45,449 nt of DNA, from assembly GCA_026397315.1 (NCBI GenBank), contig JAPLVC010000007.1, forward strand, positions 1 to 45,449, in the 5' to 3' direction. Positions 1-45,449 of this stretch are shown one piece after another. Positions within the stretch are counted from its first letter, which is position 1, and each line of letters opens with the position of its first letter. Below the pieces are notes generated by a model. It saw only the letters and a program-made list of their open reading frames with translations, ran no database searches and had not been told where the DNA came from. This DNA is from Candidatus Aenigmatarchaeota archaeon (GTDB taxonomy: Archaea; Aenigmatarchaeota; Aenigmatarchaeia; QMZP01; QMZT01). The position numbers and the translations under genes were made by a program.

Positions 1-130
1 CAGGCTTTTGCAAACTTTATTAATACGTTAGAATCAGATTTCACTGGGGACCCCCTCCTGTTTTTTCTCAACAATTAACAGTTGGGGACCATCCCCTCTT
101 ATAAAAAATAGAAAGGATTTCTACACGGGT

Positions 131-150
131 GTTTAAACATATCTTTATAT
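131..150 (+). promoter_or_regulatory. Probable archaeal promoter
   Basis: GTTTAAACATA at 131-141 is followed by the TATA-like TTTATAT at 144-150, 28-34 nt before the ATG at 178. The same 11-mer precedes the genes at 20346 and 23087. The rest of the first 177 nt shows two G/C runs (around 47-55 and 84-96) and no gene. Confidence 0.5.
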
Positions 151-177
151 GCCGTTTTTTTTTTGAGTAATAAATGA

Positions 178-405
178 ATGAGGGTAAAAATACAAGAAGT
201 CAAAGTCGGTTCCAGAATGTGCAAGAAGGGCAAAAGCATCTATACCAAGCTGCTAATTAACTTGCCTTCGGTTTACAGAAAAATCCTCGGGTTGAAGAAA
301 GGCCATGAAATCGACATGAACCTCAAAAGTTTTGGCGACAAAGAACATTGGATAGTTGAAATGAAGTATGTTGCCGGAGAAAAAGAACCGGTCAAGCTGT
401 TCTAA
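178..405 (+). CDS. Small AbrB/SpoVT-like DNA-binding protein
   Basis: This 75-residue basic protein probably binds DNA as a swapped-hairpin beta barrel. The part from about residue 22 to 50 (YTKLLINLPSVYRKILGLKKG) has the AbrB/SpoVT pattern of a short strand, I-x-LP, a K/R-rich turn and then LGLKKGxEIDM. Such archaeal proteins act as transcriptional regulators or antitoxins. No toxin gene lies next to it; the following gene is MscL. A TATA-like box lies about 30 nt upstream and there is no clear ribosome binding site, so the transcript is probably leaderless or nearly so. Family assignment is by pattern only. Confidence 0.5.
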   Translation: MRVKIQEVKVGSRMCKKGKSIYTKLLINLPSVYRKILGLKKGHEIDMNLKSFGDKEHWIVEMKYVAGEKEPVKLF

Positions 406-483
406 GCCAGATTAAAGTCACACGCCTTCATCAAAAGTTTTATATGTAATTTTTCCAAGATGTGGACAGATGGAGGTGTCCAG

Positions 484-792
484 ATGGGAATTATACAGGA
501 GTTCAAGCAGTTTTTGGATGAGTACAAAGTGATGGGGCTCGCGATAGCATTCATCATAGGCGCTGCGCTCACGACGCTCGTCCAGTCGCTAGTGAACGAC
601 ATAATAATGCCGGTTGTCTCGCCCGCGCTTTCAGCTACAGGCGACTGGAAGGCATCGGTTTTCCAGATCGGGCCGATAACGCTAAAGTGGGGCTCGTTCC
701 TCGGCGCGATAATAAACTTCGTGATAATCGCCTTCGTGATCTTCATGATAGCTAAGCTGATACTCAGGGAACCGAAGGTCGCGAAGAAGTGA
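484..792 (+). CDS. mscL: Large-conductance mechanosensitive channel MscL
   Basis: The 102-residue protein forms a homopentameric pore that opens under membrane tension and protects from hypo-osmotic shock. The amphipathic N-terminal helix (IQEFKQFLDEY) leads into TM1 with the pore-lining pattern GLAIAFIIGAA, then VNDIIMPVVSP. TM2 follows after a short loop (GAIINFVIIAFVIFMIAK), with a short basic C terminus. It is shorter than typical bacterial MscL (about 130-150 residues), mostly because the loop and C-terminal bundle are reduced. I chose the ATG at 484 because GGAGGT lies at 471-476 with good spacing; an in-frame ATG at 460 would precede that site. Confidence 0.93.
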   Translation: MGIIQEFKQFLDEYKVMGLAIAFIIGAALTTLVQSLVNDIIMPVVSPALSATGDWKASVFQIGPITLKWGSFLGAIINFVIIAFVIFMIAKLILREPKVAKK

Positions 793-870
793 GCGCTTTT
801 TCTTTCCGTTTTTATTTCAAGCTTTTGTTTTAATTTTATATTTTCATTTAAGCCATATTTAGCTGATAGA

Positions 871-1902
871 ATGTCGAAAGTTTATTTCTTCCCGGCCGAT
901 GCGCAGCAGTCGATGGTGAACGCGCTGCCGAAACTCTATGACAAAATAGCAGGCGATTTCGCCGTGCACGGCAAGCGCGTCGCGATAAAGACGCACTTCG
1001 GCGAGAAAGGCAACACGACGTTCCTGCCACCTGCGTTCGCCAAAAAGATTTGCGACATCGTGCGCACGCATGGCGGCGAGCCCGAGCTCATCGAATGCAA
1101 CACGTTGTACAGGGGCGAAAGGCTCAGGACGGAAAACCACATCAAGCTCGCGAAAGCGCACGGCTTCGATTTCGCGCCCGTAGTCATATGCGACGATGGC
1201 GGCAAGAACTGGAACATCGCTAGCGAAGGGAAGCATTTCAAAAGCATAAAGGCCGGCGCGAAGCTGAAGGATTACGAGATCATGATAGCGGTCACCCACT
1301 GCAAAGGGCACATCGCCGCTGGCTACGGCGGCGCGCTCAAGAACATAGGCATGGGCCTCGGCAGCCGCGCGGGCAAGCTGGAGATGCACGCCAAGGTCAA
1401 GCCAATCTTCGAAAGCGCCAAATGCAAGGCCTGCGGCATTTGCGCTAGCGCATGCCCTGCGAACGCTATCGTCATTGAGAAATACGCTGTGATGGACAAG
1501 GCGAAATGCATCGGCTGCGCGACCTGCATAGCAGTCTGTCCCTACGGCGCGGTCGGGATTCCATGGTCCGGCACGACCCACGAGGAGATACAGGAGCGCA
1601 TAGTCGAATACGCGCACGGTATAACCGGAAAGATAAAGACGATATACTTCAACTTCCTGCTCAACATCACGCCGCAATGCGACTGCGTCGCAGACTCTGG
1701 CCCTGTCAAGATGCAGGACATCGGCATACTGGCTTCGGATGACGTCGTCGCGCTGGAGCAGGCGTCGATAGACATGATAAACAAGGCGTATGGCAAGGAC
1801 TTCTTCAAAGAGAGCAACAGAATCGAAGTCTCTGTCCAGCCCGCATACGCTGAGGCGATAGGCATGGGCAAGCGGGCGTATGAAATTGTAAAAATGGCAT
1901 GA
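871..1902 (+). CDS. DUF362 protein with two 4Fe-4S clusters
   Basis: A 343-residue cytoplasmic protein with an N-terminal DUF362 domain (about residues 1-180, with THFGEKGN and HCKGH segments) and a bacterial-type 2[4Fe-4S] ferredoxin domain. The cluster ligands are visible as CKACGICASACP (from about residue 185) and CIGCATCIAVCP (from about residue 213). DUF362 proteins are widespread in anaerobic archaea and bacteria and are presumed redox proteins of unknown substrate. A C-terminal segment (about 255-343) completes the family fold. The gene stands alone between mscL and a divergently spaced regulator. A long open frame on the opposite strand is a GC-codon shadow. Confidence 0.9.
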   Translation: MSKVYFFPADAQQSMVNALPKLYDKIAGDFAVHGKRVAIKTHFGEKGNTTFLPPAFAKKICDIVRTHGGEPELIECNTLYRGERLRTENHIKLAKAHGFDFAPVVICDDGGKNWNIASEGKHFKSIKAGAKLKDYEIMIAVTHCKGHIAAGYGGALKNIGMGLGSRAGKLEMHAKVKPIFESAKCKACGICASACPANAIVIEKYAVMDKAKCIGCATCIAVCPYGAVGIPWSGTTHEEIQERIVEYAHGITGKIKTIYFNFLLNITPQCDCVADSGPVKMQDIGILASDDVVALEQASIDMINKAYGKDFFKESNRIEVSVQPAYAEAIGMGKRAYEIVKMA

Positions 1903-1989
1903 CAATTCCTGGCAATAAAATAACGCCGTTATATTTATAAACCCTTCAGTCAATACATCAATCCGTTTCGAGAATTTCAGGGTGATTAT

Positions 1990-2325
1990 GTGAAACCTTT
2001 ATGCGAATATATGATATCTGAGATGCTGCCGGGCTTCCGCGCGCTCATCGCGAAGAAGCTCATCGAGGACCATGGCATGTCCCAAACGCAAGTCGCGGAG
2101 CTGCTCGACACGACGCAGCCGGCGATTTCCCAGTACAGGCGCGACCTGCGCGGACGCAAGATCTCAGTGTTTCTCAATAACCAGAGGCTCACCGAGCAGC
2201 TGGAGAGGACCGCGAATAACATTGCTAACGGCGATGTAAGCCCGGAGAAGACGGGTCTCGAGTTCTGCAGGATGTGCAAGTGCATGCGGGACATCGGCAT
2301 AGTGTCCGGCTACTCGCTTTGCTAA
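1990..2325 (+). CDS. Archaeal XRE-type regulator with C-terminal cysteines
   Basis: The 111-residue protein looks like the archaeal family of XRE-type helix-turn-helix regulators (COG2522 type). The helix-turn-helix is at about residues 28-55 (MSQTQVAELLDTTQPAISQYRR). The C terminus carries CRMCKCMRDIG plus a final Cys, so it could bind a metal or an Fe-S cluster and sense redox state; that is inference. The start is the GTG at 1990, with GGTGAT about 8 nt upstream; an overlapping ATG at 1988 is immediately followed by a stop in its frame. Function and targets are unknown. It is followed by two coiled-coil genes on the same strand. Confidence 0.75.
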   Translation: MKPLCEYMISEMLPGFRALIAKKLIEDHGMSQTQVAELLDTTQPAISQYRRDLRGRKISVFLNNQRLTEQLERTANNIANGDVSPEKTGLEFCRMCKCMRDIGIVSGYSLC

Positions 2326-2387
2326 GAGACGAGCGAGCAGACGTCAATTTCTATCCTTTTTTTAAGGGGCGCACTCAAAGTATTAGT

Positions 2388-2759
2388 ATGGACTATTGGG
2401 AGAAGAAGATCGCGGCAGCCACAATGGGCGATCCTGTCCAGACGCTCAAAAAGGACAAGATGCTTTTCAAGAAGCTGAAAGCGGAAAACGACAAGCTCAG
2501 GGAAGAGAAGCGCAAGCTGCTGAAAAACAACGACAGCCTCGTCAAGCTCGTGGAGCTGATGGAGGAGAAGGTCAGGAACCTCACCATAGACATGAAGAAG
2601 ACTTATTCATATTCGTACGAAAAAGGCGGCTGGGTGGAGAAGGGCGCGCTGGACGAGGGACGCATCGAACTCGCTCCGTCACAGATAAACATAGACTCGA
2701 TAAACAACCAGCTGGCCGAGATACTGAAGATGGTAGAGAAACACAGGATGAAAGAATAA
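2388..2759 (+). CDS. Coiled-coil protein, hypothetical
   Basis: The 123-residue protein is unrecognised. Residues about 18-70 are a dense heptad-like Lys/Glu/Leu coiled coil (KKLKAENDKLREEKRKLLKN), then a YSYSYEKGGW segment and a second short helix at the C terminus. The ATG at 2388 is preferred to an upstream ATG at 2274 that would overlap the preceding gene and add a low-quality leader. It lies 41 nt before another coiled-coil gene, and the two may be co-transcribed and interact. Confidence 0.7.
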   Translation: MDYWEKKIAAATMGDPVQTLKKDKMLFKKLKAENDKLREEKRKLLKNNDSLVKLVELMEEKVRNLTIDMKKTYSYSYEKGGWVEKGALDEGRIELAPSQINIDSINNQLAEILKMVEKHRMKE

Positions 2760-2800
2760 ATAGGGCAGTAATGCTATTATAAAGTAAGCGAGGTGTCTTG

Positions 2801-3226
2801 ATGGCGAAGAAATCTATGCAGAAAGTGCATGACGGGTTGGAAAGCGTTCTGAACACTCTCAGTGAGGATGTTACGAAAGCGCTTGACATAAAGGAAGAGC
2901 GCAAACTGCTCGAGAAGAAAGTTAGGCAGCTCAAGGACGAGGAAATCCAGCTCAGCGAAGTGGTCGGCCACCTGCAGAAAACGCGCGACAAAATGCAGGA
3001 CGAGCTGAAGTCAAAGGTTCAGGAAGAGGAAGAGCTCAAGTCTAAACTCATGGCGCTCAAAGAGGACAAGGCAGGCATGGAATCCGACAAGCTTTCCCTT
3101 AACCAGCAGATAAAGAACCTGAAGAAAGAGAAAGAGCTTGCCCAAACGTCGCTCGAGAAGACGAACGACCTACTGATATCCTTGAAGCACCACATATCCG
3201 AGTTCGATGAAGAGATCAGGGGATAG
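2801..3226 (+). CDS. Long coiled-coil protein, hypothetical
   Basis: The 141-residue protein is almost entirely predicted coiled coil (heptads of L/V/I with E/K-rich flanks from about residue 25 to 130), with no membrane segment. It resembles SMC-like or tropomyosin-like rods, but no head domain is present, so no function is assigned. The ATG at 2801 has AGGTG about 6 nt upstream; the TTG just before it is ignored. With the preceding gene it forms a two-gene coiled-coil unit upstream of the DUF763 gene. Confidence 0.72.
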   Translation: MAKKSMQKVHDGLESVLNTLSEDVTKALDIKEERKLLEKKVRQLKDEEIQLSEVVGHLQKTRDKMQDELKSKVQEEEELKSKLMALKEDKAGMESDKLSLNQQIKNLKKEKELAQTSLEKTNDLLISLKHHISEFDEEIRG

Positions 3227-3333
3227 GCAGAAATCCGTCTTTGAATCAAGAACCGCTCTTAACGGGCGGATTCCTGTTATTTTTATTTTTGTTAATATCA
3301 TTTCTAATTGTAAGACTAGCGAAGCGTGAACCT

Positions 3334-4371
3334 ATGAAAAGAATCGGAGTTTCAGACCTGCCTCTGCATCCGGGCCGCTGCCCGCCGTGGCTGTTCAAGC
3401 GCATGAAAACGCTTGCTGGTTTGGTGAGCGAGGCGATAATTCTCGAATACGGAACGGACGAGTTTCTCAAACGGATAGCGAATCCGTATTTCTTCCAGTC
3501 CTTCGGATGCGTGCTTGGGTTCGACTGGCACTCATCGGGAATTACTACTACAACCATGGGTGCGCTCAAAGAATCGCTGGACCCGGAAAAGCACGGCATC
3601 GCCGTCCTCGGCGGCAAGGGCGGCACGTCGAGAAAAACGCCATTCGAAATCGAGCGAGCCAGCCAGGTATTCCCGCTGACGGACGAGGAGACCGAGTTCC
3701 TGAAATACGCGAGCCGCATGGCGGCGAAAGTCGATTCCTCAGCTGTGCAGGACGGCTACCAGCTCTACCATCATAATTTCATCCTCGCGGAGAACGGCAA
3801 CTGGGCAGTCGTTCAGCAGGGCATGAACAATGCGAACCGTTACGCCCGCCGCTACCACTGGCTTTCCCAGGAGCTTGAATCATTTGTCAACGAGCCGCAC
3901 ACTGCGATATGCTGTGACCATCGCGGACGGGCGCTCGACATGACCGCAAAGGGAAGCAAGGACGCGCGGAAAGCATCTGTCGACCTTGTGAAAGACGGCC
4001 TCGGCGAGGTGAGGAAGCTTCTGGTCATGGGCAGCTTCCACTGGATTGACAATTCCGTGTACAAACGCCTTCTCGACCTGAACGAGTTCCAGCCGCGCAA
4101 CTTCGAAGAACTGCTCGCGTTCCAGGGGGTCGGACCCAAGACGATACGCGCCCTAGCGCTCACGAGCAAGCTGGTCTACGGCACGGAAGCGAGCTGGAAA
4201 GACCCTGTGCAGTTCTCGTTCTCGCGCGGCGGCAAAGACGGCACGCCTTTCCCTGTCGAGCGCGACGCGTACGATGAGAGCAACCAGATGCTGCGCAGTG
4301 CGCTGGATAACGCGAAGCTTGGAAACAAGGAAAGGATTCAGGCAATCCGCAGGCTCGAGAATTTCGCTTGA
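3334..4371 (+). CDS. DUF763 protein
   Basis: A 345-residue member of DUF763, a family conserved in archaea and some bacteria. The N terminus MKRIGVSDLPLHPGRCPPWL fits the family start, followed by a core with GTDEFLKRIANPYFFQSFG and a block QQGMNNANRYARRYHW. A helix-hairpin-helix-like segment (LLAFQGVGPKTIRALAL, about residues 255-275) suggests nucleic-acid binding; the biochemical role is not established. The reading frame extends 31 codons upstream to a TTG at 3241 and would add a hydrophobic segment, but that stretch is AT-rich promoter-like DNA and not family-like, so I start at 3334. Confidence 0.85.
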   Translation: MKRIGVSDLPLHPGRCPPWLFKRMKTLAGLVSEAIILEYGTDEFLKRIANPYFFQSFGCVLGFDWHSSGITTTTMGALKESLDPEKHGIAVLGGKGGTSRKTPFEIERASQVFPLTDEETEFLKYASRMAAKVDSSAVQDGYQLYHHNFILAENGNWAVVQQGMNNANRYARRYHWLSQELESFVNEPHTAICCDHRGRALDMTAKGSKDARKASVDLVKDGLGEVRKLLVMGSFHWIDNSVYKRLLDLNEFQPRNFEELLAFQGVGPKTIRALALTSKLVYGTEASWKDPVQFSFSRGGKDGTPFPVERDAYDESNQMLRSALDNAKLGNKERIQAIRRLENFA

Positions 4372-4402
4372 AATTTATTAAGCCGATAGACAATTTCTAT
4401 AA

Positions 4403-4972
4403 ATGGAATTTCTCGTTTTAGGCCTTACGGGCAAGCGCGGCTCAGGCAAGGACACGATGGCCGATTACCTGAAAGCGAAATATGGATTCCGCGTGCTCAC
4501 ATACACGAACGACGTGCTCGCGCCCATACTGAAGGGGCAGGGAAAAGAAGTCACCCGCGAGAATCTGATTGCGCTCGCCCTAGCCTTGCGCGCGAAAGGT
4601 GGGAAGCACATAATAACAAAGCTCCTGTGCGACAAGATAGAGGCTAGCGGCCTCTGGGCAGTGAGCGGCGTGCGCTACCCGGAGGAAGTCGATTACTTCA
4701 AGAGTAAGTTCGGCGGAGCATTCGTTCTCGTAGAGGTCTGCTGCCACGTCGAGAAGCGACATGAACGCGTGGTGAAGCGCGGGACGAAAGGCGAAGGCCA
4801 CATGACCATGGACGAATTCATGGCCATCGAGGAGAAGGAAACGGAGAAAGTCATAAACGACACCATAAAGCTGGCAGGAATGAAAATCAGCAACGACGGT
4901 TCGATGGACGACTTCTACAAAAAGATAGACGCGCTGGCGAAGAAATTGAACATATCAAAAACTCAGAAGTGA
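4403..4972 (+). CDS. P-loop kinase, dephospho-CoA kinase/dNMP kinase-like
   Basis: The 189-residue protein has an N-terminal Walker A motif GLTGKRGSGKDT (residues 8-19) and the overall length and arrangement of the dephospho-CoA kinase/adenylate-kinase-like P-loop fold. The segment WAVSGVRYPEEVDYF resembles the strand carrying the Walker B-like site in archaeal UMP/dCMP-kinase-like AAA_18 proteins. A lid-like region with KRHERVVKRG follows. It probably phosphorylates a small nucleotide or coenzyme precursor, but the substrate cannot be decided. The start lies about 30 nt after the DUF763 stop, so co-transcription is likely. Confidence 0.72.
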   Translation: MEFLVLGLTGKRGSGKDTMADYLKAKYGFRVLTYTNDVLAPILKGQGKEVTRENLIALALALRAKGGKHIITKLLCDKIEASGLWAVSGVRYPEEVDYFKSKFGGAFVLVEVCCHVEKRHERVVKRGTKGEGHMTMDEFMAIEEKETEKVINDTIKLAGMKISNDGSMDDFYKKIDALAKKLNISKTQK

Positions 4973-4982
4973 TTAATTCTTT

Positions 4983-6182
4983 CTATTTGTCGCTTATTTT
5001 GAATATCTTAACGAAAGCCAGCAACAGGAAGGCGCTGATTATGGTCGTTATCCCGGAAACTATCATCGGCACATGATAACCCATCAGCTGCCCTATGGGC
5101 CCGAAAACGAGCGAACCTGCAATCTGGCCGAGCAACGCGAGCGTGAACATGATGCCCGATCCGCCGCCCACCCTTTTGACGCCGAAGAGCTTCGACACCC
5201 AGAAGAAAATAGCGACGTTATACATGCCATCGCCCGATTCGTGGGTTATCCTTGTAAGGAAAGAGAACCATGGGATTGGGATTGTCTGAAGTATGAAAGA
5301 CACTCCGGACAACAGCAGGCCGAAAAACAATATCCATTTTACGCTGTTCTTGCCTGCGTCTATTCTTTTTCCGAAAACATATGCCATTATGCCGAGAAAG
5401 GGCAATGAGAATGCAGTGAACATTCCAACCATGAGCATGTCGAAGCCGAGGTTGTTTCTCAGGAACAAGCCGAAAGACGTGTTCTCTGCACCCCAGTGCA
5501 GCGCGTTCAGGAACATGACTACGCCCAGTGAAAGCACGCGGATGTTTATGACGTCCTTCTTGTAATCAGAGAGATTGATCTTGTATTTCGAGTGAGATTT
5601 GAATGATGCGAAAGGTATGAGGCAGATGTAAACCAAGCCGATTATTATGAAGCCGGCCCTGAAGCCGATCAGGTACGCCATTATGCCGCCGGCCAGAAGC
5701 CCGAAAGATGACGAGATGAATTTCACAAGGTTGTAGGCGCCGAACTTCCTGCCCTCCGAATCCTGCGTCTTGGTCTTGTACACGAGCGTTCTGAGCGAAA
5801 CGTCGCTCAGGTTGTAACCCAGCCCTCCCATGAAGAACAGCGGCAGAAATATGATGAAACTGTCAAGCAGGCTCAGGCTGAACAGGAAGACGGTGAGCAT
5901 CATTATGCCGGCGACCATTGTCAGGCGAATCGTCCATTTATCGTTTATCACGCCTGTCGGGAAGGTGACGAATATCGAGGCTATCGCATACAGCGAGACG
6001 AGGACGCCAATCTCGTAGCCGTTCAGGCCAATCGCAGAAAGATGTATGGGCAGCGCGAAAGATATGAATGAAAAGAAGAGCGCGAAGAAGAACAATATGA
6101 CCAGCGCCCGCCTGTAATTCGGGTCGTCTATGCCTTTCGCCAGCCCGCCGAGCCTGCCAATCATATTCTTATTTGACTTCAA
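4983..6182 (-). CDS. MFS transporter
   Basis: A 399-residue integral membrane protein of the major facilitator superfamily. About 12 hydrophobic segments are spread over its length. The loop 2-3 region (about 70-95) carries the MFS-type motif FPTGVINDKWTIR, and glycine-rich helices such as GSGIMFTLALLGQIAGSLVFGPIGQ follow in the second half. The substrate cannot be told. It is convergent with the kinase gene (10 nt apart) and its promoter lies in the AT-rich stretch at 6183-6220, next to the tRNA gene. Confidence 0.88.
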   Translation of the reverse strand: MKSNKNMIGRLGGLAKGIDDPNYRRALVILFFFALFFSFISFALPIHLSAIGLNGYEIGVLVSLYAIASIFVTFPTGVINDKWTIRLTMVAGIMMLTVFLFSLSLLDSFIIFLPLFFMGGLGYNLSDVSLRTLVYKTKTQDSEGRKFGAYNLVKFISSSFGLLAGGIMAYLIGFRAGFIIIGLVYICLIPFASFKSHSKYKINLSDYKKDVINIRVLSLGVVMFLNALHWGAENTSFGLFLRNNLGFDMLMVGMFTAFSLPFLGIMAYVFGKRIDAGKNSVKWILFFGLLLSGVSFILQTIPIPWFSFLTRITHESGDGMYNVAIFFWVSKLFGVKRVGGGSGIMFTLALLGQIAGSLVFGPIGQLMGYHVPMIVSGITTIISAFLLLAFVKIFKISDK

Positions 6183-6227
6183 TCACTAATTTAAACATTC
6201 AAGAGCAAAAAAATATACCGGACAGTT

Positions 6228-6256
6228 CGACACATGCGCAGCATGTGTCATCCGCT
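6228..6256 (+). repeat. Hairpin repeat, copy 1 (5' of tRNA-Thr)
   Basis: A 29-nt sequence containing a perfect 9-bp hairpin (GACACATGC, loop GCA, GCATGTGTC). It ends 5 nt before the first base of the tRNA. A second copy with two differences sits inside the tRNA intron. Confidence 0.85.
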
Positions 6257-6261
6257 GGTTC

Positions 6262-6417
6262 GCCTCAGTAGCTCAACCCGGCAGAGCGATCGATTTGTAT
6301 CGATATTAAGAGGCCGCGCGCAGGCGCAGCCAATGACTTCGATAAGCCGACACATGCGCAGCATGCGTCATTCGCTAGAATATCGATAGGTTGAGGGTTC
6401 AAATCCCTCCTGGGGCT
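6262..6417 (+). tRNA. tRNA-Thr (anticodon TGT) with 82-nt intron
   Basis: The cloverleaf is complete. The acceptor GCCTCAG (6262-6268) pairs with CTGGGGC (6410-6416) through G-U pairs, with U73 at 6417. The D stem is GCTC/GAGC. The anticodon stem ATCGA (6289-6293) pairs with TCGAT (6383-6387), and the loop TTTGTA/A gives anticodon TGT at 6296-6298. The T arm is GAGGG-TTCAAAT-CCCTC. The intron occupies 6300-6381, between positions 37 and 38, the canonical archaeal site removed by the splicing endonuclease at a bulge-helix-bulge. U73 agrees with threonine. CCA is not encoded. The 3' end serves as the attachment site of the downstream element, which leaves the tRNA intact. Confidence 0.92.
6348..6376 (+). 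repeat. Hairpin repeat, copy 2 (inside tRNA intron)
   Basis: A 29-nt copy of the repeat at 6228-6256 with two substitutions. The arms GACACATGC and GCATGCGTC still pair (one G-U-type change) around a GCA loop. It takes up about a third of the intron. Confidence 0.85.
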
Positions 6418-6419
6418 TT
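6406..6419 (+). other. attL core at tRNA-Thr 3' end
   Basis: CCTCCTGGGGCTTT overlaps the last part of the tRNA and two bases beyond. It is identical to 16049-16062 and differs by one base from 16800-16813. Integration here keeps the tRNA functional. Confidence 0.75.
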
Positions 6420-6471
6420 GGAATTCAGTTCCCACTTAGGGGTTTTCAATATAGACTCTCAGGTGGAATAG

Positions 6472-7596
6472 ATGGATATGAATTCCAACAAGGAAACGAT
6501 AGGGAAATTTATCAATTTCTGCAACAGCGAAGGCCTTTCGGAAGGCCGTTTGAACAAGCTGGAGACGGTTTTGAACAGGCTGTCGGACTGGCTGGGTGTG
6601 GGCTTCAAGGAAGCCGAGAGAACGGACATAGAGGCGCTTGTCGTCAAAATAAACAAGAGCGGCTTCAAGGACTGGACAAAAAGCGACTACAAGAAGATAC
6701 TGAAAAAGTTCTATAAATGGTATGAGGGCGACGGCGAAGAATGTCCGAAAAAGGTCAGATGGATAAAGGTCGGCAAAGTTCAGAGCAGGCGAATGGCCGA
6801 GGAGTTGCTCACACAAGAAGAAGTAAAAACCATGATAGAGCACGCATCCAACGTCAGGGATAAGGCCATAATCTCGGTTTTATACGAATCCGGCTGCAGG
6901 GCAGGGGAACTGCTCGGCCTTAAAATAAAGAGCGTGCAGAACAAAGGCAGTCTGGTTCACATACACGTTTCGGGCAAAACGGGCGATAGGCCGATACCTC
7001 TCGTTTTCTCCATTCCTTACCTTTCATCATGGATCAACAACCATCCGGAAAAGAACAACCCAGAAGCCAGTTTGTTCGTTTCCGTGGGAACGAGGAACAA
7101 CAGCAACCCCATAATATACGACACTTTGGGCAAGATGCTGAGAGACGTTGCCTTGAAGTCGGGGGTAAACAAAAAGGTGAATCCGCACAATTTCAGGCAT
7201 TCGCGAGCGTCGTACCTGGCGAACAAGCTAAAAGAGCCTCAGATGCGCATGTTCTTCGGCTGGGGCAACGACTCGGAAATGCCCGGAACGTATGTTCATC
7301 TGAGCGGCAGGGACATAGACGATGCCATACTCGAAGCGAGCGGCATCAAGAAGCCGGAAACCGACCAGTCAGACAAAACGCTTCATTCCAAGACATGCCC
7401 AAGGTGCAACACAATAAACGAGGCTACGGGGGCATTATGTTCAAAATGCATGTTGTCACTCAATGAGCAGTCAATGGTCGAATATGAGGAAAAAATTAAC
7501 GGGTTGTTGGGATTCCTGAATAATAGGAAAATTTTAGAAAAAATGATAGACGAAAGATTTGAACATAAATTGAAGTTATTCAAAGCACATAAATAG
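6472..7596 (+). CDS. Tyrosine recombinase/integrase with zinc ribbon
   Basis: A 374-residue XerC/D-type site-specific recombinase that should catalyse recombination between the tRNA-Thr site and the element's attachment site. An N-terminal SAM-like DNA-binding domain covers about residues 1-105. The catalytic domain shows R143 (ESGCRAGELLGL), H239-x-x-R242 (PHNFRHSRAS) and the nucleophile Y274 (TYVHLSG). After the catalytic domain is a CPRC...CSKC zinc ribbon at about residues 304-325 and a charged helix. This C-terminal zinc ribbon is common in archaeal integrases. AGGTGG lies about 8 nt before the ATG at 6472. Position directly next to the tRNA end identifies it as the element's integrase. 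Confidence 0.92.
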   Translation: MDMNSNKETIGKFINFCNSEGLSEGRLNKLETVLNRLSDWLGVGFKEAERTDIEALVVKINKSGFKDWTKSDYKKILKKFYKWYEGDGEECPKKVRWIKVGKVQSRRMAEELLTQEEVKTMIEHASNVRDKAIISVLYESGCRAGELLGLKIKSVQNKGSLVHIHVSGKTGDRPIPLVFSIPYLSSWINNHPEKNNPEASLFVSVGTRNNSNPIIYDTLGKMLRDVALKSGVNKKVNPHNFRHSRASYLANKLKEPQMRMFFGWGNDSEMPGTYVHLSGRDIDDAILEASGIKKPETDQSDKTLHSKTCPRCNTINEATGALCSKCMLSLNEQSMVEYEEKINGLLGFLNNRKILEKMIDERFEHKLKLFKAHK

Positions 7597-7617
7597 CATA
7601 GATACAATTCATAAAGG

Positions 7618-8205
7618 ATGAAAAAACACATACGAATAGAGGAATCTTATTTAAGAAGCAAGATGCTTAAGGAATTCAAGAGCATTGACAATTTAAGATT
7701 TTTGTCACTAATTGTCCATCAGTATGTGGAATATTTTTTGAATGAGCTAATTGTCAAAAATGTAAAAAATCCAGAATTGATTATTGATGATAGAGAATTG
7801 GGTACATTTTTTAAAAAGTTTACAATCCTTAAGGCAATAGGGTTATTTGATAGACGACCCGATGTGTTAAGAAACATAGAAGTAATCATGAAAGTTAGGA
7901 ATTATTACGCTCATAACATGATGACAGACAATAAAATACCTAGATTGATAATTGATAAAATTTTGACCATGGCTTTACCTAAAAAGGTTCACGAAACCAT
8001 TAGGAATGGAAAGCAAGTACCAGATGATATTATTAACGCATTGAAAAAAATGAAAGTACCCGAAGGGTATGTCGATGAAGGGGAGGGCAAATATCTAACA
8101 TTGTTTATCGGTCCTATCGATGAAACAAATGAATATTCTATCATCGCTCCATTCATAGTTGGTTCGATTTTAACAATTGAAAGCCTGAAATATCTTTCTG
8201 TTTAA
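7618..8205 (+). CDS. HEPN/MltR-like hypothetical protein
   Basis: A 195-residue AT-rich gene. The mostly helical protein has VRNYYAHNM at about residues 92-100, matching the R-x4-H motif of HEPN RNases and the related MltR/DUF4145-like proteins. HEPN proteins are often toxins or defence RNases, but the motif is short and the rest is not recognised. It starts 21 nt after the integrase stop and is convergent with a putative helix-turn-helix regulator whose stop directly abuts its own. Role as toxin is inference. Confidence 0.5.
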   Translation: MKKHIRIEESYLRSKMLKEFKSIDNLRFLSLIVHQYVEYFLNELIVKNVKNPELIIDDRELGTFFKKFTILKAIGLFDRRPDVLRNIEVIMKVRNYYAHNMMTDNKIPRLIIDKILTMALPKKVHETIRNGKQVPDDIINALKKMKVPEGYVDEGEGKYLTLFIGPIDETNEYSIIAPFIVGSILTIESLKYLSV

Positions 8206-8754
8206 TCATTTAGTCCAATTTTCTTTTTCAGCTTCCATCAAATTAACGACGAAGAGCATTCCAAATTCAGTTAATCTAAATCTCACTCTGCCTCGTTTTG
8301 GAGTATCTTTGAACTTCTTTCTCATCCTGCTTATCATTTTCAATCTTTCCCTTACAACATCCTCCAGTTTCCTTTCCGCTTTGAATTCTGGGAATTCGAT
8401 GCCCTTAACCAGTTCATCCAATTCTTTAAGTAATTTATCATCATTTGGATGTGCCAGAAGTTTTTTTTCTATTTTGTAAACTCCTTTTTTTCTTAATTCT
8501 TTATCGATTCGCCTTGTTTCTTCTCTACCAAAACTCATCTGATTAAACAGTTCACCAAAGTAAAATCGCCGTGGATTCTCTATATTCAGGCGTTCAATTA
8601 AAAGGTGCTTCTCCAAATTTGTTAAAGCCCTAGATAACGAAGTGTTATTTTTGTAAATTTCAAAATCTTTAATCTCACTTCTATTATATACTCGATTGTA
8701 TTTTTCCTTTTCACCCATTCTGAGCATAAGCCTTTGTTCTGGGATTGATATCAT
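8206..8754 (-). CDS. Putative winged-helix regulator
   Basis: A 182-residue basic, helical protein. Residues about 22-60 (SEIKDFEIYKNNTSLSRALTNLEKHLLIERL) look like a winged helix of the type that distinguishes replicate regulators, and the C-terminal part (RVRFRLTEFGMLFV) resembles a closing beta hairpin of a winged helix. It is transcribed divergently from the small genes at 8835, with about 80 nt of AT-rich promoter DNA between. I infer control of element genes; no family is recognised. Confidence 0.5.
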   Translation of the reverse strand: MISIPEQRLMLRMGEKEKYNRVYNRSEIKDFEIYKNNTSLSRALTNLEKHLLIERLNIENPRRFYFGELFNQMSFGREETRRIDKELRKKGVYKIEKKLLAHPNDDKLLKELDELVKGIEFPEFKAERKLEDVVRERLKMISRMRKKFKDTPKRGRVRFRLTEFGMLFVVNLMEAEKENWTK

Positions 8755-8834
8755 AAGAAAATATACATTTTGTGCTTAAACAATTTGCCCTATTGGCAAA
8801 CTATCCGGAAATTTCACTTTTGTCATATATTATC

Positions 8835-8939
8835 ATGGAATTCAAGACCCTTACCGAACTTCTGGATTACGTTGATGCAGAAGTACAGAAAAGGGTGAAC
8901 AAAATAATCGAGGAGAGGGAGCATGACCGAAGCGCATGA
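8835..8939 (+). CDS. 34-residue peptide upstream of HTH gene
   Basis: A short open frame (ATG 8835, TGA 8937-8939) encoding a mostly helical, acidic/basic peptide beginning MEFKTLTELLDYVDAEVQK. An AT-rich TATA-like stretch (CATATATTAT) ends just before it, suggesting a leaderless transcript. Its end overlaps the start of the next gene by 17 nt, and the second gene's GGAGAGGGAG site lies within it, so the two are translationally linked. Function unknown. Confidence 0.5.
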   Translation: MEFKTLTELLDYVDAEVQKRVNKIIEEREHDRSA

Positions 8940-9120
8940 TCTCGAATCCTCAATCATTGATATTCTCAGAAAAAGGCCCGCGAGTGCTGAAACGATATCG
9001 CATATCACAGGCCTCCCATCGAACTCCATCGGCATGAAACTCAGAAGGATGGAGAAATGGAGAATCATCCGACCTATAACGAAGAGGGAGATGCTGATCT
9101 GGAGCATAACGAAGGATTGA
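8923..9120 (+). CDS. Small winged-helix DNA-binding protein
   Basis: A 65-residue protein with one helix-turn-helix: IIDILRKRPASAETISHITG, then LPSNSIGMKLRRMEKWRII and a short wing. This is the MarR/Lrp-like minimal winged-helix pattern seen in archaeal plasmids and viruses, where such proteins control copy number or early genes. It is preceded by GGAGAGGGAG and overlaps the 34-residue peptide gene. It is followed by a GC-rich hairpin. Confidence 0.68.
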   Translation: MTEAHDLESSIIDILRKRPASAETISHITGLPSNSIGMKLRRMEKWRIIRPITKREMLIWSITKD

Positions 9121-9158
9121 CTCGCCGAAAGCGAGCATAGGGGCTTGTCCCCGGCGAG
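9121..9158 (+). other. GC-rich nested hairpin
   Basis: CTCGCCG (9121-9127) pairs with CGGCGAG (9152-9158), enclosing an inner hairpin GGGG-CTTGT-CCCC (9140-9152, sharing one base). It begins directly after the stop of the preceding gene. It could be a transcription end, a structured RNA or a single-strand origin of the element. Confidence 0.5.
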
Positions 9159-9232
9159 CGGAAGGCGTCAATCCACGAACCCGACTGCTGATTTGCCGTT
9201 ATGTCTCCATTTCGACCATAGGAGGTGAAAAA

Positions 9233-9400
9233 ATGGAAATATCAACGCCGATACAGGCGATACGAAAGAAGTGCGTGGAATGCTCTAACAACCAATACAA
9301 AGAGGTACGCAATTGTGAGCTAGCTAGCTGCCCACTTTTTCCGTACAGGATGGGGGTGAGGCCTGAGACGGCCAGAAAGGAATCTGGAAAAACTGCCTAG
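9233..9400 (+). CDS. Phage/plasmid-type Cys-rich miniprotein
   Basis: A 55-residue protein with KKCVECSNNQYKEVRNCELA then SCPLFPYRMG. The spacing C-x2-C-x8-EV-x2-C-x4-CPL-x-PYR-x-G matches a small zinc-finger-like protein frequent in phage and prophage genomes of bacteria, of unknown function. The start is strongly supported by GGAGGTG at 9221-9227, six bases before the ATG. Its 3' end overlaps a palindrome that may be the replication origin, and the rolling-circle initiator gene follows 41 nt later. Confidence 0.75.
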   Translation: MEISTPIQAIRKKCVECSNNQYKEVRNCELASCPLFPYRMGVRPETARKESGKTA

Positions 9401-9411
9401 CTAGCTGGGCA
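9318..9411 (+). other. Candidate double-strand replication origin
   Basis: The palindrome AGCTAGCTAGCT at 9318-9329 followed by GCCC, and a second copy of CTAGCTAGCTG forming the hairpin TGCCTAGC-TA-GCTGGGCA at 9394-9411, lie just upstream of the initiator gene. Rolling-circle origins are typically hairpins next to or inside rep. The nick site is not identifiable from sequence alone. Confidence 0.4.
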
Positions 9412-9441
9412 GAAATCGAAAAATACAGGAGTTTTGAACAT

Positions 9442-10395
9442 ATGCCTAACTTATCAACAAACTGGGAATGTGATTGCTGTCATAACATCAATACGGCATA
9501 TAACAAACGTTGTATAGTATGTGATGTAGAAAGAAGTAATGTAGATAATAGTAACGTTTCAGTTCTTTGTATGGAAACAAGTCAACAGAGGAAATGGCTT
9601 GAAAAGCTGCTTGACAAGGAATACGGGTTTTGTGACGGTGTTTTTCCAAGGAAGGCGATAGTTGACGAGATGAGGGCCAGGGAAATCAAAGCGGCATTGG
9701 ATTTCGAGTTATGCCACAAGAACACTTCTGGTCACATCTGCACCGAGTGTGGAAGGCGTGTCGAACGGCCAAGCACGTGCAAAAACCGCTTGTGCCCACA
9801 ATGTTCTTCGATACGATACGCCATGATAATGAGGAAGTATGAAAAACCAGTCAAGGACATGGTTCATCCCGTCCTTTTGACCGTGAGCATAGGCCACATC
9901 CCGTTGAACTACCCGGAAGTTCTGTCGTATTATCGCCGTCTTTTCTATAAACTGGTGAGGAAGCTGGACAGTAAAATCAGGTCGGGGTTCGTCGTGATAG
10001 AGCTTAGCCCGAAATTCCATCTGCATTTCCACGCCATAATCGACACGCCTTATTACATTCCACAGGAAGAACTCAGCCAGATATGGGAGAAAATAAGCGG
10101 CTATGAATACGTTCATATCAAGAAAATCAACAACAATGAGGCCTTGGCCTATTTGATCAAATACGTGGTAAAATCGCCAGAATTTGAATCGGTTGCATCA
10201 TATGTCAACTATTACCAGATGACGAAGGGTCGAAGGCTTTTCTCCACCATCGGGGCACTTTACAAACTAAAGTCGGTACTTAAAATCAAAGAACGTTGCA
10301 CATGTGGAAGCAATGAGCTGGCTTATTTGCACTTGGAATACGTAGAGCACGACTTCATGATAAAATATTTCGGGTCTATGGACAAGGTGCCGTGA
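9442..10395 (+). CDS. Rolling-circle replication initiator (HUH), RanBP2 finger
   Basis: A 317-residue Rep. The N terminus is a RanBP2-type zinc finger (W-x-C-x2-C-x3-N-x6-C-x2-C, residues about 8-28). A second Cys cluster has CTECGRR and CKNRLCPQC (C113, C118, C121), as in Rep_1/pUB110-like and haloarchaeal plasmid initiators. The metal-binding HUH motif is HLHFH at residues 193-197. The catalytic region is YLIKYVVK (Y237, Y241). A C-terminal CTCG pair ends the protein. Rep nicks the double-strand origin and stays covalently bound by tyrosine to start rolling-circle replication. The RanBP2 finger fused to Rep is unusual. The gene is preceded by a possible origin hairpin. Confidence 0.85.
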   Translation: MPNLSTNWECDCCHNINTAYNKRCIVCDVERSNVDNSNVSVLCMETSQQRKWLEKLLDKEYGFCDGVFPRKAIVDEMRAREIKAALDFELCHKNTSGHICTECGRRVERPSTCKNRLCPQCSSIRYAMIMRKYEKPVKDMVHPVLLTVSIGHIPLNYPEVLSYYRRLFYKLVRKLDSKIRSGFVVIELSPKFHLHFHAIIDTPYYIPQEELSQIWEKISGYEYVHIKKINNNEALAYLIKYVVKSPEFESVASYVNYYQMTKGRRLFSTIGALYKLKSVLKIKERCTCGSNELAYLHLEYVEHDFMIKYFGSMDKVP

Positions 10396-10401
10396 TAATA
10401 A

Positions 10402-11235
10402 TTATGTATTTTGTATTTTAAAGCCAATTTTATTTAATTGAGTTATTTTTTTGTATTCTACTTGAAAAATTCTTTTAGGTGGCAATTTCGGATTTTTTTC
10501 GATATTTCTCAAATACTTTAAATATTTATCGCGTGTCATGGATACATTTTTATAAATTATAGTAAAATCAAATAATGGTTTCAAAAAAGACAACTGCCAC
10601 ACTAATCCAAATGGGCTATATTTTACATTTTTTTTATCATATTCAACAAAAATGATGCATTTTTTGTTTGCAGGATTTTCAACAAGAGACATTCCAATTA
10701 TATTCGCTTCGTCGATTGTTACATAACATCTCTTACCATAATATAAATCACCTTTAATATGATTACATTCCTTTGAAAAAGGATTATTTCCGCATATAGA
10801 GCATGTCGCTTTTTTTGTCACATATTCAACACTGTTGAACATGGTATATGGAAATAATGATTCAATTTTTAGTAAATAATTATATAGCATATTTGAATCA
10901 AAAAAATCGTTACCGTTAACAGATAAATCCAAAACATCTATTGCAAGTAGGCAATCTTGTAAATGATTCCATGAGTCATCTGGTGATGATCTCAAATGAG
11001 TCCAGCATTTAATAAAATGTTCAAATAAATGCCAATAAGCTCTAAAAATAAAATGCTGATTGCAAACAAGTTCACTTTTATCTCCGTTTTTGTCTATCAT
11101 ATTATTTTCAAATTTAATTTTAGATTGAATTAATGTATTAGCATTTTCAAAATCCTCTAATTGAATGTATTTAATTATTTGTTCTTTATCATTCCAAAAA
11201 GAATCATCATCAACCTTTAATTCAATGTTTCTCAT
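10402..11235 (-). CDS. Hypothetical protein with Cys/His cluster
   Basis: A 277-residue, AT-rich gene of unknown function. About residues 144-172 hold CSICGNNPFSKECNHIKGD then YYGKRCY, a probable zinc site (C-x2-C, C-x-H, C), followed by GMSLVENPANKKC. A somewhat similar C-x-H-x2-G-x2-Y-x-G-x-x-C plus SLV-x-PAN pattern appears in some phage proteins. The N-terminal half is helical with many aromatic residues. It is downstream of and overlaps (4 nt) the 196-residue gene, so they form a two-gene operon. A defence or conflict role is a guess from the location. Confidence 0.6.
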   Translation of the reverse strand: MRNIELKVDDDSFWNDKEQIIKYIQLEDFENANTLIQSKIKFENNMIDKNGDKSELVCNQHFIFRAYWHLFEHFIKCWTHLRSSPDDSWNHLQDCLLAIDVLDLSVNGNDFFDSNMLYNYLLKIESLFPYTMFNSVEYVTKKATCSICGNNPFSKECNHIKGDLYYGKRCYVTIDEANIIGMSLVENPANKKCIIFVEYDKKNVKYSPFGLVWQLSFLKPLFDFTIIYKNVSMTRDKYLKYLRNIEKNPKLPPKRIFQVEYKKITQLNKIGFKIQNT

Positions 11236-11822
11236 AACCTATCTATTATCTCAGAAATTTTTTCTCCAGTGAAAGTATTTTTTATATCGTTTGCGGGGCC
11301 ATCATACTCTAATTTTAGCATACTTTTTTTGTCACGTTTTTCTATTTGAATTTTGAAATGTATCTGGTTTTTAGAATTAGAAAAAATTCTTGGATACTTA
11401 TTTTTTAGATATTCTATGACTATATCAACTACACTCTCAATGCCTACTTTTAGAATAAAATCTATTCCTAAAGTGATGATAGGTAGATAAGAATCTATAT
11501 TATTTAAACTCAATATTTCTTCTGGGTCGGACAAATAAGTGGCATTTTGTTGCGTTTCTTGATTTACGTATTTTACAAAATCAGCTGTTTCTTTTGGATA
11601 TAACCAATTTTTATTAGCTCTCCATCCTCTATTAGGAGTTATGAAAATACATGGTTCATTTTTCTTTATTTTTTCCTTTGCCTCTGCGGAAAGAACTTCA
11701 CTATAAGTTTCAAAATTAATATTTTCCTCTGCAATTTTCAAAGACATAAAAAATAGATGATTTTTGACCTTATAAATTTCTGTTTCCAATTTACTATCTT
11801 CATTATATAAAAAATTCAGCAT
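11232..11822 (-). CDS. Hypothetical protein, first gene of two-gene operon
   Basis: A 196-residue AT-rich gene not matched to a family by eye. The N-terminal half is charged and helical, the centre has TPNRGWRANKNWLYPKE, and there is a hydrophobic stretch SYLPIITLGIDFILKVGIES (about 110-130) that could be buried or a weak membrane segment. The C terminus is beta-rich with charged residues. Its stop overlaps the start of the next gene (ATGA-type), so the two are co-translated. Confidence 0.55.
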   Translation of the reverse strand: MLNFLYNEDSKLETEIYKVKNHLFFMSLKIAEENINFETYSEVLSAEAKEKIKKNEPCIFITPNRGWRANKNWLYPKETADFVKYVNQETQQNATYLSDPEEILSLNNIDSYLPIITLGIDFILKVGIESVVDIVIEYLKNKYPRIFSNSKNQIHFKIQIEKRDKKSMLKLEYDGPANDIKNTFTGEKISEIIDRL

Positions 11823-11842
11823 ATTTCAAAATTACTTAATAT

Positions 11843-12208
11843 TTATTGAATTTTTTCAATCAGAATGCTTCTTTTTTTCTGTATTTCCTTGATTCTTTGC
11901 AACAGAAAAAACTTCCACTTCGGCTTGTACGTGTGAACGAAGATTATTGGCGTATTTTCCAGCTTGTATATCTTTTGCCTGAAAGAATAGTCGATGTTTG
12001 GGTTGCCGCACACCTCGACATAAATTCCAAATTCGGAAAGGAAGAAGTCGGGTGTCCATATCCTCGGTCTGTCCTTGTGGTCGGTGATGAATAGCGGTTG
12101 TTCAAAAACCCACCATAGTTTCTTGAATTTGAGGAATTCCGCTACTTTCTTCTCCTCCGCAGTCATTTCTTCATAAATGCTGAAATGTTGATGGAGGCTG
12201 TTTTCCAT
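11843..12208 (-). CDS. PD-(D/E)XK-like nuclease fold protein
   Basis: A 121-residue protein with the core WTPDFFLSEFGIYVEVCGNP, matching the PD...(D/E)-x-K nuclease strand-turn-strand (compare very-short-patch-repair-like and DUF559-like proteins), then a helix (DYSFRQKIYKLEN) and strand IIFVHTYKP. The usual lysine of E-x-K is replaced by Cys (EVCG), so it may be an inactive or variant enzyme. It is transcribed divergently from a small winged-helix gene, with palindromic sites between. Confidence 0.65.
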   Translation of the reverse strand: MENSLHQHFSIYEEMTAEEKKVAEFLKFKKLWWVFEQPLFITDHKDRPRIWTPDFFLSEFGIYVEVCGNPNIDYSFRQKIYKLENTPIIFVHTYKPKWKFFLLQRIKEIQKKRSILIEKIQ

Positions 12209-12232
12209 GATTGAACTATGAATTTATAATAT

Positions 12233-12290
12233 AAATGTTTGTATAAAACATTTGGATACTCGATTGTAAGAACGTTTATACAAAATGTTT
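12233..12290. promoter_or_regulatory. Palindromic operator between divergent genes
   Basis: A perfect 8-bp inverted repeat AAATGTTT (12233-12240)-GTATA-AAACATTT (12246-12253) is followed by a related partial copy (GTTTATACAAAATGTTT, 12274-12290) ending 2 nt before the ATG at 12293. A TATA-like stretch, TTTATAATAT, precedes it (about 12222-12231). Likely a site for the neighbouring winged-helix protein. Confidence 0.6.
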
Positions 12291-12292
12291 AT

Positions 12293-12502
12293 ATGACCAG
12301 CAAGCACGAACCGGACGTATTGTCAATTCTCTCAACAAACGAAATCAAAAGCACGAACCAGGTTCTCAAGGAACTCGAAAAAATAACGGGCAAGAAAATC
12401 AACTGGCATGTCCTATACAGGATTCTCATGGATCTCGAAAGGGACGGAAAAATAGAAAGGCTAAAGGCCGATGCCGGATTTTTTTGGAAAAAACGAGATT
12501 GA
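12293..12502 (+). CDS. Small winged-helix regulator
   Basis: A 69-residue protein, almost wholly a winged helix: SKHEPDVLSILSTNEIK, then STNQVLKELEKITGK, INWHVLYRILMDLERDGKIER and a short wing. This is the PadR/ArsR-like size and arrangement of small archaeal element regulators. I start at the ATG at 12293; an upstream in-frame ATG at 12239 would read through the operator repeats. Its 3' end overlaps by 42 nt the end of the convergent gene on the minus strand. Confidence 0.65.
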   Translation: MTSKHEPDVLSILSTNEIKSTNQVLKELEKITGKKINWHVLYRILMDLERDGKIERLKADAGFFWKKRD

Positions 12503-13642
12503 ATATTTGCAATTTAAAAATTCAATCCACTTATCCAGAGGTGATGGTTCATAATATGGTTCTAACATAATTTCAAAAATAAGTATTTCTGGCAAATGAA
12601 AAAATGTGAATAACCAAAAATAAAAAGATCTTTTTTCTCTGAAATCTTTCTCCAAAAAACCACCTCGGCAACAAACAAACCAAGGGGAGATTCTAGTCAT
12701 TTTAGAAAAGTTTTTGATTTTTGGCGGATTAATTGCTATAATCGAAGGGTAATACCTCCCTTTTTTTTCAAATTTAAATTTGAAATATATTTTACCTTGA
12801 ATTTCAGGTAAAAAATTCTCTTTTCTTCCATATCTTATTTTAGTAAAATCTTTACCTAATGAATTATTAATTATCACTTCATGACCCTTTGGTATTTCTT
12901 TCATCCCAACAAAATTAAGGAAATATTTCAATTCTGTTCCTAACATCATTAATGAATCAATGTATGGACGTTCGGCCCAATTACTGAGATACAGGGTAAA
13001 GGTGATATTTTTTATTTTTTTATGTGTGGAATCACCTGATAAAATAAGTATGTAAAAAGACCCAGAATAAACAATTTTAAACGTGAAATTATTTTCCTTT
13101 ACGTTTTTCAAAGAAGAATAAAAGTTTTCTATGCCGTGGCCACAAAATTTTATTTTTCTTGATTTCAATAGCCAGAATCCATCCCTTTTTCTGGATAGAT
13201 TTGATGTTATTAAATTTTCAAACCCATAAAGGATTTTCAAGTCTAGATCTTTTAAATCAAATTTTGTTTTATATAAACGATAATGAATGTAATCACTTAA
13301 CACATTATAATGCGTCTCGAATGGAAAATCTGGTAAAAAAATAATATCTTCATTTATAGCATAATTTTTATAATTGAAAAATTTATTTCCATCGATAGTT
13401 TTGTATTTTGTTATCTTCTCATACTCTTTACACAATGCATTAAATCCTTTAACTGTTAAGATAAATTTTTTATTTTTAGTTTGAATATAACCAGTTCTGA
13501 TTAAACTTTTAATTATCTTTATTATTTTTTCATCCTTTTCCTCAAAAAGTTGAGATAAAGATTTAGCATCATAACCTTTTACAATATATGAAAGAATGGT
13601 AGAGTGACCTGATTTCATAAAAAATAAATCTATTAAAAGCAT
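12461..13642 (-). CDS. Hypothetical protein with N-terminal winged helix
   Basis: A 393-residue AT-rich gene with no family I recognise. Residues about 10-70 (GHSTILSYIVKGYDAKSLSQ then IIKSLIRTGYIQTKNKKFILT) look like a winged helix. The remaining 320 residues are rich in aromatic and Lys residues with alternating strands. The start at 13642 lies 17 nt from the divergently transcribed nuclease gene; an ATG at 13618 is an alternative. The tight divergence and matching composition suggest the two genes arrived and work together. Confidence 0.6.
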   Translation of the reverse strand: MLLIDLFFMKSGHSTILSYIVKGYDAKSLSQLFEEKDEKIIKIIKSLIRTGYIQTKNKKFILTVKGFNALCKEYEKITKYKTIDGNKFFNYKNYAINEDIIFLPDFPFETHYNVLSDYIHYRLYKTKFDLKDLDLKILYGFENLITSNLSRKRDGFWLLKSRKIKFCGHGIENFYSSLKNVKENNFTFKIVYSGSFYILILSGDSTHKKIKNITFTLYLSNWAERPYIDSLMMLGTELKYFLNFVGMKEIPKGHEVIINNSLGKDFTKIRYGRKENFLPEIQGKIYFKFKFEKKGRYYPSIIAINPPKIKNFSKMTRISPWFVCCRGGFLEKDFREKRSFYFWLFTFFHLPEILIFEIMLEPYYEPSPLDKWIEFLNCKYSISFFPKKSGIGL

Positions 13643-13659
13643 AAAAATGAAACTTTCTT

Positions 13660-14625
13660 ATGAATTTCCAAAAAATTTGGATTAAACGGAAAGAGGAAGA
13701 TATACACGACTGTTTAAAAAAGGCTTATGTGAAGTTAGGATACGAAGTAAATAATATTCACGCAAGTGATCGAAGTCATGAAAACGGTATAGATTTGGAA
13801 TGTATAAACGCCGAAGAGATCATACATATACAAGCAAAACTCAAACCTGTTTCATCCGATATAAAACAATTAAAAAATTTTGCAAGATCTAAAGCAGATA
13901 AAAAAATATATGTTTATGTTTTAGATCCATCAAGAAAATTCGATGAAGAAATAAAAAATTATAAAGAAAAGATAAATTTTTGGAATGCCGAACAATTACA
14001 TGAATTCTTTTTGAAAACTGAGATACCCAGTTATATCAGATTGTTATTCTTGTCGTCAGATTTAATTCAAACAATTATCGAAACACTAAAAGAAATAAAT
14101 AAATCAAAAAAAGTAAAAAAGACCGAACTAAAAACCGAACAGTTGCGAGATTGGTGGATTTTAAAGGATAGAGCAGTGAAATTACATGCAAATTTAGAAT
14201 TTTTAAGAGACGCTTACCAAACAGAACTCTTAAAAAAGGACAGAATTGAAATTTCTGAAGTCAAAAAATATATCGATGATTTAATGAAAAAGTTTGAATT
14301 AATAAATCAGAGTTCTGCAATTGATTTGCTTTATATTTTCAAAAAAATAAATTCTGTATATCCTTCACTTATTTCTAAATTCATAAACGTGACTGAACGT
14401 CGTTCGAATTGGACTGGTTTCCCCTTTCATCTCGATGCAGACAAAAAGTATTTGGAAGAATTATTAATAGAAAATTGGTTATTAGCAAAATTAGATGAGG
14501 TATCTTTTTTCGGTTTTATTAATTATTGTCTCAAAGACCTAAAAGAAGCAGCGAAGGCGATAGAAGATGGTGTTGATTGGGTTCATGAAGATAGGTTTAA
14601 GATATCAGAACTTGAGCATCTTTAA
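13660..14625 (+). CDS. Mrr-like PD-(D/E)XK nuclease
   Basis: A 321-residue protein. The N-terminal domain has the Mrr/restriction-endonuclease arrangement: a helix (DIHDCLKKAYVKLGYEV), then HENGIDLECINAEEII, IHIQAKLKP (Q-x-K in place of E-x-K) and a helix starting DIKQLKNFA. Q-x-K variants are common in Mrr-type enzymes of type IV restriction and other defence systems. The C-terminal 170 residues are helical and not recognised. It is divergent from the 393-residue gene. A role in restricting incoming DNA is plausible but inferred. Confidence 0.68.
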   Translation: MNFQKIWIKRKEEDIHDCLKKAYVKLGYEVNNIHASDRSHENGIDLECINAEEIIHIQAKLKPVSSDIKQLKNFARSKADKKIYVYVLDPSRKFDEEIKNYKEKINFWNAEQLHEFFLKTEIPSYIRLLFLSSDLIQTIIETLKEINKSKKVKKTELKTEQLRDWWILKDRAVKLHANLEFLRDAYQTELLKKDRIEISEVKKYIDDLMKKFELINQSSAIDLLYIFKKINSVYPSLISKFINVTERRSNWTGFPFHLDADKKYLEELLIENWLLAKLDEVSFFGFINYCLKDLKEAAKAIEDGVDWVHEDRFKISELEHL

Positions 14626-14680
14626 AATTATGAAAATGAGTTTGACAACAAAATTATTTAAATATAATCTTTTAAGTCAC

Positions 14681-14698
14681 ATTTTAGAATTCTAAAAT
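14681..14698. promoter_or_regulatory. Perfect 18-bp palindrome before the ATG
   Basis: ATTTTAGAATTCTAAAAT is a perfect palindrome that ends one base before the ATG at 14699. TTTTAA (14670-14675) is a likely TATA box, so the palindrome covers the expected transcription start and would suit a repressor. Confidence 0.65.
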
Positions 14699-15019
14699 AT
14701 GACCCAAAACAGAACTGAATATTGCCGGCAGTATTACCAGAAAAACAGGGAAACTCTCCTAGCCAAATCCAAGGTTTATTACCAGAAGCACAAGGAAGGA
14801 AAGAAAGAATATTTCAAGGCATACATCTCAAAGCCTGAAAACAAAAAAAGGAAGAATTCTTACCTTAAAAAATACACTAAACAACTAGAAATCAAGGAAG
14901 CCGACAAGAAACGCAAACAAAAAATGAAGGAATGGTATAGGAAATACCATCTGGAATATTACCATAAGAACAAGGAAAGAATTAATGACCAACGTCGGAA
15001 TAATACTTTAAAACGGTGA
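14699..15019 (+). CDS. Lys/Tyr-rich repeat protein
   Basis: A 106-residue, very basic protein built of degenerate repeats of the type CRQYYQKNRE, VYYQKHKEG, YHKNKER. Such YY-x-K-N-x-E repeats occur as DNA-binding arms in phage and plasmid proteins, often linked to HNH or other endonucleases. The stop is immediately followed (+1 frame) by a nuclease-like open frame lacking its own start, so the two may have been one gene. A perfect palindrome overlaps the transcription start region. Confidence 0.6.
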   Translation: MTQNRTEYCRQYYQKNRETLLAKSKVYYQKHKEGKKEYFKAYISKPENKKRKNSYLKKYTKQLEIKEADKKRKQKMKEWYRKYHLEYYHKNKERINDQRRNNTLKR

Positions 15020-15404
15020 AATTATTTCAGAAGATAAAGCGTCTATTGAAAGTTGGGAGAGAACATACAGAAAGTTATATCCTAAGAATGAAGGATGGAT
15101 AATAAGACAAAAGGGATTTCCTGATCGGGTTGTGTTTAATAAAAAAACAAAGGAATTAATTTTTTATGAAATCAAAGCCGGAATTCACAAGCTTCATAAG
15201 ACACAACATGAGATGATGTTAATACTGAAAGAAGGTAAAAAAACAAAAGCTTTCTTATGTGAATATGAATCTAAATCTGGGGAAAAAATTAAACCAGATC
15301 AACCCATCACATTAGACACACCTTCCAAGGATTGGGAAGGTGTCAAAGCGCCATACTTTAAATTAAAGGCTGAACGAATAAAAAAGAAGTGTAACAATGC
15401 GTGA
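15012..15404 (+). pseudogene. VRR-NUC-like nuclease fragment, start missing
   Basis: The frame is open from 15012 to 15404, but its only usual start (GTG 15132) lies within the catalytic core. The unstarted part reads SWERTYRK, then GWIIRQKGFPDRVVF, KTKELIFYEIKAG and HKLHKTQHEMM: P-D...E-x-K plus a Q helix, the VRR-NUC/Holliday-resolvase-like nuclease pattern. The upstream gene ends at 15019 in the neighbouring frame, so a +1 shift would join both into one protein of about 230 residues. It may be a decayed gene, a programmed frameshift, a sequencing error or use a rare start such as ATT 15021. It overlaps the next gene by 8 nt, suggesting it was recently functional. Confidence 0.55.
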
Positions 15405-15969
15405 AAAATTAAAAAATAGCGTGATATATTCCTCCCCAGTTATAGGCATAATTGCTTTATTTTATCTATTGTCTTATGCTTTGCCGTCGCTTACTATCGA
15501 ATCTGTATTAACTATCTCACTATCGGTGCCAGCAATATTGTTCACTTATTATAATTATTTTTTTACGGCAAAAGAAAAAATGAGACCGAAACCATCTTTA
15601 GAATTAAAAAATTTTACATTTTCCTTTTCACCCGGTCAAAAAAATCCCCCAGATGAAAATCTTCCAGATGGATACAACGATACACCTTCGACCCTCAACG
15701 GCAGTTTTAAAATTTTCAATACAGGTAAAGTTGATGCTACAAACGTTAGAGGAAACGCTGTGTTTAAGGATATAAGTGATGGTCGGGTCGTTCACGAAAT
15801 TGACTTTGCTTCATTAATTAATATTCCAAAGGAAAAAGGGAATGTGATAATGGATTTTCCTACCGTATATACTTTAGAAAAGGATAAAGATTTTGAAATT
15901 ATTATGATTCTAAAATGCAATGAATGCCCTGAAGGTATACGCTTTACAAAAAATGTAAAAACTGGGTGA
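15397..15969 (+). CDS. Membrane-anchored hypothetical protein
   Basis: A 190-residue protein with two N-terminal membrane segments (about 8-30, IYSSPVIGIIALFYLLSYAL, and 38-56, VLTISLSVPAILFTYYNYFF) and a soluble C-terminal beta-rich domain (about 65-190) with two cysteines (CNEC). It overlaps the preceding nuclease frame by 8 nt, so it is translationally coupled to it. It is the last gene before the right attachment site. Resembles membrane-effector partners seen in conflict systems only by general form; no family is recognised. Confidence 0.6.
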   Translation: MREKLKNSVIYSSPVIGIIALFYLLSYALPSLTIESVLTISLSVPAILFTYYNYFFTAKEKMRPKPSLELKNFTFSFSPGQKNPPDENLPDGYNDTPSTLNGSFKIFNTGKVDATNVRGNAVFKDISDGRVVHEIDFASLINIPKEKGNVIMDFPTVYTLEKDKDFEIIMILKCNECPEGIRFTKNVKTG

Positions 15970-16013
15970 ACAACGGACTTTAATCCTTTTAAAACAAGAA
16001 TTTCATAATATAA

Positions 16014-16062
16014 TAGAAACCTTCTAACTGGGAATTAAGTTCTATCGTCCTCCTGGGGCTTT
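16014..16062 (+). other. Right attachment site (attR)
   Basis: This 49-nt sequence ends with the 14-nt core identical to the tRNA-Thr 3' end (16049-16062) and shares 40 of 49 bases with 16765-16813. The part left of the core is the element's own arm. Confidence 0.7.
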
Positions 16063-16067
16063 ACACC

Positions 16068-16084
16068 TGGGGATTAAATCCCCA
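16068..16084. repeat. 17-nt inverted repeat beyond attR
   Basis: TGGGGATT-A-AATCCCCA is a perfect inverted repeat 5 nt past the attachment core. It may be an integrase or excisionase site or part of a transcription end. Confidence 0.5.
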
Positions 16085-16120
16085 AATGTACTCAGTCCAC
16101 GGTCTTCTGTCCTCACCGAG

Positions 16121-16309
16121 TATGGAAGATGTAAGGAAACCCTGCTTAGTTCTACCAGCGAAAACAACCATGAAATTATAACCCGGTTTCTGAATTACGA
16201 TCTTGTCGGGAAAGACAGAATTGAAGCAGTCAAACTGGGCAGGAACTGGTTCATAAAAAAGGATGTGCTGGAGAGGTATGCCAACAGGAAAAGGACTGAT
16301 GCGTCATAG
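16121..16309 (+). pseudogene. Excisionase-like fragment
   Basis: The frame open from 16028 to the TAG at 16307-16309 has no usual start codon. Its end reads IEAVKLGRNWFIKKDVLERY, matching the second half of the HTH_17/excisionase family (the usual form is ...VKLGRRWRIPREDLE...). The first helix-turn-helix part is not recognisable. It lies just beyond the right attachment site, so it is probably the remnant of another integrating element's recombination-directionality factor. Confidence 0.45.
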
Positions 16310-16377
16310 CCCCTCCTGAATTACTTTATATGCCATCAGATTAATCTCCAACTACTTAACACTTGGGGGTATTTGTT

Positions 16378-16641
16378 ATGAAAATTGTAAAAAGAAATGA
16401 CACGCGAGAGGACTTCGACAGTAATAAACTTAGAAGAGCTATTGAAAAGGCGGCAGCAGACGCAAACATCGCCAGTAATAGGGCCACGGAAATAGCAAAC
16501 AGTGCTGTAAGAGACGTTGAGGAACATTTCAAGAGCAGAGATGAAGTGAGAAGTGCGGATATTAAAAAAAGGGTTCTAGAAGTATTGGACACTGAAGGGA
16601 AAAAAGTCTCTAATGCCGCCAGGAATTTCAAAAAACAGTAA
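16378..16641 (+). CDS. Stand-alone ATP-cone protein
   Basis: An 87-residue protein, nearly all one ATP-cone domain: MKIVKRNDTREDFDSNKLRRAI, then ATEIANSAVRDVEEHF and IKKRVLEVLDTEGKKVSNAARNF. ATP-cones bind ATP/dATP and are normally the allosteric part of ribonucleotide reductases or NrdR. As a separate protein it may control nucleotide metabolism or transcription in response to dATP, but no partner is nearby. The ATG at 16378 has GGGGG about 8 nt upstream. It sits between the two attachment-like repeats and is followed by a terminator-like hairpin. Confidence 0.8.
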   Translation: MKIVKRNDTREDFDSNKLRRAIEKAAADANIASNRATEIANSAVRDVEEHFKSRDEVRSADIKKRVLEVLDTEGKKVSNAARNFKKQ

Positions 16642-16662
16642 GTCAGAAATTCGTTTGCTTTT

Positions 16663-16686
16663 GGGGTGCATTGCCCCCTTTCCTTT
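16663..16686 (+). terminator. Terminator-like hairpin after ATP-cone gene
   Basis: GGGG (16663-16666) and CCCC (16674-16677) form a stem with a 7-nt loop, followed by the T-rich TTTCCTTTTT. It lies about 20 nt after the stop of the ATP-cone gene. Confidence 0.55.
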
Positions 16687-16764
16687 TTACATGTAAATTA
16701 TTAAAAAACACTACCCTTTTAAACCTGAAGCTGGCCGTCCACGTAATTCTTGATAATAAATAGG

Positions 16765-16813
16765 TAGAAACCCCTTATCTGAGAATTCGGTTCTAACGTC
16801 CTCTTGGGGCTTT
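16765..16813 (+). repeat. Second attachment-like repeat
   Basis: A 49-nt direct repeat of 16014-16062 (40 of 49 identical); the core differs from the tRNA end by one base (CCTCTTGGGGCTTT). It marks a possible older right boundary. Between the two repeats lie only the excisionase fragment and the ATP-cone gene. The rest of 16687-16943 holds no gene. Confidence 0.6.
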
Positions 16814-16870
16814 CCATCCTTTTACAGGGTACACGTGAGAACCGGCATGCAAAATCGTAACCCCTAATCC

Positions 16871-16934
16871 ATGTGACTACAAAAATTGAAAATGTAGTCA
16901 CATAAATAATTAATTTATAAATATGTAGTCACAT
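16871..16934. promoter_or_regulatory. Inverted-repeat operator and promoter of the Fic gene
   Basis: ATGTGACTAC (16871-16880) and GTAGTCACAT (16894-16903) form a perfect 10-bp inverted repeat with a 13-nt spacer. A third half, GTAGTCACAT, recurs at 16925-16934. The TATA-like ATTTATAAATA (about 16912-16922) lies between, about 25 nt before the ATG at 16944. A regulator bound here would block transcription. Confidence 0.7.
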
Positions 16935-16943
16935 AATATTATC

Positions 16944-17885
16944 ATGCACATCGAAATTCGCAAAAGAGGCGGCAAAAAACTATACTATCTGGCGTACTCC
17001 TTCAGGGATAACGGCAGGGTAAGAAAAATCAGAAGATATCTCGGCACCGATTTGACGAGCAAAAAAATAGCGGAAACCAGGAAACAGGCCGAAAAATCCA
17101 TCACTGAACAGATGGGTAACTACAGGAAGATAAGAGATCCGCTCCACACGGTCTTGTCCGCTGAGGAAATGAAAGCCGTCAAAACCATGCTTACAGACAG
17201 CGAGATGAAAATATCTCACCTTTCCGACAGCCAGTGGGAAATGTTCACAGAGCTTTTCACCTATGACACAAACGCTATAGAGGGCTCTACCATCACCGTC
17301 TCGGAGGTCAGGGAGATAATCAGGGAGGACAAGTGGCCGCCGAGAAGGTCAAAAGAGGAGATATCGGAGACGTATGGCGTCGCTGAAGCCGTGGATTTCA
17401 TACGCAAAACCAAGGAGCATGTGTCGCTCGAGCTGATTAAAAGCCTCCACAGGATTGTTTTCAAAAATTCCAAGGCTTTTGCCGGCGAATTCAGGTCCAA
17501 AGGCATCGAGGTCGCGGTTGTCGACAGCAAGGGCGGAGTGATACATAAAGGCGCTCCGCAGAAGCAGGTCGCGAGGCTCCTGAAAGAACTTGTAAAATGG
17601 TATGACAGAAGCAAGGGAAAATATCATCCCATCGTCCTAGCGGCGGTCGTCCACAACCAGTTCGAGAACGTACATCCGTTTCAGGACGGCAACGGCAGGG
17701 TCGGCCGCCTTCTGCTTAACAACATCCTCATCAAGCACGGTTTGCCGCCCGTCAATATCGAACTGCAAAACAGGATAGAGTATTATGCCGCCCTGCAGGC
17801 ATATGAAAATCATGGCAACTTAAGACCGACAATAGAGCTTATACTGAAAGAATACATGAAAATGAGAAAAGCGCTGAATCGATAA
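16944..17885 (+). CDS. Fic-domain AMPylase-like protein with inhibitory helix
   Basis: A 313-residue Fic protein. The catalytic motif HPFQDGNGRVGR (H244 to about 255) is complete, so it should transfer AMP or another phosphate-containing group to a protein. The inhibitory motif (S/T)-x3-E-(G/N) is present as TNAIEG (T109, E113), N-terminal to the Fic core, so this is a class II self-inhibited Fic. The first 60 residues (RGGKKLYYLAYSFRDNGR) are basic and beta-rich and may bind nucleic acid. No separate antitoxin gene is present. It is preceded by an inverted-repeat operator and lies beyond the second attachment-like repeat. Confidence 0.9.
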   Translation: MHIEIRKRGGKKLYYLAYSFRDNGRVRKIRRYLGTDLTSKKIAETRKQAEKSITEQMGNYRKIRDPLHTVLSAEEMKAVKTMLTDSEMKISHLSDSQWEMFTELFTYDTNAIEGSTITVSEVREIIREDKWPPRRSKEEISETYGVAEAVDFIRKTKEHVSLELIKSLHRIVFKNSKAFAGEFRSKGIEVAVVDSKGGVIHKGAPQKQVARLLKELVKWYDRSKGKYHPIVLAAVVHNQFENVHPFQDGNGRVGRLLLNNILIKHGLPPVNIELQNRIEYYAALQAYENHGNLRPTIELILKEYMKMRKALNR

Positions 17886-17916
17886 GTAATGCCAATGCGA
17901 TTGCAGGAAATTCTTA

Positions 17917-18381
17917 TCAGTTCACCTGGCCGGTTACGGTGCCTATCTCAGTGTGGTCGAGCCCGCCGGAATTATAGACTATCGCTATCTTTATCGAATA
18001 AGCATTCCCTGGCTTCAGCACAGGCGTCGTCTCGAACTCTATTTGCCTGGACTCGCCTGGCTTCAGTACCAGGTCAACCGGGCTGTACGAGGTGCTCTGG
18101 TCGCCTATGGTCGCCGTTATCGTGCGTATCGTCAGAGGCGTCGAGAGCCGCCCGTTCTCCAGATTCAATATGAATTTGCCGTCGGCGCTTTTCAGCTCCC
18201 AGTCAATCGGGGTTCCCAGCACCTGGAAACCGGTGACCGTCCGCCCCGCGAACATCAGAGGGTTGAACAGGCCCAAACCGTAAAACGCCGCGGCCAGTAT
18301 CACCACGATGAATATGGCCCAGCCATACGACATAAGATATTCCATAGCCGACTGCGCTTTCTCTCTCGCGAACTTTCTCAT
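17917..18381 (-). CDS. Class III signal peptide (pilin-like) protein
   Basis: A 154-residue protein with a typical archaeal class III signal peptide: a basic N terminus (MRKFAREKA), the Q-S-A-x-E-Y-L motif, then a hydrophobic helix (GWAIFIVVILAAAFYG). The A|Q peptide bond before QSAMEYL is the expected prepilin peptidase site. The rest is a beta-rich extracellular domain. Such proteins become subunits of type IV pili-like fibres. An upstream ATG at 18447 would add a non-family leader; the ATG at 18381 follows GGGGGTTGGAGC. Convergent with Fic. Confidence 0.85.
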   Translation of the reverse strand: MRKFAREKAQSAMEYLMSYGWAIFIVVILAAAFYGLGLFNPLMFAGRTVTGFQVLGTPIDWELKSADGKFILNLENGRLSTPLTIRTITATIGDQSTSYSPVDLVLKPGESRQIEFETTPVLKPGNAYSIKIAIVYNSGGLDHTEIGTVTGQVN

Positions 18382-18456
18382 GCTCCAACCCCCGCAACCA
18401 TGATGAGAATAATATGTGAAAATAGAAATAAAAACCCCGAATTTCATTAACTCATT

Positions 18457-19185
18457 ATGTCGAAAAAAATCCGGTTACTAGCGAAACTCATGCGCTCAGG
18501 CGAATTCAGCCGCTCGGCCGAGGCGGAGGAAGCGGTCCGCAAAGGCAGGGTAACGGTCGACGGCAAGCCAGCGACGAATCCGCAGCACTCCGTGAAGGCC
18601 AACGCTACCGTAAGCATTAATGACCGCCCCATTGAACCTGTGGCATTCACATACGTCATTCTCGACAAGCAGAAAGGCATGGTCTGCCAGAAGACCGACA
18701 AGGAAAGAAACGTGTACGAAGTCATATCATCAATCGAAGAAATCGATCCGAAAACGCGGGCTAGCCTGTTCTGCGTCGGGCGTCTCGACCGCGACACGGA
18801 AGGCCTGTTGATCATAACGAACGACGGGCAGCTGGAGAAATTGCTCACGAAAGGGAAGCGCATAATCAAGATCTACGCCGTCGTGACGGACGCATCAGTA
18901 ACTGACGACGATGTCGCAGCCCTCCTCAAAGGCGTTCAGGTAACGGACGACGACACTGGAAAGGCGTTTTTCGTCAAGGCCGTCGCCATCAAGCGGCTCG
19001 GCGAAAAACAGATAGAAATTGGCATCGATGAGGGCAGGAAGCGCCAGATAAAGAAGATGCTCGAGGCGCTGGGGAACCACGTCGTATCGCTGCGACGCGT
19101 GGGCATCGGCAAAATGAGGATCGAAAGCCTCAATTTCGATGGTAAGCGCTATCTGATAGCGAGAAAGCAAGACCTGAAATTCTGA
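18457..19185 (+). CDS. RsuA/RluB-family rRNA pseudouridine synthase
   Basis: A 242-residue protein with an N-terminal S4 RNA-binding domain (residues about 5-55, FSRSAEAEEAVRKGRVTVDG) and an RsuA/RluB/RluE pseudouridine synthase domain. The catalytic motif is GRLDRDTEGLLIITNDG (about 108-124, catalytic Asp in RLDRDTEG). EGRKRQIKKMLEALGNHV is the second family signature. It should isomerise a specific uridine in rRNA. This family is mainly bacterial; archaea usually use other pseudouridine synthases, so this gene was probably acquired from bacteria. It is divergent from the pilin-like gene with a 75-nt spacer. Confidence 0.92.
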   Translation: MSKKIRLLAKLMRSGEFSRSAEAEEAVRKGRVTVDGKPATNPQHSVKANATVSINDRPIEPVAFTYVILDKQKGMVCQKTDKERNVYEVISSIEEIDPKTRASLFCVGRLDRDTEGLLIITNDGQLEKLLTKGKRIIKIYAVVTDASVTDDDVAALLKGVQVTDDDTGKAFFVKAVAIKRLGEKQIEIGIDEGRKRQIKKMLEALGNHVVSLRRVGIGKMRIESLNFDGKRYLIARKQDLKF

Positions 19186-19214
19186 CAAACTGACAAAAAA
19201 CAACCGCGTCTCGC

Positions 19215-19388
19215 TTATTGCGCCTGCGCCTTTTTCATAGTGACGTAGCATTCTTCACAGTAATGCTCCCACACCTGGGAAGGGTAAAGCTGCACCGCCC
19301 TGGCCGAGTCCTTGCCGCACATCTTGCATACGTCTTTCATGAGGCTGCGCATAAAACTGCCGGGCGCTCTTTCCAATGCGTTAATCAT
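19215..19388 (-). CDS. Small zinc-finger protein
   Basis: A 57-residue protein with two Cys pairs, CKMCG (about residue 20) and CEECY (about 45), which can hold one zinc. The frame continues upstream to a TTG at 19460 and would add CPLC, but an ATATATA box lies about 20 nt before the ATG at 19388, supporting the shorter form. Convergent with the pseudouridine synthase gene. Function unknown. Confidence 0.6.
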   Translation of the reverse strand: MINALERAPGSFMRSLMKDVCKMCGKDSARAVQLYPSQVWEHYCEECYVTMKKAQAQ

Positions 19389-19490
19389 ATGATTTCCGTT
19401 TCCTATTCCTATATATTGGCAGAGCGGACATATAAGGGTCGGAAATGCGCTGTAAGGCAAATTCCGGTTTCCGTTAAAAATAAAGGCGGC

Positions 19491-19766
19491 TTATACCTGT
19501 ATTTTTGCCAGTTCCGGCACGCCTTCGACTTCCGCGCCGCAACTTTGCATTGCCTTCAGGTAATTCATAGCGCTAGGTGTCACAGACCCTCTGAAATTAA
19601 TGTTAAAAACTGATTTTCCGGAGGGTTGTGGAAAGGTAGTGTAAGCCGTGCCTAGTCTGACGCCCCTGCTTTCGAGATTGTCCAAAATAGCATATTGCAT
19701 TTGATTGAACATGTATGGCGAAAAATTTGCAGATATACCAATCCTCATCGTTCTGATATCAGACAT
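19491..19766 (-). CDS. Hypothetical protein
   Basis: A 91-residue protein of unknown function, with MRIGISANFSPYMFNQMQYA near the start and a short beta-rich middle. It has no membrane segment. A TATA-like TTTAAAG lies about 25-30 nt upstream of the ATG. It is followed on the same strand by the zinc-finger gene, 100 nt away. Base use is like the host genes. Confidence 0.55.
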   Translation of the reverse strand: MSDIRTMRIGISANFSPYMFNQMQYAILDNLESRGVRLGTAYTTFPQPSGKSVFNINFRGSVTPSAMNYLKAMQSCGAEVEGVPELAKIQV

Positions 19767-19857
19767 GATATAAAACTGGGAAAAAACTTTAAATGATGAT
19801 ATTGTTCACTGTTTGCAATGCCAATGCATAAAAGAGTCCAGCCGCCAAATTATATTC

Positions 19858-20304
19858 ATGGAGCGACGCACGCACATAATCTTCGGCATCTTCTTATTCG
19901 TACTGCTCTGGGCCGCATTCAAGCTCGATATCGCCCTGTCGGCCTTGGTAGCGGTAGGCTCAGTCTTCCCGGACCTCGATTACCGCAAGGGATTGACAGT
20001 CTATCACAGAAAGCTCGCCCATAACATCTGGGTCATGCTGCTCGCGAGCATCATAATAGCTCTAGTAGCAAATAGCATCGAGTTCGGGATGGCGTTCGCG
20101 CTCGGCTTCATGAGCCATGTCCTCATCGACGCCCTGACGCCCATGGGCGTCTATCCCCTATACCCGCTCAAGAGCAGTCATCCATACTTCCTCGTGGGCG
20201 GCAAAGCCAAGATTACGACAGGGTCGAGAGGAGAGAAAGTGTTCCAAGCCCTAATCGTAATTGCGACGGTTTTTGTTTTGCTTTTGGTCGGCGGCATTCT
20301 GTAG
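19858..20304 (+). CDS. YdjM-like membrane metal-dependent hydrolase
   Basis: A 148-residue membrane protein of the YdjM/LexA-binding hydrolase family (DUF457). It has the motif FPDLDYRKG (about residue 36-44), YHRKLAHN and SHVLIDALTP, whose His and Asp are the likely metal ligands, and about four membrane helices. The biochemical substrate is unknown. The ATG at 19858 fits the family start (MERRTHIIFGI); the in-frame ATG at 19813 adds a non-family leader. Confidence 0.82.
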   Translation: MERRTHIIFGIFLFVLLWAAFKLDIALSALVAVGSVFPDLDYRKGLTVYHRKLAHNIWVMLLASIIIALVANSIEFGMAFALGFMSHVLIDALTPMGVYPLYPLKSSHPYFLVGGKAKITTGSRGEKVFQALIVIATVFVLLLVGGIL

Positions 20305-20326
20305 GTTTAAACATAGTCTTTTAAGG
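20305..20326 (+). promoter_or_regulatory. Promoter of the 20-24 kb island
   Basis: GTTTAAACATA (20305-20315) and CTTTTAAGG (20318-20326) precede the ATG at 20346. The same pair of motifs recurs before 23087. The box about 20-28 nt upstream implies a leaderless transcript. Confidence 0.6.
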
Positions 20327-20345
20327 CCATTTTCGAATTCTAAAC

Positions 20346-21962
20346 ATGAAGGCGAAAATCCTATTGATTCTCGCGATAATTTCTCTTATTTTAATAGATT
20401 TTTCTGGATTCGTTTTTGCGGAATCTAACTGCCAAATAGCTGTTCCGAGATTTGGTGTGGTTGAATGTAAAAATACGGGACAAAAACAAACATTAACCGG
20501 AAAATTTGAATATCGGGATGGGTGGTATTATGCCCAAAATACAGTTTGTCTATCCAACTGTGAAATAATAGCAAATTCCAACATACATTTATCGGGTTGT
20601 ACCGGGAGTGTATATTCGTGGGAGATATGGAAAAAGGCAAACGGTGTAGCTAACTGGACAGAAATAGCTTGGCCGTACCACAATGACAATGTTCAAATTA
20701 ATTGGAACAGAGATGATTTACTTTCTATAAGAACCAAATGCTCAATAGGCGGTCAACTCAATATCGAATCCTCATATGTGGAGTTTCAACAAGATTTAAT
20801 TAAACTTTATGAGGGGTGGGGAGGCTCTTTACCAACAAAACCGATAGATGGAACTGAAGGATGTAGTTTAAACACAATAGTAGACCAATACAGAGAAACA
20901 TTAAATTTGAATAGTTGGGTAAATCCATCCACAGGATCAATCGAGAATAATCCTTATCCCACAAGCACATACTCTTCTACAAACGTTATGCCTACTAATT
21001 GGAGAATATCCGATAATTACGTGTTTGTAAAGGATTGGGAAACAGGAATAGCTGATATTTCTCTTACATATGATAAAAATAATAACGCATTCTGGTGCGG
21101 AGGTAACATTGGAAGTAGAAAAATATACAATGTACAGGAAATAACAGCTGTTACAGGGCAATGTTATTCTATTCCAACATCAATTAAGTATTCTTCGATA
21201 GAATGTTGTTTTCCCGCTGATTGTTCCTTTAAAGGAACAACTTATACTTGCAATCCAGATACTTGGAAGTGCGAAGAAACCAGATGGTGTGACTCTGATT
21301 TAGACTGTCAACAAGTTTTTGGGGAAGGTGTATGTAAAAATAAACAAATAACAAAGTGGTCTTGCAACATAAATAAAAAATGGGGAAGTCATCAAGGAAC
21401 ATGTGAAAAAAACATTAGATCGGTTTTGCAATGCCCGGAAGATTGTACCACAAGTGAATATTACAATGAAATAGAAGGTCAGTGTAAATCTTTAAATATT
21501 CTTTTAAATTGCCCAACAGGGAGTTGCTGCGAAGAAGGCGGTGATTATAAAATCGAACCTTGTTCATCTGGACTCAAATGCTGTCATCCAACAAACCCTA
21601 TTGTTGGTGAATGTAAAATTTCTTGTGGAGCGGAAAGTCAGATAGTTGAGAGAACTGCGGGCTTAGAGAATGTAGATTATGATAAATCATCAACTTCAAA
21701 CTATCAAGCAATAAATCAACTATTTCCGTTTTTTGTTTTAATGATAATAATTTTAGCTGGACCAATAATTTATTACTTGAACAGTAGAGGGTACATAAGT
21801 TTCCTAATAAAATCTAAAACCAACACAGGTAAACCAAAACATTTGGAGAGAAAAATTAGAAAAGATAAGGTAGAAAAATCTGGAAATGGTTTCTGTCAAT
21901 ATTGTGGAAATAAATTGGAAAATAGTGATGCCTTTTGTCCAGAGTGCGGGAGGAAAGTCTAA
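20346..21962 (+). CDS. Secreted Cys-rich membrane protein with zinc ribbon
   Basis: A 538-residue protein. It starts with a signal peptide (ILLILAIISLILIDFSGFVFA), then a large extracellular part with many Cys, including CCFPADCSFKG, CDSDLDCQQVFG and CEEGGDYK, similar to the Cys-rich modules in archaeal surface proteins such as the one at 34569. A membrane helix at about 460-482 (FFVLMIIILAGPIIYYL) is followed by a cytoplasmic basic segment and a C-terminal zinc ribbon (CQYCGN...CPECG, about 517-535). The gene is AT-rich. It is head to tail with the next gene (no gap). Role unknown. Confidence 0.7.
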   Translation: MKAKILLILAIISLILIDFSGFVFAESNCQIAVPRFGVVECKNTGQKQTLTGKFEYRDGWYYAQNTVCLSNCEIIANSNIHLSGCTGSVYSWEIWKKANGVANWTEIAWPYHNDNVQINWNRDDLLSIRTKCSIGGQLNIESSYVEFQQDLIKLYEGWGGSLPTKPIDGTEGCSLNTIVDQYRETLNLNSWVNPSTGSIENNPYPTSTYSSTNVMPTNWRISDNYVFVKDWETGIADISLTYDKNNNAFWCGGNIGSRKIYNVQEITAVTGQCYSIPTSIKYSSIECCFPADCSFKGTTYTCNPDTWKCEETRWCDSDLDCQQVFGEGVCKNKQITKWSCNINKKWGSHQGTCEKNIRSVLQCPEDCTTSEYYNEIEGQCKSLNILLNCPTGSCCEEGGDYKIEPCSSGLKCCHPTNPIVGECKISCGAESQIVERTAGLENVDYDKSSTSNYQAINQLFPFFVLMIIILAGPIIYYLNSRGYISFLIKSKTNTGKPKHLERKIRKDKVEKSGNGFCQYCGNKLENSDAFCPECGRKV

Positions 21963-22457
21963 ATGACAAATAAAGCGTTGATTGTTATAGGAATTCTTGT
22001 TGTGGGATTTACCTTTTTTGTTAATTATATAATGTTCACGCCGCAGGAAATTTCTGTTCTTAAAAGCGCGGATTTTCTTTGCAATTTTCAAATTGGCGGT
22101 TACAATATAGGTCAATTTGGACAAGCCATTGCAGAGTATGTTGCGCCTGAACTTGTTAGAACATGCGAAAAGGCCAAAACATTTATGCCTTTCATCCAAT
22201 ATGAATTTTACCTTTACGTTTTAGGTTTAATCATACTTGTTATTGGTCTTGCTGTTGGTGAAAAAAGAGAAAAAATAATAATAAAGGAAGTTGAAAAACA
22301 CATACCATTTACACATGAAAAAGGATCTGAAACAGAAAAGAATGAAATTAAAATATTGAAAAAGGAAGATAGTGCTGAAATAAAATTTTGTCGAAAATGT
22401 GGCAATAAAATAAAAAAAAGTGTTAAGTTTTGTAACAAGTGCGGTAATAAAATATGA
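21963..22457 (+). CDS. Membrane protein with C-terminal zinc ribbon
   Basis: A 164-residue protein with two membrane segments (about 5-23, ALIVIGILVVGFTFFVNYIM, and 80-100, FYLYVLGLIILVIGLAVG), an acidic/basic linker and a zinc ribbon CRKCGN...CNKCGNK at the C terminus (about 141-162). The ribbon resembles the one ending the preceding 538-residue protein, so the two may share a partner or form one membrane complex. Its stop overlaps the next start by 4 nt. Confidence 0.65.
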   Translation: MTNKALIVIGILVVGFTFFVNYIMFTPQEISVLKSADFLCNFQIGGYNIGQFGQAIAEYVAPELVRTCEKAKTFMPFIQYEFYLYVLGLIILVIGLAVGEKREKIIIKEVEKHIPFTHEKGSETEKNEIKILKKEDSAEIKFCRKCGNKIKKSVKFCNKCGNKI

Positions 22458-23050
22458 ATTCAAAAATTCTCGTCATTCCCATATTGATGATTGCTATTTT
22501 GGTAAGTTCTGGATGTATTTCTGGAACAATGACAGATACAGTAAACGCTGACGGCTCAATATACCGTTTTATAGAGATTGACAAAACAGGAATTTTGGCG
22601 ACCGCGAACTGTAAGTCCTTGAAATCATTAATTCAAATGAATCAAAACATAAGCGTTGCAAAGTTGGATGCCTTTGAACGTTCTTGCAGAGAAACAGAAT
22701 CTTCAATAATAATCGAACTCAATTTACCTTATGGTGACAATGAAAACCCAGTAAAGATAATAGAAAGAGAGAATGGTCAATATATAAGATACGAAACCAA
22801 TGTGACTTCTTATTTGATAACAAAATTAAAAATGCCTTCAAAAATTATTTCACACAACGGAGAACTATTAGATGATTACACGGTTGCCTTCAAAGGGAAT
22901 ATTACAAGTTCATACATAGGTTACGTAGAATGCAAAAAACCAGAATTTAACATCTTTCAGTCTTCCATTACAGTAATAATCGGTGTAGTAATAATAGTGG
23001 CGGCCAGCATTATAATTTTCTTATATAAGAGAAAAAATAAAAAAGTTTAA
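22454..23050 (+). CDS. Lipoprotein with C-terminal membrane helix
   Basis: A 198-residue protein with a signal sequence and lipobox-like VSSGC (Cys 21), an extracellular domain of about 145 residues and a C-terminal membrane helix (SSITVIIGVVIIVAASIIIF) with a short Lys tail. Such proteins have both lipid and helical anchors. It overlaps the preceding gene by 4 nt and likely belongs to the same transcript. No family recognised. Confidence 0.65.
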   Translation: MNSKILVIPILMIAILVSSGCISGTMTDTVNADGSIYRFIEIDKTGILATANCKSLKSLIQMNQNISVAKLDAFERSCRETESSIIIELNLPYGDNENPVKIIERENGQYIRYETNVTSYLITKLKMPSKIISHNGELLDDYTVAFKGNITSSYIGYVECKKPEFNIFQSSITVIIGVVIIVAASIIIFLYKRKNKKV

Positions 23051-23068
23051 ACATAGCCTTTTAAGGCA
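23045..23068 (+). promoter_or_regulatory. Second island promoter
   Basis: GTTTAAACATA (23045-23055) and the palindrome GCCTTTTAAGGC (23057-23068) lie 19-42 nt before the ATG at 23087. They repeat the arrangement at 20305-20326, so the island has two similar promoters. Confidence 0.55.
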
Positions 23069-23086
23069 AAGTTCAAATTATGAACT

Positions 23087-23833
23087 ATGGTGGATTGGAA
23101 AGGCACCATAAAAAGAATTGGAACTGTGACAAGCAAAAGCATTATAACAGGAACTAAAATCATTGCAAATGAAACTAAAAATAAGATGCAAAACGTCCAC
23201 TGGAAGAATCAAATTCTTAATAAAATGTATCCCGGCGTAATCAAAAAATTAGCACACGAAAAAGGATTGAAACCAACCGCTATTGATGGAAGTAGACCTT
23301 CAATCGATGACTATAGGCGAGCCATCGTAATGCATGTATCCTTAGACGACATAATAGATTTTGCTAGAAGAAAGGGTGTACCGATTAGAGATATTACGGA
23401 AAAAATAGACAAAGATAGAGCAGAAAAGGAAATGAAAACAATGTCAGAAGGTACTGGTTTGAACGAAATGATAATGAGTTTAGCAAATGAGATTTCGAGT
23501 TTTAATCCTTTAAAAAATTATGATTATGAACTGCCTTATCAGGTTGAATTGGCTGGTTTTTTGAAAAGCAAATTCCCTAATCTGATTATAGAAAAACAAC
23601 GTGGTTCAGCTAGACCAGATATAGTTATTGGTGGAATAGCCATAGAAGTTAAAGGCCCTACAGCAGATAGAGATTTGGGAACAATAGCTGACAAATGTTT
23701 AAGATATTCAAAATATTTCAAACAAGGCATTATAGTTGTTCTTTTCAACACGAATGTAAATTCATATCGCTATAAAGATTGGCTTGAGGGTTTGAAAAAA
23801 ACACACCCGCAAGTAATAGTTATAAAGAAATAA
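23087..23833 (+). CDS. PD-(D/E)XK nuclease-like protein
   Basis: A 248-residue protein. The C-terminal half is a PD-(D/E)XK nuclease: YQVELAGFLKSKFPN, EKQRGSARPDIVIGG, IAIEVKGPTADRD, with PD at about residue 182-183 and E-V-K about 10 residues later, then a helix and strand GIIVVLFNTNV. The N-terminal 100 residues (about 1-110) are helical and basic with a motif like a DNA-binding domain (HVSLDDIIDFARRKGV). The gene is AT-rich and has its own promoter. It may act in defence or in the maintenance of the island. Confidence 0.72.
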   Translation: MVDWKGTIKRIGTVTSKSIITGTKIIANETKNKMQNVHWKNQILNKMYPGVIKKLAHEKGLKPTAIDGSRPSIDDYRRAIVMHVSLDDIIDFARRKGVPIRDITEKIDKDRAEKEMKTMSEGTGLNEMIMSLANEISSFNPLKNYDYELPYQVELAGFLKSKFPNLIIEKQRGSARPDIVIGGIAIEVKGPTADRDLGTIADKCLRYSKYFKQGIIVVLFNTNVNSYRYKDWLEGLKKTHPQVIVIKK

Positions 23834-23847
23834 TATGAGGTGACATA

Positions 23848-24150
23848 ATGACAGAAATTTCTGAAAGAGATTTTAATCCGGAAAAACATGTTCAAGAATA
23901 TAAAAGAAAATGCAATCAGTGTGGTAAGGTTTGGCATTCTCTAGTTTCAAGAGAAAAACAAATAGAGAAGCAAAACAAGTGTGATGCTTGTGTTCAGGGT
24001 TCTTCTGCTTGTGGTGGTGATTTACAAACAGCGACACAATCTCAAAGAAACAGAGAAGCTAAAGAGATGACGCTCCAAGATTTAAAAAAATGCCCTCAAT
24101 GTGGATCGGCAAATTATTCTGAAGAGATTATAACCTATGAAAAAAAATAA
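23848..24150 (+). CDS. Zinc-ribbon protein
   Basis: A 100-residue protein with three Cys pairs: CNQCGK (about 23-28), CDAC (about 47-50) and CPQCG (about 83-87). It probably binds two zinc ions. Start at the ATG at 23848, with GAGGTG about 9 nt upstream. It overlaps the following YidD gene by 14 nt, so they are co-translated. No family is recognised. Confidence 0.65.
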
Positions 24151-24379
24151 TCCTCTAATTTGGTTATCTGTTGTTTTAATAAAGAAAATTTGGCATGGTA
24201 AATTTGGTAGAAATCATAATAAAAAGGGAAGAATAATTTGCAGATTTTATCCGTCTTGCTCAAACTATGCCATAAAAGCGTTAGAAAAATATGGTTTTTT
24301 GAAAGGATGGTTATTAACATATAGAAGGATCAGAAGATGTACAAATGATAACACTGATTCGTGCATAGATTATCCATAA
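24137..24379 (+). CDS. yidD: YidD family membrane protein insertion factor
   Basis: An 80-residue protein with the YidD signature [19 protein letters not shown] followed by [16 protein letters not shown], and a hydrophobic amphipathic N terminus. In bacteria YidD (about 70-90 residues) is encoded with YidC and helps membrane protein insertion. Archaea usually lack it, so it was probably acquired. Here it ends a group encoding secreted, lipoprotein and membrane proteins, which makes a role in making those plausible. It overlaps the zinc-ribbon gene by 14 nt. Confidence 0.88.
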
Positions 24380-24407
24380 TATTGTTTTCTTGCCGGATTT
24401 ATGTCAA

Positions 24408-24911
24408 CTACTTCGACTTGATGCCGACGACCTTGATTTTGAAGACCAGGGACTTTCCTGCCAATGGGTGGTTGAAGTCCATGGTGACCGTGTCCTTGTC
24501 GACCTTTACGATCTTGGCCGGGACTTGTTCTCCTGTGGGGAGGGTGGCGACTAGCATCATGCCGGGCTTTGGCTCGGCCTCTTTGGGCAATTGGGCTCTT
24601 GGCATCTTCTGGATGAGGACGTCATGAACCGGCCCATACGCCTGCTCCGGCTTGAGCTTTATCTTCTTCTCCTCGCCCTTCTTCATGCCCATGACCGCCT
24701 CGTCGAAGCCCTTTATCATCTTGCCGACGCCCGCCTCGAACTCGATGGGCATGTAGTTGTGGTTGGCCGTGCAATCGAATACAGTCCCGTCTTCCAGCGA
24801 GCCCTCATATTCGACCTTGATTATATCGCCTTTCTTGACGGCTTGAGCATCATTCGATTTCTCGCCTTTCTTTGCAACCTTTGGATTTTTTGAATCTTTT
24901 GAACCTGCCAT
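24408..24911 (-). CDS. FKBP-type peptidyl-prolyl isomerase (SlyD-like)
   Basis: A 167-residue FKBP of the SlyD type, common in archaea. It has VKKGDIIKVEYEGSLEDGTVF, the flap-like GKMIKGFDEAVMGMKKGE and AYGP, then an inserted chaperone-like domain (IF loop, about 90-140) and a C-terminal strand VFKIKVVGIKSK. It isomerises prolyl bonds and aids protein folding. The first 25 residues are a Lys/Ser/Asp-rich extension. It follows the YidD gene convergently. Confidence 0.9.
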   Translation of the reverse strand: MAGSKDSKNPKVAKKGEKSNDAQAVKKGDIIKVEYEGSLEDGTVFDCTANHNYMPIEFEAGVGKMIKGFDEAVMGMKKGEEKKIKLKPEQAYGPVHDVLIQKMPRAQLPKEAEPKPGMMLVATLPTGEQVPAKIVKVDKDTVTMDFNHPLAGKSLVFKIKVVGIKSK

Positions 24912-25012
24912 GTTATCACAAACTCCCTAGGAACTCTTTAGAATATTGAATATTATGCAGCCCTCTGCTTTATATTTGCAGGCTACGCGATGGGGTAAGG
25001 GCATTGAATGCT

Positions 25013-26269
25013 TCACTCGTACCTGAGCGCGTCGACGGGCCTGAGCTTTGATGCCCTGTAAGCCGGCACGAGGCCAGCGACAATGCCGATGCCGACGGCG
25101 ATACTGAGAGTGAAGACGAGCAACTGAGGTGTCACGACGTTTTCGGCGCCCATGCCCCTGCCGCCCATCCCCATCATGGGAATCGCGACGAACAGCGACG
25201 CCACCGAGCCGATGACGAGGCCTATGACCCCGCCCACCAGGCCGACCAGCGCCGAGTTCATCATGAATATCATCATTATGTCCCTGTTCTTGGCCCCGAT
25301 CGCCTTCATTATGCCTATCTGCTTCGTGCGCTCGAGAACGGTCGTGAACATCGTATTGGCGATTCCGACGGCCCCGACGAGCAGCGAGACCGCCGCTATA
25401 GCGCCCAAAAACAGGGTCACGGATTCGAGGGTCGAGCTTATGGTCGCTTGCATGGCGACTGACGACGAAACGCTGTAGTCCTTGGTCCTGTTGGTGACGT
25501 GGCGGGTCAGCATGAGCCTGGCATCGATGTCCGACATGGTCTGCTCCACGAGGTCCGCGTCCGCCACCTTCACGATGATGGAGTCGAACTCGTCGGTTCC
25601 CACGTCGTCAAGCACGGCTCTCGCGGCCTCGATGGGCATGATTATGCCGCTGTCGCTGCCGCCTCCCATCATGCCGCCGCTCTCGTTTAGTATACCTGCA
25701 ATCTTGAAGCTAGCGCCTTCGATGGTTATGACCCTGTTCACGGAAAGCGGCTGTTTGAACGACCTTGTGGCCAATCGGTTTCCCACAAGGACCGCGCTAT
25801 AGTCGCTGGCGCCTAGGAAGCGTCCAGATGAGAGAGTCGATGTCGTTATCTCGTTCCATGCTATCGGGTCGACACCCGTGATCGAGACTGTCGTCGTCTC
25901 AGCCAGATAATATACTTCTCCCCTTCCCGAGACCGTGCCCGTGACTATGTCGACGTTTTCCACGGATTTGAGCGCCTGTATGTCCTTGATGGTCAGGTTC
26001 TTCGCAGTCGACGATGAAGCGCTGGGTTGGTCGCTGCCGAAATCCCTGAAGCCTCCCATGGTTCTCGAAGCGCCGGGGCTGATTGTGATGATGTCTGCTC
26101 CCAGGCCGCCGAGGCTGCTTTCCAGCGAAAGCTGCATTCCGGTGCCTATGGACATTATCGCGACCACGGATGCGACGCCGATGACTATGCCTATGATAGT
26201 CAGCCAGCTTCTCACCTTGCTGTGGCGCAATATGTTCAGCGCCAGCTTGAATGATTTCGAGGGTTTCAT
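25013..26269 (-). CDS. ABC transporter permease, MacB/FtsX type
   Basis: A 418-residue permease with an N-terminal membrane segment (SWLTIIGIVIGVASVVAIMS), a large extracellular MacB_PCD domain (about 40-280), and three C-terminal helices of the FtsX domain (LFLGAIAAVSLLVGAVGIANTM, then GVIGLVIGSVASLFVA, VFTLSIAVGIGIVAGLVPAY), ending with the usual RASKLRPVDALRYE. It pairs with the ATPase at 27695. Such exporters move peptides, lipoproteins or drugs outward. Last gene of the minus-strand operon starting at 28889. Confidence 0.93.
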   Translation of the reverse strand: MKPSKSFKLALNILRHSKVRSWLTIIGIVIGVASVVAIMSIGTGMQLSLESSLGGLGADIITISPGASRTMGGFRDFGSDQPSASSSTAKNLTIKDIQALKSVENVDIVTGTVSGRGEVYYLAETTTVSITGVDPIAWNEITTSTLSSGRFLGASDYSAVLVGNRLATRSFKQPLSVNRVITIEGASFKIAGILNESGGMMGGGSDSGIIMPIEAARAVLDDVGTDEFDSIIVKVADADLVEQTMSDIDARLMLTRHVTNRTKDYSVSSSVAMQATISSTLESVTLFLGAIAAVSLLVGAVGIANTMFTTVLERTKQIGIMKAIGAKNRDIMMIFMMNSALVGLVGGVIGLVIGSVASLFVAIPMMGMGGRGMGAENVVTPQLLVFTLSIAVGIGIVAGLVPAYRASKLRPVDALRYE

Positions 26270-26310
26270 GATTTCATGTTCCTTTTCCTAATCCTTAACG
26301 TCCTGCTGCA

Positions 26311-27645
26311 TCAGTCTTTTTTCTCTTTCTTCTTTCTTATCTTTCCGATGCGGCTGCGGATGAAGCCCCGTTTCCAGTAGCATACGCCGCCCGCGATTGC
26401 TACGACGACGATTATGTACGGCAGGTTATTCGCTATCGCATTCGACTGCCTGCTCGAGTTGAAAGTGCCGTATGTTGACGTTGCTGTACCTGTCGAATCG
26501 GTTGACCTGAACTGTATGGGCACGCTCTTCTCGAGGGTGTGCCTCTTGCCCGTGGTATCCGTATAGTCTATCATAACCTTGAGGCTGTTGTCCTGCGGCG
26601 CTGGCGTCTGGTCCATGGTCCTGTTCATCCTGCCGAGTGCGGTTGCCGAGTTTATCTGGAACGACACGATGGTGTAGTCGCCCTTGTCCAGGTTTCCTAT
26701 TATCGAGGACGTGCTTCCCGTCACCGAGTAGCTCTGCTGTGTCGGGATTCTCACGGTCACTGACAGCGCCGGGTTGTTTCCCGTATTCGCGACTGAAAGC
26801 GATGTCGTGCCTGACGTGCTTTCCGAGAACGTGACGTCAAAGTCAGTCTCGCCTCCGATGAAAATGCCAGTCTTCATCGTCAGCTGTTGTGACGTGCCCT
26901 GGTCGTTCTCGTACGTGAGAGTAAGATCCAGCCTGTAAAGGCCCGGGTCCGCGTTCACGTCAGCGACGACCGTGTAGTCCAGGTCCGCCGATGCGCCGAC
27001 GTCTATATACTTGACGTATTTGGTGTTGTCCGAATAGACCGGCAGTATGTAGCCGTTCGTCTCGCTCCACGAGAACACGAGGTTCTGCAGCGGTGACGAG
27101 CCGGCGTTGGTTATGGTGAACTTGAGCGGCGTCTCCTCTCCAGGGGTGAGCAGCGATTTGTCCAGGTATATGGTCTGCGCGTTATCGGAGCCCGTGATTT
27201 CGATGTCGTATTCTTTTATTATGGAAACGTCCGAGCCCTCCTCGCTGACCTTCAGCTTTATCTCGTTCGTGCCTTTGATGGCGTCCTTGTCGATCCTGAC
27301 CTTGTATTTGACAGGGACTGCGTCCGCGCCAGTCTGGTACGCGCGCAGCGCGCTGACGCTTTTGACATATTCCTCGCCCGGGACCTCAACGAACGGATAC
27401 GCTGGTTGCAGTTCGAGCTTAAGGTCGTTGGTCGCCTGGCCTCCGGTATTTTCTATCATGAACCGCAGCTCGACCATTTCTCCCGCTCTCGCGGGGTCCG
27501 GAATCTGGCTGACCAGCGATACGTTCAGATACGCGGAGCTCGGGCTGCCGACGGCCGCGTCCGTTACGCCTGCCATCGCCACGAATAAAACTGCCGCTAA
27601 AAGACAAAACATCAGAGTTTTCGTCTTCATGTTTTTAGTTTTCAT
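26311..27645 (-). CDS. Surface protein with CARDB/S-layer-like repeats
   Basis: A 444-residue secreted, membrane-anchored protein. It has a signal peptide (TLMFCLLAAVLFVAMAGVTDA), several beta-sandwich domains of the CARDB/COG1361 type with typical phrases (PARAGEMVELRFMIENTGGQ; TPGEETPLKFTITNAGSSPL) and a C-terminal helix (LPYIIVVVAIAGGVCYW) with a basic tail. It lies between the ABC permease and ATPase genes, the usual place for an exporter-associated surface protein. GGAGGAGGATT precedes the ATG. Confidence 0.88.
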   Translation of the reverse strand: MKTKNMKTKTLMFCLLAAVLFVAMAGVTDAAVGSPSSAYLNVSLVSQIPDPARAGEMVELRFMIENTGGQATNDLKLELQPAYPFVEVPGEEYVKSVSALRAYQTGADAVPVKYKVRIDKDAIKGTNEIKLKVSEEGSDVSIIKEYDIEITGSDNAQTIYLDKSLLTPGEETPLKFTITNAGSSPLQNLVFSWSETNGYILPVYSDNTKYVKYIDVGASADLDYTVVADVNADPGLYRLDLTLTYENDQGTSQQLTMKTGIFIGGETDFDVTFSESTSGTTSLSVANTGNNPALSVTVRIPTQQSYSVTGSTSSIIGNLDKGDYTIVSFQINSATALGRMNRTMDQTPAPQDNSLKVMIDYTDTTGKRHTLEKSVPIQFRSTDSTGTATSTYGTFNSSRQSNAIANNLPYIIVVVAIAGGVCYWKRGFIRSRIGKIRKKKEKKD

Positions 27646-27694
27646 ATTAAATCCTCCTCCTGAAATATTTCCGAAATCATATCCTTTTTCATAT

Positions 27695-28402
27695 TCATTC
27701 CCTTCCTCTCTTGCGTATAGTTTCTATTTTCTCTACCTTGCCGTCCTTGATATGCACGACCTTCTCAGCCGCTTTCGAAAGGTTGAGGTCGTGCGTGACC
27801 ATGATTATCGTCTTGCTGTCGCCCTTGTGTATCTTGCCGAGGAAATTCATGATGAAACGTCCGGTCGTGCTGTCGAGGTTGCCCGTCGGCTCGTCTGCCA
27901 GGATGACTTCCGGGTCGTTCGCCAGCGCGCGCGCAATCGAAACGCGCTGCATCTGGCCGCCGGACAGCTGCGTCGGAAGGTGGCGAACCCTGTCGCCAAG
28001 GCCGACGATGTCCAGCAACTTCATCGCTTTCGCTTCCGCGACGGTGTCGTCGATGCCCTGGAATGCCAGCGGCAGCATCACATTCTCGAGGGCTGTCAGG
28101 TTGGGAATCAGGTTGAACTGCTGGAACACGAATCCGATTTTCTGCCCGCGTATCTGGGCCAGCTTGGACTCGTCCAGGTTGGCGATGTTGTGGCCGTCGA
28201 GATAAATTCCGCCTTTGGTCGGCAGGTCCAGGCATCCGACGAGGTTCATCATAGTCGATTTTCCGCTGCCGCTTGGGCCGACAATCGCGACGAACTCGCC
28301 CTTGCTTATCTTCAGGTCAACGCCGCGCAGGGCCGGAACCTCGACTTGCCCCATCTGGTATATCTTCCAGACGTCCTTCAGTTCTATGATAGTCTTATCC
28401 AT
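27695..28402 (-). CDS. ABC transporter ATPase, MacB/LolD type
   Basis: A 235-residue ABC ATPase. It has Walker [10 protein letters not shown] (about 39-47), Q-loop [11 protein letters not shown], signature [10 protein letters not shown], Walker [13 protein letters not shown] and H-loop VTHD. It energises the MacB-type permease. Its start overlaps the stop of the anchored protein gene by 8 nt, giving translational coupling. Confidence 0.95.
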
Positions 28403-28889
28403 TTCCCGTCCACTCCGTAAAAGAATGCATGATTATTTTCCCGGAGTCTATGCTTACAAGGTAAAAATGGGTTTTCGTATCCGACTCCAGGGAAACGTGA
28501 ATCGTATTTCCTAATGACATGTTCTCATCGAATCTCTGATCCTCAGGGCCTTCCATCATGTTGAACATCGGCGGCGTCCTGTCGAGCTTCATGATCATGG
28601 AAGATACCGTGACCTCGTAGTTGCTTATATTATCGCCGCTTTTAGCCAGCTCCTGGGCCACGACATTCCTCGCCGAATCCATCTGCTCCTGTGTCGGGAC
28701 GTTCATGGGCGGCCCGGCGTGTGTAGTGTATATTCTGAACAAGCCCCCGGTCACCGCCAGGCCGAAAAGCGCTAAAAATACTAGTGCTACGACTTTCCAC
28801 ATGTTCATTCTTTCCATGCCTTTTTCCTTGCCTTTTGGCTGGATTTTTTTATTTTCATCAGCAATTGGAATCGTTTTTGTTTTTTTCAT
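28395..28889 (-). CDS. Membrane-anchored accessory protein of ABC exporter
   Basis: A 164-residue protein with a basic N-terminal tail, one membrane helix (WKVVALVFLALFGLAVTGGLF, about 31-51) and an extracellular domain. It contains no recognised family signature. As first gene of the exporter operon, coupled to the ATPase, it may act as a periplasmic adaptor or sensor. GGAGATGTG lies about 8 nt before the ATG at 28889. Confidence 0.65.
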   Translation of the reverse strand: MKKTKTIPIADENKKIQPKGKEKGMERMNMWKVVALVFLALFGLAVTGGLFRIYTTHAGPPMNVPTQEQMDSARNVVAQELAKSGDNISNYEVTVSSMIMKLDRTPPMFNMMEGPEDQRFDENMSLGNTIHVSLESDTKTHFYLVSIDSGKIIMHSFTEWTGNG

Positions 28890-28943
28890 GTAATATCACA
28901 TCTCCCGCGCAGTTCAATCAGCATCGATTGAGTAGACTATGGC

Positions 28944-28993
28944 TGAAACCATTTATCTAGGTTTGCTGAAACTGGTTTCATATAACTGAAACC
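28944..28993. promoter_or_regulatory. Operator with four TGAAAC half-sites
   Basis: TGAAACC (28944-28950), GGTTT (28960-28964), TGAAAC-TG-GTTTCA (28967-28980, a clean inverted repeat) and TGAAACC (28987-28993) lie between the exporter operon and the divergent regulator gene. They are probably bound by that or a related winged-helix protein. Confidence 0.65.
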
Positions 28994-29045
28994 ACAGGCC
29001 GGAAACGGGAAAAATCTTTATAAGACATCCTGGCAAAAATACAGC

Positions 29046-29537
29046 ATGAACCGGTTCAAGGTCATTCTCTCGATTGTCATACTCATTGTCTCGGTTTTGC
29101 TCCTGTTCAGCAAGCTCTTCTCTTCGCAACCCATCACCATAATACTCGAAACGGGGCAGGAAGTTAATACGCTAACTTCAGACTATTTTTCGCTGACGGA
29201 CGCGCTGCTATTGATCGCAAGCTCTTTCCTGATAGGCTCGGTGACCATTTACCTGTTCTACAACTCGGATACGAAGGAAGTGATAAAATCCTTCAGGAAG
29301 GAGAACGGCATGAAAGAAAGGTATGGCATGGTCATCCCGCTGCTGAGAAAAGAGGAAAGAGCCGTCTTCCAGGAGCTCGTCGATTCTAACGGTGAGATGC
29401 TCCAGAACGCGCTCGTGCTGAAATCCGGCATGTCTAAAGTAAAGATGACGAGAGTCCTTTCGAGTCTCGAGCGCAAGGGCCTTATTCTGAAGGAAAGGCA
29501 CGGCCTCACCAACAGGATAAAGCTGAAGCCAGCTTGA
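29046..29537 (+). CDS. Membrane-anchored winged-helix regulator
   Basis: A 163-residue protein with two membrane helices (about 5-24 and 55-74, LLLIASSFLIGSVTIYLF) and a C-terminal winged helix (EERAVFQELVDSNGEMLQNALVLKSGMSKVKMTRVLSSLERKGLI). This is the COG2512-like archaeal membrane-bound regulator form, able to sense an external or envelope signal and control a nearby operon. It is divergent from the ABC exporter operon, with TGAAAC half-sites in the spacer, so it most likely controls the exporter. Confidence 0.85.
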   Translation: MNRFKVILSIVILIVSVLLLFSKLFSSQPITIILETGQEVNTLTSDYFSLTDALLLIASSFLIGSVTIYLFYNSDTKEVIKSFRKENGMKERYGMVIPLLRKEERAVFQELVDSNGEMLQNALVLKSGMSKVKMTRVLSSLERKGLILKERHGLTNRIKLKPA

Positions 29538-29617
29538 ATACGCTGGTACGCAACCGAAAGTAATTTATAATTTATCGCTGTAGTTTAATTCTTGACAGAC
29601 TCTTGAGAGACTGATGG

Positions 29618-30394
29618 ATGTTTATGGAAGATCACAACATTAGCGCGGTACTGGAGCAGTTTAGGAGCCAGGACAGGATATTCAGCAATTTTTACGATTT
29701 GCACGCGAAGGGAAAGCTGGGCGAGTTCATCGAGAGCCTGCCGGACATAAAGCTGCTTTTCCAGCTGAACGACAGGCACTTCAGATGCATCGACGAGCGC
29801 ACGCCTGGCGGATTGCACGCGGCCGGACCGCTGATACTGATGGACGAGGCGAAGGCGATACGACTGCTCAGGACCACGAGGGCCGAGGGGTTATACAGCC
29901 ACGACGGCTGCGGCGCTGCCGGCCTGGCTTTCGCGAACGTCGAGGAGAGCAAAAGGAACTTCTACGTCAACTCGGACAACTACGGCATGTTCTACGCGAA
30001 AGAGCTCGCCAAGAAGGCAGGCATCCCGTATGTTGGCCATTTGCCCGCTCATCCCCATTTTCATGTTGCAAGGATGGCCGTATACGACGGCTCCGGGAAC
30101 TTCGACAACTCCGAGAGGAAGCTGAAGATCGCCGGCCTGCCGCCGTGCTTCGTCATAAGCAGGCGCTGGCACGACGCGGCGGATGCGAAGAACGAGCTGG
30201 GCATAGCCGCGAAAATCGCGACGGGCGACCATGGCTACGGCAGCCTGATAAAGGAGAAGGCGCCTTTCCTGTTCCTGGTCGTCGGGATGAAGAACAAGGA
30301 CTTCTCGCTGCACAAGCTGATGGACGAGGCCAGCGCCGTCGCTAGCGAATTCGCTGGTAAGGTCATCGTCGACGGCTTCGTGGCGCCGGTGTGA
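29618..30394 (+). CDS. Beta-carbonic-anhydrase-like protein, paralogue A
   Basis: A 258-residue protein. The motif C57-I-D59-E-R61 and H95-D-G-C98-G-A match the beta-carbonic anhydrase zinc and catalytic dyad pattern (C-x-D-x-R and H-x2-C, as in the bacterial enzymes). Spacing between them is 38 residues, shorter than in typical beta-CA (about 56). The rest has little visible likeness and the sequence is longer at the C terminus, so the reaction could be CO2 hydration or hydrolysis of a related small molecule. A paralogue follows 38 nt downstream. TATA-like TTTATAATTTA precedes the start. Confidence 0.6.
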   Translation: MFMEDHNISAVLEQFRSQDRIFSNFYDLHAKGKLGEFIESLPDIKLLFQLNDRHFRCIDERTPGGLHAAGPLILMDEAKAIRLLRTTRAEGLYSHDGCGAAGLAFANVEESKRNFYVNSDNYGMFYAKELAKKAGIPYVGHLPAHPHFHVARMAVYDGSGNFDNSERKLKIAGLPPCFVISRRWHDAADAKNELGIAAKIATGDHGYGSLIKEKAPFLFLVVGMKNKDFSLHKLMDEASAVASEFAGKVIVDGFVAPV

Positions 30395-30432
30395 GCCTGA
30401 AAGATTTAATTCGACTATAAAGGAGGAATATC

Positions 30433-31239
30433 ATGAACGAACATGAAAGTGATGTTTTGCAGGCAGCGAGGCAGGATTATCAGCAGCAGAACGGCATTAT
30501 GAACCAGGTTTACTCAAAAGGAGCCTCGCAATACATACTGAGCATCCCCGGCATTGAAAACGCCTTCACCAGAACCGGCTGGATATTCTCATGCATGGAC
30601 GAGCGCACGCCTCGAGGCAACGTAAGGCTTCCTGGCTCCGGCATACTTTACGAAGACAAAAAATTCATGAAAATGCTGAGGCAGGTACTTGAACAGGCTT
30701 TAGCTGACGGCGAGGACCTCATACTGACGAGCCACGAGAACTGCGGCGCCGGAAAGATAAAGGCTCTCCAGCTCGGGCGCGCCGCATCCGAAGGCGACGA
30801 GATCGCCTACAAAATGATAAGCGAATACGTTGCGAAGCTCGGGCCAAGAGCAAAGCACATCCACTTCAAGAGCGGGCACATGCAGGGCCCGCAAGACCGC
30901 CACATAGCGAGAGTCGTCTATATAGACAACGTGGGCAACCTTAACATTGCACTCATGGACGGCCAGCTTCCGCCGGGCATGGCGCTGAGCAGGAAATACA
31001 TACCGGACAACAAGACCCTGGCGGATTACACAAATGTCGCCCTTGGCATAATCACGGACAAAGGACATGGCTTCGGCAAGTTCATAAGCGATGATGAACC
31101 TATTGTCGTCATACCCATGGCGAGAAACAGGGTTTCAGCCGCTAAAATGACCGACGCCCTCGCACCCATTGTGAATGAACTGAACAAAGACATGGAAAGC
31201 GAAAGTATAATTATAGACCCGGTTGTCATACAGGTTTGA
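30433..31239 (+). CDS. Beta-carbonic-anhydrase-like protein, paralogue B
   Basis: A 268-residue paralogue of the preceding protein. The zinc/catalytic motif is C54-M-D56-E-R58 and H101-E-N-C104-G-A (47-residue spacing). Both share SCMDERTP/RCIDERTP, the His-x2-Cys-Gly-Ala block, a His/Phe block before R-x-V-Y (AHPHFHVARM and IHFKSGHM), and a late GHG/DHG motif (TDKGHGFG, TGDHGYG). Good AGGAGG site about 6 nt before the ATG at 30433. Two proteins with the same metal site but different surroundings suggest a heteromer or two substrates. Confidence 0.6.
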   Translation: MNEHESDVLQAARQDYQQQNGIMNQVYSKGASQYILSIPGIENAFTRTGWIFSCMDERTPRGNVRLPGSGILYEDKKFMKMLRQVLEQALADGEDLILTSHENCGAGKIKALQLGRAASEGDEIAYKMISEYVAKLGPRAKHIHFKSGHMQGPQDRHIARVVYIDNVGNLNIALMDGQLPPGMALSRKYIPDNKTLADYTNVALGIITDKGHGFGKFISDDEPIVVIPMARNRVSAAKMTDALAPIVNELNKDMESESIIIDPVVIQV

Positions 31240-31319
31240 TTTGTCCGGGGCTCCGTTTTTTACTTTTCTTACATTTTTCCTGATTTTGCTCTTTTTAAGC
31301 CAGTTTCCAATTTCTATCA

Positions 31320-32360
31320 ATGACCGCTAGCGATAGGAAGGAAGCCCTGTTCTACAAAAAACTCGCGGGAAAAAACAAGCTTGTGAAGTGCGAGCTGTGC
31401 CCGCGCTTATGTGTGATTGTGAACGGGAAAACTGGCTTCTGCAGGGTGCGCATGAATTCCGATGGCGTGCTCCGCTCTCTCGTGTATGGGCTGCCCGTTA
31501 CGATAGCGATGGATCCCGTAGAGAAGAAACCTCTGTTCCATTTCGCGCCCGGGTCCCGATGTCTTTCGCTAGCGACGGTCGGCTGCAATTTATGCTGCAA
31601 GTTCTGCCAGAACGCCAGCATCTCTCAGGAATACGGCGCGATAAACGGCGAGCAGATGGAGCCGCGCGAAGTGGTAGCGCTCGCGAAAAGCGAAGGAGCG
31701 GATGGCATCGCGTACACTTACACGGAACCGACAGTTTTCTATGAATACGCGCTGGACATCATGAAGCTCGCGAAGAAGGCGGGGCTTTACAACGTATGGG
31801 TTTCGAATGGCTACACGAATCCGCTGCCGATAAAAAAGATGGCGCGATATCTGGACGCTGTGAATGTTGATTTGAAGGGTAATGACGAATTCTACAAAAA
31901 GGTCTGTGGCGGCATCGGCATTGCGCCCGTGTTCGAGGCGCTGAAAGCCTACAAGAAGAACGGCGTGTGGGTCGAGGTGACGAACCTGATTATCCCGGGG
32001 TATAATGATTCTGATAAAGCGATTGCGAATCTTGTTGAGTGGATTGGGAAGAATTTGGGGACCATCGTCCCTCTGCATTTCTCGGCGTTTTACCCGCAGT
32101 ATAAACTGACGAACGCGCCGGCCACGCCTGCAGCGACGCTCGAAAGAGCGGTGGCTATCGCTAGAAAAAAGGGCATGAAGTGGGTCTACGCCGGCAACGT
32201 TTACGGCAACCGCCACGAATCGACGTGGTGCTGGAAGTGCGATACTCTGGTTATTAAACGCGCCGGCTTCGACGTGCTTTCGCTAGATTTCAAATGCCCG
32301 AAGTGCGGGGAGCGGGTCGAGCTGAAGGGCATGAAGTGGACAAGGAGTGGCGGCGCATGA
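31320..32360 (+). CDS. amrS: AmrS radical SAM enzyme (AmmeMemoRadiSam)
   Basis: A 346-residue radical SAM enzyme of the AmmeMemoRadiSam (AmrS) family. The [4Fe-4S]/SAM site is CNLCCKFC with C89, C93 and C96. Before it is a Cys cluster CELCPRLCVIVNGKTGFC, typical of the family. The motif YTYTEPTVFYEYA and the C-terminal zinc site CWKCDTL...CPKCGE are also characteristic. The family partners AMMECR1 and Memo are not seen in this window. Substrate is not known. The stop overlaps the next ATG by 4 nt. Confidence 0.93.
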   Translation: MTASDRKEALFYKKLAGKNKLVKCELCPRLCVIVNGKTGFCRVRMNSDGVLRSLVYGLPVTIAMDPVEKKPLFHFAPGSRCLSLATVGCNLCCKFCQNASISQEYGAINGEQMEPREVVALAKSEGADGIAYTYTEPTVFYEYALDIMKLAKKAGLYNVWVSNGYTNPLPIKKMARYLDAVNVDLKGNDEFYKKVCGGIGIAPVFEALKAYKKNGVWVEVTNLIIPGYNDSDKAIANLVEWIGKNLGTIVPLHFSAFYPQYKLTNAPATPAATLERAVAIARKKGMKWVYAGNVYGNRHESTWCWKCDTLVIKRAGFDVLSLDFKCPKCGERVELKGMKWTRSGGA

Positions 32361-33139
32361 AAATGTACAGGGACTGGGCCGGCATTTACGACGCGCTTTA
32401 CACCGCGCAGGGCCAGAGTAAAGACTTACCTTTACTGACGAGGCTCGTGAGGGAATACGGCGGGCCGGTGCTCGAATGCGCCTGCGGGACGGGAAGGGTC
32501 ATGATTCCGCTGGCTAAAGCGGGATTCAAGGTCCACGGCATAGACACGAGCAAAGAGATGCTGGCCGTGCTCGAAAAAAAACTGCGCAAGCTGCCAGGGA
32601 ACGTCAGTAAACGCATAACTTTCGAACGCAAGGATATTAGAAACTTCGCCATGCAGAAGAAGTTCAGGACCTGCATAATCGCCTTCAATTCGCTTTACCA
32701 CCTGCAGAACGACGCCGACATAATGAAGTTTTTCAGGCATGTCAACATGCACCTGGAAAGGAACGGCGTCTTCATAATAGACATATTCGATGCCGACCCG
32801 AATTACGTGCAGGGAAGGTTCGTGCTGCAGGCCGAGGCCGTCGACGCTAAAGGCAGGGTCATGAGGAAATACGGCAAGACCGTCTTCGGCAATAACCAGG
32901 TGAACGACGGCTGGTTCAGGATTGTCATAGAAGGCCGCGGCAAAAGGCGCATGATAAACAAGAAGTTCAAGCTGCGCTATCTCACGCACGACCAGGCCTG
33001 GAAGATGCTGGACGCAGCGGGATTCAAAGTGATGAAGGTATACGCGAACTACGAGTCCGAGCCCTACGACATGGGCAGGCAGAACGAGAAGATGATATTC
33101 GTGGCGAGGAAGACTGGCAAAGCCGCCAGAAAAGCTTAA
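32357..33139 (+). CDS. Class I SAM-dependent methyltransferase
   Basis: A 260-residue methyltransferase. Motif I is VLECACGTGR (about 37-46), then VHGIDTSKEML (motif II) and FNSLYHL at motif IV. Longer C-terminal beta-rich part. The target could be a protein, lipid or small molecule. It starts within the stop of amrS (ATGA), so the two are coupled, and AAGGAG lies about 10 nt upstream. An in-frame ATG at 32294 would overlap amrS by 66 nt. Confidence 0.88.
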   Translation: MKMYRDWAGIYDALYTAQGQSKDLPLLTRLVREYGGPVLECACGTGRVMIPLAKAGFKVHGIDTSKEMLAVLEKKLRKLPGNVSKRITFERKDIRNFAMQKKFRTCIIAFNSLYHLQNDADIMKFFRHVNMHLERNGVFIIDIFDADPNYVQGRFVLQAEAVDAKGRVMRKYGKTVFGNNQVNDGWFRIVIEGRGKRRMINKKFKLRYLTHDQAWKMLDAAGFKVMKVYANYESEPYDMGRQNEKMIFVARKTGKAARKA

Positions 33140-33163
33140 ATTGAACAAGCGGGATGAATTAAT

Positions 33164-33601
33164 ATGGACCCGAAAAAACGCGAAGAGGCAGTAAAGAAGC
33201 GCCTGAAGGACGGATGGATAAAGGTCGGCTTCATGATAGAAGCGATGGCCATATCGAAAGAAACGACTGAGTCCGCCCTGAAGAAGCACGTCGAGAAGAT
33301 GGAAAAAGAGAAAGACGTGATCATAAGCAGGAAGGAATTCAAGCCGACCGAAGAGATCAAAAAACCGCTGCCCAACATCGAGAAGGGATATTCGCAGGTA
33401 GTCGACGTGGAGCTTGTGGCCAAGAGCTTCGACAAGCTCATTTACATGTCCATGAACTACGGGCCTTCGGCGATAGAGATACTCGAGCCGAACAAGATAA
33501 CCATGGACTTCGGCGAGGCGCAGGGAATCCTTAACTCGATAGCGTCAGTAATGCACACCTTTGCCGCCATGAGAGGCGGGGGCCTGCTGGTCTCGACCTG
33601 A
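33164..33601 (+). CDS. Hypothetical protein
   Basis: A 145-residue protein of unknown function. The first half is helical and basic (KRLKDGWIKVGFMIEAMA; ALKKHVEKMEKEKDV), the second half contains YMSMNYGPSAIEILEPNKI and a hydrophobic Gly-rich end (MRGGGLLVST). No membrane segment is clear. It follows the methyltransferase gene by 24 nt and may belong to the same transcript. Confidence 0.6.
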   Translation: MDPKKREEAVKKRLKDGWIKVGFMIEAMAISKETTESALKKHVEKMEKEKDVIISRKEFKPTEEIKKPLPNIEKGYSQVVDVELVAKSFDKLIYMSMNYGPSAIEILEPNKITMDFGEAQGILNSIASVMHTFAAMRGGGLLVST

Positions 33602-33669
33602 GGCTTCTTTTAATTCTTTAGATTTATTCTTTCAGCTAACCTTGTTAAAATAAAAAAGGTGTGAAAAGC

Positions 33670-34170
33670 TTACTCTTTCTTTTTTTTGGAAGCGCGTGGC
33701 TTCTTGGCTTTCGCTTCGGCGTGTTCAGGTTTGTGCTCTTTCGCTTCCGTGTGCTCGGCCTTGTGTTCATGCTTCGCTTCCTTGTGTTCCGTTTTGTGCG
33801 CCTCGTGCTCGTGATCGGTTTTTTGCTCGTGGTGGACGTGCACCAGCTTCGCTTCCTTGTGCTTCGCCGCGCGCTCTGCCGAGAGCCTGAGCTGCTCTTC
33901 CGTGAACGGCACAATCTTCAGCCTGGCAAAAATGTCGTCTTTCTCGTAGGCTTTCATTATCTCCTCGTCGGTCGCGTTCTCGGCTATCTCGATCTTGTAG
34001 GGCGTCGCCTCGAGGTGATGGCAGTTGCACTTCCTGCGCCTGACGTGCGTCGCTGCTTTCGGGCCGGTTATAAGAAGGAATTCCTTGTCCTTCTCTTTCG
34101 CGACGACCACGCAATACTTGCCGGCTTCACGGCCGGCGACTTTCATGCATATCCTTCCTATCTCGAACAT
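33670..34170 (-). CDS. rpl14e: Ribosomal protein L14e with charged tail
   Basis: A 166-residue protein. The first about 90 residues are L14e: FEIGRICMKVAGREAGKYC, VVVAKE, LLITGP then VRRRKCNCHHLEATPYKI, with the KOW-type fold. It belongs to the large subunit. About 60 extra C-terminal residues, from roughly 105, form a His/Lys/Glu/Ala-rich tail (repeats such as EHKEAKHEHKAEH), ending in a Lys run. Typical archaeal L14e lacks this. AGGAGGT is about 6 nt before the ATG. It follows L34e by 23 nt. Confidence 0.92.
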   Translation of the reverse strand: MFEIGRICMKVAGREAGKYCVVVAKEKDKEFLLITGPKAATHVRRRKCNCHHLEATPYKIEIAENATDEEIMKAYEKDDIFARLKIVPFTEEQLRLSAERAAKHKEAKLVHVHHEQKTDHEHEAHKTEHKEAKHEHKAEHTEAKEHKPEHAEAKAKKPRASKKKKE

Positions 34171-34193
34171 ATCAAAAACCTCCTAATAGTCGC

Positions 34194-34469
34194 CTATTGG
34201 ACAGACTCGTAGAGCCTTTTCCTTATTTCCCTTCTGGAGCATGACGAGCAAAGGTTGCCGCCGAACTTCCTTTCAGGGCGCTTTTCGCTTCTGGAAAGCT
34301 TCGCTGTTCCCGCATCCGTCTTCCTGGTCATGCCTGTGAGCGGATGCTTGCAGACCGCGCATTTCGCGAAGGCGTTTTTCCTGCCTTCGTGACGCAAAAC
34401 AGTCTTGCCGCCGGGTACCCTTACCTTTAGCTTTCTAAGAGACCTTGAACGCAGACTTCTTTTCACCAT
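34194..34469 (-). CDS. rpl34e: Ribosomal protein L34e
   Basis: A 91-residue large-subunit protein. It contains SLRSRSLRKLKVRVPGGKTV and the zinc pairs CAVCKHPL...CSSCSRREI typical of L34e. I start at MVKRSLRSRS (34469), with AGGAG 9 nt upstream; a nearer ATG (34475) is too close to the site. L34e and L14e are neighbours in many archaea, often with cytidylate kinase; it is absent here. Confidence 0.93.
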   Translation of the reverse strand: MVKRSLRSRSLRKLKVRVPGGKTVLRHEGRKNAFAKCAVCKHPLTGMTRKTDAGTAKLSRSEKRPERKFGGNLCSSCSRREIRKRLYESVQ

Positions 34470-34568
34470 TTTCATCAACTCCTGTAAACATCAGTCACTA
34501 GCGTATCTATTATATCATATGTATATATTTAAAAAGTTTCAGGCGCTCGCTAGGGAAACAGAAAAAGC

Positions 34569-37181
34569 TCATCCCACGTATTCCTTGCCGTTGAACTTGA
34601 CCGCGAAACCTTTGCTGGCGGTCTTCGTGTCGTACTCGATTATCACTTCTTCCATAGGCGCGAGCTCGAGGATTTCCCATGTTAGCGTTTCTGTCGACTC
34701 GTCGAACGGCTCTATCTTGGGTTTGACGTTGCAGCGTATGAAAGCGCCACGAGGGACGGAATCGCGCACGATTATGTCTTCAAGCGTCTTATTCGTTTTG
34801 TTGCGGACCTTCAGCATCACGCGCGGGCCGCTCACTGTTTTCTCGAGCTTCAGCGGGCCGCCGCCAAGCGACAGCGAGAACCGCTTTTCGCCGCCGGACT
34901 TCATCGTCACCCCGCCCGGCGAAGCGGCTGCTTTCCTGCTTTTCATTATCCTGAGAGCGGCGAAAGCTATGCCGCCGCAAGAGGCTATAAGGACTATTAT
35001 TTCCAGCAAAAGGATGAAGTCGAAAGGCTCGGGAACATTTACAGAGGAGATGTCCAGGAAATAGCCGCCCTTCCTCGCTGTGAAGTCGACGCGCCCGGCG
35101 TGCTTTATCTCTATCGCGGCCGTGCCGCTGCTGTCGGTCTCGTAATCGTCCTCTACCAGCGGGTCCGTGTCGAGGTATTTGACGAGTATCCTGACCCCGT
35201 CGACGGGCTCATAGTTCTGGTCCACGACCTTCAGGGCGAATTTCTGCCCCACCTCGAAGCTGCTTGGCAGCGCCATGGAAAGCATCCTCTCGACACATTC
35301 GTTCGCGGAAGAACAGGTCTCGTTCTCGTCGCACTGCAGGTCGCTGCAGCAGTAGCCTATGTCCATGTCGCATTTGTGGCTGCTTATCTTCTCCGGGCAT
35401 GCGCAGCTGACGGCCTTGCAAGCGTGAGTCGCTAGGTCACAGACCTGCGTGCCTGAGCAGACGCTGTCTGAGCAGCAGTCGTAATAGACGCACTGGTGGT
35501 CGGAAGCGTAGCCGCAGTTGCACTCAAGATCCTGGCACTCCCACGCAAGGCACGTCTGCTCGTCGTTGCAGTCGGCGGGCCAAACGCATTCGTAAGCGGG
35601 ATATACCGTGAAAGAAACGCTGGTCGTGTTGGTCACATTCGCAGATGACACGCAGATGAACACTACTTCCTCGCCGCCCTCCATGTCGGAAACGTTAATG
35701 TACATGGTGAACATGGTGGAGCCAACCGCCTGCATCTGGCCGGACATGCTGCCTATAGTGTAGTTGCAAGAGTTCATGTCGCTGTCGCTGTAGACGGACA
35801 ACGCTAGCGTCAGGTTGACGGTCAGGTTGTATTTCATGTAAGTCTCGTTCTTGGGGGATGCTATTGAAATGATGAACGCACTGGCGTTCGATTCGTTAGT
35901 TGGTATGGGGGTTAGCGCTAGCGCCAGCGACGAATCGCTGGTCAGGTTGAACGCCGTGTAATTCGATGCGTATCCCGTTTTGCTCACGTTGACGAAATAA
36001 GGATTGAACAGGAAAGTGCCGCTCGCGTTCTCGATTTTTTCATTGAGCACTTGAGACGTTATGTAGCCCTGTGCGTTTGTGTTGCCTGAAAACACGATTC
36101 CGGACAGGTTGCTCATGACCACGACCTGCGCGGCGTTTATGAAACTGCTCGCGTTGTCGATCGCCCGTACGCTAAGCTGCCACTTGCGGATGCCATAAGT
36201 ATATGTGGTGTTGGTTATGGTAGTGGAAACGGCGGATCTCATCCACAGGTCGTATATGCCGCTCGCGTTTACCAGATTGTTTGCGAGAAGCGTGTTCGAA
36301 GTGGTATCGATGTAAAGGCCGTAACCCGTATTGCCAAGTATCACGTTGCCGGTGACGATGCTGTTGGCGGAGTTGGCCAGCTCGAGGCCGTAGGAACCCT
36401 TGTTCGCCTCTATCCTGTTGCCTGTCAAGTTGTTGCCCACGCCGGCGATGCCGAAGCCGCCCCCGCTGTTGTTGAAGAATATGTTCGAGCTTATCACAGA
36501 ATTGTTTATGAGGAACGCCGGGAACGCAGTGGAGCTGCTGTTGGCTATGACGTTCGAGGAGAGCGTTATGCCGCTGCCGGTCATGCCGGCGATGTTGCCG
36601 CCGCTGTTCGAGACGAGCGTGTTGCCCGTTATGATGTCGTTCGAGCCCGAGACTTCGATGCCCACGTAATTGGAGGCGAACGTGCTGGCGCTCACGTTGC
36701 TGCCTGAAGCGTAAAGCAGAAGGGCGTAATAGTTGTTCGCGAATGTAACGTTGGAAATGACGGTGCCGGACGACTTGACATAGACGCCTCTCATCTTGTT
36801 GTCGCCGGAAATGAAGCCGCAGCCGCTCACGGACGAGTCGCGGATTGAGAGGGTCGCGCCCGTGTTAGATACGAACGTGTATGCATACGACGATTCGCTG
36901 CGTATGGTCGAGCCGGCTATGGAAAGCGTGCCGTTGACATCTATGCCGAACTGGCCGTTATAGTTCGAGTTAAAACTGAGAATTGAGTTTTCCAGCGTTA
37001 GGTTGCTCACACCGTTAATCAGCAGGCTGCCGTTGAGGACTATGGTCTGGGACGAGCAGACGATGTTCTCCGTAATCAGCCAATCTCCAGTCGCGGGCGG
37101 CTCGCATCCCTGGGCGGCTGCATATCCAGGCTGCGCAGCGAAAGCTATTGCAAACGCTATCGCTAAAATCCAACTCCTCAT
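34569..37181 (-). CDS. Large secreted beta-helix surface protein
   Basis: An 870-residue surface protein. It has a signal peptide (ILAIAFAIAFAAQPGYAAA), then a long right-handed parallel beta helix (about 25-330; repeated N/S/G-rich rungs such as NTLVSNSGGNIAG, GNVILGNTGYGLYI, NTLLANNLVNASG) of the NosD/PbH1 type. Beta-sandwich regions (about 335-530) are followed by a Cys-rich segment (about 540-640, e.g. CNDEQTCLAWECQDLECNCG), a further Ig-like domain, a membrane helix near 730-750 (LLEIIVLIASCGGIAFAAL) and a cytoplasmic domain of about 110 residues. It is likely an adhesin or S-layer-related protein. Confidence 0.82.
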   Translation of the reverse strand: MRSWILAIAFAIAFAAQPGYAAAQGCEPPATGDWLITENIVCSSQTIVLNGSLLINGVSNLTLENSILSFNSNYNGQFGIDVNGTLSIAGSTIRSESSYAYTFVSNTGATLSIRDSSVSGCGFISGDNKMRGVYVKSSGTVISNVTFANNYYALLLYASGSNVSASTFASNYVGIEVSGSNDIITGNTLVSNSGGNIAGMTGSGITLSSNVIANSSSTAFPAFLINNSVISSNIFFNNSGGGFGIAGVGNNLTGNRIEANKGSYGLELANSANSIVTGNVILGNTGYGLYIDTTSNTLLANNLVNASGIYDLWMRSAVSTTITNTTYTYGIRKWQLSVRAIDNASSFINAAQVVVMSNLSGIVFSGNTNAQGYITSQVLNEKIENASGTFLFNPYFVNVSKTGYASNYTAFNLTSDSSLALALTPIPTNESNASAFIISIASPKNETYMKYNLTVNLTLALSVYSDSDMNSCNYTIGSMSGQMQAVGSTMFTMYINVSDMEGGEEVVFICVSSANVTNTTSVSFTVYPAYECVWPADCNDEQTCLAWECQDLECNCGYASDHQCVYYDCCSDSVCSGTQVCDLATHACKAVSCACPEKISSHKCDMDIGYCCSDLQCDENETCSSANECVERMLSMALPSSFEVGQKFALKVVDQNYEPVDGVRILVKYLDTDPLVEDDYETDSSGTAAIEIKHAGRVDFTARKGGYFLDISSVNVPEPFDFILLLEIIVLIASCGGIAFAALRIMKSRKAAASPGGVTMKSGGEKRFSLSLGGGPLKLEKTVSGPRVMLKVRNKTNKTLEDIIVRDSVPRGAFIRCNVKPKIEPFDESTETLTWEILELAPMEEVIIEYDTKTASKGFAVKFNGKEYVG

Positions 37182-37213
37182 AAGTTAATCTTGGCCGAGC
37201 CCTCTTATATTGG

Positions 37214-38329
37214 TTAAATGAGTTCGTATAAAATCCTCGGCGCGCTCTTCAGAATGACTTTCCACACAGTCCTGTAGTCCTGCTCGCTGTCGACCAGGCC
37301 GCACATGACGTTGCCGAAAGTCCTGCTTCTCGCGGAGAGGCGTATGAATATTTCCAGTATAGTCTTGTGCGAAAGCAGGTTTCGCATCTTAATGCCCTCG
37401 CGTATGTAATGCCCGTATTCCTCGCGCCACATGCGCTCGTAGCTTGCGATATCGCCTGAAGCGATCGCTTTCGCAGCGAGCTCGGCTCCCCACATCGCAT
37501 AAGTTATGCCCGCGCCCATCATGGGGTCGACGTGCCCCGCGGCATCGCCAATCAGGAGCCAGTCCTCGCCCGATGTAGGCAACTGCAAAAATCCCTCGTC
37601 TTTCGGCATGGGCAGCATAGCCGCCCAAGTGGAAAGCACTTTCGTGTGGCTGGCGTATTTTTTCATGAATTTATCCAGCTCCGCCTTCAGGTGTTTTCCG
37701 TTTTCCAGAACGGTCCCGACACCGATGCTTATGTCCTCTTCGCGCGGGAAGAACCACGCGTAGCCTTCCATGCCTTTAAGGAACTGTATGGTCGTCATTT
37801 CTTCAGCGTGCCTCGGGCTCTTCGCGAAGACGCCAAGGCAGACGCCGAGGTGCTCTTTAGGTATCGGGCCGATGAGCTTTCGCCTCACCAAACTGTTCAC
37901 CCCGTCCGCTCCTACAAGCACTTCGGCTTCGTACGTTTTTTTGTTTGTCTTTATTTTCCAGGAATCTCCGCTCCTTTCGAAATCGACTACCCTCTCCTCA
38001 ACAAGATTCGAACCAGCGTCAATCGCTTTGTGCAGAATGAACATGTCCATGCGCTTTCTCGAAAAAGCAGACGTTTCCTCGTCTCCCGTGACCAGCGCCT
38101 CTTTTCCACCAGGAGATACTAGCTTCAACCAGTCGTCGTTGTCATCGTAATGCAGCCCGTGCAGCAAAGTAAATTTCTTCAAAGCCAGCGCCGATATCCC
38201 GCCGCCGCACGGCTTCTCGCGCGGGTGCGAGTCGTCAAAAATAGTCGCCTTTATGCCTTCGCTAGCGAGACAGTAGCCGAGATGCGCTCCCGCCGGCCCT
38301 CCGCCGACGATGGCGATGGGAATTTTCAT
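37214..38329 (-). CDS. Geranylgeranyl reductase family protein
   Basis: A 371-residue FAD-dependent oxidoreductase of the geranylgeranyl reductase family. It has the N-terminal GxGxxG (PIAIVGGGPAGAHLGYCLA), the family mark PCGGGIS, and GDAAGHVDPMMGAGITYAMW in the C-terminal half. In archaea it reduces the double bonds of geranylgeranyl lipid chains. The ATG at 38329 is used; 8 upstream codons to 38353 are not family-like. Confidence 0.9.
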   Translation of the reverse strand: MKIPIAIVGGGPAGAHLGYCLASEGIKATIFDDSHPREKPCGGGISALALKKFTLLHGLHYDDNDDWLKLVSPGGKEALVTGDEETSAFSRKRMDMFILHKAIDAGSNLVEERVVDFERSGDSWKIKTNKKTYEAEVLVGADGVNSLVRRKLIGPIPKEHLGVCLGVFAKSPRHAEEMTTIQFLKGMEGYAWFFPREEDISIGVGTVLENGKHLKAELDKFMKKYASHTKVLSTWAAMLPMPKDEGFLQLPTSGEDWLLIGDAAGHVDPMMGAGITYAMWGAELAAKAIASGDIASYERMWREEYGHYIREGIKMRNLLSHKTILEIFIRLSARSRTFGNVMCGLVDSEQDYRTVWKVILKSAPRILYELI

Positions 38330-38377
38330 GAAACATAATTCGATACAAAACAATAAAAGCAGTTTCTTTCCTTTCGT

Positions 38378-39148
38378 CTATTCTGCGACTGGTCTGTTAG
38401 TCCCTATCTTGCCTGCAGGCGTCGCTTTCTTCGATCGTCTTGACACGACTTTCTCCTCAGGCACTTTGCCAGCGATGTCGGGCTTCGCAACAGCAGGTTT
38501 CGTTTCTACATACTGGAAGTTCGTCGGGGGCGTCACTGGCGAAGCGTTGGATTCGACTGGCCGCTTCTCTGTCGCGAACGACGTGAGGTTCGCCGGCTTC
38601 GCTTCAGGCTTCGTCATTCTGGCGAGCGACGCTTGCTCGTTGGACTGGTCCTTCGCCTTCGCAGCCTGCAGGCCGTTGTGGAGCATCTCCTTTATCTTCT
38701 GCCTGTCGAGGCCGAAATAACGTTCGAATTCCTTGGTGACTGAAAGCTTGACCGTGCGCCCCTCTTTCTCGGCTTTCAGCAGGCCCTTCTTCCTCAGCTT
38801 CTTGATGTAAGCGTAAGCTTTGTTACCCTGTATCTCCACGACGTGGCTCTGCTTGACCGGTTCTTTATACACGACTAACGCGAGCGTTCGTTTATGGCCG
38901 TCCCTAAGGTCGGAATAAGGCGTCAGGTGGGCGACCTTCGGGAGGACTTCAGGCTTGACGCGCATCTCCCAGCCCTCCGGGTTGCGGATGACCTCGACTC
39001 CCTTGCCCTCGCTGGCGTATTCCTTGACTATCGCGTCCAGCGTCTTCTCGACGTTCCTAGGGGTGACGCCGGTCACTTTCGCTATCTCGTCGGCGCTCAT
39101 CGTCCTGGACGACATGAACAGCGCGGCCTCAATCAGCTTCCTAGACAT
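38378..39148 (-). CDS. scpB: Segregation and condensation protein ScpB, extended
   Basis: A 256-residue ScpB-like kleisin-partner protein. Two winged helices are visible: KLIEAALFMSSRTMSADEIAKVTGV and HKRTLALVVYKEPVKQSHVVEIQGN with the usual IKKLRKKGLL. It works with ScpA and SMC in chromosome condensation. The C-terminal about 90 residues (from about 165) are low-complexity, rich in Ala, Lys, Pro and Thr, and probably disordered. No ScpA gene is in the window. Confidence 0.85.
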   Translation of the reverse strand: MSRKLIEAALFMSSRTMSADEIAKVTGVTPRNVEKTLDAIVKEYASEGKGVEVIRNPEGWEMRVKPEVLPKVAHLTPYSDLRDGHKRTLALVVYKEPVKQSHVVEIQGNKAYAYIKKLRKKGLLKAEKEGRTVKLSVTKEFERYFGLDRQKIKEMLHNGLQAAKAKDQSNEQASLARMTKPEAKPANLTSFATEKRPVESNASPVTPPTNFQYVETKPAVAKPDIAGKVPEEKVVSRRSKKATPAGKIGTNRPVAE

Positions 39149-39265
39149 CGCAACACCTCAAAACGCATTAATAATATCTATGGCGGCCAAATTTTAAATG
39201 CTCTGCCGTCACTTTCTCCACGCTCGACTTTGCGTAATAAATAGAAGCTCGGACAATATTCATAC

Positions 39266-39439
39266 ATGGAAACAGCCATCAAATACGTCATGATAATATT
39301 CATTCTCATCGTGGTCACTATTATCATAATAGGGCTCCTGTCCGTGTGGACGGGCCAGTCGAGCGACATGGCATCGGGCATAGTCAACTTCTTCAGCGGC
39401 GTTGGACCCGACAACCTCAAGGACGTCCTCAAGAAATAG
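39266..39439 (+). CDS. 57-residue membrane peptide
   Basis: A short open frame (ATG 39266, TAG 39437-39439) with an N-terminal helix AIKYVMIIFILIVVTIIIIG and a polar C terminus with GVGPDNLKDVLKK. It resembles in layout the short proteins at 43234-44313 and may belong with that group, but it is separated by 3.8 kb. A TATA-like AATAAATAG lies about 30 nt upstream. Confidence 0.6.
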   Translation: METAIKYVMIIFILIVVTIIIIGLLSVWTGQSSDMASGIVNFFSGVGPDNLKDVLKK

Positions 39440-39517
39440 CACGCTGGATTGGATGCTGTAGTTTTTTCACAAAAGTCCCAAAACCAACCTTTATAAGCCG
39501 GCCGCCCAAAAATTCAA

Positions 39518-39593
39518 ATATAACGGGGTTATATCTGGGATTGTGAACGTGTATTTCACTTATAAGTAGTGAAAAACGAAAGGTTTATAAACC
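39518..39593. promoter_or_regulatory. Three palindromes upstream of 39622
   Basis: ATATAAC-GGG-GTTATAT (39518-39534), TTTCACT-TATAAGT-AGTGAAA (39554-39574) and GGTTTATAAACC (39582-39593) lie in 76 nt before the ATG at 39622. The last may include the TATA box. Confidence 0.55.
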
Positions 39594-39621
39594 CAAAATC
39601 CAAGTATATTCAGGTGTTTGT

Positions 39622-40275
39622 ATGACGAATGGGCACGCAACAATATTGCATCCAGGACAGGTTCGAAACCTGCCTGACCAGAAGCAGTTATTTGAAGAGC
39701 CTGTAAGTTTTATGAAAAAGCACTGGAAAGGCTTTGCAACTGGCGGGATACTGGCAGCCGGCGGCACGGTGCTTCTCTTGTCAGGCGCGCTCAAAAATGA
39801 CGATCACAAGCCCGGTTATGTGCCGGTAGGCGACACGACAAGCCACAACCAAGTCATGGACAATCCCAATCAATACAGGGACGAGGCGCTTGCGAAAACC
39901 GGTCTAGGGAAGAATGCTGTTTACCTGGGAAATAAACAGAATAATAGTTATGGAGCAAATGATTTTGACCAATGGATTAACCCGAACGACTACAAGGGAA
40001 GCGATAAACTTGTGAACAGGGTTGTAGATGACATAAATGAGACAAACAAACTATATGCCGAAAAATCTCACGGGAAATGGATAGACGAGCCTTTCATGGT
40101 GTCTGAAAAGAAAAAACTTACAGATGAAGAAATATCAGCAACCCATATTCGTGGTATGAGACAAGTCCCAGGGTTTAAAAACATGTATAAAGTTATCATT
40201 GCCAACGCTAAAGGTCGTACTTATGAATGGTTAATAACTGAATTCGAAAATGGTAAATTAATGTCCCGCTACTGA
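39622..40275 (+). CDS. Single-pass membrane protein, hypothetical
   Basis: A 217-residue protein with one membrane helix (about 36-54, GFATGGILAAGGTVLLLSG) and a hydrophilic domain that follows it. The N terminus before the helix is about 35 residues and probably cytoplasmic. AT-rich, with AT content rising across the second half. It is convergent with the large membrane protein gene at 40279 (3 nt apart). No family is recognised. Confidence 0.6.
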   Translation: MTNGHATILHPGQVRNLPDQKQLFEEPVSFMKKHWKGFATGGILAAGGTVLLLSGALKNDDHKPGYVPVGDTTSHNQVMDNPNQYRDEALAKTGLGKNAVYLGNKQNNSYGANDFDQWINPNDYKGSDKLVNRVVDDINETNKLYAEKSHGKWIDEPFMVSEKKKLTDEEISATHIRGMRQVPGFKNMYKVIIANAKGRTYEWLITEFENGKLMSRY

Positions 40276-40278
40276 TTT

Positions 40279-43110
40279 TTAATTGCCCGGCCAATCAGTC
40301 GTATGTTTTGCATAAACTTGCGCGGTGCCGCCCATGGCGTTTATCACTACTGATGAAAATAGCCTTGCTCCGGGTTTTTTAACTACGATTTGAAGCACAA
40401 TATCCGCTATCATAGTACCTGCAAATATCGCAGTTGCTGCTCCAGAAGGTTTAGTATAGCAGTAATTGTGCTTTTCACTTGAGTATGGGCTCTGGTCGGC
40501 ATATATCAATAATGCGTCATTGACAATGCAATTGGTTCCCAATTTGGCATATTTTGTAAATGTCCTAGTTTCAGCCTCTTTGCAATCTTTATTAAAGAAA
40601 ATTGGTTGTTCGACATTCGCAGCGTCACTTCTTAATTGGCAATTGACTAATTTTTTATGAACAATGCCTTCCAAGTTTCCATCTTCATCACCCCACGAAA
40701 CAATGCTTAGTTTGTGAGCAATAGTCAGAATGTCAGGTGTGGTTATACTTTGGAATTCGACTGAATTCACTTTCTGTTCTGATTTTGTTATATTAATTAC
40801 TATATACGTTGTTTCTCCATAATCCGGAATTTCTATAACGCTTTTCAAATCTTTCAATCTGTAAGTAAATAAGATAAAATCGCTTTTATCAACAAATCCC
40901 ATATTATTGCCTGAGCCGAGATTTCCAAGTTCGAAAATGTCGTATTTAGATAAATCGGTTATATCAAACGGTGGTTTATCAATTGCATGTACTTCATTAT
41001 TTTTGCCAACATATTCTATCGCATTCGTCTTTGGATTGTAATAGAAATCTAAATCTGTCACTGGTTCTTTTATATGAATATATTTATCCGGTAAGGTATA
41101 ACTAGGAACTGCAATATCATTTTGTAAAATAGGTATTTTATTGCCGGCAGTGATGTCCGTTATCAAAGTTGTTTCCTTGGAAGCAATTTCAGCTTTCAGA
41201 TTCTTATCTTTCTCCATATTATCTTTATTGATACTGATTAAACCGGTACTGTCAGTAGATGTATATTTATTCATCTCTACATGTGAAAATGGCAAATTTT
41301 CACAAACATCAAATGGTCCTTCTTCAATCCTCTCGCTATAACCTTGGGAGTCTCTTGGCAAGCACTCGATACTTTTTGATTCTATGTCATATTTGTATGA
41401 TCCGCAAGGAACTGGTTTTGGACTTTTAATTATCTGAAGATCGGCCTTGCATGGGGATGCCAGATAAAAAGGCACGTACGCGGGTGCTATTTCTTTTTGC
41501 AGGAAGCTGTAATCCTTTAAAAGTATGATTGGCACGTTGAATCTTGAAACTTTAAATTCTTCTGCCTCATTGGTGAAAAGAGTTCTTTTTTGTAATACGA
41601 GGGAGCCTGGCTTTTCGTAAAATTTGTCATTTATTGCATCCAATTTATATCCAAGAAAATCAATACCCGCCGCTAAGCCTGTAACCTTTAGCGCTCTTGC
41701 ATAATCTTCCCAAGCTGGTGTAAATGCTTTTGTTCCCATGAATTTGTTTAAAATGCCAGTTTTTTTCACGACATCCAGTTTTTCAAAATCTTTTTTAACA
41801 AGCTCTGAAACTTTCGCTATTGCAGTACTTTCGCCTTTATCGAGGGCTTCCTTAACCGCTTTTTCCAATACAGAGTTTCCAATTTCTTTTGAAAGGTAAT
41901 AGGTCGCTAAGCCATCTGCACCTTCAGAAATAACTTTGGTGCCTATTATTTTTCCGGCCAGCTTTTTTTTACCATAAGCTACTATTATCTGTTCTTCTGC
42001 TTCTTGTGTGCTTTTGCCAATAAGTTTAGAAACTAGTTTAGAAACCATATTCTTACTTTTACTTGCGAGGTCCTTCACCTTACCCACAACAAACCTTTTT
42101 CCGGCACCGAAAATTTCGGAGACAGGCAAAGCGTACATGAAAACTGTTTCTGCATTTTCCATCCATGTGGATAATTTCGTCCATCCAACATCCTCGCCTT
42201 CTGGGAATCTTTGCCAGTAAAGTATAAACTGCGGGTCGCCCAATCCTTCAAATAAAACCTTATGTACGTTACTTTCATCGGTAATTATCTGCGGAAGTTG
42301 AAAATTTTTAATTGTGCATTTAGCGTCTTTTTCAAGGCCTACTTTTTCGAGGTTGTTAATGTTATCGATTGTCAAAGTTTCTGATTTTTCATTTTTGTGA
42401 TGAATTATAATTTCATCATCTCCTCCCCTCACGACTGCCTGCTCTAGTATTTTAATGCCAGCACTGTATCTGCTTTTCTCTGGCTGATTTTTGTCTATTG
42501 CGCCGATTTCATTGCCAATCCACAGGTGTATTTCATCAACACCAGAAAACATTGAATTCATACTCGAAACGGTTTTGTATTCATAAAATTTCTCGCCGCA
42601 ATCGGGACATTTAGATTTCCATTCACCGCTATCGAATACGTACCAAACATTCTCGTGATCACATGCGGGGTTTAAAGTTCCGCAGTCTTCATCATATTCT
42701 AACTCAGGGTAACCGCTTTTCAAGTCACAATAAAGGGATGCATCACTTGGTGCTGATTGTGTCTGAGTTTGGGAGTTTTGCGTGGCGGTAGCATCCGCGG
42801 CAGCATTGCCTGTCACAGTCGCACCGTTAGGTGAGTTTTTAATAATACCTGCACATTGTTCATCGCCAGTAAAAACAGTGTCTATCGCACACTTCAACAT
42901 CTGTGTAGACTGCTTGGCGCTTTCGTAATCCACTGTCGAAACTTTACCTGTGCACAGGGCGGGTATTTTGTCACAGATACCGTCGAGTATGGAGTTGATG
43001 CCGCCCGACTGGGCGATGATGAAGCCTATGACAAGAAACGTGAAAACCAGGGCGATTAGGATTTCAAAAGGCGGCTGGGCGATGAAACTGTCTCCCTTCC
43101 TCTTACCCAT
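40279..43110 (-). CDS. Large membrane-anchored protein of unknown function
   Basis: A 943-residue protein with an N-terminal membrane helix (about 12-32, PPFEILIALVFTFLVIGFII), then a mostly polar region. A zinc-ribbon-like segment lies near 160 (CDHENVWYVFDSGEWKSKCPDCG), a helical basic segment near 350-440, and a C-terminal hydrophobic region (AATAIFAGTMIADIVLQIV). The in-frame ATG at 43200 is possible, but a TATA-like AATATAAAG about 25-35 nt before the ATG at 43110 favours that start. It faces away from the membrane-peptide cluster, which starts 124 nt beyond its start on the other strand. No family is recognised. Confidence 0.65.
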   Translation of the reverse strand: MGKRKGDSFIAQPPFEILIALVFTFLVIGFIIAQSGGINSILDGICDKIPALCTGKVSTVDYESAKQSTQMLKCAIDTVFTGDEQCAGIIKNSPNGATVTGNAAADATATQNSQTQTQSAPSDASLYCDLKSGYPELEYDEDCGTLNPACDHENVWYVFDSGEWKSKCPDCGEKFYEYKTVSSMNSMFSGVDEIHLWIGNEIGAIDKNQPEKSRYSAGIKILEQAVVRGGDDEIIIHHKNEKSETLTIDNINNLEKVGLEKDAKCTIKNFQLPQIITDESNVHKVLFEGLGDPQFILYWQRFPEGEDVGWTKLSTWMENAETVFMYALPVSEIFGAGKRFVVGKVKDLASKSKNMVSKLVSKLIGKSTQEAEEQIIVAYGKKKLAGKIIGTKVISEGADGLATYYLSKEIGNSVLEKAVKEALDKGESTAIAKVSELVKKDFEKLDVVKKTGILNKFMGTKAFTPAWEDYARALKVTGLAAGIDFLGYKLDAINDKFYEKPGSLVLQKRTLFTNEAEEFKVSRFNVPIILLKDYSFLQKEIAPAYVPFYLASPCKADLQIIKSPKPVPCGSYKYDIESKSIECLPRDSQGYSERIEEGPFDVCENLPFSHVEMNKYTSTDSTGLISINKDNMEKDKNLKAEIASKETTLITDITAGNKIPILQNDIAVPSYTLPDKYIHIKEPVTDLDFYYNPKTNAIEYVGKNNEVHAIDKPPFDITDLSKYDIFELGNLGSGNNMGFVDKSDFILFTYRLKDLKSVIEIPDYGETTYIVINITKSEQKVNSVEFQSITTPDILTIAHKLSIVSWGDEDGNLEGIVHKKLVNCQLRSDAANVEQPIFFNKDCKEAETRTFTKYAKLGTNCIVNDALLIYADQSPYSSEKHNYCYTKPSGAATAIFAGTMIADIVLQIVVKKPGARLFSSVVINAMGGTAQVYAKHTTDWPGN

Positions 43111-43233
43111 GAATATGTATGTGCAGCCTTTCTTTATATTGGTTTGATACGGGCGCATCCGAACTGCCAAAAGCCCCGCCAGCGCCGCAACAATAACCAA
43201 AGTTTAAATAGAGCCTAGCCCCAAATATTCATT

Positions 43234-43509
43234 ATGAACACATCATTGGAAATCGTGGTCGTGGCAATCATCCTTCTGGTCGTGGCGCTGGTTCTTCTGA
43301 CGATATTCGGAACTGGCATGACACCATTCGGTGCTTTCACAAGCAACAAAAATGTATGCATACAACAATACGACTCTTCGTGCAAAGCTACTGGTAATGA
43401 TCCTGTGGATTGGGGAGTCGCTAAATACAAGGACTCTAAAGGGGTTTTGCAAGCGTGCTCGACTCTTGCCAAGTGTTCATGCATCAATAACGTCGCCTCG
43501 TGCACCTAA
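43234..43509 (+). CDS. Short pilin-like membrane protein, Cys-rich
   Basis: A 91-residue protein with an N-terminal hydrophobic helix directly at the start (LEIVVVAIILLVVALVLLT) and a small extracellular domain with six Cys (CIQQYDSSC, CSTLAKCSC, C). The shape is that of a pilin, but no class III leader (Q-x-S-x-E) is visible. It begins about 25 nt after a TATA-like TTTAAATA. The N terminus is almost identical to that of the next protein. Confidence 0.65.
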   Translation: MNTSLEIVVVAIILLVVALVLLTIFGTGMTPFGAFTSNKNVCIQQYDSSCKATGNDPVDWGVAKYKDSKGVLQACSTLAKCSCINNVASCT

Positions 43510-43559
43510 ACTTCAAACTCCTTTCTTTTATTTATACCAATTTATTACAAGTATTACTT

Positions 43560-43991
43560 ATGAGAATGGCCCTTGAGATTGTGGTCGTGACTATCATACT
43601 TCTTGTCGTGGCGATTGTGGTACTCATGTTTTTCGCCAACGGCATGCGTGCCGGCGTCGACATGACGGACGCGAGGAACCAGTGCATTACCATGGCCTCG
43701 GCCTCGTGCAAGTCGCTGAAGGTCTTGCCTCCGACATGGTTTGTGCCGACGGTCACCGTTGAAGGGAAGACCGCACCGGAAAGCTGCGACGATATAACAG
43801 AGGGAGCCTACAAAGATTGCAGTAAATTTGGCGTGACCGGAGGCGGCGCGACGACAGGCGGAACGACGACGATAACCACGAACACACAGTGCACGACAGC
43901 ATTATACACTTGCGAGGCCTCGTGCACTGCACCCAAGACGCAAAAAGGGACATGCGATGCCGACCCCGCCAAGAAAGCGTGCTGCGGCTGA
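43560..43991 (+). CDS. Short pilin-like membrane protein, second copy
   Basis: A 143-residue paralogue of the preceding protein. Its first about 26 residues (LEIVVVTIILLVVAIVVLMF) match closely, followed by GMRAG and an extracellular domain with about ten Cys, a Gly/Thr-rich spacer (GGGATTGGTTTITTN) and a Cys-rich tail ending CCG. The start is ATG 43560, in keeping with the paralogue. The pair probably arose by duplication and then changed outside the helix. Confidence 0.68.
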   Translation: MRMALEIVVVTIILLVVAIVVLMFFANGMRAGVDMTDARNQCITMASASCKSLKVLPPTWFVPTVTVEGKTAPESCDDITEGAYKDCSKFGVTGGGATTGGTTTITTNTQCTTALYTCEASCTAPKTQKGTCDADPAKKACCG

Positions 43992-44006
43992 TAGCGGGAA
44001 TGTGAG

Positions 44007-44126
44007 ATGATGCAAATGATGAAAGGGCAAAGTGATATCGTGGCCTCAGGCCTGCCCATATTCGCGATGGTCGTGCTGATAGTCCTTATCATACTGGTGG
44101 CCGTGAGGATTTTCGGCGGCGGATGA
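44007..44126 (+). CDS. 39-residue membrane peptide
   Basis: ATG 44007 to TGA 44124-44126. MMQMMKGQSDIV precedes the helix PIFAMVVLIVLIILVAVRIF and a Gly-rich end. GTGAG lies just upstream. It ends 1 nt before the next ATG, so the two genes are translationally linked. Real but short; function unknown. Confidence 0.6.
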   Translation: MMQMMKGQSDIVASGLPIFAMVVLIVLIILVAVRIFGGG

Positions 44127-44127
44127 A

Positions 44128-44313
44128 ATGGTGAAAAACTTGGAAAGGGAAACCGGCAAAACGGGGAAAAAGAAGGGCTTCATAATATTCATGGGTCTCA
44201 ACATGTGGGTCGAAATCCTGCTCATGATAGTCCTGACGTTCATACTCATAGCGGTCATAGACGCTCTTTCTGGCTACAGGATTGGCTTCCTGAGCATACT
44301 GGGAATAAAATAG
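44128..44313 (+). CDS. 61-residue membrane peptide
   Basis: A 61-residue protein with a basic first 25 residues (LERETGKTGKKKG) and a membrane helix (WVEILLMIVLTFILIAVI), ending with YRIGFLSILGIK. It follows the 39-residue gene directly (one-base gap). The helix begins W-V-E-I-L, like the L-E-I-V of the pilin-like pair, and may be of the same group. Confidence 0.6.
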   Translation: MVKNLERETGKTGKKKGFIIFMGLNMWVEILLMIVLTFILIAVIDALSGYRIGFLSILGIK

Positions 44314-44360
44314 AATCAGTCAAATACGGATATAATTATAATTGCATACAATTATTAACT

Positions 44361-44942
44361 ATGAAAAAAGCCTCTTCGTCATCCATCATGACATTCAGGC
44401 TGGTTATATCCCTCATCCTCGGAATTTTTGTGATTGTTCTTCTCATCAGAGGCATAAACGAGCAGGTATACGGTGCCTGCTGGAGCCAGGCGAAATACGC
44501 CTTCGAGGAGCTGAAGGATGGGGAAAACGACATCGTGCTGGGCGATTGCATAGTCAATGCCTACTTGGTCCCCAAAGACGGACTTGACGCCCTAAGGGCT
44601 CAGGACGTGAACATATTCAGCTGCGCCAAGAGGAACGACCCGGAATATTTCTCTTTTGCCATAATCAGGCCTAACAGCGACGTGAAGGTGACTGAAATAA
44701 TCGAGAGCGGCGGCAAGAAAATAACCCAGACCATGCTTGAAACGTATTGCGTCGGATACAGATACAAGCTGAACACCATGAGCCTGAATATTTTTGAAGG
44801 CAAGAAGAGCTATTGCATAAAGCTCGATCGGGTAAGCGGCAGCACCGACTCGAACGACAAGTATGTAAGCATAAGGGAAGGCGCATGCTCTGCATCATTT
44901 TCAGGAGGAGCATCGGGCGGAGCCGGAGCAAGCAAATCTTAA
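44361..44942 (+). CDS. Membrane-anchored extracellular protein
   Basis: A 193-residue protein with an N-terminal membrane helix (about 12-34, RLVISLILGIFVIVLLIRG), then an extracellular domain of about 150 residues with several Cys (C near 41, 64 and 91) and a Gly/Ala/Ser-rich C terminus (GGASGGAGAS). The ATG at 44361 is chosen; the open frame runs upstream through an unrelated region. Same strand and layout as its neighbours. Confidence 0.6.
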   Translation: MKKASSSSIMTFRLVISLILGIFVIVLLIRGINEQVYGACWSQAKYAFEELKDGENDIVLGDCIVNAYLVPKDGLDALRAQDVNIFSCAKRNDPEYFSFAIIRPNSDVKVTEIIESGGKKITQTMLETYCVGYRYKLNTMSLNIFEGKKSYCIKLDRVSGSTDSNDKYVSIREGACSASFSGGASGGAGASKS

Positions 44943-44969
44943 TAATTATAACGGAAGGCGGGTGTTAGA

Positions 44970-45449
44970 TTGGGAGAAACTGAAGAGGATGTTCTCGAAG
45001 CCCTCGCGATGGTCATAATAGTTGTCCTGGGCCTGATAGTGCTGATCGTATCGATAATGCCCAGTAGTTTTACCGGCACCAGCGCCGGGGCGTTTGCTGT
45101 GGCGACTGGCATATCATATTCTATAAGCGGGCTGTCGCTAGCGGACGAAGGCTCGATGACAAGATATCTCAACGGCAGCTACGACATCGAGATAGGCCTG
45201 GAAGAGGATTCTGACGGTCCCCTGAAGAATTATTACATAAGGGCGACGGCTTACGGAAAAGGAAACCCGCTCAGCCCTATAGACAAGATAATTTTCATAG
45301 GCGACATGCAGCTGGACAAAGACCCGACAAAACTGGTAAACGTCACGTACATCAGCCTCACGAAAAGCTACGGCAAGCCTGTCAGGATAGTCAAGACCAC
45401 GGAAACTCGCTTCTCGGACGCCCTTTGCAAAGAGCCGACGCCTGAGAAA
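44970..45449 (+). CDS. Membrane-anchored protein, truncated by window end
   Basis: The frame opens at TTG 44970 and continues off the end of the window (at least 160 residues). GGAAGGCGGG lies about 8-17 nt upstream. The protein has a short acidic start (GETEEDVLEALAM), a membrane helix (VIIVVLGLIVLIVSIM) and an extracellular domain with G-rich and YIRATAYGKGN segments. It continues the run of membrane proteins. Confidence 0.55.
   Translation, partial: MGETEEDVLEALAMVIIVVLGLIVLIVSIMPSSFTGTSAGAFAVATGISYSISGLSLADEGSMTRYLNGSYDIEIGLEEDSDGPLKNYYIRATAYGKGNPLSPIDKIIFIGDMQLDKDPTKLVNVTYISLTKSYGKPVRIVKTTETRFSDALCKEPTPEK

What the first reader, a model, noticed from the sequence alone, without database searches (positions are those of the whole stretch)
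6406..16813. Integrative rolling-circle plasmid at a tRNA gene with a RanBP2-finger initiator
A complete set is present: tRNA 3'-end attachment core repeated exactly at 16049-16062, an integrase with all catalytic residues, a HUH initiator (HLHFH, YLIKYVVK), small winged-helix proteins and cargo. The initiator carries an N-terminal RanBP2-type zinc finger, which I do not know from described archaeal rolling-circle initiators. The combination may define an undescribed family of archaeal integrative plasmid.
Basis: partly seen in the sequence, partly recalled or inferred. Interest (0 to 1): 0.75.

Follow-up and report, generated by a model that had tools for sequence, protein, structure and literature searches.

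The report
Archaeal tRNA-integrated rolling-circle plasmid
A 9.6-kb mobile DNA element, apparently able to cut itself out and copy itself as a circle, sits at the end of a threonine tRNA gene in an uncultured Aenigmatarchaeota archaeon. It is a real new example of a broadly known kind, and the unusual zinc finger on its replication protein was not found in its nearest relatives.

Summary
The element is real. An intron-containing tRNA-Thr(UGU) gene (6262-6417) ends in a 14-bp core, CCTCCTGGGGCTTT. Its only other exact copy in the 1.05-Mb genome is at 16049-16062. Between them lie a complete tyrosine recombinase, a HUH initiator (Pfam Rep_1, over cut-off), small DNA-binding proteins and nuclease-like cargo in AT-rich DNA. 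A sister genome has the same kinase-MFS-tRNA-Thr order with no integrase.

The element proper ends at 16062. The stretch 16063-16813 is a separate remnant of a second, tandem element with its own att copy.

The integrase belongs to a mainly archaeal group with a C-terminal zinc ribbon (31 of 42 complete copies). In 20 of 60 loci it sits just 3' of a tRNA gene. The Rep is linked to a recombinase in all three clear archaeal homologues found: this one, a second Aenigmatarchaeota element, and a 3.6-kb Thermoplasmatota element with its own 13-bp att at tRNA-Gly.

The RanBP2-like finger matches the consensus spacing and retrieves only RanBP2/NZF fingers from the PDB. It scores below Pfam's cut-off and is absent from both related Reps, so it is a private feature and does not define a family. 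Excision and replication are inferred, not shown.

The parts
6262..6417 (+). tRNA-Thr(UGU) with an intron of about 83 nt; chromosomal target, left intact by integration
   Evidence: Rfam RF00005 51.6 bits; ARAGORN -i; sister-genome orthologues are Thr TGT; spliced fold
6406..6419 (+). attL core CCTCCTGGGGCTTT (tRNA T-arm/acceptor 3' end)
   Evidence: exact copy at 16049; unique pair in the genome
6421..6431 (+). putative integrase arm site GAATTCAGTTC beside attL
   Evidence: resembles GAATTAAGTTC (16032-16042) and GAATTCGGTTC (16783-16793) beside the other cores; function inferred
6472..7596 (+). tyrosine recombinase (XerA-like integrase) with C-terminal zinc ribbon
   Evidence: PF00589 1.6e-22; archaeal XerA model 4e-30, below its equivalog cut-off; ribbon conserved in 31/42 complete relatives
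7618..8205 (+). unknown 195-aa protein
   Evidence: no family over cut-off
8206..8754 (-). unknown 182-aa protein, possible winged helix
   Evidence: ORF only; no Pfam match
8923..9120 (+). small winged-helix protein
   Evidence: weak wHTH/TrmB/MarR matches
9114..9175 (+). strongest predicted hairpin of the element, intergenic, about 270 nt upstream of rep; candidate double-strand origin or terminator
   Evidence: lowest energy of all 70-nt windows; z only -0.91 against shuffles; inference
9233..9400 (+). 55-aa Cys-rich protein (CxxC...CPLFPYRMG), resembles small phage zinc proteins (own knowledge)
   Evidence: ORF; no family over cut-off
9442..10395 (+). HUH rolling-circle initiator (Rep_1/G2P type) with N-terminal RanBP2-like finger (residues 8-27)
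   Evidence: PF01446 2.9e-9, PF23343 7e-8; HUH core of AF2 model matches SIRV1 Rep 2x3g; finger matches RanBP2/NZF fingers in PDB
10402..11235 (-). cargo, unknown 277-aa protein with Cys cluster
   Evidence: no family
11232..11822 (-). cargo, weak AbiEi-like match
   Evidence: PADLOC AbiEi 3.5e-4; weak
11843..12208 (-). cargo, PD-(D/E)XK-like nuclease candidate
   Evidence: PADLOC HEAT_CxxC_PDDEXK 1.6e-3; weak
12239..12502 (+). PadR-like winged helix
   Evidence: PF03551 0.007; weak
12461..13642 (-). cargo, 393-aa protein with N-terminal winged helix
   Evidence: weak HTH matches
13660..14625 (+). cargo, Mrr-type restriction-endonuclease-like protein
   Evidence: PF04471 3.4e-4, just at cut-off
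14699..15969 (+). three small ORFs (14699, 15132, 15397), the last probably membrane-anchored
   Evidence: ORFs; no family
16049..16062 (+). attR core of the element (circle = 9643 bp)
   Evidence: exact repeat of attL
16063..16813 (+). remnant of a second tandem element: HTH_17-like (excisionase-type) fragment near 16110-16306, ATP-cone ORF 16378-16641, own att-like core 16800-16813
   Evidence: 52-nt 81% repeat of att plus arm; HTH_17 9e-4; ATP-cone 1e-12

Best explanation
This is an integrated rolling-circle-type plasmid of Aenigmatarchaeota. The integrase recombines a 14-bp core in the plasmid (attP) with the identical core at the 3' end of tRNA-Thr(UGU), placing the plasmid downstream and leaving the tRNA gene whole. 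Reversal would release a 9643-bp circle. The HUH Rep would then nick an origin, perhaps the hairpin upstream of rep, and drive rolling-circle replication. Restriction- and Abi-like cargo probably serves competition with other elements. A second, related element once sat in tandem and survives as the 751-bp remnant 16063-16813. Shown: att pair and its uniqueness, integrase-free tRNA locus in a sister genome, intact catalytic motifs, HUH fold core, recurrence of Rep+Int elements. Inferred: excision, replication, origin, cargo roles.
For: Exact 14-bp att pair unique in the genome. Sister genome G001 has kinase-MFS-tRNA-Thr in the same order with no integrase, and G005 has tRNA-Thr after the kinase with no integrase. 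Element GC is about 25-35% over most of its cargo against about 50% in the flanks. 20 of 60 related integrases lie just 3' of a same-strand tRNA, and one Micrarchaeota copy has a 15-bp att pair 8.7 kb apart. A Rep homologue and a recombinase lie between 13-bp att repeats at tRNA-Gly in Thermoplasmatota. A third Rep+Int pair with the same integrase type is in another Aenigmatarchaeota genome. The HUH core matches SIRV1 Rep.
Against: No excised circle or extrachromosomal relative was found: there was no close relative among viral contigs, phages or plasmids. No att was found for the second Aenigmatarchaeota element. Across 60 integrase loci the same Rep occurs in only one, so Rep and integrase are not an obligate pair. 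The AF2 model is poor outside the HUH core. No origin was proven.
Confidence: 0.82

Rival explanations
1. A fixed genomic island: the integrase put it there, but the Rep is a passenger and the element no longer excises or replicates.
For: A decayed second unit lies beside it; no circular form was found; related Reps are rare.
Against: int and rep are open with all motifs; both att cores are identical; the Rep HUH and Tyr motifs are conserved with two divergent relatives.
Confidence: 0.12
2. An archaeal virus (for example pleolipovirus-like) provirus rather than a plasmid.
For: Pleolipoviruses combine an integrase and a rolling-circle Rep and integrate in host genomes (PMC13107129, PMC6668415).
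Against: No capsid, spike or packaging gene was recognised in the ORFs scanned; Rep matches Rep_1/G2P and no PHROG family.
Confidence: 0.04
3. An IS91-like HUH transposon inserted inside an ordinary tRNA island.
For: Weak Zn_Tnp_IS91 and IS91 matches in the zinc region.
Against: Rep_1 and G2P score better; the IS91 match covers only the zinc module; Rep neighbours a recombinase in all three genuine homologues.
Confidence: 0.02

Closest known systems
Rep_1 (PF01446) / pUB110-pC194-like HUH plasmid initiators
   Same: HUH and Tyr motifs, zinc module, over Pfam cut-off; 25-27% identity to Macrococcus/Staphylococcus plasmid Reps
   Different: Archaeal, chromosome-integrated, extra N-terminal finger; PMC6668415 reports only a handful of archaeal members in the pUB110-like cluster
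Betapleolipoviruses such as SNJ2 (PMC13107129)
   Same: Integrase plus rolling-circle-type initiator in one archaeal element that excises before replicating
   Different: SNJ2 Rep is Rep-Arvir (Rep_trans-like), not Rep_1; SNJ2 is a virus; no virion genes were recognised here
Bacterial integrative plasmids encoding HUH Reps (PMC6668415) and pSAM2-type elements
   Same: Integrated, HUH Rep
   Different: Different domain of life and Rep cluster; a match to RepSA appears only in the Thermoplasmatota relative
tRNA-integrated archaeal elements with tyrosine recombinases (reviewed in PMC8371274; Thaumarchaeota iMGEs PMC6563490)
   Same: tRNA target, integrase-borne integration, tandem integrations
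   Different: Zinc-ribbon integrase; 'zinc' does not occur in the main text of PMC8371274; Rep_1-type Rep
Micrarchaeota element L080 (this study)
   Same: Same integrase type, tRNA-Asp att pair, about 8.7 kb, wHTH-like protein
   Different: An ATPase-like replication candidate in place of a HUH Rep (no Pfam match)

Membership tests
tRNA-integrated mobile element with tyrosine recombinase | tRNA 3'-end sequence repeated at the far end | tested here: met
   14/14, genome-unique
tRNA-integrated mobile element with tyrosine recombinase | intact catalytic R-K-HxxR-H/W-Y | tested here: met
tRNA-integrated mobile element with tyrosine recombinase | locus without the element in a relative | tested here: met
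   G001 L034 has kinase-MFS-tRNA-Thr with no integrase; only the left flank is syntenic
tRNA-integrated mobile element with tyrosine recombinase | excised circle detected | not testable with these tools
   needs reads or PCR
Rep_1 (PF01446) | score over the curated cut-off | tested here: met
   37.2 against 33.2 bits
Rep_1 (PF01446) | HUH and Tyr motifs on an HUH fold | tested here: met
   motifs; AF2 core pLDDT about 70, top PDB match SIRV1 Rep E 3e-4
Rep_1 (PF01446) | rolling-circle replication from a nicked origin | not testable with these tools
   only a candidate hairpin
RanBP2-type zinc finger (PF00641) | Pfam curated cut-off | tested here: not met
   10.5 against 27 bits, E 0.38 on the 41-residue N-terminus
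RanBP2-type zinc finger (PF00641) | W-x-C-x2-C-x3-N-x6-C-x2-C spacing | tested here: met
   only W-type match in 0.92 million residues of ORFs scanned
RanBP2-type zinc finger (PF00641) | best sequence relatives are RanBP2/NZF fingers | tested here: met
   PDB hits are RanBP2/NZF-type (Nup153, ZRANB2, YAF2, TAB3), single-domain scores weak; two control ribbons mostly retrieve other zinc proteins
Family defined by finger-bearing Rep | finger shared by related Reps | tested here: not met
   absent from L099 and L128 Reps
Pleolipoviridae-like provirus | virion protein genes | tested here: not met
   none recognised among the ORFs scanned
SSV-type integrase | att inside int, gene split on integration | tested here: not met
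   int intact, att 52 bp upstream

The most novel reading that the evidence does not exclude
These elements are part of a modular, mainly archaeal family of tRNA-integrating plasmids built round a zinc-ribbon tyrosine recombinase, with interchangeable replication modules (HUH Rep here, an ATPase in Micrarchaeota), spread across DPANN and Thermoplasmatota. In this member a RanBP2-like finger was captured by the Rep and helps it bind single-stranded nucleic acid or a host partner.
Probability: 0.25. Interest if true: 0.6.

Novelty: new variant of a known kind. Interest (0 to 1): 0.42.

Why it matters
Mobile elements of DPANN archaea are poorly known. A bounded 9.6-kb element with its own integrase, att sites and Rep is a natural starting point for a plasmid or integrating vector for a lineage with no genetics. 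It also shows a plasmid-type Rep_1 initiator in an archaeal integrative element, and a zinc ribbon as a recurrent part of a widespread archaeal integrase group. The finger-bearing Rep raises a testable question about why an initiator would carry a finger best known from eukaryotic RNA-, ubiquitin- or Ran-binding proteins.

Tried and rejected
ARAGORN without introns finds no tRNA; with introns it calls Tyr, corrected to Thr by orthologues. Rep searches of viral contigs and phages gave nothing; in plasmids only remote bacterial Rep_1 proteins. Apparent Rep hits in G009 (high-GC contig, probably contamination), G072 (Cdc6-like locus) and G082:C134 (PD-DExK-like protein) were rejected on inspection. 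G137:C80 and G523:C205 are inovirus-like contigs, not this family. No att repeat was found for the G082 element. pC194-type nick motifs occur only as scattered chance-like matches. Haloarchaeal plasmids carry related integrases but Orc1/Cdc6 where a replication gene is annotated nearby, not this Rep. The integrase tree is poorly resolved round the window sequence. The AF2 model says nothing about the finger (pLDDT about 23).
Full report
Observation. The window is contig C6 of a 1.05-Mb archaeal genome. A relative in the same class, G082, is Candidatus Aenigmatarchaeota: its contig has the same length and integrase as the titled record JAPLUX010000096, so the host is placed there. The tRNA at 6262-6417 is matched by Rfam and by ARAGORN only when introns are allowed. 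ARAGORN's Tyr label is wrong: sister genomes have tRNA-Thr(TGT) in the matching position, and the spliced exons fold as a Thr cloverleaf. The 14-bp core at the tRNA 3' end recurs exactly at 16049-16062 and nowhere else in the genome. A one-mismatch copy is at 16800-16813. None of 2000 Markov shuffles reproduced any 14-mer of the tRNA 3' end.

Boundaries. The third core matters. Cores two and three share 35 nt of upstream sequence, as part of a 52-nt stretch that is 81% identical. In an integrated element the sequence left of the right-hand core belongs to the element, so two elements with the same attachment arm were integrated in tandem. The first spans 6406-16062 (9643 bp as a circle). The second is reduced to 751 bp with an HTH_17-like fragment and an ATP-cone ORF. 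A short motif, GAATTCAGTTC/GAATTAAGTTC/GAATTCGGTTC, lies beside all three cores and may be an integrase arm site; this is inference.

Empty site. In G001 of the same family the order kinase-MFS-tRNA-Thr is kept, with an intron in the tRNA, and the tRNA is followed by unrelated host genes without an integrase. In G005 tRNA-Thr follows the kinase without an integrase. Right flanks are not syntenic, so the empty site is shown on the left side only.

Integrase. The protein has the Phage_integrase domain, the catalytic set and a C-terminal zinc ribbon. A genome-wide scan gave 60 relatives in DPANN archaea, Thermoplasmatota, Methanosarcina, Archaeoglobus and a few bacteria. In 20 of 60 the nearest tRNA lies just upstream on the same strand, and 31 of 42 complete copies carry the ribbon. 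A Micrarchaeota copy at tRNA-Asp has a 15-bp att pair 8.7 kb apart. These show what the integrase does without relying on this window alone. The tree does not resolve its closest kin.

Rep. The protein passes Pfam cut-offs for Rep_1 and REP_ORF2-G2P. AF2 with two sequences gives a usable model only for the HUH core (pLDDT about 70). Its best PDB match is the SIRV1 Rep, followed by circular single-stranded DNA virus Reps. Searches of 156 genomes of the phylum, and samples of 371 and 390 genomes of two other archaeal phyla, gave two genuine homologues. G082 (L036/L099) has int, Rep and a coiled-coil protein within 3.4 kb, with an integrase of the same type. G622 (L128, Thermoplasmatota) has tRNA-Gly, Rep, HNH and a different recombinase, bounded by a 13-bp repeat of the tRNA 3' end. 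A more remote Rep lies beside another recombinase on a Thermoplasmatota contig (L121). So Rep is linked to a recombinase in every genuine homologue, but the reverse is not true: only one of 60 integrase loci has this Rep. The modules are exchanged.

Finger. Residues 8-27 fit W-x-C-x2-C-x3-N-x6-C-x2-C. The integrase's ribbon has the same Cys and Asn spacing without the Trp, so spacing alone is weak evidence. As a control, phmmer against the PDB retrieves RanBP2/NZF-type fingers for the Rep peptide, whereas the integrase ribbons mostly retrieve ribosomal and other zinc proteins (two TAB2 NZF entries appear weakly in the second). Pfam's RanBP model gives only 10.5 bits against a cut-off of 27. 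I read it as a RanBP2-like finger of moderate certainty. Neither related Rep has it. Archaeal precedent exists: in the control genomes Sulfolobus acidocaldarius has a match, though below cut-off, and papers on its ArnA mention this finger type (search, not read).

Mechanism. Most likely the integrase excises a 9643-bp circle, restoring attB, and Rep starts rolling-circle replication. The strongest predicted hairpin of the element, 9114-9175, lies between small genes upstream of rep and is a candidate origin, though not exceptional against shuffles. On circularisation the right-end forward ORFs (14699-15969) would lie directly upstream of int on the same strand. SNJ2 shows a related excision-formed replication operon (PMC13107129), so this is a testable parallel, not evidence. 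Cargo has weak matches to Mrr, AbiEi and PD-(D/E)XK proteins.

Novelty. Integrative plasmids with HUH Reps are known in bacteria, and archaeal viruses combine integrase and rolling-circle Rep (PMC6668415, PMC13107129). A few literature searches found no description of this kind of element in Aenigmatarchaeota, but the library is partial. I place it as a new variant of a known kind.

Noticed in passing
16063-16813: Remnant of a second tandem element with its own att-like core, an HTH_17-like fragment and an ATP-cone ORF.
   Followed up: partly
6229-6249 and 6349-6369: A near-palindromic GACACATGCGCAGCATGYGTC repeat lies upstream of the tRNA and again inside its intron; no other copy in the window.
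   Followed up: partly
L054-L113 integrases: A conserved C-terminal zinc ribbon in a widespread, mainly archaeal group of tRNA-targeting integrases (31 of 42 complete copies).
   Followed up: partly
20346-23833 and 40279-43200: Two further AT-rich stretches with large orphan genes; the first includes two proteins ending in zinc ribbons. Possibly other acquired islands.
   Followed up: no
L118 (G137:C80, 4153 bp) and L125 (G523:C205, 3322 bp): Inovirus-like contigs (Zot-like ATPase plus HUH Rep) in DPANN bins; archaeal inovirus or contamination.
   Followed up: no
L121: Thermoplasmatota 6.5-kb contig with a different recombinase and a G2P-type Rep 2.7 kb apart: another candidate integrative element.
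   Followed up: partly
L050 1261-4570: Viral contig with a reverse transcriptase (GxxxSQ-type motif) next to a repeat-rich protein: looks like a diversity-generating retroelement.
   Followed up: no
G000:C3:64073-64942 (L035): Second zinc-ribbon integrase in the same genome, 26% identical, no tRNA found within the 20 kb held.
   Followed up: no

What the first reader, a model, noticed from the sequence alone, without database searches (positions are those of the whole stretch)
39266..45449. Cluster of near-identical membrane-helix proteins: pilin-like or envelope system
The proteins at 43234 and 43560 begin with almost the same 20-residue helix but no class III leader, with Cys-rich outer parts. 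Further peptides of 39 and 61 residues, a 193-residue anchored protein and a truncated protein follow in one direction, and a 57-residue peptide and a 943-residue anchored protein lie upstream. A shared helix with changing ectodomains is the pattern of fibre subunits, diversity cassettes or a secretion machine. The system appears to continue past the window.
Basis: inference. Interest (0 to 1): 0.7.

Follow-up and report, generated by a model that had tools for sequence, protein, structure and literature searches.

The report
Archaeal pilus carrying bacterial-wall-cutting enzymes
The gene cluster encodes the fibre and tip proteins of a type IV pilus in a small-genome archaeon; several tip proteins carry enzymes that cut the bacterial cell wall, a material the archaeon shows no sign of making, which suggests a pilus for breaching bacterial cells.

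Summary
The cluster runs past the window (45450-48941) into proteins with SLT transglycosylase, M23 peptidase and PG_binding_1 domains. It encodes the pilins and minor pilins of a type IV-filament machine. Five core families carry a conserved [KR][GA] class III prepilin leader (134/168 versus 17/73 controls). Gene order p193-sltN-p260-m23N-pgbN recurs in about 30 genomes. In 17 relatives homologous genes lie beside one orthologous ATPase and/or platform; in this genome those two genes are on another contig, and an A24 prepilin peptidase is on a third. Murein-hydrolase domains are optional modules (SLT, M23, M15, VanY, SLT+amidase) on different pilin scaffolds in different relatives. The genome has one M23 and one SLT domain in all, both here. 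The only Mur-ligase-like gene is FolC. Best explanation: a Tad-like pilus whose tip carries murein hydrolases, used to breach the walls of neighbouring bacteria. The pilus identity is well supported; the target and biological use are inferred.

The parts
39266..39439 (+). p57: short all-helical pilin-like peptide (METAIKYVMIIF..., no leader); recurs in most related loci; candidate filament subunit
39622..40275 (+). 217-aa membrane-anchored protein, convergent with the 943-aa gene; membership uncertain
   Evidence: no HMM relatives; proteins of similar size at the same place in G021 and G028
40279..43110 (-). 943-aa anchored protein with KRKG leader; candidate large tip/adhesin pilin; homologues (some truncated by contig ends, up to 1483 aa) next to the operon in 24 genomes
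   Evidence: no Pfam domain
43234..43509 (+). 91-aa Cys-rich pilin, shared-helix ('sle') family, no leader
   Evidence: homologues in sister families begin MKG|/MRG|
43560..43991 (+). 143-aa Cys-rich pilin, shared-helix ('sle') family, no leader
44007..44126 (+). 39-aa prepilin MMQMMKG|QSDIVASGLPIFAMVV...; candidate major (Flp-like) pilin
   Evidence: short KG-leader peptides in other loci
44128..44313 (+). 61-aa single-helix peptide with KKKG| before the helix
   Evidence: no relatives found by HMM
44361..44942 (+). p193: minor pilin scaffold protein, first of five conserved in order
   Evidence: low-confidence model = long N-terminal helix plus beta domain
44970..45449 (+). sltN: minor pilin scaffold; gene continues to 45977 and carries an SLT transglycosylase domain (residues 173-256)
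   Evidence: beyond the window also p260 (45981-46763), m23N with M23 (46750-47781), pgbN with PG_binding_1 (47775-48941)

Best explanation
The cluster is the pilin and minor-pilin operon of a Tad-like/archaeal type IV filament. Prepilins are inserted N-in/C-out and those with a leader are trimmed by the A24 peptidase (C7:111102). The TadA/CpaF-like ATPase (C3:28114-30369) and the two-module platform (C3:36346-38460) push the fibre out. The short all-helical peptides (39, 61, 57 aa) build or adapt the shaft. The two Cys-rich shared-helix proteins are further pilins. The five conserved 'helix plus small ectodomain' proteins (p193, sltN, p260, m23N, pgbN), probably with the 943-aa protein, form the tip. 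In this genome three of them display an SLT lytic transglycosylase, an M23 endopeptidase and a murein-binding domain, so the tip can bind murein and cut both glycan strands and peptide cross-links. The archaeon shows no murein-making genes, so the target is the wall of neighbouring bacteria: the pilus anchors to and locally opens a bacterial wall for attachment, feeding or killing. Shown by sequence: gene set, order, leaders, enzyme domains with catalytic motifs, orthology and linkage of ATPase and platform. Inferred: filament formation, tip position, catalysis, bacterial target, benefit.
For: Pfam in the own operon: SLT 1.3e-15, M23 5.5e-27, PG_binding_1 7.9e-8, each over its cut-off. Catalytic motifs kept: ES...GFMQ...YNCG for SLT; HGGID, YGHM and HLHF for M23. 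One M23 and one SLT in the whole genome, both here; neither family rings in the four control archaea. The only Mur_ligase hit is FolC, 345 bits. Order p193-sltN-p260-m23N-pgbN conserved in about 30 genomes of the order. Class III-like leader in 134/168 members of the five families versus 17/73 other N-terminal-TM proteins, several of which are real pilins; Fisher p 1e-16, sequences not independent. Loci with ATPase-platform-943 homologue-p57-sle-p193-sltN-(p260)-m23N-pgbN: G009 (L155), G012, G016, G018; in G012 and G016 m23N carries M23, in G014 it carries M15 and p260 an SLT, next to the platform. The C3 ATPase is 54-73% identical to those beside the operon in relatives and 25-28% to the other T2SSEs of this genome tested. 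Platform in 148/156 genomes of the class. Hydrolases swap type and scaffold: SLT on sltN, pgbN or p260; M23 or M15 on m23N; VanY on pgbN; SLT+Amidase_2 on a pgbN-like prepilin. A24 peptidase present. ATPase nearest in PDB to archaeal GspE 2oap and CpaF.
Against: About 14 operons of the order carry no detectable murein-hydrolase domain, so the machine has another base function, at least there. ATPase and platform are unlinked in this genome, and two other pilus-type motors exist. The pilins at 43234, 43560 and 39266 and the SLT protein lack a canonical leader. Single-sequence structure models were too poor to prove a pilin fold. No direct evidence for a bacterial partner. An SLT-like pilin in G019 seems to have lost its catalytic Glu.
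Confidence: 0.72

Rival explanations
1. Same pilus, but the enzymes serve feeding or DNA capture: the filament is an adhesive or competence-type pilus on bacterial debris or biofilm, and its hydrolases release murein fragments or open dead cells rather than breach living ones.
For: Same sequence evidence; exposed hydrolases need not kill. Type IV filaments serve DNA uptake and adhesion in many microbes (general knowledge).
Against: No DNA-binding or competence protein was recognised in the operon (Pfam). Several different hydrolase classes paired on one tip fit a wall-opening role better. This rests on inference.
Confidence: 0.15
2. The hydrolase domains have been recruited for another polymer or only for binding (own S-layer glycan, a sugar of an archaeal host, assembly of the fibre), so murein is not the substrate.
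For: Such domains can act on other bonds in principle (PMC12352652). G019 has an SLT-like pilin with the catalytic Glu apparently replaced.
Against: Catalytic motifs are kept in the own copies and in most relatives. M23, M15, VanY, amidase and SLT have murein in common as known substrate. A PG_binding_1 domain is in the same operon.
Confidence: 0.12
3. It is an archaellum or a type IV secretion (conjugation-like) apparatus rather than a type IV pilus.
For: FlaI and VirB11 models score on the ATPase. Some type IV secretion systems use a lytic transglycosylase, VirB1 (general knowledge).
Against: VirB4 family PF03135 absent from the genome. The FlaI model matches at 127 bits against a cut-off of 550; the best model is TadA-family. 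No FlaH was seen in the complete loci (inspection).
Confidence: 0.04
4. Unrelated small membrane proteins clustered by chance, or an assembly/contamination artefact bringing bacterial genes into an archaeal bin.
For: The genome is an assembly of 7 contigs estimated 91% complete.
Against: The same order recurs in about 30 related genomes, beside a conserved archaeal Alba gene in many of them; the enzyme domains sit inside archaeal scaffold proteins with conserved N- and C-terminal parts.
Confidence: 0.01

Closest known systems
Archaeal type IV pili (Makarova, Koonin & Albers 2016, PMC4858521)
   Same: VirB11/TadA-like ATPase, FlaJ/TadC-like platform, class III-signal pilins and minor pilins, predicted adhesins, A24 (PibD/FlaK) peptidase
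   Different: Transglycosylases are not mentioned there. Here catalytic and murein-binding domains are fused to minor pilins, and the ATPase (751 aa) and platform (704 aa) are long
Myxococcus Kil / Tad pili with adaptable tips (PMC8460266, PMC12075869)
   Same: TadA/CpaF-type motor, short Flp-like pilins, tip complex of minor pilins carrying variable domains, role in contact with bacterial prey
   Different: Bacterial; its killing also depends on a needleless T3SS; peptidoglycan and hydrolase are not mentioned in PMC12075869. Here the enzymes are fused to the pilins
Archaeal secreted peptidoglycan hydrolases, e.g. Woldo of Halogranum salarium (PMC12352652)
   Same: Archaeon without murein encoding M23 and PG_binding_1 domains, shown or proposed to act on bacteria
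   Different: Those are single modular proteins (catalytic plus wall-binding domain in one chain). Here the domains are split among membrane-anchored minor pilins of one operon, a class their one-protein modular filter would miss
T2SS/T4P minor pseudopilins
   Same: Several co-encoded N-terminal-helix proteins with small ectodomains in conserved order with ATPase and platform
   Different: No significant Pfam or NCBIfam match was found for the scaffold parts of the proteins scanned

Membership tests
Type IV filament superfamily (T4P/Tad/T2SS-like) | Prepilins with short positively charged leader ending in [KR][GA] before a hydrophobic helix | tested here: met
   m23N 31/32, pgbN 31/32, p193 24/31, sltN 21/30, p260 30/46; 134/168 versus 17/73 controls. 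Own 91-, 143-, 57-aa and SLT proteins lack it
Type IV filament superfamily (T4P/Tad/T2SS-like) | T2SSE/TadA-type assembly ATPase linked to the pilin genes | tested here: met
   Linked in relatives; orthologue on another contig in this genome (C3:28114-30369)
Type IV filament superfamily (T4P/Tad/T2SS-like) | T2SSF/TadC-type platform protein | tested here: met
   C3:36346-38460, over the PF00482 cut-off; orthologues in 148/156 class genomes, beside the operon in relatives
Type IV filament superfamily (T4P/Tad/T2SS-like) | A24 prepilin peptidase | tested here: met
   C7:111102-111431, over the PF01478 cut-off, GDGD motif; NCBIfam FlaK below cut-off
Type IV filament superfamily (T4P/Tad/T2SS-like) | Pilin fold and an assembled filament | tested here: inconclusive
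   Single-sequence models pLDDT 57 and 47: N-terminal helix then beta strands; no filament data
Archaellum | FlaI-type motor at equivalog level with FlaH/FlaF/FlaG | tested here: not met
   FlaI model 127 bits versus cut-off 550; no FlaH seen in complete loci (inspection)
Type IV secretion / conjugation system | VirB4 ATPase | tested here: not met
   PF03135 no match in this genome; genome about 91% complete
Peptidoglycan hydrolases (SLT, M23) | Family profile match with catalytic residues | tested here: met
Peptidoglycan hydrolases (SLT, M23) | Murein cleavage activity | not testable with these tools
   needs zymography
Modular archaeal PGH (Strock et al. definition, PMC12352652) | Catalytic and wall-binding domain in one protein | tested here: not met
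   SLT, M23 and PG_binding_1 lie on three separate proteins

The most novel reading that the evidence does not exclude
An archaeal phylum of small-genome cells carries a contact weapon or docking needle: a Tad-like pilus whose tip pilins are interchangeable murein hydrolases, letting these archaea pierce the walls of living bacteria, so that bacteria, not only archaea, are their hosts or prey.
Probability: 0.4. Interest if true: 0.92.

Novelty: new variant of a known kind. Interest (0 to 1): 0.78.

Why it matters
Whether small, gene-poor archaea depend on bacteria, and how they would reach into a walled cell, is largely open. A pilus tip built from exchangeable murein hydrolases gives a concrete, testable device. 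It also suggests that minor pilins can be scaffolds for catalytic domains, it adds an archaeal class of murein hydrolases that filters requiring catalytic and binding domains in one chain would miss, and the enzyme repertoire may predict partner type.

Tried and rejected
Single-sequence AlphaFold models of p193 and of the sltN scaffold are low confidence, so no fold search was run; alignments of loci from the genome search fall outside the stated rule of the structure tool and were not sent. A tree of M23 domains hints at two or more origins but is weakly supported and uses a biased bacterial sample. The Mur_ligase hit looked like wall synthesis but is FolC. The T2SSE-TadC-TadC locus about 4 kb from the operon in G002 looked like its motor, but it resembles the C7 locus with its own pilins and is not the linked type. 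Archaellum and type IV secretion were considered and rejected.

Full report
WHAT IS THERE. The window is the first 45,449 bases of a 166-kb contig (C6) of a 1.05-Mb genome in 7 contigs, 91% complete. Archaeal hallmarks, such as an Alba gene just past the operon, and relatives of 0.4-1.9 Mb point to a small-genome, DPANN-like archaeon; that label is inference, because no name could be obtained. The proteins at 43234 and 43560 are homologous: 47% identity over 62 aa, E 2e-07, including a C-x7-C motif past the helix.

BEYOND THE WINDOW. The same-strand run continues: 44970-45977 with an SLT domain (1.3e-15), 45981-46763 without a known domain, 46750-47781 with Peptidase_M23 (5.5e-27), 47775-48941 with PG_binding_1 (7.9e-8), then an Alba gene. 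Each starts with one hydrophobic helix. Catalytic motifs are kept. Across the genome there is exactly one M23 and one SLT domain, both here; neither family rings in the four archaea among the 14 control genomes. The only Mur-ligase-like gene is FolC, so there is no sign of murein synthesis, within the limits of a 91% complete genome.

A CONSERVED MACHINE. Iterated profiles show that the core p193-sltN-p260-m23N-pgbN keeps its order in about 30 genomes of the same order, with homologues of the 943-aa protein, the 57-aa peptide and the shared-helix pilins around it. Short forms without enzymes show that the helix plus small ectodomain is the conserved part. In m23N the M23 domain sits between a conserved 'DDRGTE' part and a conserved 'IPLPG' tail that persists when the domain is absent. 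These are structural proteins with grafted domains.

THEY ARE PREPILINS. Most members carry a short basic leader ending in KG, RG or KA directly before the helix: m23N 31/32, pgbN 31/32, p193 24/31, sltN 21/30, p260 30/46. By a uniform rule 134/168 core proteins have it against 17/73 other N-terminal-TM proteins in the same regions, several of the latter being recognisable pilins (sequences are related, so the p value of 1e-16 overstates independence). The shared-helix proteins of this family lack it (MNTSLEIVV, MRMALEIVV), but homologues elsewhere read MRG|LHTSLVIVV, MKG|LSLTLTIVI, MKKG|VSLAINQ.

THE MOTOR. The genome has several T2SSE and T2SSF genes and an A24 prepilin peptidase with a GDGD motif. 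Loci of relatives show which motor belongs here. In G009 the order is ATPase, platform, short prepilin, 943-aa homologue, p57, shared-helix pilin, p193, sltN, p260, m23N, pgbN, all on one strand. G012, G016 and G018 have the same arrangement (p260 not detected in G012), and G014 shows it from the platform onward. More distant families also have homologous pilin genes beside this ATPase and/or platform (G047, G053, G054, G060, G079, G081, G085, G112, G115, G124, G139, G141). The linked ATPases compared are 54-73% identical to the one on contig C3 of this genome, against 25-28% for its other T2SSE proteins tested. The C3 ATPase is nearest to TadA-family models and to CpaF or archaeal GspE structures. 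The 704-aa platform has orthologues in 148 of 156 genomes of the class. So in this genome motor and pilins are simply on different contigs.

ENZYMES AS EXCHANGEABLE MODULES. Of 95 sltN, m23N and pgbN proteins scanned, 16 carry M23 and 13 SLT. Which protein carries what changes: SLT on sltN in 11 genomes including this one, on pgbN in G023 and G027, on p260 in G014 (20.1 bits, just under the cut-off); M15 instead of M23 on m23N in G014; VanY on pgbN in G036; SLT plus Amidase_2 on a pgbN-like prepilin in G053. In family f6, M23-bearing proteins, most with KG leaders, lie in loci with the ATPase and/or platform (G060, G115, G112, G124). Nearly every operon with an SLT also has a murein peptidase. 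Repeated grafting of unrelated enzymes that share one substrate, murein, argues that cutting murein is selected for. About 14 operons of the order have none, so the pilus also has a function without them.

HOW IT MOST LIKELY WORKS. Shown by sequence: prepilin set, motor, peptidase, enzyme domains, linkage, modularity. Inferred: the short helices form the shaft, the five scaffolds with the 943-aa protein form the tip, and in this genome the tip binds murein and cuts glycan and peptide bonds of a neighbouring bacterium's wall. The nearest working analogue is the Kil Tad pilus of Myxococcus, whose minor-pilin tips with variable domains are needed for contact killing (PMC12075869; PMC8460266). The nearest enzymological precedent is archaeal murein hydrolases that kill bacteria (PMC12352652). 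No paper joining the two in archaea was found in the searched library; subscription journals are mostly absent there.

VERDICT. Member of the type IV filament superfamily by every feature testable here except fold and filament. New variant, because the minor pilins carry murein hydrolases in an archaeon with no sign of murein. Weak points: no experiment, target inferred, low-confidence structure models, organism unnamed.

Noticed in passing
L002:6080-6430 (C6 ~49080-49430): An Alba-type chromatin gene is the downstream neighbour of the pilus operon in many of the genomes examined, even across families; reason unknown.
   Followed up: partly
window 39622-40275 (+): 217-aa membrane-anchored protein convergent with the 943-aa gene; proteins of similar size sit at the same place in G021 and G028 although no sequence similarity was detected.
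   Followed up: partly
L158:4075-4638 (G019): Prepilin-like protein (MPKKG leader) with an SLT domain whose catalytic Glu seems replaced by Gly (KVGSDF): possible conversion of the enzyme to a binding module.
   Followed up: no
L167:12036-14411 (G053): Prepilin-like protein (SKG leader) with both an SLT and an Amidase_2 domain within the pilin cluster, in another family of the class.
   Followed up: partly
L162:5755-6429 (G033): The sltN scaffold carries a Biotin_lipoyl domain (7.6e-12) instead of SLT; no explanation.
   Followed up: no
L053:10438-16290 (own genome C3): 1950-aa Cys-rich protein between the pilus ATPase and platform genes; candidate surface adhesin.
   Followed up: no
L050:6512-11353 (own genome C7): A second pilus locus with two class III prepilins, ATPase and two TadC-like platforms; its likely orthologue lies about 4 kb from the hydrolase operon in G002.
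   Followed up: partly
window 17917-18447 (-): Separate class III-type pilin-like protein (KAQSAMEYLMSYGWAIF...).
   Followed up: no
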